A DNA stretch of 31,373 nucleotides from positions 1 through 31,373 of the IMG/VR virus record IMGVR_UViG_3300047509_000099. One strand, written 5' to 3'. Numbering within the stretch: the first letter of the stretch is position 1; each line of letters starts with the position of its first letter. Below are positions 1 through 31,373 of this stretch, piece by piece. The position numbers and the translations under genes are program-made. Source of the stretch: a virus. The notes under the pieces were generated by a model. The model was not told where the DNA came from, made no database searches, and saw only the letters and a program-made list of their open reading frames with translations.

Positions 1-92
1 CACCGGAGAAGAAGCCTCCTGCGGGTGAAAAGAAACCATCCGGCAACGAACCGAGCGACAAGGAAGAGTCGGAAAGGTTGGCGCGAGCATGA
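1..92 (+). CDS. C-terminal end of an upstream gene, probably the portal protein (partial)
   Basis: The window opens inside a reading frame whose codons start at position 3 and which ends with TGA at 90-92. The visible 29 residues are hydrophilic and rich in Lys, Pro and Glu (beginning PEKKPPAGEKKPSG), like the disordered tails that often end portal proteins. No domain is visible. The portal assignment is inference from position: in phages with an SPP1-gp7/MuF-like minor head protein, the portal gene normally lies immediately upstream. The stop overlaps the ATG of the next ORF (ATGA at 89-92), which suggests translational coupling. Confidence 0.5.
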   Translation, partial: PEKKPPAGEKKPSGNEPSDKEESERLARA

Positions 93-274
93 GAGTTGCT
101 CCCGAAGGCACGCTCTGCGAGACGACTTCTACGCCGAGGTTCTCAAACCCAGACTGCAAGTGCCCGACTTATCCGGACAACTTGGGGCCGTGCGATAGCC
201 ACGAAGCGGGCAGCAACGGCCGATGCGTTTATTGCGACCACGAACTAACCTGTCATCCCGCAAAATGCCAGTAA
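89..274 (+). CDS. Cys-rich 61-residue miniprotein, possible zinc-binding
   Basis: This short ORF starts on an ATGA overlap with the upstream gene and ends at TAA 272-274, ten bases into the next gene. It has eight cysteines in 61 residues. They include CKC in the middle and a C-terminal cluster, GRCVYCDHELTCHPAKC, that resembles a small zinc ribbon. No enzymatic motif is present and I do not recognise a named family. Its place between the portal and MuF-like genes is typical of unnamed phage linker genes. The regular cysteine pattern and exact fit between neighbours argue that it is translated. A purely structural disulfide or zinc role is a guess. Confidence 0.55.
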   Translation: MRVAPEGTLCETTSTPRFSNPDCKCPTYPDNLGPCDSHEAGSNGRCVYCDHELTCHPAKCQ

Positions 275-1248
275 CCGTTATCAAAGCAAAGCAGCCCTCC
301 GACGATCCCATCGTCCAGGTAGCCGAGCGCCTGGAGGGCAAGATCCGCGATGCCTTTATTGCTGCCATCGCTGTCTTAAAGGACAAGATCAACTTGGAAG
401 ACCTGGCTGAAGCGATGGCTACCGGAACGACTGATACGGTGATCGGGATGCTCAACATCGACGACGCGCTGGCGAACGCGATGAAAGGTGCTGGACTGGA
501 AGCCGGTGAAGCCTCCGTACGCGGTGCCATCCAGCAAACTTTCGCGGCGGGCGCGAAGGCCGCAATCCTGCAACTGCCGAAGCAGATTCAGGTTGATCTT
601 AGCTTCAATCTGATGAACCCGGAATCGGTCAAGTTCCTGGAAGCCTACGAGTTCAACCTGATCCAGCAGGTTACGCAAGATATGGTGGCTGCGATCAGGC
701 AGGTGATCGCGCGGGCGTTTCAGGAAGGCGGGCATCCGTACGAGCAAGCGAGAGAGATCAGGACGATGATCGGATTGACTGCGCGTCAGGAGCAGGCCGT
801 CGAGAACTACCGCACGGCGCTGGAGTCGGGTAACTACTCTCAAGCGTTGGACCGGGCGCTGCGTGATGGGCGCTATGACCGCGGGTTGCTCAACGCTATC
901 GCTCAGAACAAGCCGCTGGTGCAAGAGCGCATAGACGCTATGGTAGATCGCTATAGCGCTAGGTATGTCAAGTATAGGGCCGAGACTATCGCGCGTACTG
1001 AGAGCCTCCGTGCGGCTAACAAGGGGCAAAGGGCGCTCTGGGGGCAAGCAAAAGAGCAGGGATTGCTGCCGGCTGAGGTGCTCAGGCGCTGGATCGCGAT
1101 TGGTGATGATAGAACTTGTCCGATCTGTGATGATCTTGACGGTTCTGAAGTCGGGATGGACGAGGAGTTCGACGGCGGCATTCTGGAGCCGCCTGCTCAT
1201 CCCGATTGCCGGTGTTCTCTTGGCTTATCGTTCCCGAAGGCGGCATGA
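265..1248 (+). CDS. MuF/SPP1 gp7-like minor head morphogenesis protein
   Basis: A 327-residue protein with a long helical N-terminal part. Its C-terminal segment carries the signature of the phage head-morphogenesis (SPP1 gp7 / Mu F-like) family: RTCPICDDLDG followed about 20 residues later by PPAHPDCRCSL. The Cys and His residues of this motif are all present. Family members are minor head proteins that associate with the portal in the procapsid. The frame is open back to an ATG at 223, but that start would overlap the Cys-rich miniprotein by 52 bases. The ATG at 265 (MPVTVIKAKQ) gives a ten-base overlap and is preferred, although no good Shine-Dalgarno is seen for either. The stop TGA at 1246-1248 overlaps the ATG of the next gene. 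Confidence 0.88.
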   Translation: MPVTVIKAKQPSDDPIVQVAERLEGKIRDAFIAAIAVLKDKINLEDLAEAMATGTTDTVIGMLNIDDALANAMKGAGLEAGEASVRGAIQQTFAAGAKAAILQLPKQIQVDLSFNLMNPESVKFLEAYEFNLIQQVTQDMVAAIRQVIARAFQEGGHPYEQAREIRTMIGLTARQEQAVENYRTALESGNYSQALDRALRDGRYDRGLLNAIAQNKPLVQERIDAMVDRYSARYVKYRAETIARTESLRAANKGQRALWGQAKEQGLLPAEVLRRWIAIGDDRTCPICDDLDGSEVGMDEEFDGGILEPPAHPDCRCSLGLSFPKAA

Positions 1249-1463
1249 AAGACACCATTGGATTCTGGGATGTTCGCCGGAAAGGTTCGGAAGGTTCCAT
1301 TTTGCGGTTCGAAGCACCGGAGTGGGATGAGGAAGCCGAGCAGTATCTCGGGCAAGTAACTATGAATAATAGATCGGCAAGTTACTACGGAAAGACTCCG
1401 GATGAGGCAACCTGCCGCTCGTTGTTCGTGGTTTGGATGTCGTTAGCAAATAGGAACAGTTAA
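1245..1463 (+). CDS. Small hypothetical protein coupled to the MuF-like gene
   Basis: A 72-residue protein (starting MKDTIGFWDVRRKGSEG). The ATG at 1245 overlaps the TGA of the MuF-like gene as ATGA; the frame is open upstream to 1206, but that would run into the upstream coding sequence. The protein is mixed polar and aromatic, with YYGKTPDEATCRSLFVVW near the C-terminus, which could form a small alpha/beta fold. I do not recognise the family. Its coupling to a head gene suggests it is expressed with the morphogenesis operon. Confidence 0.6.
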   Translation: MKDTIGFWDVRRKGSEGSILRFEAPEWDEEAEQYLGQVTMNNRSASYYGKTPDEATCRSLFVVWMSLANRNS

Positions 1464-1468
1464 AGTAC

Positions 1469-1654
1469 ATGGACAATCCATTCGCCTTCGTAACCGGTAT
1501 TCCGGAAGAGATCAAGGCAGAGTTTTCCAAGATCGTGAACAACGCGAAACTGCAAGCTCAGATCGAAGTACTGGAGATCGAGTCGGAGTTGAACCAGAAG
1601 GCCGGCGAGATGATCGCGGCGCGTATCACGATGCTCAAGGCGCAGTTGCAGTAG
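1469..1654 (+). CDS. Small helical hypothetical protein
   Basis: A 61-residue protein starting MDNPFAFVTGIPEEIKAEFS, five bases after the previous stop. From about residue 15 it is one long charged helix with regularly spaced Leu, Ile and Ala, likely a short coiled coil. No cysteines, membrane segment or catalytic motif are seen. It has no strong Shine-Dalgarno and may be translated by re-initiation from the gene before. The function is unknown; a small oligomeric head-assembly accessory is possible but unsupported. Confidence 0.55.
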   Translation: MDNPFAFVTGIPEEIKAEFSKIVNNAKLQAQIEVLEIESELNQKAGEMIAARITMLKAQLQ

Positions 1655-1668
1655 GGAAGGAAGATCTA

Positions 1669-1959
1669 ATGGCACAAGCGGAATATGTTAAACGCGAGAT
1701 GGTTCCATCGCCGCTCGGCAATACTACCGTCGCCGTGACGATCGGAGCCGTACACAACGAATCCGCGGCAATCCCGGCTTATATAGTTCGTCTCGTTGCT
1801 ACGGCGGCGTGCTTCGTTGCCTTCGGTACTTCTCCGGTTGCAACGGCTTCCAGTATGTATCTAGCTCCTAACGTACCTGAGCGGTTCGCGTTCAACAATG
1901 GTGATCTTATCTCTGCGCTGCAAGCCGTTGGCGGCGGGACGCTATATATCACGTACTAG
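1669..1959 (+). CDS. Small beta-rich phage structural-type protein
   Basis: A 96-residue protein preceded by a good purine-rich site (GGAAGGAAG about 6 bases before the ATG). It is beta-rich and uncharged in its core: VRLVATAACFVAFGTSP, then a Ser/Thr-rich turn, YLAPNVPERF, and a C-terminal GGGTLYIT strand. Similar small proteins with a central 'ATAACFVAFG'-like strand and a terminal 'TLYIT' strand occur in the head-gene regions of many tailed phages, usually without a named function. A capsid-associated or decoration role is plausible but inferred only from location and fold impression. It ends seven bases before the start of the large protease fusion. Confidence 0.6.
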   Translation: MAQAEYVKREMVPSPLGNTTVAVTIGAVHNESAAIPAYIVRLVATAACFVAFGTSPVATASSMYLAPNVPERFAFNNGDLISALQAVGGGTLYITY

Positions 1960-1966
1960 TTCTTCA

Positions 1967-4939
1967 ATGAAGTTTCAGGTCATCCACTTCGCTCAGAACG
2001 CCGATCTGCCGGAACGCGTGCGTAACCAAATTCCTGACGAGGAGATCCAGTCAATCTTCCGCGCCGTACTGAACTCTTACTTGAGTGACGGCCGAACTGA
2101 GATGCATAGCTACCTCAAAGCGTGGAAGATGCTCTCAGAATCGGGATACGAGCAGAACGCGACCGACCAATGGGTACGCAAGGATTCACCATCCGTCGGC
2201 GACGTTCACGTACCTGCTCCGATAGGTTCGGCGATCCGACCAAAGCCGCAAGTGGAAGATGACCGCGCAGTTGAATATACCGTATTCGAAGGAGACGATC
2301 ATCCGCCGTACGGTCCTCGCAAGGGGAAGCAAAAGCCTCCGTACGGTGATAAAGAGAAAGACGATGAGGAGAAGGATGATCCTGGAACTCAGGACGTATC
2401 GCTCCCTGCCGATCCGTTCGTGCTGATACCGCCGATCATGCACCAGAACGGGGCTATTAGCAAGCGCATCAGCGGGAACTCTCCGATCAGCCTGAACGTC
2501 AAAGGGGAGCAGTTGGCCGAGCGGCTAGGGCGGAGGATCAAGCTCAAAGGCGGACTGGACGTAATCCACTCGTCGGACCTTCCGCGCGCCACCCAGACGG
2601 CGGATTGCATCATCAAGCACAATCCGGAATGCAAGCGAGCCGCGCCTACGCCCAACCTGCGACCGTGGCGGTTGGGAAGTATCGAAGGTAAGCAGCCGGC
2701 CGATGTAGCTGATCTCGTCAAGTACTACATCGAGCACCCGGACGAAGTTCCTCCTGGGCTCGGTCGCGACGGCAAGCCTGCGGAAAGCTTTAACAGCGCG
2801 GTGCGCAGACAACTCGGTGAACTGTTCGAGATCTATCAGGACTCCATAGACCACCCGAACATGAAGATCGGCGTGGTTATGCATTCTCGCGGAATGGAAC
2901 TGCTCCAGGCTGCGGTAGACAAAGGCATGGAGCCTGGCGACGACGTGTTCTCGTTCCACCTCGACACGGAAGACCTGCTGAACCCGAACGATCCTGAACA
3001 CGCCGACATGCTCAGGTGGCACAACGACGACATCAAAGAAGTTGACGTGGATGAAGACGATGAACTGAAGCCTGGCGTCTACCCGATACTTCACAGCCTG
3101 ACCGACGATGATACGGACAATGGCAACGAAGAGCTAGAAGACAAGAACGCGGTAGATCGTCCAGCACGCAAGTACGCTCCGCCGCTCGAAGTTCAGAAAG
3201 CCGCTGCATCGGCTTTGGAATCCGGAACGAGCGTGCTCGAAGTGACGGAAGCGCTCGCAACCGGCGCTGGGCTTGCCATTCCCGAGATATGCAAGGTGGC
3301 AGAGTGGCACGCCTCGGTCATGGCCGCCACGTCTTCATCGTCGGTTAGGGAAGCCTGGGGAGGAAAGCACGCGGCGAAGTGGGTGAAGAAGATCATCGAA
3401 AAGGTCGGCAAAGACGGCACGCAGTGGCCTCAGTGGATAGCCGAAGACCTCGACGGGACGCTTGCCGAGAATGTTCAAGCAGACGGTGAATCCTTCGACG
3501 GTACTCAGATCGGCAAGCCCATCGCTGCTGAACTCGCTCGCGTCAAGCAGTTCCTCAAAGACGGGAAGAAGGTCAAGATCTTCACGGCCCGCGTCGCCGA
3601 CGATCCAGATGGCAAGATCGAGCGCGCCATCAAAGCCTGGTGCAAGGAGCACGTCGGGCAGGAACTCCCAGTAACGAACGAGAAAGACCCCGGCATGATC
3701 CAGGTACGCGACGACAAGGCTCAGCGCGTAGAGAACGGAATCGAGAAAGCGGCCGCAGGAGAGATGGTCCTGAAGTCCGGCAACGGAGTAATGGTGGCGT
3801 TCTGCCTCGATCCCGCGACGGCTGAAAAGCTGGCGATCAAGGGTGGAGAAGCACCTGATCAGATGCACGTCACCATTGCATACCTCGGCAAGTTGGTCGA
3901 TCTCGACATGAGCAAAGTCGGTGCGCTGGAAGGATTACTGCAAGGATTTGCGGAAGAGCATGCTCCGGTTGAGGCTACGCTGGGCGGTCCGGCGCGCTTC
4001 AACGCCACGGCTCATAGCGACAACATGGATGTATTGATCGCCACCGTCGAGTCGAAGGAGATCCAGGAGTTTCGCGAGTGCCTGGTTGAGCGCATCGGAG
4101 AATCTGGCATCAACGTAGTCTCGAACTTTGGCTATACACCGCACGTGAGCCTCGCCTACATCAAGCCAGGAGCGGACTTGCCGGTTCAGCGGATCGAGCC
4201 GATCTTTATCACGTTTGACCGGATTACTCTGTGCATCGGAGGAGCGCGCAAGGAGTACGTGCTGAGCGGTGAAGCGGTCCATGAAGACGGCAGCATCTTT
4301 GTCAAAGCGGAAGGCAATGAGTGGATTGATGTGTCAATGCCATCACGTTTTGTTAAGGCGGACGGTAGCCCAGCAGACGAAGAAGACGACAAAGAAAAAG
4401 GTGCCGTCGCCGGTATCCCGCACCCGCACCGCGGTTCGCGCATACCTCGCATCCGGAGGCCGAAGAATCCAGGCCGCATGATGCCGCGCAAGAAGTCGGA
4501 GGAAGACTTCGAGATCGTCGGTGAGATCTGGAAGGTCGATGAGGAAAAGCGCCTCGTATTCGGGTGGGCATCGATCTGTATGGTTGATGGTCGCATGATC
4601 ACTGATACACAGGGCGACCAAATTCTTCCTAGCACACTAGAAGACGCAGCATTTTCGTTCGTCTTAGATTCGCGCAAAGCCGGAGAAATGCATGAAGCAA
4701 ACGGCAACGGAACAGTGACCGGCGTCGGGCAGCTTGTAGAGTCGCTGTTTGTTGACGCGCAAAAGATAGATGCAATGGTATCGTCTTTGCAGCAGCAAGG
4801 AATAAGCGCGTCGATGACTATGCCGATATGTGGGTGGTGGGTAGGGTTTCGTCTTACGCCGGAGGTTTTCGCGCGCGTGAAGGATAATACATATCGCGCG
4901 TTTAGCGTGGGAGGAAAAGGAAAGAGGGCGGCGCTATGA
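1967..4939 (+). CDS. ChaB–histidine phosphatase-like–HAD-like–2H phosphoesterase–XkdF prohead protease fusion
   Basis: A 990-residue multidomain protein; the ATG at 1967 follows the previous stop by seven bases and gives the ChaB-like start MKFQVIHFAQ. Residues 10-72 match the ChaB pattern (ADLPERVRNQIP...AWKMLSESGY). Residues 150-352 look like a histidine phosphatase: H159, SSDLPRATQTA at 202-212 and H306, although the usual RHG is altered to MHQ. Residues 405-478 resemble a helical domain found in phage protease fusions. Residues 488-590 are HAD-like, with DLDGT at 494-498, T540 and DD at 582-583. Residues 600-770 are a 2H phosphoesterase with HVT at 634-636 and HVS at 726-728. Residues 846-983 match XkdF, with GWASI, MH (H909), VES (S926) and FSVGG. 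Only the protease role is expected for head maturation; the enzyme domains are cargo or anti-defence candidates. The TGA overlaps the next ATG. Confidence 0.85.
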   Translation: MKFQVIHFAQNADLPERVRNQIPDEEIQSIFRAVLNSYLSDGRTEMHSYLKAWKMLSESGYEQNATDQWVRKDSPSVGDVHVPAPIGSAIRPKPQVEDDRAVEYTVFEGDDHPPYGPRKGKQKPPYGDKEKDDEEKDDPGTQDVSLPADPFVLIPPIMHQNGAISKRISGNSPISLNVKGEQLAERLGRRIKLKGGLDVIHSSDLPRATQTADCIIKHNPECKRAAPTPNLRPWRLGSIEGKQPADVADLVKYYIEHPDEVPPGLGRDGKPAESFNSAVRRQLGELFEIYQDSIDHPNMKIGVVMHSRGMELLQAAVDKGMEPGDDVFSFHLDTEDLLNPNDPEHADMLRWHNDDIKEVDVDEDDELKPGVYPILHSLTDDDTDNGNEELEDKNAVDRPARKYAPPLEVQKAAASALESGTSVLEVTEALATGAGLAIPEICKVAEWHASVMAATSSSSVREAWGGKHAAKWVKKIIEKVGKDGTQWPQWIAEDLDGTLAENVQADGESFDGTQIGKPIAAELARVKQFLKDGKKVKIFTARVADDPDGKIERAIKAWCKEHVGQELPVTNEKDPGMIQVRDDKAQRVENGIEKAAAGEMVLKSGNGVMVAFCLDPATAEKLAIKGGEAPDQMHVTIAYLGKLVDLDMSKVGALEGLLQGFAEEHAPVEATLGGPARFNATAHSDNMDVLIATVESKEIQEFRECLVERIGESGINVVSNFGYTPHVSLAYIKPGADLPVQRIEPIFITFDRITLCIGGARKEYVLSGEAVHEDGSIFVKAEGNEWIDVSMPSRFVKADGSPADEEDDKEKGAVAGIPHPHRGSRIPRIRRPKNPGRMMPRKKSEEDFEIVGEIWKVDEEKRLVFGWASICMVDGRMITDTQGDQILPSTLEDAAFSFVLDSRKAGEMHEANGNGTVTGVGQLVESLFVDAQKIDAMVSSLQQQGISASMTMPICGWWVGFRLTPEVFARVKDNTYRAFSVGGKGKRAAL

Positions 4940-5229
4940 AGCACAAAGAGATCCGTAAGGCGATAGACCAAATCGTGGCTGCGTTTCACAAGGTCACCGA
5001 GTACTTCATCTATATCCCGAAGGGTGATCTCGCCGAGCGCGCGGCTGAAGATCCGGAAGTTAGCAGGGTCCTATTGGAACATACCAGCCGGCTGGTTCCG
5101 GCAACCGAGGAGCTATTCGCTATATCTTGCCAAGTAGTAAACGAGTTGCCAGAATTAGTTAAGCCTCCGGCGAAGCGAAAGCGCGCCAAGAAAGTCCCGG
5201 CGAAGAAGAAGGCAAAGAAGAAACGATAA
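4936..5229 (+). CDS. Small protein with a Lys/Ala/Pro-rich basic tail
   Basis: A 97-residue protein starting on an ATGA overlap with the protease fusion. The first 75 residues are helical and fairly acidic. The last 22 or so are extremely basic, with alternating KK, PAKK and AKK units that recall histone H1 or AlgP-like tails. Such tails usually bind nucleic acid or an acidic partner nonspecifically. Coupling to the protease gene suggests it could be a head-internal or scaffold-associated protein, but that is inference. No family is recognised. Confidence 0.6.
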   Translation: MKHKEIRKAIDQIVAAFHKVTEYFIYIPKGDLAERAAEDPEVSRVLLEHTSRLVPATEELFAISCQVVNELPELVKPPAKRKRAKKVPAKKKAKKKR

Positions 5230-5338
5230 AGCGATACGCTTTGATACCTTGTATAAAAGCGGATAGAAGATTTTCTGGAGGCGGCTTACTGTAGAAGCAG
5301 TATCCAAACTCCTACAGAAAGGTAACCAACCAAACAAT

Positions 5339-5968
5339 ATGTTGACTCCAAAAGAATCCAACAGAATTACCGAACTGGAAAGCAAGAACTCTCTGACAGC
5401 ACAAGAGAACGTTGAACTGGCGCAGTTGAAGAAATCTAGCGTCGCGCCGCCGAAGCTTGCAAGTGCATACCGCATCGACGTGATGCCAAACGGCGACGGA
5501 TCAGCGAACGCCGTAGCCGTGCCAGTAGACTCAGACGGAATCGAAGCCGCTCTGCCCAACGGAACGAGCGCTCCTCAGTGGTCTACGAGTAACCCCAACG
5601 CTCTCGTGGCCGTTCCGCACTGGGATGTTGTCGATGGTTTCACGGCGCACCTGAGCCCAGCGAATCCTCCGAACGCAGCCGGTGGCATGACTGTAACGGC
5701 AAGGTCCACCTATGCGTTCCCAGCGACCGGGCCGGAAACCGCGATATCGGGAACCTCTGCCCGCTTGGAGGTTGACGGCACACGAGGCGGTGGATTCAAG
5801 GTGGCGATCGTTCCGGCTTCAGACCAGAAGCACCGTCACTATGATGCTCGCTACGATCCGAACAGTCCGGCCTATCTAGGCAACGACGACGTGCGGTACC
5901 GCTCATATGAACCGACCGACAAGCCTGGCGCTCCGGATCGGCCGCCGAAGCACAATGTGATCATCTAA
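5339..5968 (+). CDS. Putative Ig-like (BIG2-type) phage protein
   Basis: A 209-residue protein. The N-terminal 35 residues are a charged helix (LESKNSLTAQENVELAQLKK). The middle, about residues 40-150, is a beta-sandwich-like segment with the bacterial Ig-like pattern: a strand, then PNGTSAPQWSTSNPNALVAV, then GGMTVTARST. The C-terminus, about 155-209, is polar, rich in His, Tyr, Asp and Pro, and likely disordered. Ig-like domains are frequent surface decorations on virions, so a capsid or tail accessory role is possible. The purine-rich AGAAAGG upstream is about 15 bases from the ATG, far for a Shine-Dalgarno. It is preceded by a 109-base gap with no clear promoter. Confidence 0.6.
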   Translation: MLTPKESNRITELESKNSLTAQENVELAQLKKSSVAPPKLASAYRIDVMPNGDGSANAVAVPVDSDGIEAALPNGTSAPQWSTSNPNALVAVPHWDVVDGFTAHLSPANPPNAAGGMTVTARSTYAFPATGPETAISGTSARLEVDGTRGGGFKVAIVPASDQKHRHYDARYDPNSPAYLGNDDVRYRSYEPTDKPGAPDRPPKHNVII

Positions 5969-6002
5969 CAAACAACTTGGGCAGATTGCATATACTGGTC
6001 GG

Positions 6003-6055
6003 CCGGAGGCGAGTAAGTCCGGTAGCAAAGATGGATTAGGCGGTCCCCTTTGCTA
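6003..6055 (+). ncRNA. Possible structured RNA: two directly adjacent hairpins
   Basis: In the 161-base gap between the Ig-like gene and the membrane miniprotein, CCGGA (6003-6007) can pair with TCCGG (6018-6022). Immediately after, TAGCAAAG (6023-6030) can pair perfectly with CTTTGCTA (6048-6055). No spacer separates the two stems, so they could stack coaxially. There is no T-tract after either, so this is not a classical terminator. A TATACT at 5991-5996 lies at a suitable distance to start a transcript near 6003, but it lacks a recognisable -35. It could be a leader, a processing signal or a small RNA. Only base pairing is seen. Confidence 0.3.
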
Positions 6056-6129
6056 GAAAACTCCTTACGTTACATGTCTATGGGAACTGCTCGCAACGAA
6101 ATAGAACTGAAAGTGAGAGGAGAAACGAA

Positions 6130-6294
6130 ATGATAATTTTGGCGGTCCTCGCCGTATTTCTGTTGTTCATCTCAGCGCTCGGTCAGGTATGGTGGTGGCG
6201 CGGGCCTGAGTGGCGTAGCAGCGCAGCGTTCGCTTGGGGAATATTTTTGCTATCTGTCTACCTTACGTGGCCAGTACTCAAAGCGGGGTTCTGA
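6130..6294 (+). CDS. 54-residue two-helix membrane protein, holin-like in layout
   Basis: A short ORF that translates from ATG 6130 to TGA 6292-6294, with a strong Shine-Dalgarno (AGGAG, ending eight bases before the start). The protein has a first hydrophobic segment at about residues 1-20 (MIILAVLAVFLLFISALGQV), a WWWRGPEWR turn with two arginines, and a second hydrophobic segment at about 33-50. This hairpin layout is seen in small class II holins, but it is also common in unrelated phage membrane peptides. No lysis gene is directly adjacent, so the holin idea is only a possibility. Confidence 0.6.
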   Translation: MIILAVLAVFLLFISALGQVWWWRGPEWRSSAAFAWGIFLLSVYLTWPVLKAGF

Positions 6295-6295
6295 T

Positions 6296-6508
6296 TTGCC
6301 GCGGGTCAAGGTAGGAGACCGGGTAACCGTCCAGGTGCATGGGAAGACTGTTACCATCTTGGTCCAGGAAGTTGCTATCTGCCCGTTCGGCGCGGTATTA
6401 CCGAACGGTTTCATCGATGCAACCATCAACTCCGACAATGAAAGCACCGGCCTCCGCTATGGCGTCAAAGGTCAGGTAATCAACTACAAAGAGGGAGGGA
6501 CGCAATGA
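6296..6508 (+). CDS. Small SH3/KOW-like barrel hypothetical protein
   Basis: A 70-residue protein using a TTG start one base after the previous stop. The sequence VKVGDRVTVQVHGKTVTILV followed by further short strands reads like a small beta-barrel. No catalytic or cysteine motif is present. No better ATG or GTG start preserves the first strand, so TTG is preferred with translational coupling to the membrane miniprotein. The stop overlaps the next ATG (ATGA at 6505-6508). Function unknown. Confidence 0.5.
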   Translation: MPRVKVGDRVTVQVHGKTVTILVQEVAICPFGAVLPNGFIDATINSDNESTGLRYGVKGQVINYKEGGTQ

Positions 6509-6747
6509 CATTCTGGCTATACTTTTCTCTGGCCGCGGAGATCATCGGCATCGTTGGTCAGGTCCAGATGATGCTGAAGACTCCTGGACCGATCACCGGC
6601 CCTCAACTCAGCGGGCTGATCCTTCCCGTGCTGCAAACGCTGAACGCGATCAACCCACAGGTGAACGTACCAACGGATCTGGTGATGAAGATCTGCGATG
6701 CGGTGGCGGCGACGATCAACCAGTTCTACGGACGCAAGGCGGCGTAA
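6505..6747 (+). CDS. Small hypothetical protein with hydrophobic N-terminus
   Basis: An 80-residue protein starting on an ATGA overlap. Residues 1-20 (MTFWLYFSLAAEIIGIVGQV) are hydrophobic enough for a membrane segment. A PGPITGPQLSGLILPVLQTL stretch follows, and then an amphipathic helix and a short basic end. It lies between a membrane miniprotein and a tail-anchored coiled-coil protein, so this cluster of small genes may act at the membrane. No family is recognised and a role in lysis is speculative. Confidence 0.55.
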   Translation: MTFWLYFSLAAEIIGIVGQVQMMLKTPGPITGPQLSGLILPVLQTLNAINPQVNVPTDLVMKICDAVAATINQFYGRKAA

Positions 6748-6762
6748 AAACACCGAGCAAAA

Positions 6763-7410
6763 ATGACAGAGTCTGAGGCGGCCAAGCGCGACCGCGAATA
6801 CCTAGAACGCGTAATCGACGAGCGCGACCGGATCTACCAAGAGCGATATCGTGCTCTGGAAGCGTTAGTCAACGAGCGCGACCGTCAATATGATGCGCGG
6901 TTCAAAGCTCAGGAGGTCGCCGTCAGCGCAGCTCTAGCAGCTTCGGAAAAGGCGGTGAATGCGGCGTTCAGCGCATCAGAAAAAGCCGTACTCAAGGCCG
7001 AGCAAGCGCAGAAAGAGTACAACGAGCGGTCGAACGAATTCCGCGGGCAGCTCGACGATCAGGCAAAAACGTTGATGCCGCGTCCAGAGACGCTGCAAAT
7101 GTTCAAGTCGCTAGAAGAAAAATTAGCGAGCGCGCAGAACGTCCTGGAAGGCAAGGTAGACAGCGTTCGCATGACTGCCAAAACGGAGCTAGATGCGGCA
7201 AGGACATCATTCAATAAAGCCATGGATATGACGGCTGCGGAGATCATAAGCTTACGCGAATTCAGGAGTGAAGGCGGCGGAAAAGAACTTTCGCGTCGCG
7301 CGTTTGTCGAGCAGCGTAACTGGATGATCGGCGTGCTGGTAGCGATTGGGCTTGCTGCTCTCGGGCTGATTAAATCGTTCTGGCCATCTTCCCAGTTGCC
7401 TCCTCATTAG
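6763..7410 (+). CDS. Coiled-coil protein with C-terminal membrane anchor (DUF7201-like)
   Basis: A 215-residue protein. Residues 1-125 form an almost unbroken charged coiled coil with repeated 'ERDRxYxxR' units and AALAASEKAV / AAFSASEKAV repeats, ending in LMPRPETLQMF. A second helical region covers about 126-175. Residues about 187-206 (WMIGVLVAIGLAALGLIKSF) are a membrane segment. This architecture recurs in phages and prophages as an unnamed family, which I associate with DUF7201. The predicted topology is a long cytoplasmic rod tethered at its C-terminus. The spacing to the previous gene is 15 bases. Confidence 0.65.
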   Translation: MTESEAAKRDREYLERVIDERDRIYQERYRALEALVNERDRQYDARFKAQEVAVSAALAASEKAVNAAFSASEKAVLKAEQAQKEYNERSNEFRGQLDDQAKTLMPRPETLQMFKSLEEKLASAQNVLEGKVDSVRMTAKTELDAARTSFNKAMDMTAAEIISLREFRSEGGGKELSRRAFVEQRNWMIGVLVAIGLAALGLIKSFWPSSQLPPH

Positions 7411-7477
7411 ACGATCCAGCCTAGCGCCCCAGAATCGCGGGAAACAGCAATCCACAGCATTACCCAGGAGGCTACCT

Positions 7478-8947
7478 ATGCCCCAGGAACTCAGCAACCT
7501 TACTGTTAACGAAATCTCACTGGTTGACCGCGGCGCGAATGCATCGATAGACCCAGTAACCGGCAAGAAGATCGAGCACGCACGGATCGCGTTGTTTAAG
7601 AGAGACGATTCGGATGATGCCGGCGCTAAGGTAATAGACGATGAGGTTCGTACGCTGTGCAAGGCTGATGATCCGTGGGACTCCAAGGACGAACTCTGCA
7701 AGGCGCTGGTCGGTGGCGGAACTGATGGCGTATGCAAGGACGGCGCGTGCCAGACTCAGGGAGGTCAGTGCTATCCGAAGGGCGACTGGGCATACACGCC
7801 TGACGATACGCCGTCGCACTGGAAGCTTAGGCTTACCGATTCTCCAGGCGGCAAACCCAGCGCAAAGATCGTAGGAGCCGCGGTAGCGGCGCTCGGCAAA
7901 GGATTTCGTGGCAGGAAAGTACAACTTCCGTCGGCCGCTCTAGCGAGCGTGAAGGCGAAAGTGCGTGCCGCGTGGAAAGCGGCGAATCCCGATAAGGGGG
8001 CTGACGAGATGCCTCCTGTTCTTAAATCAGAGAAAGGAGAGTCTACAGTGACTCTAGAACAGATCGAAAAGAAGGTAACGGAGCAGGACGGCGTTATCGC
8101 AACACTCAAAGCCGACAACGACGTTCTGAAAGCTGAGAACGAGGTTGTTCTCAAGATGTCCAAGACGGAACGCAAGGCGTACTCCTCGATGTCAGCGGAC
8201 AAGCGCAAGGAGTTCATGGCCGGCGATGCCGAGAAGCGGAAAAATATGATCAGCGCGGCCGTCGGAAAGATGGACGAGGACAAGCTCATCGAAAAGATGG
8301 ACGCCGACACCCGCAAGAAGTTCGACGCGGCCGGTCCGGTGACCAAGGCGGCGATGCTGGAGGAAGCCGAGAAGGTTGATAAGAAGAAGAAAGCAGCCAA
8401 GCCGGACACGACGGATTCAACCAACGACAACGACGAAGACGATGACGACGCCAAGACTGCGCGCAAGTTCTTCACCGGAGAACTTAACACGGTGCGGGAC
8501 GAGAACGTCGCCCTGAAGGACCGCGTTACGAAGTCCGAAACCGAACTCTTGGCCATTCGCAAGCGCGAGCGGCTGCTAGTGTTCACCAAGCGCGCGGAGG
8601 ACGAACTGCCGAACACCTCTGGCAAGCCGATCGAGAAGGGCGAGATGCTGATGCAGTTGGCCGACGCGCTACCGGGCGGCGAAAACGGGGAACCGTTCAA
8701 GAAGCAGATGGAACTATTAAAGTCTGCTGACAAGGCCATCGGCATCCACTTCGGCGAAGTCGGCAAGGCCGGCGGCACCGTTCCAGCCCTGGCGGCATTC
8801 GAGGCGAAGGTCGAGGAGATCTCGAAGCGTGACAAACTGGACAAGGCGCACGCTACCGAGAAGGCGATGTTCGAAGCGCCGGAGCTTTACATCGACTACG
8901 AGCACGACCTCAACAACCGCATCGCCACGCGCGGCGCTCGCGCGTAG
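7478..8947 (+). CDS. Scaffold-like protein carrying an XkdF C-terminal-type 'SLVD' segment
   Basis: A 489-residue protein with a strong Shine-Dalgarno (AGGAGG at 7466-7471, six bases before the ATG). The N-terminus, LTVNEISLVDRGANASID, closely resembles the strand that normally ends XkdF-type prohead proteases. Around residues 95-170 there is a short domain with YTPDDTPSHWKLRL and a following Ala/Lys-rich helix. From about 185 to 450 the protein is highly charged and coiled-coil-rich, with an acidic run near 315-330, as in phage scaffolding proteins. Its place just before the decoration and capsid genes supports a scaffold role. Four cysteines cluster near residues 70-105 (VCKDGACQTQGGQC). 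Confidence 0.7.
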   Translation: MPQELSNLTVNEISLVDRGANASIDPVTGKKIEHARIALFKRDDSDDAGAKVIDDEVRTLCKADDPWDSKDELCKALVGGGTDGVCKDGACQTQGGQCYPKGDWAYTPDDTPSHWKLRLTDSPGGKPSAKIVGAAVAALGKGFRGRKVQLPSAALASVKAKVRAAWKAANPDKGADEMPPVLKSEKGESTVTLEQIEKKVTEQDGVIATLKADNDVLKAENEVVLKMSKTERKAYSSMSADKRKEFMAGDAEKRKNMISAAVGKMDEDKLIEKMDADTRKKFDAAGPVTKAAMLEEAEKVDKKKKAAKPDTTDSTNDNDEDDDDAKTARKFFTGELNTVRDENVALKDRVTKSETELLAIRKRERLLVFTKRAEDELPNTSGKPIEKGEMLMQLADALPGGENGEPFKKQMELLKSADKAIGIHFGEVGKAGGTVPALAAFEAKVEEISKRDKLDKAHATEKAMFEAPELYIDYEHDLNNRIATRGARA

Positions 8948-8960
8948 TCTTTACGCGAGC
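8936..8960 (+). promoter_or_regulatory. Hairpin spanning the scaffold gene stop codon
   Basis: GCTCGCG (8936-8942) is followed 11 bases later by its exact reverse complement CGCGAGC (8954-8960). The loop contains the TAG stop of the scaffold gene. There is no U-tract, so an intrinsic terminator is unlikely. It may stabilise or separate the scaffold and decoration/capsid parts of the late transcript. Confidence 0.35.
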
Positions 8961-9028
8961 GGGCGTTCGACTTAACCCGATCAGCCCGCCGCCCCGCACA
9001 ACGTTTACAAACAAGGAGAACCAATTCG

Positions 9029-9400
9029 ATGGCAAGCGAAATCGTCAGAACGAAGTCCATCATTTCGACCACCGACCAGTCGGCCGCAACCGCTCAGTAC
9101 ACGTTTCAAAAGCTCGACTCGTCCGGTCAACTCGTCGCATGCACGGCCGGTGCCTACTCGATCGGCGTGCTGCAAGACAAACCAAAGGCCAAGGACCCAG
9201 GTGCCGTATGCTACCCAGGCGACGAAACGAAGGTCCGCTGCGGCGGCTCGTTCAACGCAGGCGGAGACGTAGCGTCGGACGCTAACGGTAATGCCGTGGC
9301 GGCAACCTCCGGAGGTTACGTCCTGGGCCAAGCGATCGATGCCGGAGTGTCCGGCTTCATCGCCAGAATCATCTATCAGCCGAAGGGTTCGAAGATGTAA
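9029..9400 (+). CDS. Head decoration protein (DUF2190-like)
   Basis: A 123-residue beta-rich protein with Shine-Dalgarno AGGAG at 9014-9018. It has the layout of DUF2190-type small capsid decoration proteins: an N-terminal stretch, a GAYSIGVLQDKP segment, a VRCGGSFNAGGDVASDANG segment describing added or default values, and a closing GFIARIIYQP strand. These proteins sit on the capsid surface at icosahedral symmetry points and are normally encoded immediately before the major capsid protein, as here. No signal peptide is present. Confidence 0.8.
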   Translation: MASEIVRTKSIISTTDQSAATAQYTFQKLDSSGQLVACTAGAYSIGVLQDKPKAKDPGAVCYPGDETKVRCGGSFNAGGDVASDANGNAVAATSGGYVLGQAIDAGVSGFIARIIYQPKGSKM

Positions 9401-9411
9401 TGCGTTTCCCT

Positions 9412-9432
9412 GGCGTCGGAACCGCCGACGCC
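9412..9432 (+). promoter_or_regulatory. Hairpin between decoration and major capsid genes
   Basis: GGCGTCGG (9412-9419) and CCGACGCC (9425-9432) form a perfect eight-base stem around a five-base loop in the 63-base gap before the capsid gene. No T-run follows, so termination is unlikely. A stable stem at the 5' side of the most highly needed transcript could act as an RNA-processing or stabilising element. Confidence 0.4.
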
Positions 9433-9463
9433 GGAGGTTGTCAATCACAAGGAGCAATTTCAG

Positions 9464-10480
9464 ATGCCTCTACCAACTTTAAGCGACGTCCACGTTAACA
9501 GGCCGCTGACAAACATGTCAGTGGGCTTCGTGCAGGATCAAGCCGACTTCGTGGCCAATCAGGTATTTCCCGCAATCCCGGTCAACTTCAAAAGCGACCT
9601 GTACTACATCTACAACCGCGGCGACTTCTTCCGGAACCAGATGGTGAAGCGCGCGCCGGGAACCCCAGCTGCAGCCGGAGGCTACAAGCTGACGACCAGC
9701 AATTACACGTGCGACGTTTGGGCGTTGAAGAAGATCATCGACGACCAGATCCGCGCGAACTCCGACATCCCGCTTCAGCCGGACCGCGACGCAACGTTCT
9801 GGCTTACACAGCAGGCGCTCGTCAACCGCGACGTTGCCTGGGTATCGGCTTACTTTACGACCGGTGTTTGGGGAACCGACATTACCGGAAACGCGACATC
9901 GAGTTCGACGCAGGCGGTCTTCTGGTCTTCGTCTGGCTCAACACCGATCGAAGACGTTCTGACTGCCAGGCTCAAGATCAAGCAGAACACCGGCTACTGG
10001 GCAAACACGCTTGTGATCGGTGCTGCCGTTCACAAAGCCCTGAAAACAAACCCGGAAATCATTGACCGTTTGAAGTACGGCCAAACCGCTCCCGGACCGG
10101 TCAAAGTGAGCACTTCGGATCTGGCGCAACTCTTCGAGGTGGAACGCGTCGTGGTCGCAAGCGCGATTCAGACGACCTCCTCGGAAGACTCGCTGATGGA
10201 CTCCGATGACTCGACTTCTCCCGGACCGGATACGTTCGACTTCATTGCCGGGAAGAACGCCGGCCTGTTCTACGCCGCTCCCGCTCCCGGCATCTTTACT
10301 CCGTCGGCCGGGTACACCTTCAACTGGACCGGCCTGACCGGTGCGACCGCCGCCGGAATGCGCGTGAAGAAATTTAGGTGGGAGGTCGATGCGGCCGACC
10401 ACGTGGAAATAGAGCAGTCATACGCTTTTGGCAAAGTGGCAAAAGCAATGGGATATTTCTGGAGCTCGATAGTTCAATAG
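9464..10480 (+). CDS. Major capsid protein
   Basis: A 338-residue protein with Shine-Dalgarno GGAG at 9451-9454. The start MPLPTLSDVHVNRPLTNMSV, followed by ANQVFPAIPV and a Tyr-rich YYIYNRGDFF segment, is typical of gpE-like/HK97-fold major capsid proteins. So are the later DRDATFWLTQQALVNRDVAW helix, the ADHVEIEQSYAFGKV end, and the position directly after a decoration protein. It forms the icosahedral shell and is a likely partner of the scaffold and XkdF-type protease encoded upstream. Full length for the family. It ends one base before the convergent antisense endonuclease gene. Confidence 0.88.
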   Translation: MPLPTLSDVHVNRPLTNMSVGFVQDQADFVANQVFPAIPVNFKSDLYYIYNRGDFFRNQMVKRAPGTPAAAGGYKLTTSNYTCDVWALKKIIDDQIRANSDIPLQPDRDATFWLTQQALVNRDVAWVSAYFTTGVWGTDITGNATSSSTQAVFWSSSGSTPIEDVLTARLKIKQNTGYWANTLVIGAAVHKALKTNPEIIDRLKYGQTAPGPVKVSTSDLAQLFEVERVVVASAIQTTSSEDSLMDSDDSTSPGPDTFDFIAGKNAGLFYAAPAPGIFTPSAGYTFNWTGLTGATAAGMRVKKFRWEVDAADHVEIEQSYAFGKVAKAMGYFWSSIVQ

Positions 10481-10481
10481 C

Positions 10482-11174
10482 TTAAGAGTTCAAACTCCTG
10501 AATTCCAGTATCATGTCAGTTGCTTTTTCTGGATCTTTGCGGATCAACCTTGCGGAGATTCGCAATCCTTTCCAGCCCATCTCACTGAGTATTGAGTCTT
10601 TTCGTTGGTCGAGCGCCTTGGCTTTGTCTGAGTTGTGAATCGTACCATCGACCTCAACGTACAGCTTCTTGGAAGGCAATGCAAAATCCAGATCAAAACA
10701 TCCAGGAAGACCGCCGCGAGGGTAGAGACCTGTCTTGACATGAAACTGATGCTTCCAGTGGCGCTTTGTAAACCAATCGAGGAGCAGAAGTTCCTCCGCG
10801 CTTATCCTGTTGAGTTTGGCCACAGGCTTCCAACCATTTGTGGGCGGCGGTGTATATTCACCAGTCATGACTTGCGCGATCAATGTTTGACTCAACCGTC
10901 CGCAGCGGATCTGGTGGGACTGTTCTACGCAGTCTGGATTATTGCAATGCACATTGTGATAATTTCGATGTGTCGGACCCATGTTGTAGTGAGTCGGATT
11001 GCCGCAGATTCGGCAGGGAGCACGCCAGTGATGGCGTGCCTTGTGAAAATCGCGGGATTCATTGGCGCATTTTCGGGAGCAATACTTCCGGTGCGGCCAA
11101 GCTGTAGCGTTCTTCTTCGGCTTCTGGAAAGTCTCACCGCAATGTTGGCATATCTTCGTCTCTACCTTGTCCAT
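10482..11174 (-). CDS. Zinc-finger plus DUF559/Vsr-like nuclease, probable free-standing homing endonuclease
   Basis: A 230-residue antisense gene between two structural genes. The N-terminus has CQHCGETF ... YCSRKC and then CRICGNPTHY ... HCNNPDC, two zinc-finger-like cysteine sets for DNA binding. The C-terminus has FDLDFALPSKKLYVEVDG followed by IHN and a Gly-Trp-Lys-Gly-Leu-Arg-Ile strand. That is the PD-(D/E)XK-like pattern of DUF559/Vsr nucleases, with D and E-x-D in the right order. The frame stays open upstream to a TTG at 11213; the ATG at 11174 (MDKVETKICQHCG) starts just before the first finger and is preferred. Local GC is visibly lower (roughly 42-52% in sampled 60-base lines, against about 65% in a sampled capsid line), consistent with transfer. 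It converges with the capsid gene. Confidence 0.75.
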   Translation of the reverse strand: MDKVETKICQHCGETFQKPKKNATAWPHRKYCSRKCANESRDFHKARHHWRAPCRICGNPTHYNMGPTHRNYHNVHCNNPDCVEQSHQIRCGRLSQTLIAQVMTGEYTPPPTNGWKPVAKLNRISAEELLLLDWFTKRHWKHQFHVKTGLYPRGGLPGCFDLDFALPSKKLYVEVDGTIHNSDKAKALDQRKDSILSEMGWKGLRISARLIRKDPEKATDMILEFRSLNS

Positions 11175-11183
11175 AACTTTTTG

Positions 11184-11213
11184 ATTGTAGCAAAGGCTCA
11201 ACCATGACTTCAA
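11184..11213 (-). promoter_or_regulatory. Candidate promoter for the antisense endonuclease, near-leaderless
   Basis: Reading the minus strand, TTGAAG (11208-11213) and TACAAT (11184-11189) are separated by 18 bases, a good match to sigma70-type spacing. TACAAT ends nine bases before the preferred ATG at 11174, so a transcript would have almost no leader. No Shine-Dalgarno is visible. This would let the selfish gene be expressed independently of the late operon. Confidence 0.4.
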
Positions 11214-11659
11214 CGGTCAGATTCTGCGCCCGCCCGCATGAAAAGACGGTAGACTTTCGGACCTCGCGGTTCGTGGTCGGCAAAGCGTGCGGCATCAATA
11301 CCTCAGCCGGCCATCTAGCGATGGGCGACGAGGTGCCGAGCGGCATACTGTCAGAGATCGCCTTGCGGCAACTCTACAATGCCTACACGGCGTTTCCCGG
11401 ACTGATCGAGACGGTCGAATCAGCGCTAAACAATCCAGACCCAGTCGTTCGCGAGGCTTGCGCCCGACGCGGAGTGGTTCTGGAAAACAAGATGCAGCCG
11501 GCGGAAGAAGTCGAACGGATGCCGGTCGCGTCTTCGGCGCTCGACGGTCTCGAAGAACTGAACCGCAAGCAGCTAGCGCAGCTCTGCGGCAAGTACGACC
11601 TCGAAGCGTCCGGAAACAGGGCGGAACTGATTGCAAGGCTCAAAGCAAGCCTGGCGTGA
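11204..11659 (+). CDS. SAP-domain head-region protein
   Basis: A 151-residue protein. Residues about 113-150 match a SAP motif: a first helix in LDGLEELNRKQLAQLC, then YDLEASGNRAELIARLKASL, with the usual Leu and Gly positions. SAP motifs are small helix-turn-helix units that often bind DNA or act as protein docking sites, and they occur in phage connector proteins. The N-terminal 110 residues are unfamiliar, although RFVVGKACGINTSAGH and an Ala/Glu-rich helix are visible. It is the first plus-strand gene after the antisense endonuclease, and its start overlaps the endonuclease's upstream region. The last 29 bases overlap the next gene in the +1 frame. Confidence 0.65.
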   Translation: MTSTVRFCARPHEKTVDFRTSRFVVGKACGINTSAGHLAMGDEVPSGILSEIALRQLYNAYTAFPGLIETVESALNNPDPVVREACARRGVVLENKMQPAEEVERMPVASSALDGLEELNRKQLAQLCGKYDLEASGNRAELIARLKASLA

Positions 11660-12206
11660 GACCTGGATCATCGGCGGTGGGCCGTCAGCCCGCGCCTTTG
11701 ATCTGGGATCTCTCCGTGGGCAAAACATCCTCGCCGTGAACGACTCGATTGATCTTCTCCTCAATTCCCTCCACAACACTTGCCATGGTGACTTCGCGCC
11801 GCCGTTGTTCTCGCTGGACAACCGGTGGATTCAGAGGCGGCGCGAGTTTTTGGCGGCGTATCCCGGAGACAAGTACCTCGCGGTGCCTCTCGATACGTGG
11901 CCAGAGTGCGGGGGGATTCCAGGTGCAACCTACTTGCGTTGGTCGCACGCGGACGGGTTGAGCGAAGATCTAGAAGTCGTTTGCACCGGCTGCAATTCAG
12001 GTTATGCAGCCATAAACCTCGCGTATCTCAAAGGAGCACAACTGATTCACCTCTTCGGGTACGACATGGACCCGAAGGACAACGACGCGTACGAATACTG
12101 GGCAAGCCTGTTCCGAAACATGCTGCCACAGCTGAATGCTCGCGGTATACAAGTGATCAACCACAATCCTCGTTCGTTCGTAACCGCGTTTCCAATGGCA
12201 GCATAA
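11631..12206 (+). CDS. MptE-like (DUF115-type) putative glycosyltransferase, copy 1
   Basis: A 191-residue protein beginning at a TTG. It has the fold markers of the DUF115/MptE-like and GT42-like group: WIIGGGPSARAFDL near the N-terminus, ILAVNDSID about 15 residues later, then CNSGYAAINLAYLKGAQLIH and LFGYDMDP, and a VINHNP strand near the end. Related proteins bind a sugar nucleotide or similar diphosphate through the N-terminal GGGPS loop. The protein clearly resembles the second copy at 29816-30484. It lies directly before the Ser/Thr-rich fibre and the four-domain glycosylation protein, which supports a sugar-transfer role. No ATG precedes the GGGPS loop in this frame, so a +1 frameshift fusion with the SAP protein is a minor alternative. 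Confidence 0.6.
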   Translation: MQGSKQAWRETWIIGGGPSARAFDLGSLRGQNILAVNDSIDLLLNSLHNTCHGDFAPPLFSLDNRWIQRRREFLAAYPGDKYLAVPLDTWPECGGIPGATYLRWSHADGLSEDLEVVCTGCNSGYAAINLAYLKGAQLIHLFGYDMDPKDNDAYEYWASLFRNMLPQLNARGIQVINHNPRSFVTAFPMAA

Positions 12207-12213
12207 GACGCCG

Positions 12214-14706
12214 ATGGCTCTCGACAACGCTAAGAACTTCGCCAAGGTAACGGTCTTCGGCGTGTATCATGCCGCCGATACGACAGTTACACTTCAGGCC
12301 GGCAACGGTGCCCTGCTCCCGACCGCTCCGTTCAACGCTACCTGGTGGGATTCGACGCTTTACCCTGATCCGTCGGACGATCCTTCAAGGGAGATCGTTC
12401 GCGTAACGGCAGTGGTCGGAGACGTACTGACCGTTATCCGCGGGCAGGAGCAGGCATACGGAGGTCTTCCGGCATCGGACAAGCTTCAGTTCGGCCACAA
12501 GTTCCAGATGTTGGCCGGGCTTACTGCCAAGGTTATAAACGTTGACATACAGGCTCTAGCTGGAAGTTCAGGCACGAGCGGCGTAACTGGTACGAGCGGA
12601 ACAGCCGGCACTAGCGGCTCAGCCGGTACGACCGGCACGAGCGGAACGTCTGGCAGCGCGGGCTCTTCCGGCAGTAGCGGCATAAGCGGGTCGAGCGGAA
12701 CGAGCGGAGCCGCAGGGCCATCCGGAACGTCGGGCACTAGCGGCGCTCCCGGTCCTGGAGGAACGTCCGGTACCAGCGGCGCACAAGGTCCGGCCGGATC
12801 GAGCGGTACGTCCGGCAACGTAGGACTCACCGGTTCGTCTGGCAGCAGCGGGAGCAGCGGCACTTCGGGGGCTGCCGGAGCGTCGGGAACCTCCGGCACC
12901 AACGCTGCCGGGTTCACCAGCGGCTCTTCAGGTACGTCCGGAGTAACGGGAAGTTCGGGCCAGACCGGGTCGAGCGGTACCAGCGGTACGTCCGGCACGA
13001 ACGGAGCGGTTGGGCCTGGCGGTTCATCTGGTACCTCCGGAGGACCGGGGCCGTCGGGAACATCCGGAACTAGCGGAGGAATCGGGCCTTCCGGAACCAG
13101 CGGCACGAGCGGCGGGGTAGGTCCATCGGGTAGTTCCGGAACCAGCGGAGCGGCAGGCACGTCTGGCACAGCGGGGACTTCTGGAACCGCCGGAACATCC
13201 GGCACGGCTGGTACATCGGGAAGCAGCGGGCTGACCGGAAGTTCCGGTACCAGCGGCGTAACTCCTGGCAATAACTACGAACTTGGGTTCATCAATGCCA
13301 CCACGGTAACGATAACCAGCGTTCAGCACGGGTTCAATCATCCGCACCTGATCGTTTCCGTCTACGACAACTCGTCGCCGAAGGTCGAGATCTACCCGAA
13401 CTCTCTGACGATAGATCCGACGACGTTCACGGTCGTTGTAACGTTTCTGGTTTCTCAGACAGGCTCAGTTGTCATCGCTGGCGGCGCAGGCAGTAGCGGC
13501 ACGAGCGGCACTTCCGGTGCAAGCGGATCGAGCGGAGCAACCGGTAGCAGCGGCGTATCCGGCTCCAGCGGGACATCGGGCACGAGCGGCATCGCTGGCT
13601 CCAGTGGAACATCTGGCGTAGCTCCAGGAGCGAACGTAGAGTTTCCGTTCACCAACGCCACGACGGTTACGGTAACAGGAGCAACCCACAACTTCGGGCA
13701 TGCCCATCTATTGGTTGAGGTCTACGACAACGCGTCGCCGAAGCACATCGTTCAACCAGCGGACGTAACGATCAACCCGGTTTCGTTCGACGTAGTCGTG
13801 ACGTTTGCGGCGTTGCAGTCCGGTTCGATCATAGTCGCCGGAGGAGCTGGAAGCGCGGGCAGCAGTGGCACCTCTGGGACTACAGGCACATCGGGATCGA
13901 GCGGCCTGTCCGGAGGCATAAACTACGAGACTACTTTCAGTGCCCAGACGACGGTCACCGTTCTCGGCACCGCTCACCAGTTCGGCCACGCTCACTTGCA
14001 GGTCGTCTGCTACGACAACGCGTCACCCAAGCAAGAGGTGTTGCCGGATACTATAACGGTCGATCCGAGCACGTTCAACGTCGTGGTGACGTTCACCGGC
14101 TCTCAGTCCGGTTCGATAGTCGTCAGCGGTGGCGGTGGGACGAGCGGTACGGCGGGATCGAGCGGCAGTAGCGGGTCGAGCGGCATAGTCGGATCATCCG
14201 GCACTTCTGGCACCAACGCGGCTGGGTTCACTTCTGGTACATCAGGGGTTAGCGGTTCGTCCGGTTCCTCTGGTTCGTCCGGCAGTAGTGGTACATCAGG
14301 GGCCGGAGGCGCAGCAGGATCGAGCGGTAGCAGCGGCTCGTCTGGTACGTCAGGTGCGGCGGGGGCCGCTGGTGCGGCTGGTAGCAGTGGTACGAGCGGG
14401 ACATCCGGAGCAGGAGGAGCCGCTGGAACATCAGGGTCAAGTGGAACCGCCGGAACTTCGGGCACTTCCGGGACTACGCCCGGATCAACAAGCTACGAGC
14501 AAGCGTTTACTGGGCAAACGAGCGTGACGGTGTTGGGAAGTTCTCACCTCTTCGCGCACGCTCGCATCGGAGTTTTCGTGTACGATACCCAAGCCCCGCG
14601 CCACATCGTTCAACCGGCGGATATAACGGTTGATGTATCGACTTTCAACGTGGTCGTAACCTTCGCAGCGTCCCAGGATGGCTCAGTAGTCTTGGTCGGC
14701 AAGTAG
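12214..14706 (+). CDS. Collagen-like Ser/Thr-rich fibre protein with four beta modules
   Basis: An 830-residue protein. Residues 1-110 form an N-terminal attachment-type domain (MALDNAKNFAKVTVFGVYHA ... IRGQEQAYGG). Residues about 116-353, 425-472, 545-568 and 640-759 are Gly-X-Y collagen-like repeats dominated by Gly-Thr-Ser and Gly-Ser-Ser, with scattered GPA, GAP and GPG. Between and after them lie four homologous modules of about 70 residues (354-424, 473-544, 569-639, 760-830). Each has a 'HxFxHAHL'-like turn, a 'VYDNxSPK' motif and a final 'FxVVVTF' strand. The product is likely a trimeric rod with knob domains, on the capsid or tail. The extreme Ser/Thr content makes it the obvious acceptor for the glycosylation enzymes encoded on each side. 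Confidence 0.82.
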   Translation: MALDNAKNFAKVTVFGVYHAADTTVTLQAGNGALLPTAPFNATWWDSTLYPDPSDDPSREIVRVTAVVGDVLTVIRGQEQAYGGLPASDKLQFGHKFQMLAGLTAKVINVDIQALAGSSGTSGVTGTSGTAGTSGSAGTTGTSGTSGSAGSSGSSGISGSSGTSGAAGPSGTSGTSGAPGPGGTSGTSGAQGPAGSSGTSGNVGLTGSSGSSGSSGTSGAAGASGTSGTNAAGFTSGSSGTSGVTGSSGQTGSSGTSGTSGTNGAVGPGGSSGTSGGPGPSGTSGTSGGIGPSGTSGTSGGVGPSGSSGTSGAAGTSGTAGTSGTAGTSGTAGTSGSSGLTGSSGTSGVTPGNNYELGFINATTVTITSVQHGFNHPHLIVSVYDNSSPKVEIYPNSLTIDPTTFTVVVTFLVSQTGSVVIAGGAGSSGTSGTSGASGSSGATGSSGVSGSSGTSGTSGIAGSSGTSGVAPGANVEFPFTNATTVTVTGATHNFGHAHLLVEVYDNASPKHIVQPADVTINPVSFDVVVTFAALQSGSIIVAGGAGSAGSSGTSGTTGTSGSSGLSGGINYETTFSAQTTVTVLGTAHQFGHAHLQVVCYDNASPKQEVLPDTITVDPSTFNVVVTFTGSQSGSIVVSGGGGTSGTAGSSGSSGSSGIVGSSGTSGTNAAGFTSGTSGVSGSSGSSGSSGSSGTSGAGGAAGSSGSSGSSGTSGAAGAAGAAGSSGTSGTSGAGGAAGTSGSSGTAGTSGTSGTTPGSTSYEQAFTGQTSVTVLGSSHLFAHARIGVFVYDTQAPRHIVQPADITVDVSTFNVVVTFAASQDGSVVLVGK
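12559..14487 (+). repeat. Tandem Gly-X-Y (GTS/GSS) coding repeats, interrupted by beta modules
   Basis: Nine-base units encoding Gly-Thr-Ser or Gly-Ser-Ser repeat through four blocks (about 12559-13272, 13486-13629, 13846-13918 and 14131-14490). The units are not identical in DNA: Gly, Thr and Ser codons are heavily shuffled (for example ggcacgagc, ggtacgtcc, ggcacttcg, ggaaccagc). The blocks could still recombine with each other and change fibre length. Confidence 0.85.
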
Positions 14707-14718
14707 TAAGATAGCGAA

Positions 14719-17700
14719 ATGAACTTTCAGACTCCGAATGGCAATCAGATCCGCCTCTCGTTCTGGGACGGATCACGCGTCGAGATCAGCGGGCCAAAGG
14801 ATGCCGAGTATCACGTTGAGTTCCGAGACGCCGCGGCAAGTGATCTCGTCGTCTCGGGTATCAGCATCAGCAAGCGAGATGTAATGCACTGGTGCTCGCC
14901 GACGATCTGGAACGGAGCGGTCCCGGCGTACTTCATAAAGTGGCACGTGACTGTTACGGAAGACGGAAAGCAGGTGCTCGACTACGTACTTGACCTGCAA
15001 GGCAAGGATGTTTATATCCAGATCAACAGTAGCGCACTGGGAGATACGATAGCATGGACTCCGTACGCTGAGGAGTTTCGAAAGAAGCACCAGTGCAATG
15101 TTCACGTCGCAACGTTTCACAACGAACTCTTCGCCGGCGAGTATCCGTACCTGGACTTCTGCAAGCCTGGTTCCGGGCATTCAGAGAAGTTCGACTTTGG
15201 CTACATCATTGGTTCGTTCGACGACCAGTACGCGCGGAACAAGAACAACTGGAGAACGATTCCGCTACAGCAGATCGCGTCAGACTACCTCGGGTTGGAT
15301 TACCGAGAGGTAAAGCCGAGGATTAGGCGGTCTGATCTGCCGCGTCCGATTCCGGAGAAGTACGTTGCCATCGCGGAGTTTAGTACGTTCGACTGCAAGC
15401 TATGGCTAAACCCTGACGGGTGGAACAAAACGGTTGAGCACCTGACTAGCCTCGGTCTTAAGGTCGTCTCGGTGAGTACCGAGCGTACGCAACTAAAGAA
15501 CGTTGTTTCTGCAAACGCGCGTCCCATCGAGGAGACGATCCGCAACATCCAGCACGCAGAGTTCTTCATCGGCGTGTCATCTGGTTGTGCGTGGCTCGCG
15601 TGGGCTCTCGGAGTGCCTACGGTTGTCATCTCCGGTTCAACCGATACTTTCACCGAGATGACCGACTGCTACCGCGTGATCAACAAGATGGTGTGTCACG
15701 GTTGCATCAACGACAAGGAGGTTCCGTTCGACCGCGGCAACCGGAGGCTCTGCCCGCGCAACAAGAACTTCGAGTGCTCAACATCTATCACGTTCAAGAT
15801 GGTAAAGGCTGCGATCGACAGGCTGATGAAGGATCACATGACGTACGTATTCCCGCCGGAAAAAGAGCAAAAGCAATCGGACGGAGTCCTGATGATCTTG
15901 CCGCACTGTTCTACGGGCGGACTTCCGCAGTACGCCTACCAGTGCGTTCGTGACCTCCGCAACGCCGGAGTGCCGGTAACCGTGATCGAGTGGAACGACT
16001 ACGGGAACTACGACGTGCAAAAGAAGCGGCTCAAGGCCATCGCTCCGTTCTACACGATGAGCGGCGACAAACTGAAGCAACTGCATCAGATCGTTGCCGA
16101 CGTTAACCCAAGCGTAATCCATTTGCAAGAGTTCGCGGAGTATTTTCTTCCTGAGAAAGTGGCGGGATATCTCTACCTAAAACCTCGCTCTTGCCAAATC
16201 GTTGAAACATCCCACGGGACTGAAGTAGTGGCTCCAAAAGATAAGAAGTACCTGCCAGATAGGTTCATCTTCGCGAGCCAATACCACATGGACAAGTATG
16301 CCGTTCTCGGAGTTCCGTCCAGCGTTGCCGAGTATCGAACTGAGCAGCAAGTAAGGCCGAACCGTACGGAAGCGCTGTCAAAGCTCGGCCTTATCTCCGA
16401 CCGCAAGCACGTTCTCAACGTCGGACTGTTCACTCCAGGCAAGAACCAGGGCGAACTGTTCGAGATCGCACGGAAACTCCCGGATATCCTGTTTCACTTC
16501 GTCGGCAACCAGGCTCCGAACTTCGCGGACTATTGGAAGCCGCTAATGGAGAGCAAGCCGGAGAACTGCATGATCTGGGGTGAGCGCCACGACGTTGAAC
16601 TCTTCTATGCCTCGATGGACTTGTTCTACTTTGCCTCAACGAACGAGTTCAACCCCATCGTGATCAAAGAAGCGTTGGCATGGCAGATGCCGATCCTGAT
16701 GAGGGACTTGGCGACCTACGGAGGAAAGTACCACCGGAATCCGCTAGTGGAGTTCATCAGCGTTACCGACAACGTTCGAAGTCTGGCTGAAAACCTGCGC
16801 CGCCGCTTCCGGACGCTAGGGAGCGATCTGCTTGATGCCTACAAGTTCGGGGAGCACGGCAGCACCCCGAAGCCGCCTGCTGGCGCTGCTTCCATCCCGG
16901 CCTCGGAGCAGGCACGAGCGAGCCGGGAGACTACCGCCGCTAGGTTACCTATACTGGTAGCCCAGGAACGCAGCCATCAGCCTGAAACCGCGCAAGAACA
17001 GGCAATCCCCGGCTGGTTCGATCCGGCAAACCGGAGGCAACTCGACGCGCTCATCAAGAAGCATGATATCCGGACTGTAATCGAGGTCGGGTCTTTCCTC
17101 GGCCTGTCAGCAGTATGGTTCGCGCGCAATCCTCAGATCGAGCGCGTAACATGCATCGATACTTGGGATACGGCAGGCGCCGAGAAGAACGATCCAGAAC
17201 TATTCGCAGAGATGACAAGGCTCGGCTTCTACGGAGACTTCCTCCCCATGTTCGTCTCCAACATGAAAGCGGCCGGTGTCTGGGACAAGATTGAGGTAGT
17301 TCTCGGGTTGTCCGGTGACGTTGCGTCGATGGTCGATCAGGCGGATCTTGTTTACATCGACGCGGACCACTCGCGGGCCGGCTGCTTGGCCGACATCAAA
17401 GCATATCTCCCAAAGGCGCGCAGGATCATCTGCGGTGACGACTACGTCGCGCGCCCGGAGTTCGGAGTGATCGAGGCGGTCAGCAAAGCGCTCCCAAAGC
17501 ACAAGCACTGCGGAGGGTACCCAGGCAACGGGCCGTTCTGGTGGGACTTTGTTTCTAGTTACTCGCCGGATTACTCGGAGGTTGCCGTCATCATTCCGAA
17601 CCTCAACTATGGCAAGACGCTGAAGCGGGCGATCATGAGCGCTCAGTCTCAAACGGTACCGCCATTAGAAATAATCGTTGTAGACGGCGGATCAAAGGAT

Positions 17701-18252
17701 GACTCGGCGCGAATATGCAAAGAGCTTGGGGTCGAGTTCATCGTCGAACGCAAAGGCAAGATGGCGCGAGCGAAGAACACCGGCGTAGAAAACTCGTTGG
17801 CAGAGTTCATCGTTCCTCTCGATGCCGATGACTGGATTGAACCGACCTATATCGAGCGCTGCCTAGAACGAATGACCGACGGCGTAGGAGTGGTTGCCAC
17901 GCAGTTGCAGTGGCCGGACGGCGGCATTCAGGTCCCAGATCCTCCGTTTACGGTAGAACGCCTGCTCGAACGGAACAGGCTGTTCTCCTGCTCGATGATC
18001 AGGCGTGCCGCGTTCGAAGCAATCGAGGGGTACGATGAGCATCCGGCGCTGTTCGAAGATTGGGACATGTGGCTCCGTATGGTTGCGGCCGGCTGGCAGA
18101 TCGGCGTGGTTGACGAGCCGCTGTTCCACTTCACATCGCGCAACTGCGGAGAGTTCGATGAGCGTATGTCGCGCGAGCAAGAGCGTGAGTACGCGGACTA
18201 CATGAGGACAAAGCATGAAGAGAGTCAGTCCAGGCTACTGGTTAAGGATTAA
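14719..18252 (+). CDS. Four-domain O-heptosyltransferase-like / GT4 / methyltransferase / GT2 fusion
   Basis: A 1177-residue protein. Residues 1-373 resemble the autotransporter O-heptosyltransferase family (TibC, Aah): ALGDTIAWTPYAEEF at 106-120, STFDCKLW at 222-229, FFIGVSSGCAWLAWALGVP at 282-300, and four cysteines C326, C329, C345 and C353 in the place of the family's iron-binding set. Residues 388-700 are a GT-B glycosyltransferase of GT4 type (GLFTPGKNQGEL at 569-580, E643-x7-E651). Residues 764-944 are a class I SAM methyltransferase (VIEVGSFLG at 787-795, YIDADHS at 879-885). Residues 953-1150 are a GT2 domain (IIPNLNYGKT, VVDGGS, DADD at 1035-1038, FEDWD at 1112-1116). A Pro/Ala/Gln-rich linker at about 705-763 separates the halves. 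It probably builds and modifies a glycan on Ser/Thr residues; the neighbouring fibre is the likely target. Full sugar identity is unknown. Confidence 0.85.
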   Translation: MNFQTPNGNQIRLSFWDGSRVEISGPKDAEYHVEFRDAAASDLVVSGISISKRDVMHWCSPTIWNGAVPAYFIKWHVTVTEDGKQVLDYVLDLQGKDVYIQINSSALGDTIAWTPYAEEFRKKHQCNVHVATFHNELFAGEYPYLDFCKPGSGHSEKFDFGYIIGSFDDQYARNKNNWRTIPLQQIASDYLGLDYREVKPRIRRSDLPRPIPEKYVAIAEFSTFDCKLWLNPDGWNKTVEHLTSLGLKVVSVSTERTQLKNVVSANARPIEETIRNIQHAEFFIGVSSGCAWLAWALGVPTVVISGSTDTFTEMTDCYRVINKMVCHGCINDKEVPFDRGNRRLCPRNKNFECSTSITFKMVKAAIDRLMKDHMTYVFPPEKEQKQSDGVLMILPHCSTGGLPQYAYQCVRDLRNAGVPVTVIEWNDYGNYDVQKKRLKAIAPFYTMSGDKLKQLHQIVADVNPSVIHLQEFAEYFLPEKVAGYLYLKPRSCQIVETSHGTEVVAPKDKKYLPDRFIFASQYHMDKYAVLGVPSSVAEYRTEQQVRPNRTEALSKLGLISDRKHVLNVGLFTPGKNQGELFEIARKLPDILFHFVGNQAPNFADYWKPLMESKPENCMIWGERHDVELFYASMDLFYFASTNEFNPIVIKEALAWQMPILMRDLATYGGKYHRNPLVEFISVTDNVRSLAENLRRRFRTLGSDLLDAYKFGEHGSTPKPPAGAASIPASEQARASRETTAARLPILVAQERSHQPETAQEQAIPGWFDPANRRQLDALIKKHDIRTVIEVGSFLGLSAVWFARNPQIERVTCIDTWDTAGAEKNDPELFAEMTRLGFYGDFLPMFVSNMKAAGVWDKIEVVLGLSGDVASMVDQADLVYIDADHSRAGCLADIKAYLPKARRIICGDDYVARPEFGVIEAVSKALPKHKHCGGYPGNGPFWWDFVSSYSPDYSEVAVIIPNLNYGKTLKRAIMSAQSQTVPPLEIIVVDGGSKDDSARICKELGVEFIVERKGKMARAKNTGVENSLAEFIVPLDADDWIEPTYIERCLERMTDGVGVVATQLQWPDGGIQVPDPPFTVERLLERNRLFSCSMIRRAAFEAIEGYDEHPALFEDWDMWLRMVAAGWQIGVVDEPLFHFTSRNCGEFDERMSREQEREYADYMRTKHEESQSRLLVKD

Positions 18253-18796
18253 CCTTCCGTACATCTTGTGGCTTTTGATCGGAGCCGTTCTCATCTATTC
18301 ACAGCAGACGTTCAATGGGAACGTCAACGTGCGCGGAAACGTTCAGTCCGGCTATCAGAGCGGAAAGTCCGGGTTTACTGGATGGTCTGGGAAGACGGAC
18401 GGAGGCGTTCAGGCGATCGGAGTTCCTGACGCTGCTGGAGGACCAACGCTGTACATGATGCCTGCTACCGCTCCCGCCACTGCTGGGCAAATCTTCCAGG
18501 ATACTGGCACCGCAACATGTCCTACACTTGCAGCCGGATCGCCTGCGTTTACGTGCCGTCAACTGACATGGATACCGCATAGCTTCGCGGCGGCGGAAAG
18601 TTCCAGTTCGACCTGGACGATCACCGGGGCTACGCACAATCTTGGCTCGTGCGATATACAGGTGCAGACCTGGAACAACGCGAGCCCGCAAGCACTGATA
18701 ACTCCTACCGCTGTGACGTGCGATCAGTCCGGTACGTTCAACGTCGTGATTACGTTCGGCTCCGCTCAGGTCGGTCGCGTGGTCCTATCGAGGTAA
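18215..18796 (+). CDS. Exported or membrane-anchored protein with fibre-type beta module
   Basis: A 193-residue protein. It starts inside the end of the glycosylation gene (38-base overlap) with GAGG upstream. Residues about 12-28 (INLPYILWLLIGAVLIY) are a signal peptide or membrane anchor, followed by SQQTFNGNVNVRGNVQ. The C-terminal 70 residues (TITGATHNLGSCDIQVQTWN ... FNVVITFGSAQVGRVVLSR) are homologous to the four beta modules of the collagen-like fibre. It therefore looks like an appendage or adhesin part that is carried to, or anchored in, a membrane. Six cysteines or fewer are present, with the middle containing CPTLAAGSPAFTCRQ. Confidence 0.65.
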   Translation: MKRVSPGYWLRINLPYILWLLIGAVLIYSQQTFNGNVNVRGNVQSGYQSGKSGFTGWSGKTDGGVQAIGVPDAAGGPTLYMMPATAPATAGQIFQDTGTATCPTLAAGSPAFTCRQLTWIPHSFAAAESSSSTWTITGATHNLGSCDIQVQTWNNASPQALITPTAVTCDQSGTFNVVITFGSAQVGRVVLSR

Positions 18797-18805
18797 CAAA
18801 CTAAT

Positions 18806-20068
18806 ATGAATAAGAAGCTTCTGTGGGCGGCATTCGGCGGCGCAGTATTGGTGTCTTTACTCTTTGGGCAGCAGGTCATCAACGGGTACCGCGACTACGT
18901 TCTGTCAGCCGCTCCGGGAAATCCGGCGAGCGGTCGCATCAGGATATATCAAGACAGCGCTACGCTGAGATCCGGATGCAAGGATACGAACGGAAAAGGA
19001 TGCTACGCGGCGAACGTCGTCAACGACAACGTTACATCAGTCAACAATGCAGCTTCGCCGTATACGGTCGTCATCGCCGACGGGTACATCAATTGCGATG
19101 CCACCGGCGGCGCGGTAACGTTGACGCTCCCGGCAGCGACCGGGTCCGGCCGCGAGATCAGCTTCAAGAAGATCGATTCATCCGCCAACGCGTGCACTCC
19201 CACTCTGGCCGGGTCGGATACGATCGAAGGGCAAACGACGTACTCTCTGACCTCGCAAGGTACTTCGAGCAAGATCGTGGATGCCTTGGCGAACACCGTA
19301 GTATCCGGCACCTATACCAGCGGCGGATCGATCACCGGATCGACGAGTCAAACGTGTACTCTCACCGCGCTGAACGGAGGCGGAGCGAACGCGACCGCGA
19401 CGGTAGCACTGACCGGTACGAACGCCATCGCCGGTGGGACTGCCATCGTAATTACGGACTACGGCAGCGGGTATGGCAGCGCGCCAACGTCGGCAACGCT
19501 CGGCAACGGAACGGCGACGTGCAGCGGTACGGCGGTGATATCGACGACCACGGCAGGCATGTGGCAGAGGTCGCACGTCAACCAGCTTGGTGGAGACGTG
19601 ACCGGGCCAAGTACTGCGAATACGGTGAAGTCTTTGAACGGAGTTCTGCTATCTGGTCTGGTAACCGGACTACTAAAGATCACCACCGGCACCGGCGCTC
19701 CGTCGATCGCTACGGCGGCGGACATTCCGGCGGCTGCAACCGTGTTCGGTTCCGGTACCATCACGATTCCGGCGGGAAACTCGGTGATCGTCGGCTGCAC
19801 CTCAACCTGTTCCGTGCCGGTACCCGTTCCCGCGGCAGGTTATCAGATCTGCATCAAGAACGATGCCGGGATAACTACCGTGATCACACTGTCAGCGCTC
19901 GGTTCTTCCGCGATGTATCCCAAGGCGGATGACTCCGGCTACGGCACGGCCGGAACGGGCACGATGGTGGGTAGCGCGGCTACAAACAAAGTATGCCTAG
20001 TCGGGCGCGACGCCACGCACTACGAACTGGGGGCGATCAACGCCGCCGCAAACTGGACGGTGAACTAA
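18806..20068 (+). CDS. Signal-bearing fibre-like protein with GSGY-type repeat
   Basis: A 420-residue protein with a short basic start and a hydrophobic core (MNKKLLWAAFGGAVLVSLLF) followed by GQQVINGYRDY. The same 'QQ-x-(F/I)-NG' arrangement follows the hydrophobic segment of the preceding protein. Residues about 175-240 carry a TLTALNGGGANATATVAL ... DYGSGYGSAPTSATL motif, common in phage fibre and adhesin-like repeats. The rest is Ala/Gly/Thr-rich beta structure with VTLTLPAATGSGREISFKK, which resembles tail-fibre shaft segments. No enzymatic site is seen. No clear Shine-Dalgarno precedes the ATG. The stop TAA overlaps the next ATG as TAATG. Confidence 0.6.
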   Translation: MNKKLLWAAFGGAVLVSLLFGQQVINGYRDYVLSAAPGNPASGRIRIYQDSATLRSGCKDTNGKGCYAANVVNDNVTSVNNAASPYTVVIADGYINCDATGGAVTLTLPAATGSGREISFKKIDSSANACTPTLAGSDTIEGQTTYSLTSQGTSSKIVDALANTVVSGTYTSGGSITGSTSQTCTLTALNGGGANATATVALTGTNAIAGGTAIVITDYGSGYGSAPTSATLGNGTATCSGTAVISTTTAGMWQRSHVNQLGGDVTGPSTANTVKSLNGVLLSGLVTGLLKITTGTGAPSIATAADIPAAATVFGSGTITIPAGNSVIVGCTSTCSVPVPVPAAGYQICIKNDAGITTVITLSALGSSAMYPKADDSGYGTAGTGTMVGSAATNKVCLVGRDATHYELGAINAAANWTVN

Positions 20069-21204
20069 TGAAGATCGTTGCCTTTTTTCTTCTGCTTACT
20101 ACGTTACCTGCGTGGGGCGGGCAACCGGTTCCACAACGTATTGCCCGTATCCCAGGTAGGATGCTTCACCTTGTGTTAAAGCACCCTCCCTTCAAACCCA
20201 TCACAGCAGATATTCCAATAGAGAGTTTTGCACCGCAGATCCTTGTCAGCATCTTCGGTGGTGCTCCCGGAATCGCCGCTCCGCCAGCCTTCATCCAGTC
20301 CTTTTCCGGAGATTGCGACGGTTCGTGCGGAACGTCCGTAGCTACTGCAGCCTCATCTAGCCCGACAATCTCCGGGCATTTGAATGTTGTAGGGTGGGGT
20401 ACGCAACGCGACTGCGGAGCAACCGGCTTTGGTAATTTCGTGGTCACGGCAACAACCTCGACCGGGGTAATGCGCCCTACGGACCTCGGCTTAAATATAT
20501 ACACTCCGATCATTCCTGTCAGCGGTGTATCCTTGATTGGCGCGGAGATCTCGAACGGAGGGACTAACTATGGTACACCCGCCTGTACAGTGAGCGGCGG
20601 GGGTACTTGTACCGCACTCGCAACTGCCGGAGTAGTCACCCAGCTTACAATCCTCACTGGCACTGGCTATACTCCGTCTAGTCCGGCTGTCATTACCATA
20701 ACGGACGGCTCGCTGACGGGTTCTGGAGCAACTGCGATTCCGATTGCGTACGGGATTGGGCAAGTGAATCGGTGTTTAGCTGGATGGATCGCTCCGAACA
20801 TCACGGGACATGCTAGCGAAATAGTAACTGTAAAGGATAATCAGATATCGCTGTATACGGGCGTCATCGCCGTGGAATTATCGGGATTGGCGCTGACCAG
20901 CCCAATAGACGGAGTAGCCAGCGCAACTGGGACGGGGTCTTCCTCGATCACCGCGAGCGCATATACAACCACCGGGACATCTGATGGCAGCGTATGCTTT
21001 GGACGCGTCGAAGCACTCAGCCAAACCGGCGGCGCGGCATGGGCAGCTGGGACTGGGTATACCATTGCACCTGGCGCTCTGGTCCCAGATACATTCATGA
21101 ACGCACAATATCGAGTAAATTTTGCGCCTAACGGAACGACGCCATCTATTTCCAGCGGTTCCACGGCAGCTCGCGCGATACTTTGCGTAGCGCTTCATCA
21201 GTAA
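20068..21204 (+). CDS. Signal-bearing fibre-like protein
   Basis: A 378-residue protein. The ATG at 20068 overlaps the preceding stop (TAATG); the longer open frame from 19993 would run into the previous coding sequence. Residues 1-18 (MKIVAFFLLLTTLPAWGG) are a classical Sec signal peptide with a likely cleavage site at Ala-Trp-Gly-Gly. The mature part has two Cys-rich beta segments and a GGTNYGTPACTVSGGG ... GTGYTPSSPAVITI repeat of the same type as in the previous gene. A final jelly-roll-like domain follows (VELSGLAL, SVCFGRVEALSQ). Surface or virion appendage role is likely; exact partner unknown. It converges with the antisense miniprotein one base downstream. Confidence 0.6.
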   Translation: MKIVAFFLLLTTLPAWGGQPVPQRIARIPGRMLHLVLKHPPFKPITADIPIESFAPQILVSIFGGAPGIAAPPAFIQSFSGDCDGSCGTSVATAASSSPTISGHLNVVGWGTQRDCGATGFGNFVVTATTSTGVMRPTDLGLNIYTPIIPVSGVSLIGAEISNGGTNYGTPACTVSGGGTCTALATAGVVTQLTILTGTGYTPSSPAVITITDGSLTGSGATAIPIAYGIGQVNRCLAGWIAPNITGHASEIVTVKDNQISLYTGVIAVELSGLALTSPIDGVASATGTGSSSITASAYTTTGTSDGSVCFGRVEALSQTGGAAWAAGTGYTIAPGALVPDTFMNAQYRVNFAPNGTTPSISSGSTAARAILCVALHQ

Positions 21205-21205
21205 C

Positions 21206-21343
21206 TTACATGCGCCCGGCCTTCATTTTTCGTCTGGCTTCCATATGCGGGTCGGCGGTAGCCCAGAGCATCGTGAAGAAAGTACCGACCGCTCCGAGAA
21301 GTACACCTGAAAGCAGTCCAACGATAAATTCAAGGTTTGTCAT
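21206..21343 (-). CDS. Antisense 45-residue single-pass membrane protein
   Basis: A small gene that fills the gap between two plus-strand genes exactly: it ends one base after one and starts over the start codon of the other. The protein has NLEFIVGLLSGVLLGAVGTF as a membrane segment and a basic end (HMEARRKMKAGRM). Its CAT start (21341-21343) shares the palindromic CATG with the plus-strand ATG at 21342. A perfect TATAAT (minus strand, 21351-21356) lies seven bases upstream of the ATG, so its message could be leaderless. The frame is open further upstream, but that would run into the plus-strand gene. Function unknown; a membrane regulator or exclusion peptide is possible. Confidence 0.6.
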   Translation of the reverse strand: MTNLEFIVGLLSGVLLGAVGTFFTMLWATADPHMEARRKMKAGRM

Positions 21344-24300
21344 GGGCGTAATTATACTACTTTTCCTCAGCGCCGTATTGGCTTGGCCACAGACCGCCAT
21401 CACCGGCCTGGGCGGCTCCACGCTCAATATGGTGGACCGGGATGGCGACGGTTATGGCGTCGGCCCTCCGGTCATTATCAACACCACGGTAGCGTCCACG
21501 ATCACGGCGGGTGCGACGAGCGTAACGCCGGTCAGCATGGTTGCCGGGACGACCACAGGCACTACGCTAAACAACACCGCAACGGTCAATGTGCTTTCTA
21601 ACGGAACCGTGAATCGAACGGGAGGTGCGGCCACATTCACTCAGAGCGGCGCCTATGGGCAAGCGGTCTCGACATATATCGTAATTCCAGGAGCGGGGTG
21701 CCCAACTGTGGCGACCGTGACAGACGCCTGCACGGTAGCCAGCATCACCACCGGCAATCAATTGCTGCTGTGTACAACCGGCCCATGTCCAGGGTCCTAC
21801 ACGCCCGTCACTGGAGCGACGGCGACCTGGGCGACCTCCTACATCGAACTGACGAGCGTGGCCGCCGTACAATCTGGGGAAGTGCTGGCATCAAGCCCGG
21901 CTGGGATTCTCGGGACGGTCCAGATGATCGAACCGTTCAAGACGATGGCTCAGCCGAACGGCATCTTGGTTTCCCCGCAGCCATTACTACCTTACACGAG
22001 CGGCACGATAACCTTCAGCATCGGCGTGGGTATGACGTTGCGCGTGTTCCAGCAGGACGGCAGCGGAAATTTGCTTTGGCCTGGCAGCACGGAGTACGTG
22101 CAAGTGGCGTCAGTCACCAGCACGAGCTTCACGACCGTTTATCCGTTTGCGTTCACGCACAACACGTCTAACGGGACGATACACCTCACCGATTTGCGCT
22201 CTCTCGGGCCGGACGCGGATGACCTGGATGCCACGGTCCACACCGGTCAACAGTTGATCGCCAAGTACACCTCCGGAGCCACTTTCCCGGCAACGAATGC
22301 GGCGGTGCTAGCAGCAGTGAAGGCGCTCTACACCCCCGCGCGGGGCTACACGACTGTGACGAACGTAGACTACGGCCCCTATAACCCGGCGCATATCTGG
22401 TACATTGCCCCAGGTTCGGCGACTGCGGCTTGCATCGCAAACAACGGCTCCAGCACTGGGTGCGTGGGCAACGACTCTACCGGCGCGGTCAACAATCCAG
22501 GACTGCCGTTTCTTACCTGCGCGGCGCTGGTATCCCATCTGGTTGTCGGGGATATGGTGCTTGGCCGTGATGGTTTTACGGATCAGTGCAACATCCCTAG
22601 CGGGTCTTCGGGGAGTCCGGTAATTTTCATGAGCTACCCAGGCGAGATGGTGGCCTTCGATGCGTCGTCAGTGACGGCCGGGATATTCTTCGGCGCTCAG
22701 CATGACATCGTAGTCGATAACGTCCGGTTTCAGAATAACGGCCAACTCTCTGGAGGTGGAACAAATCTATATGCAACAACGCAGAGCTTTCACGACATAA
22801 TCATTCGCCACGTGGACGCGGGGACCGGAGTGACGGGCGGTGAGGCGTGCTGGGTGGCCCAGTGGTCTGGCTTTGCCAATCTGATTATCGAAGACAATTC
22901 CTGTCACAACGCTTTCGAGCATGGTATGTATTTAGGCACCACTTACATACCAGCCCCCGGCTTACGTGTGTGGCGCAATGTATTCTTTGATAATGGCTGG
23001 ACGGCCCTGCACCTGAACGGCCTCGTTACCGGGGCGCTCGTTCAGCAGAACCTTAGCTATGGCACCACGGTTAACTCGTTCGACATTCAGAGCGGCGTCA
23101 ACAATTCCACGTTTTCGAGCAATATTGCCGTCGCCACTGATCCGCTCAACGATACCATTGCAATCGCTATCGACAACTACAAGGACCAAAGCGACTGCGA
23201 CGGCACGTCCTCTTCGCTTGGCGATTTGGCCTGTGTGGTGAACGCCGCCACATGGTCAGCAGGTACGGCCACCATCGGATTCTCCAACGTTGGAACCGGG
23301 GTGGATTTTTGCGTCGGCTGCTATATGTACGTGTTTGGGGTCACCCCTTCCGGGTACAACTGCACCAACGCGCAAGGACATCCGCAGGGCTGCATCATTA
23401 CTGCGGTAGACCGCACCACACCGTCAAACCCGCTTGTGAGCTATGCAGTCGCGTCCAATCCAGGTACGTATGTCTCTACTACCACAGGCCGCGCCGGGCA
23501 GGGCGTCGGTGATTCGATTAACAATGTCATCGAGAATAATACCTTCATTAGCGAGCAAGCCCGCTCCCCAGTAATCTACGTCGTCAACTACTGTTCGGCG
23601 CATGGCGACACTAGCAAGTGCCCGACGATCAGTGGTACTCCTGACACGATCTCAGCAGGCAGCATCGACAATCTGACGATCCGAAACAATGTGTTGATCA
23701 ACAATGGAGCCTCGGTACAGGGCTCCGGGGATGCCGCCGGTGTCCCCCACATGGCCGTCGCCTTCGCCAACTCCAACGACGCTGGCAGTCCGTACTGCTG
23801 TGCGAACTACCTGCCAACCGCCACCATCGATCACAATCTGGTATTCGATATGTCCGATCCCACGGGCGCAAATAAGTGGGCTATCGGCAGTAGCGAGCCT
23901 ACCTGTGCTGGAACTTCAGACCAGTACTCGGCCTATTCCGTGACCGGGGTATCGTTAGTGGGGACGTGCTCGAATCTGTCATTCACAACCGGATCTCTCA
24001 CCGGCAATATCTGGGGCGACCCTAAAATTGTCACCTCAGCCCCATTGATGCTCTCCTATGTGTTCCCGGAAGCATTCGACGCACGGCTACTAAATACGTC
24101 TCCTGCCTTTCACACCGGCTCAACCACCAACCTGCCGCCGTATGACGCTTTGGGCCGTGGCTATATTGGCAACCCGGCCCCGTCTATTGGCGCGCTGGAG
24201 CGGAACCTGTACACGTATGGCTGGAACAATCTCGGCGTTGGCCTGTACAACGCCTCCATCGTTCCGGCAGGCCACACGGCTACCTGTCCGATCAATGGTG

Positions 24301-26288
24301 CTCCAGGCAACGGCTCGTCCTGTTCGTCCGATGGTGGAATTACCGGTGGCAGTTGCGGCGGGCCGACAGGTAGAGTCAACACCAGCGGCACGACCATTAC
24401 GTGGGTATCTGGTACACTTTTCGACGCCACGATGGCGGGCAAGGTTATGACTATCAGTGGCATGTCACCGTCTCCCACAATAGCTACCTTCACGGATACC
24501 ACTCACTTGGTAACGATGGCTTCTATGACAACATTGTCTAACGTTGGTTATGACATGTCAGTTTATCTCGGCGGAAGTCCTGTTACCAGCGGAGCGGTTT
24601 ACAACTTTCAGAATCTTTGCTATGCAGAAATGGCGGCTTGGTCTGGAGGATTTCTGCGAGATGCGCCGCAGAACGTGGCTTTATGTTGGTCCGGAGCGGG
24701 CCACGCAGATTACGGCGGCAACGAGGTGCAATGTATTGATGTAAACCGCACCACCCCTACGATCACGCGCGTCTTCGGCCCGTCCACAATAGGACCAAGA
24801 AGCCCGTACCAGGACAACGGGGTGAATGGAAACATACAAACAGCAGATGGAAACCCAAACGGTCGCCACACCTACCAGCAAATGACCTACATTCCACCAT
24901 CCAGCACCGTAGCTCCGGACACGACACTGATGTACAACGGTGCACTGTTCGGGCAGGCACATTATGGAGACCGATGGCGATTTACTCATTCAAGCAATAC
25001 CTGGAGCCTGCTCGATCCAGGCAACTATCCTACCGTGGGCGGTTACCCGCCAACAGTGCAGGGGCAATTCGATTGGGACCCGAACAGCGGGCTGGTAGTG
25101 GGGTACACGTCCGCATGGACGACGATCACTCCCGCTGGAGCGATAGCGTTTCCCACCGGCAGCGCAAGCCTCAGTTGGCACAATGTCAGCAGCACAATCG
25201 ACACACTGCGCCGAAACGCGTTCAATTCTGGGGATTACAACTTTGGGCCGCTCATCGGCTCCTACGTAATGAGTTTCAATAACATTGCGAATGTCCCTAC
25301 GAGCGTGGGTACTTCTACATATTTTTACAGCGGCACAAGCCCAGGAACGGGTACCCTGGTGAATTCCTCCGCGAACGGCTGGGCGCAATCCGACGCTCCG
25401 GGGTTGACGTTCAACCAGACGCATGACCGCATCGTGGTAGTTCCGGGACCGATAGTTCAACCAGGAGGATTCCCTGGGAATGATGTCTATCTCGTGAATC
25501 CAGATCCTACTGGGACTCTCGTTTCAGTGAAACTTACCGGTATAGGCACCCCTCCGGTAGTGTCAAGTTGTGGCGGCACGGCTGGAATACAGGGTATTTA
25601 CGGGCGTTTTCGCTACTCGCAAGTCATGGACAATTACGTCTATGTGCCGTGCTATGGGACCGATGCTGGAGTACTGAGCCTGCAACCGTCTGACCCAGTG
25701 GGAAGCTGCTCGCTTGCCCCGACGAGCCTTGGACAATGGACAATCGGTCAGGTAATTTCCAGCGGAGTAACAGCTACCAACTGCGCAGGTTCTACGTATA
25801 CGCTCATGTCCGGTACATTCCTGCCAACTGGACTAAGCCTGAATTCTTCGACCGGTGCTATTACAGGTACAATCAGCGCCTCAGGAGTATTCTCCCCAAC
25901 CATAAACTATGATACAGCAACCAATCCGTTAAACATCACGGTCAACGTAGCGGCCACGATCATGACCAATAGTCCTCTGCCGAATGGCTCACAGGGTGTA
26001 TCTTACTCGCAATCGCTGGCTTCTTCTGGTGGCACGGGAGCAATTACCTACGCTCTCACGGGCGGATCATTCGGTGCGTCCGGTTTATCGTTGTCGATGG
26101 CCGGAGTGATCAGCGGAAGTTCTCCGGTCGCAGGAACGTACGGCGGTCTGGTAATCACGCCAACGGATGCAAACGGAGTAGCGGGAGCATCAAAGACATT
26201 CTCGGTGACAATCAGCAACCCGGCTCCGTTCGTCAGTTCATCCGCGAGCATGGGAGCGGTCCAGAACAGCGGGGCGGTGCTTCAATGA
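21342..26288 (+). CDS. 1648-residue exported beta-helix / propeller-like / Ig-domain protein
   Basis: The ATG at 21342 gives a clean signal peptide (MGVIILLFLSAVLAWPQT); the longer open frame from 21183 would start inside the previous gene. A DRDGDGYG calcium-loop-like motif is near residue 32. Residues about 447-816 form a right-handed beta-helix (HDIVVDNVRFQNNG, HDIIIRHVDAG, NLIIEDNSCHNAFEHGM, LRVWRNVFFDNGW), as in pectate-lyase-like phage depolymerases. Residues about 1090-1450 show repeating strands and WRFTHSSNTWSLLDPG, perhaps a Kelch-type propeller. Residues about 1450-1626 hold two putative Ig (He_PIG-like) domains (LPTGLSLNSSTGAITGT; SYSQSLASSGGTGAITY). It is likely a polysaccharide-binding or cleaving spike or secreted adhesin. 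The stop overlaps the next ATG. Confidence 0.7.
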   Translation: MGVIILLFLSAVLAWPQTAITGLGGSTLNMVDRDGDGYGVGPPVIINTTVASTITAGATSVTPVSMVAGTTTGTTLNNTATVNVLSNGTVNRTGGAATFTQSGAYGQAVSTYIVIPGAGCPTVATVTDACTVASITTGNQLLLCTTGPCPGSYTPVTGATATWATSYIELTSVAAVQSGEVLASSPAGILGTVQMIEPFKTMAQPNGILVSPQPLLPYTSGTITFSIGVGMTLRVFQQDGSGNLLWPGSTEYVQVASVTSTSFTTVYPFAFTHNTSNGTIHLTDLRSLGPDADDLDATVHTGQQLIAKYTSGATFPATNAAVLAAVKALYTPARGYTTVTNVDYGPYNPAHIWYIAPGSATAACIANNGSSTGCVGNDSTGAVNNPGLPFLTCAALVSHLVVGDMVLGRDGFTDQCNIPSGSSGSPVIFMSYPGEMVAFDASSVTAGIFFGAQHDIVVDNVRFQNNGQLSGGGTNLYATTQSFHDIIIRHVDAGTGVTGGEACWVAQWSGFANLIIEDNSCHNAFEHGMYLGTTYIPAPGLRVWRNVFFDNGWTALHLNGLVTGALVQQNLSYGTTVNSFDIQSGVNNSTFSSNIAVATDPLNDTIAIAIDNYKDQSDCDGTSSSLGDLACVVNAATWSAGTATIGFSNVGTGVDFCVGCYMYVFGVTPSGYNCTNAQGHPQGCIITAVDRTTPSNPLVSYAVASNPGTYVSTTTGRAGQGVGDSINNVIENNTFISEQARSPVIYVVNYCSAHGDTSKCPTISGTPDTISAGSIDNLTIRNNVLINNGASVQGSGDAAGVPHMAVAFANSNDAGSPYCCANYLPTATIDHNLVFDMSDPTGANKWAIGSSEPTCAGTSDQYSAYSVTGVSLVGTCSNLSFTTGSLTGNIWGDPKIVTSAPLMLSYVFPEAFDARLLNTSPAFHTGSTTNLPPYDALGRGYIGNPAPSIGALERNLYTYGWNNLGVGLYNASIVPAGHTATCPINGAPGNGSSCSSDGGITGGSCGGPTGRVNTSGTTITWVSGTLFDATMAGKVMTISGMSPSPTIATFTDTTHLVTMASMTTLSNVGYDMSVYLGGSPVTSGAVYNFQNLCYAEMAAWSGGFLRDAPQNVALCWSGAGHADYGGNEVQCIDVNRTTPTITRVFGPSTIGPRSPYQDNGVNGNIQTADGNPNGRHTYQQMTYIPPSSTVAPDTTLMYNGALFGQAHYGDRWRFTHSSNTWSLLDPGNYPTVGGYPPTVQGQFDWDPNSGLVVGYTSAWTTITPAGAIAFPTGSASLSWHNVSSTIDTLRRNAFNSGDYNFGPLIGSYVMSFNNIANVPTSVGTSTYFYSGTSPGTGTLVNSSANGWAQSDAPGLTFNQTHDRIVVVPGPIVQPGGFPGNDVYLVNPDPTGTLVSVKLTGIGTPPVVSSCGGTAGIQGIYGRFRYSQVMDNYVYVPCYGTDAGVLSLQPSDPVGSCSLAPTSLGQWTIGQVISSGVTATNCAGSTYTLMSGTFLPTGLSLNSSTGAITGTISASGVFSPTINYDTATNPLNITVNVAATIMTNSPLPNGSQGVSYSQSLASSGGTGAITYALTGGSFGASGLSLSMAGVISGSSPVAGTYGGLVITPTDANGVAGASKTFSVTISNPAPFVSSSASMGAVQNSGAVLQ
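21351..21356 (-). promoter_or_regulatory. Perfect -10 box for the antisense membrane protein
   Basis: The minus strand reads TATAAT here, seven bases upstream of the ATG at 21343. No convincing -35 is seen 16-18 bases further upstream. The position would produce a transcript that starts at or next to the start codon, as for the antisense endonuclease. Confidence 0.35.
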
Positions 26289-26431
26289 CGTACGGCGGAG
26301 CCGCTTACGCCTCGGTAGAATACGCGGCCCTGATCCAGATCGCCGGTCCGCCCATTCCGACCGGTCCGTTCCCCGGCCTCGTGTTTCCGTCCGACCGTCC
26401 GATAGGCAAAGTGGTCGAGAGCGACATATGA
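26285..26431 (+). CDS. 48-residue hypothetical protein, doubly coupled
   Basis: An ORF below 60 residues that starts on an ATGA overlap with the large spike gene and ends on an ATGA overlap with the adaptor gene (26428-26431). The sequence starts MTYGGAAYASVEYAALIQ and then is Pro/Gly-rich (GPPIPTGPFPGLVFPSDR). The exact fit to both neighbours supports expression. It may be a small chaperone-like or connector peptide; no family is recognised. Confidence 0.55.
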   Translation: MTYGGAAYASVEYAALIQIAGPPIPTGPFPGLVFPSDRPIGKVVESDI

Positions 26432-27204
26432 GCAACCTGTACTATCCAGGGTCGATGACGCGCCTCAGCGGGCCTGGAGGCGGCCCTCTGTTTACCGACA
26501 TCAACGGCAACGCGGCGGACCCATCGACCGTGTCGCTGTTCGTCATAGCGCCGGACGGAACCAGCGTCACGTACCAGTACAATCCGGGACCGATCGTGCG
26601 CGACGGCGTCGGCATGTACCACTATGACCTGACGCTTAACCAAAAAGACAAGTGGCTGTACGAGTGGATCGGGACCGGAGTGCTGACCGTCGTCGGTCCA
26701 GGCGAGATCGAGGTACTGCCGTTTCCGCCGTTCGGCTGGAGCTACTCCGGAGATCCCTCACAGAGCGCTAAAGACGAAGTCCGGTTCCTCATCCGTGATA
26801 CCGACCGGACGAAGCCGTGGACACTCCAGGACGCCGAGATCCAGTACAACATTAAACTGTACTCCGCCAACCCACCGGTAATCGGGCAGAATCTCTTAGC
26901 CGCTGCTATCTCCTGCGAACAGTTGCTTGGGCGGTTCTTTGCTCTTCCAAAGTCGAAGAAGGTAGGCGACCTGAGCCTGGAATTCGATTACAAGTATTTG
27001 CAGAGCCTTGCGTTCACCCTTCGGCAGCGCGCGAACCTCCAAGGCGTCAAGCCGTACATCGGTGGCGTGAGCAAGCAAGAGAAGTCTTCGGTATATTCTG
27101 ATCCGGATCGCGTGGGAACGGCCATAAATATTGACGGGATGTCCAACCCCAACGCGACCGAAATCAATGCTAACGCCGGAGACTCCGAAGGGCGAGAGCC
27201 GTAA
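26428..27204 (+). CDS. Head-tail adaptor (gp6-like) with N-terminal Ig-like domain
   Basis: A 258-residue protein. Residues about 15-95 form a beta domain (PLFTDINGNAADPSTVSLFV, then YHYDLTL and YEWIGTG), similar to the domain that precedes many phage adaptor or baseplate proteins. Residues about 110-205 match the gp6-like head-tail connector layout: SAKDEVRFLIRDTDR, PWTLQDAEIQYNI, an Ala-rich AAAISCEQLLGRFF helix, then a YLQSLAFTLRQRA helix. Such proteins bind under the portal and form the first neck ring. It starts on an ATGA overlap. Its location 16 kb after the capsid gene is unusual. Confidence 0.75.
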   Translation: MSNLYYPGSMTRLSGPGGGPLFTDINGNAADPSTVSLFVIAPDGTSVTYQYNPGPIVRDGVGMYHYDLTLNQKDKWLYEWIGTGVLTVVGPGEIEVLPFPPFGWSYSGDPSQSAKDEVRFLIRDTDRTKPWTLQDAEIQYNIKLYSANPPVIGQNLLAAAISCEQLLGRFFALPKSKKVGDLSLEFDYKYLQSLAFTLRQRANLQGVKPYIGGVSKQEKSSVYSDPDRVGTAINIDGMSNPNATEINANAGDSEGREP

Positions 27205-27224
27205 CTTTTGAAAAGGAGACACAC

Positions 27225-27533
27225 ATGGCTGCCTTAACGACGCCGCGAGAGGCGTTTTACGTTCCGACGCAAGCCGACCTCAACAGCGGGAATCCGCTGT
27301 TCTGGCAGGCAAACGCGCTCGCTATTCCGAAAGCAATGCTACTTACCTTTTGGGCCGGCGCAACAACCTATTGGGCATGGTGGCGTTACGTCCAGCAATT
27401 CTATAAGCCGAATGCGTTCTTTGACGCGGAAGCCGCCGGCTACAACGATGCCTTCGAGACGGCACAATACTACTTGTGGTTCAACGATCCGAACTCTCCA
27501 CACAACAAACAAGTAGACGCAGGTAAAGCCTAG
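27225..27533 (+). CDS. Small Trp/Tyr-rich hypothetical protein
   Basis: A 102-residue protein with a strong Shine-Dalgarno (AGGAG at 27214-27218). It is rich in Trp, Tyr and Phe (TFWAGATTYWAWWRYVQQFY) and acidic near the C-terminus (NDAFETAQYYLWFND). The aromatic centre could be a membrane-contact or compact structural element. It lies between the adaptor and head-closure genes, so it may be a neck accessory. No family is recognised. Its TAG stop overlaps the next start as TAGTG. Confidence 0.55.
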   Translation: MAALTTPREAFYVPTQADLNSGNPLFWQANALAIPKAMLLTFWAGATTYWAWWRYVQQFYKPNAFFDAEAAGYNDAFETAQYYLWFNDPNSPHNKQVDAGKA

Positions 27534-27685
27534 TGAGTATTGCTATTGATAGGTGCTCCGTCTGCAACGGAGAACTGAAGCAGCGCCTGGAACTTTGGCG
27601 CAAGTGCTGCTGGGTCTGCTTTCGCCTGAAGCAGTCCGTCGCCAAGGAATCGGCGGAGATGCACAAGGCGTACGGGGACGCGTAG
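27533..27685 (+). CDS. 50-residue Cys-motif miniprotein
   Basis: A GTG-started ORF overlapping the previous stop (TAGTG) and ending at TAG 27683-27685, two bases before the next gene. It contains CSVC, then CCWVC about 14 residues later, and is helical and basic in between. This is consistent with a minimal zinc ribbon of the CxxC...CxxC type. It was missed by a 60-residue cutoff. A small connector or transcription-related role is possible. Confidence 0.5.
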   Translation: MSIAIDRCSVCNGELKQRLELWRKCCWVCFRLKQSVAKESAEMHKAYGDA

Positions 27686-27687
27686 GG

Positions 27688-28053
27688 ATGTTCGCCGCTG
27701 GATTGTCGGATCTTTGCGCTCAGACGATCGTTTGGGAGCCGACCGTGAGCCGTGACAAGTACGGCAAGCCGGTGTACGGTGCTCCGGTGGTCTTCGCTCC
27801 TCCTACCGGTGGGCGGCGCGTATACAAAAACACCCGCGTCAAGGCGTACGAGCGCGGCGTCAAGGGGCAGGGCGCGGAGATGGTTAGTGAGAGTGCTATT
27901 TGGCTGCTCGCGATTCCGAACATTCAGTACGAAGACCGCCTGTACGTCAGCGGTGACGCGTTCGCTCCTCCGATCCTAAGCATCGAGCGCTACAGCGACG
28001 AAACCGGGCAAGACGTTTATACTCACGTCCTCTTGGGAAGTTCCAACGGTTAA
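27688..28053 (+). CDS. Putative head closure / head-tail joining protein
   Basis: A 121-residue protein. Its frame is open back to 27553, but the ATG at 27688 (MFAAGLSDLC) avoids the Cys-motif gene and fits two bases after its stop. The pattern fits small head-closure proteins that dock on the gp6-like adaptor: IVWEPTVSRDKYGKPVYGAPV, followed by VSESAIWLLAIPNIQYEDRL and ILSIERYSDETG. Order after the adaptor supports this. No signal peptide or catalytic site. Confidence 0.65.
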   Translation: MFAAGLSDLCAQTIVWEPTVSRDKYGKPVYGAPVVFAPPTGGRRVYKNTRVKAYERGVKGQGAEMVSESAIWLLAIPNIQYEDRLYVSGDAFAPPILSIERYSDETGQDVYTHVLLGSSNG

Positions 28054-28055
28054 TC

Positions 28056-28232
28056 ATGTTGGGTGAGGCAGAATACAAGACGTTCGATGAGGTCTGCAAT
28101 ATCCAAGCAACCAGAACGTTGCACCGCATGCCTCCGCTCAGATACGCCGATCCAAAGCTTCAATGGGTAGCCGACCTCGGTGAGCGCGAAGGTGAATGGC
28201 TAATGGAACACGAGAAGGCAATCAGCAAGTGA
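28056..28232 (+). CDS. 58-residue hypothetical protein
   Basis: An ORF just below 60 residues, starting two bases after the head-closure gene and ending at TGA 28230-28232. It is helical and charged (FDEVCNIQATRTLHRMPPLR ... GEREGEWLMEHEKAISK). Its stop overlaps the GTG of the next small gene (GTGA). No family is recognised. The tight spacing supports it as a real member of the operon. Confidence 0.5.
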   Translation: MLGEAEYKTFDEVCNIQATRTLHRMPPLRYADPKLQWVADLGEREGEWLMEHEKAISK

Positions 28233-28390
28233 TACTGATTCTGGAAGCCGACTTCAACAGCGCTTGCGACCGAATTATACCGTCGCTTGTCTGGGCTCTA
28301 GAATCGGAACTGCTTACGGAAGACGAAGCCGTCAAGGTGTTGGAGCAGGAAGTGATCGCTTCGATAAAGGTAACCGAGTGTCTGGAATAA
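28229..28390 (+). CDS. 53-residue acidic hypothetical protein
   Basis: A GTG start (28229) overlapping the previous TGA gives 53 residues. The frame is also open from an ATG at 28196, which would lie within the previous gene. The protein is acidic and helical (SLVWALESELLTEDEAVKVL). It overlaps the next gene by 13 bases. Function unknown. Confidence 0.45.
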   Translation: MILILEADFNSACDRIIPSLVWALESELLTEDEAVKVLEQEVIASIKVTECLE

Positions 28391-28779
28391 CCGTAACGCT
28401 CAACGGCGTCGAACAGTTGAAAGCTAAGATTGCGGCCGCTGTTCCAGCAGCGCGTCAGAACATCAAGGCGGCCCTCTACCAGTTCGCGGAAGAAGTTATG
28501 ACCGCGAGCAAAGAGGTTGTACCGGTCGATACCGGTGCGCTGATGAACTCAGGAAAGGTTATGCCTCCAGAGGAAGACGGCGACACGGTAACGGTGACCT
28601 TGGGCTATGGTGATGAGAGCGTGGGCTACGCGGTCTATGTTCACGAAGATATGGACCCTGGAGTACACTGGAGCCGTCCAGGGAGCGGCCCCCACTTTTT
28701 GGCTAATCCGCTGCATGAACGACAGGACTCTCTGCCTGGACGGATAGCCGAAGCCGCCATGAGCGGATTCAAGGGTTGA
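28378..28779 (+). CDS. HK97 gp10-like tail-completion / neck protein
   Basis: A 133-residue protein with a GTG start at 28378; the longer open frame from 28264 would span the previous gene. It has a helical N-terminal half and the family markers VPVDTGALMNSGKV, LGYGDESVGYAVYVHEDMD and PHFLANPLHE. Members of the HK97-gp10-like family join the connector to the tail. It sits in the expected order between head closure and tail terminator. Confidence 0.75.
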   Translation: MSGITVTLNGVEQLKAKIAAAVPAARQNIKAALYQFAEEVMTASKEVVPVDTGALMNSGKVMPPEEDGDTVTVTLGYGDESVGYAVYVHEDMDPGVHWSRPGSGPHFLANPLHERQDSLPGRIAEAAMSGFKG

Positions 28780-28780
28780 T

Positions 28781-28978
28781 GTGCCGCACGATGTTATCCC
28801 TGAGGCTCGAAGGTGGGACGTCGCTTACGAGCAACTGCGCGAACTCGGCGTACACTTTGCATCGCATGAAGCCCCGGCGCGGTGGAAGTGCCAGGACTGC
28901 AAGCGTTACGTGAAGATCTACGACGAGATCATGAAGCCGTTCAAGAGTAAAGAATTCAAGAAGGCCGCGAAGAAGTAA
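28781..28978 (+). CDS. Small CxxC hypothetical protein
   Basis: A 65-residue protein with a GTG start at 28781, one base after the previous stop. It has one CQDC motif and a basic end (KSKEFKKAAKK). An ATG at 28780 opens another frame, but it lacks the CxxC and the regular basic tail. One CxxC could bind metal by pairing with a partner. Function unknown. Confidence 0.5.
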   Translation: MPHDVIPEARRWDVAYEQLRELGVHFASHEAPARWKCQDCKRYVKIYDEIMKPFKSKEFKKAAKK

Positions 28979-28979
28979 G

Positions 28980-29393
28980 ATGCTACTCGACGACATCAGC
29001 GCGTACCTGATCGCTCAGGGAGCAGTACCTCCCCCGTGGCGAATCTTCGAGGGCTATTTTCCCGACTCGGACCCACAAATCGGGATTACTGATCAGGTGA
29101 TCGGATTGTTTGAGACCGGAGGTTACCCCGCCGATTCTCTGGGACGCGAGAACGAGCGCGTAACGTTTCAGACTAGGATTAGAGCGGCGCGGCTAGACTA
29201 CGCGACGGGGCGCGCTCAGTGGCAGTTGGTATTCAATACGCTTCAGGATGCACAATATACGGCGGGATCTCCGCAGCTTCTTCCTGGAGTTTGGTTTATA
29301 CAAGCTCTTCACCAAGGTCCGTTGCACTTTAATGACGATTTGGGCAGACCGAACTTCACATGCAACTGGCGCGTGTATAGGAGAAGGAGTTGA
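28980..29393 (+). CDS. Putative tail terminator / minor capsid protein
   Basis: A 137-residue protein starting one base after the previous gene. It begins MLLDDISAYLIAQGAV, continues with WRIFEGYFPDSDPQIGI, VTFQTRIRAARLDYATGRAQ and ends with an FTCNWRVYR strand. The short helix, one-domain alpha/beta layout and position fit phage tail-terminator or 'minor capsid' proteins that cap the tail tube. The stop overlaps the next start region. Confidence 0.65.
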   Translation: MLLDDISAYLIAQGAVPPPWRIFEGYFPDSDPQIGITDQVIGLFETGGYPADSLGRENERVTFQTRIRAARLDYATGRAQWQLVFNTLQDAQYTAGSPQLLPGVWFIQALHQGPLHFNDDLGRPNFTCNWRVYRRRS

Positions 29394-29395
29394 TA

Positions 29396-29608
29396 ATGGC
29401 AGTAACTACACCGGTGATCGAGGCGGCGCTGGAAGAGTTCAAGAACCGCTCTCTGGTTGACGTCCAGGCCGAACTGAAGGAACTCCGCAAGGTCGGGTCG
29501 GCCCACATCGGGCGGTACGCTTTCCCAGCAGGCACTTCGGAGATGGAGAAGGGCTACTTGCTGGGCATGGAAGTGGCTCGGCTTAAGGAGCATCAAGCCA
29601 ATGAATAG
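29396..29608 (+). CDS. Small hypothetical protein of the tail-joining region
   Basis: A 70-residue protein. The ATG at 29396 has a good purine-rich site (AGGAGAAGGAG) before it; a TTG at 29390 is also in frame. The sequence is helical (IEAALEEFKNRSLVDVQAEL), with a Gly/Tyr turn in the middle and a second helix (MEKGYLLGMEVARLKEHQ). No family is recognised. It overlaps the Tat-signal-like gene by eight bases. Confidence 0.55.
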   Translation: MAVTTPVIEAALEEFKNRSLVDVQAELKELRKVGSAHIGRYAFPAGTSEMEKGYLLGMEVARLKEHQANE

Positions 29609-29819
29609 ACGGGCGTTTTTTGCTAGCCTCTTCGGGGGCGGATCGTTAGCAGCGGTTGCATCAATAAACAATCCATATCCAAGCGGCGGCTACATTGCGA
29701 AATCGGCGGGTACGGTTTATATTCGTAATTGCAACTGCTCCGTACTATCAAAGTCTCAAGTCGAAAAACTCATAAACCAGGCAATGCGTTCAGCAAGAGT
29801 TTCAGGAGCAAAGATATGA
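29601..29819 (+). CDS. Small protein with a twin-arginine-like signal
   Basis: A 72-residue protein that starts MNRRAFFASLFGGGSLAAVA, which has the twin-arginine pattern (RRAFF) and a modest hydrophobic region with small residues before a possible cleavage site. The remainder has an NCNC motif near residue 45 and a basic helix (VEKLINQAMRSARV). Tat export would require a folded, cofactor-bearing or fast-folding product; here the mature protein is very small. It may be exported or membrane-held. It sits just before the second MptE-like gene, whose ATG overlaps its stop. Confidence 0.5.
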   Translation: MNRRAFFASLFGGGSLAAVASINNPYPSGGYIAKSAGTVYIRNCNCSVLSKSQVEKLINQAMRSARVSGAKI

Positions 29820-30484
29820 TCTGGACCGTACCAAAGACGTGGGTAGGTGAGACGGCGTTCATCTTGGCCGGCGGTCCGTCGCTCAAGGGATTCAAGTCGG
29901 AGATGCTTCGCGGCAAAGGCCGTATTATCACGATCAACGATTCATGGCGCTTGCACCCCAAGGCGGACGTGCACTACTTCTGTGAGCGCCGATGGTTCAC
30001 CGATCAGATCGGGCGAAACTACTGGGTCGGCCTCGGCACCGAGAAGCAGATCAACTTTCATGATCTGATCTACAAGGGCTTCTGGGTCTGCGGCGGTACC
30101 GGTTTCGAAGATCACCCTCAGGTACATCAGTTGAAGTTTACTGGGCAGGTCGGGCTGGAAACAGATCCGACCGGACTGAGACATGGATCGAACTCCGGTT
30201 ACGCGGCTATAAATTTGGCGTTCCTGTTTGGTGCAAAGCGGATCGTGCTGCTCGGCTACGACATGCGCTGCGTCGGACAGAGGTCGCACTGGCACGACAA
30301 CACTCCGCATACGGCCGCGGAATTCGCCAACATTCTCAAGCATTCGATGCTGCCATTGTTCGACGGACTCGTTGAGCCGCTCGCTCAAGCGGGAGTAGAA
30401 GTCATCAACGCTACGCCGGACTCTGAACTGAAGTGCTGGCCGTACGTTCCGTTGGGGGAGATTCTGGAAGGAGTTGCAGCATGA
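29816..30484 (+). CDS. MptE-like (DUF115-type) putative glycosyltransferase, copy 2
   Basis: A 222-residue protein. ATG at 29816 overlaps the previous stop (ATGA) and has AGGAG seven bases upstream; the open frame back to 29729 is not needed. It carries the same ordered motifs as copy 1: FILAGGPSLKGFK, IITINDSW, HGSNSGYAAINLAFLFGAKR, VLLGYDMR and VINATP, with an extra His-rich SHWHDN loop. Copy 1 has the same spacing but is shorter. Both are probably nucleotide-sugar or diphosphate-binding enzymes. The two flank the region from the fibre block to the connector genes. The stop overlaps the next ATG. Confidence 0.6.
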   Translation: MIWTVPKTWVGETAFILAGGPSLKGFKSEMLRGKGRIITINDSWRLHPKADVHYFCERRWFTDQIGRNYWVGLGTEKQINFHDLIYKGFWVCGGTGFEDHPQVHQLKFTGQVGLETDPTGLRHGSNSGYAAINLAFLFGAKRIVLLGYDMRCVGQRSHWHDNTPHTAAEFANILKHSMLPLFDGLVEPLAQAGVEVINATPDSELKCWPYVPLGEILEGVAA

Positions 30485-31239
30485 TGATGCTCGGCAAAAA
30501 GCCGCCCAAGATCGATCCCCGAACATTCAAGTTGGCGCACCTACTGCCGTCTGTGCTACCGACCGCTCCTTCGGCTATCGGCTGGTATAACCGTAGTTGG
30601 TCACTGCCAATGCTTCTAAATGACGGACTAGGTGACTGTGTGCCAGCCGCTTCGTTGCACAAGATTCAGCAATGGACCAGCTACGCAAGCGGCCAGCAGT
30701 TTACGCCATCTAATGCAATGGCTCTACAACTATACGAGGCCGTCGGTGGATACGTTCCTACTGATCCAACTAACCCTCAGACAAACGCAACCGACAACGG
30801 CTGCGTGATGCTGGACATGTTGAACTACATGCGCCAGACCGGCATTGCTGGGCACAAGATCCTCGGGTTCGCGACGCTGAACCTTCTCGACCACGTTCAG
30901 GTGATGCAATCCCTGCTTCTGTTCGGCAACGTAGACATCGGCATCGCACTTCCAATCTCTGCGCAAGGACAGAAGACTTGGGACGTACCTCCCGGAGGAG
31001 CGGTGGGCAACGGTGCTCCGGGTAGCTGGGGTGGCCACGACGTGCCTATCGTATCGGCCGGTCCTGTCGGGCTCAAGGTGATCTCATGGGGAGACATCTA
31101 CAGCATGACGTGGGCGGCGTACGATGCGTACGTAGAAGAAGCGTACGCAACGTTCTCACAAGACTGGATGGAGTCCAATAACGCTTCTCCTAATCGGTAT
31201 GTACGTTCGGCTCTGGATGCTGCGTTGGCAGCGTTGTGA
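30481..31239 (+). CDS. Papain-like cysteine peptidase candidate
   Basis: A 252-residue protein with an ATGA overlap at its start. It has the three ordered elements of a papain-like peptidase: NDGLGDCVPAAS with C53, SWGGHDVPIVSAG with H186, and ISWGD with D205. The Cys-His-Asp order and the 'WG' before the acidic residue match C1-like folds, although the family identity is uncertain. No signal peptide is seen. It may act in virion maturation, in cell-wall entry or in lysis. It lies after the tail-terminator-like gene and near the window end. Confidence 0.6.
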   Translation: MMMLGKKPPKIDPRTFKLAHLLPSVLPTAPSAIGWYNRSWSLPMLLNDGLGDCVPAASLHKIQQWTSYASGQQFTPSNAMALQLYEAVGGYVPTDPTNPQTNATDNGCVMLDMLNYMRQTGIAGHKILGFATLNLLDHVQVMQSLLLFGNVDIGIALPISAQGQKTWDVPPGGAVGNGAPGSWGGHDVPIVSAGPVGLKVISWGDIYSMTWAAYDAYVEEAYATFSQDWMESNNASPNRYVRSALDAALAAL

Positions 31240-31262
31240 GTTGGTGGAGTTGGAGAAAGATT

Positions 31263-31373
31263 ATGGCAACGATCTCAGCGAATGTAGTAGAGGTACTGGC
31301 ACTATGCAAGCAGATTGCAGCGAAGCAGGTCGCGCAAGATGCCCAATTCGCGGCGCTCCAGCAGGAGAATGCA
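31263..31373 (+). CDS. Start of a further gene (3' truncated)
   Basis: A frame opens at ATG 31263 with a purine-rich GGAGAAAG just upstream and continues to the end of the window. The visible 37 residues are a helix (TISANVVEVLALCKQIAA ... FAALQQEN), likely the start of a coiled-coil or small helical structural protein. Function cannot be judged from this fragment. Confidence 0.5.
   Translation, partial: MATISANVVEVLALCKQIAAKQVAQDAQFAALQQENA

Follow-up and report, generated by a model that had tools for sequence, protein, structure and literature searches.

Whether a phage might glycosylate its own fibre by means of an enzyme encoded beside it is the question raised by the IMG/VR virus record IMGVR_UViG_3300047509_000099, the whole of which (31,373 bases, ~56-57% G+C, with no tRNA genes found) is referred to here as the window. 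It carries a phage-encoded glycosyltransferase gene adjoining the gene of a virion protein: a fibre rich in Gly-Thr-Ser (GTS) and Gly-Ser-Ser (GSS) units is followed, starting 12 bp past its stop codon, by a large multi-domain enzyme (Table 1). A preliminary description of this DNA, whose positions for both ORFs are exact, had proposed that the phage builds a methylated glycan on its own repeat fibre, with an MptE-like transferase as a further part of the system. The analysis reported here makes it quite probable that the locus encodes a protein O-glycosylation pair, consisting of a TibC-like domain and the neighbouring Gly-(Thr/Ser)-Ser fibre. The TibC-like identity and the pairing with repeats, measured against controls, speak for the proposal, and the MptE-like gene drops out of its core.

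The fibre was said to be dominated by GTS and GSS units, and this holds: Gly, Ser and Thr make up 55% of its 830 residues, and GTS (39) and GSS (34) provide 73 of the 127 triplets found in runs of at least four Gly-X-X, forming tracts of a kind that random viral loci lack (see below). Glycine recurs at every third residue of the tracts, and Pfam Collagen matches the protein at 1e-43. However, the collagen hallmark of Pro-rich, helix-stabilising X/Y positions is missing from the window fibre, where Pro takes up ~2% of these positions (0-6% in other loci), and because Pro is so low a classical stable triple helix is not to be assumed. Among 43 non-redundant phage loci, the second position of the triplet is Thr (54%) or Ser (34%), the third is Ser in 80%, and Pro is nearly absent. 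The 72-aa beta domain that alternates with the repeat blocks gave a confident structure model (pLDDT 97) with no confident PDB match in a structure search, so that the fold cannot tell a head fibre from a tail fibre.

The preliminary description had also read the enzyme as a single ORF joining an O-heptosyltransferase-like domain, a GT4, a methyltransferase and a GT2, and each of these is matched by a profile: TIGR04414 (TibC/AAH O-heptosyltransferase) at aa 9-368 with 1.6e-77 and 261 bits against a curated cut-off of 200, Glycos_transf_1 (GT4) at aa 550-691, Methyltransf_24 at aa 788-902 and GT2 at aa 957-1150. Grouping of the N-terminal domain with O-heptosyltransferases had been set as a check beforehand, and it was passed in sequence and in fold. 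Besides the profile score, the domain matches the PDB sequences of solved TibC (4rap/4rb4) at 1e-45, and its AlphaFold model (pLDDT 92, from a 31-sequence alignment and no templates) is placed by Foldseek with TibC at a TM of ~0.9 over the whole domain, N-terminal barrel, catalytic part and iron finger included (E 7e-37), LPS heptosyltransferases coming next at a TM of ~0.5. By profile, solved-structure sequence and modelled fold, the domain is of the TibC-like protein-Ser glycosyltransferase type, its catalysis being predicted.

Table 1. Positions in the window of the fibre, the enzyme and associated genes
Feature	Position	Strand	Remarks
MptE/GT42-like putative transferase	11631..12206	+	phrog_4603; accessory
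Fibre gene	12214..14706	+	830 aa; N-terminal ~110 aa domain, then four Gly-X-X blocks (mostly GTS/GSS) alternating with four 72-aa beta domain copies
Gly-X-X block 1	12562..13263	+	aa 117-350, short interruptions; proposed acceptor (Ser, third position)
Gly-X-X block 2	13489..13623	+	aa 426-470
Gly-X-X block 3	13849..13911	+	aa 546-566
Gly-X-X block 4	14137..14478	+	aa 642-755, short interruptions
Multi-domain glycan-building enzyme	14719..18252	+	1177 aa
TibC-like protein O-glycosyltransferase domain	14719..15834	+	aa 1-372; profile, solved-structure sequence, fold
GT4 glycosyltransferase domain	15901..16878	+	~aa 395-720
Methyltransferase domain	17026..17493	+	~aa 770-925; Methyltransf_24
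GT2 glycosyltransferase domain	17551..18249	+	aa 945-1177
Small protein	18215..18796	+	hydrophobic signal-anchor-like N-terminus; fifth copy of the fibre beta domain (18581-18793)
Second MptE/GT42-like paralogue	29729..30484	+	better-matching phrog_4603

The mechanism of TibC involves Asp110, Thr226, Lys230, Trp305 and the iron cysteines, together with Arg286, a residue in contact with adenine N1 and required for TibC to be active (PMC4358343). In the window enzyme, Asp110 (catalytic base), Thr226, Lys230 and Trp305 (sugar site) correspond to D109, T223, K227 and W292, and the iron-finger cysteines 339, 342, 358 and 370 to C326, C329, C345 and C353. An alignment of 115 TibC-like domains keeps the catalytic Asp and Trp305 in all 115 and the iron cysteines in nearly all. 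Arg286 is not kept in the window enzyme, which has T273 there, so the enzyme could differ from TibC in the donor it uses or even in whether it is active, and the sugar donor may be something other than ADP-heptose.

The expectation that homologues would adjoin Ser/Thr-rich Gly-X-X repeat proteins was borne out by a co-occurrence search. Scanning IMG/VR with the aligned TibC-like domain returned relatives on at least 589 viral contigs, and the best 80 of these at least 589 were taken; loci were thus chosen by enzyme similarity and not by their neighbours, in a set biased to window-like enzymes. A tract was defined as at least eight Gly-X-X with at least half Ser/Thr, within the fetched stretch (10 kb), and the same detector served for all controls. 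Tracts lie within 10 kb in 54 of 86 viral enzyme loci, compared with none of 120 viral loci drawn at random through an arbitrary 14-mer (1.02 Mb; p 2e-27) and 3 of 59 T4-like terminase loci (p 1e-13), the latter an imperfect control whose query came from a phage having the enzyme-fibre pair. Once near-copies were removed, 43/69 loci had a tract, and this became 30/36 where both flanks reached at least 5 kb and 14/16 where both reached at least 8 kb; the median enzyme-tract distance over all GTS-positive non-redundant loci was 2.2 kb. A tract occurs elsewhere in 5 of 23 records that have none nearby, and a GTS tract is missing from some enzyme loci despite their long flanks. For the converse, a GTS DNA pattern was used to pick viral records no shorter than 30 kb: TIGR04414 was present in 22 of 50 (21 over the cut-off), as against 0/46 random records of the same minimum length, and the other 28 show no enzyme, many records being fragments. 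Altogether, this co-occurrence shows a functional link between enzyme and repeat, which is not proof of the reaction.

The architecture of the enzyme varies among phages, with GT4 fused in 35 of 44 phage enzymes and the domain order permuted from phage to phage. The pair is present in a cultured phage, Microcystis phage Mel-JY01, in which the TibC-like domain forms the C-terminal part of a 1227-aa ORF that carries the annotation 'methyltransferase FkbM'. At another locus (L004), all four domains recur in a full-length homologue, and the GTS/GSS fibre encoded upstream of it has a podophage fibre-tail adaptor as its N-terminus; since this phage has a different capsid family, the pair moves between unrelated phages. 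In a 735-kb phage (L006, 2107-10077), two large glycosyltransferase ORFs, of which one includes a TibC-like domain, adjoin a GSS/GTS fibre.

The same partnership is found in bacteria. Nine proteobacterial loci (L093, L099, L101, L104, L109, L114, L121, L122, L125), of which L104 is from Methylomicrobium, code for a free-standing enzyme (~370-440 aa) and, 17-1130 bp away, for small secreted proteins with (GTS/GSS)n tracts; several of these proteins have a lipoprotein-like LxGC motif, and in several cases the tracts end in acidic residues. These loci were chosen for having the tract, so the genome scan speaks to specificity and not to frequency: across the nine genomes, ~35 Mb in all, DNA matches to the strict (Gly-Ser/Thr-Ser/Thr)5 pattern are almost all beside the enzyme, with one extra place in G004 and, in G001, strict matches ~17 kb from the enzyme. 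Two GTS/GSS lipoprotein-like genes occur near one TibC-like gene in L101 (8530-8919, 11273-11899), and L099 and L114 are similar, all in gammaproteobacterial genomes.

A tree of the 115 domains contains a branch with 100% support that parts 27 canonical enzymes (clade A), not one of which has a GTS tract nearby, from the other 88 (clade B), 56 of which do. Arg286 of TibC is kept in 27/27 of the former versus 17/88 of the latter, and TIGR04415, the autotransporter repeat that serves canonical members as acceptor, was detected in 12 of 15 genomes whose enzymes are of the canonical clade versus 0 of 11 with window-clade enzymes. One genome (G607) has two tandem canonical TibC-like genes (L450) and no TIGR04415 repeat. 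An autotransporter-type repeat was also considered as a hidden acceptor and rejected, since neither the window nor any of the 47 phage records searched contains this strand-loop-strand repeat. Judged from these sequence comparisons, the clade of the window enzyme is distinct from the autotransporter heptosyltransferases, and what it generally partners, in phages as in some bacteria, is the GTS/GSS repeat. Because neither Arg286 nor the autotransporter partner was found, we name the domain TibC-like and do not treat it as a strict BAHT member. Two further traits of that group, assembly into a dodecamer and transfer of heptose to Ser from ADP-heptose, are biochemical.

Phage glycosyltransferases beside tail-fibre genes have been read in the literature as modifiers of the host surface (PMC7029224), and the enzyme could likewise alter host LPS or capsule and so block competing phages, as its GT2 domain, through a weak resemblance to GtrB-like O-antigen conversion families confined to the GT2 core, might suggest. 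However, its lead domain is of the TibC protein-Ser glycosyltransferase type and its partners are repeat proteins, which in bacteria are secreted GTS/GSS proteins and not phage tail parts. Moreover, an association of any phage glycosyltransferase with GTS tracts is ruled out by phage GT2 loci without a TibC domain, none of which has a tract (0/72 in 1.07 Mb, against 54/86; p 6e-20). The window proteins that were scanned include no GtrA or GtrC family match, which speaks against GtrABC-type O-antigen modification, and no transmembrane tail can be seen past GT2. We therefore consider modification of the host surface unlikely.

The genomic setting bears on a second alternative. The major capsid protein shares 42-44% identity with counterparts in ~63-kb phages of Pseudomonas and Roseobacter, which makes a Gram-negative host likely. 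In the related phages RDJL Phi 1 and KPP23 the major capsid gene is separated from the neck genes by ~0.7 kb, whereas in the window this interval spans ~17.8 kb (10,481-28,264) and holds the fibre, the enzyme, an antisense nuclease gene and several further ORFs of probable structural kind; by this comparison of gene order, the fibre is a component of an inserted block, and both a head fibre and a tail fibre are compatible with it. The antisense gene (10482-11213, minus strand), directly after the capsid gene, encodes a DUF559/MTES_1575-type nuclease with a DUF2256 zinc-finger-like start, a putative mobile nuclease that perhaps helped the cassette to move. ORF 21183-26288 encodes a 1701-aa protein that has He_PIG Ig-like domains and matches, over a short stretch, a Kelch/He_PIG protein lying at the L004 edge. 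With so many probable structural ORFs in the cassette, and with known phage virion glycosylation lying on capsid and tail-tube proteins (Freeman 2023, as relayed in PMC12619734), another virion protein such as the He_PIG protein or the capsid might be the target and the GTS fibre a mere neighbour. We find this somewhat less plausible again, because the He_PIG protein has a relative in only one other locus and the GTS/GSS tract is the partner common to unrelated phages and bacterial lipoproteins. Least probable is a spurious linkage of two common but functionally uncoupled accessory genes of environmental phages, for although both sit in variable, fibre-rich regions and IMG/VR loci are phylogenetically non-independent, the pairing far exceeds that in the terminase (structural neighbourhood), GT2 and random controls and recurs in bacterial genomes in which the strict GTS pattern hardly occurs elsewhere.

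For glycosylation of the fibre itself, the following course is proposed. In the cytoplasm of the infected cell, before virion assembly, the TibC-like domain would transfer a sugar, from a nucleotide-sugar (ADP-heptose or other) supplied by the host, to the repeat serines of the neighbouring fibre; the fused GT4 and GT2 would probably lengthen this first sugar and the methyltransferase domain probably cap the chain, giving a densely glycosylated, proline-poor fibre. The first step, priming of the repeats on Ser, is strongly suggested by the pairing, and glycan extension and methylation we infer only from the fused domains. In repeat proteins, TibC attaches heptose to Ser and not to Thr, one mapped site being Asn-Ser-Gly-Gly and another lying after Thr (PMC4358343), and the GTS/GSS repeat presents Ser between Thr/Ser and Gly. 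Against the repeat as acceptor, the known TibC substrate is a beta-helix, whereas the window repeat is an extended Gly-X-X chain. From this evidence we infer the repeats as acceptor, Ser as the site, and any effect on stability or recognition. The glycan could possibly stabilize the proline-poor chain, shield it or alter adsorption; the roles put forward in the preliminary description, concealment from the host or attachment to it, are conceivable.

Synthesis of a heptose donor by the phage was rejected, gmhA having been detected in 2 of 50 phage records, one above the cut-off; because phages rarely carry gmhA, the donor is probably host-derived. ORF 1898-4939 (1013 aa), which combines ChaB, a histidine phosphatase, a 2'-5' RNA ligase-like domain (weak Acb1 anti-CBASS match) and an XkdF-type protease, gave a weak phosphoheptose-isomerase match that was not upheld in Pfam. 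The transferase gene flanking the fibre matches phrog_4603 'alpha-2,3-sialyltransferase' at 1.5e-14 and nothing in Pfam, and its diverged paralogue in the same phage has a weak MptE-like match (9e-5, below cut-off). The label MptE-like is thus fair though loose; a core role was rejected, since the gene recurs in only 2 other fetched related loci.

A wider reading, on which we are evenly divided, is that the TibC-like clade has an acceptor code of its own, namely Ser of Gly-(Thr/Ser)-Ser repeats, and a donor other than ADP-heptose, and that in hundreds of phages (on fibres) and some bacteria (on secreted, lipoprotein-like repeat proteins) it would turn proline-poor collagen-like chains into glycosylated stalks. 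Phage fibre genes often have glycosyltransferases for neighbours, whose usual reading is that of host-surface modifiers, and a large group of these enzymes here has a specific partner in the phage itself. If the reading is true, many environmental phages carry glycosylated fibres and studies of adsorption and receptors need to change; a recombinant fibre would be the wrong molecule unless its enzyme were produced along with it; and a known enzyme family would gain a new acceptor rule, together with a simple pair from which glycosylated collagen-like protein could be made. The joining of a TibC-type enzyme with a phage and a GTS/GSS-type acceptor repeat was not found in the open literature searched, outside which most subscription journals lie. 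Virion glycosylation by phages was already known, in mycobacteriophages (as cited in PMC12619734 and PMC11256854), as were bacterial TibC-type enzymes; what the gene comparisons would add is their joining, the new acceptor repeat and the distinct clade.

Among known systems, TibC/AAH (BAHT; TIGR04414; PDB 4rap, 4rb4) is shared in a score over the cut-off, the fold, the catalytic Asp, the Thr/Lys/Trp set, the four-cysteine iron finger and an adjoining serine-rich repeat partner. Unlike TibC/AAH, the window enzyme is phage-encoded, belongs to a separate clade, has Arg286 replaced and is fused to GT4, methyltransferase and GT2 domains, and its partner is the GTS/GSS repeat in place of the autotransporter strand-loop-strand repeat. 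Mycobacteriophages such as Che8 use their own glycosyltransferases on their own virions (Freeman 2023, via PMC12619734, PMC11256854), as is predicted here from genes; their targets are the C-termini of capsid and tail-tube subunits, whereas in the window they would be a repeat fibre served by a TibC-type enzyme. BclA of Bacillus spores has collagen-like Gly-X-X repeats whose reported glycosylation is thought to aid hydration and stability (PMC8968730), but BclA-type repeats use Pro/Thr while those of the window are nearly Pro-free, and no TibC-type enzyme is described for the BclA type in that review. Lastly, the window fibre resembles the collagen-like tail fibres of phages (Pfam Collagen; PHROGs 5073, 6320, 1806) in its fibre annotation and in having Gly at every third residue, and differs from them in being Ser/Thr-rich and Pro-poor and in having a dedicated glycosyltransferase gene nearby.
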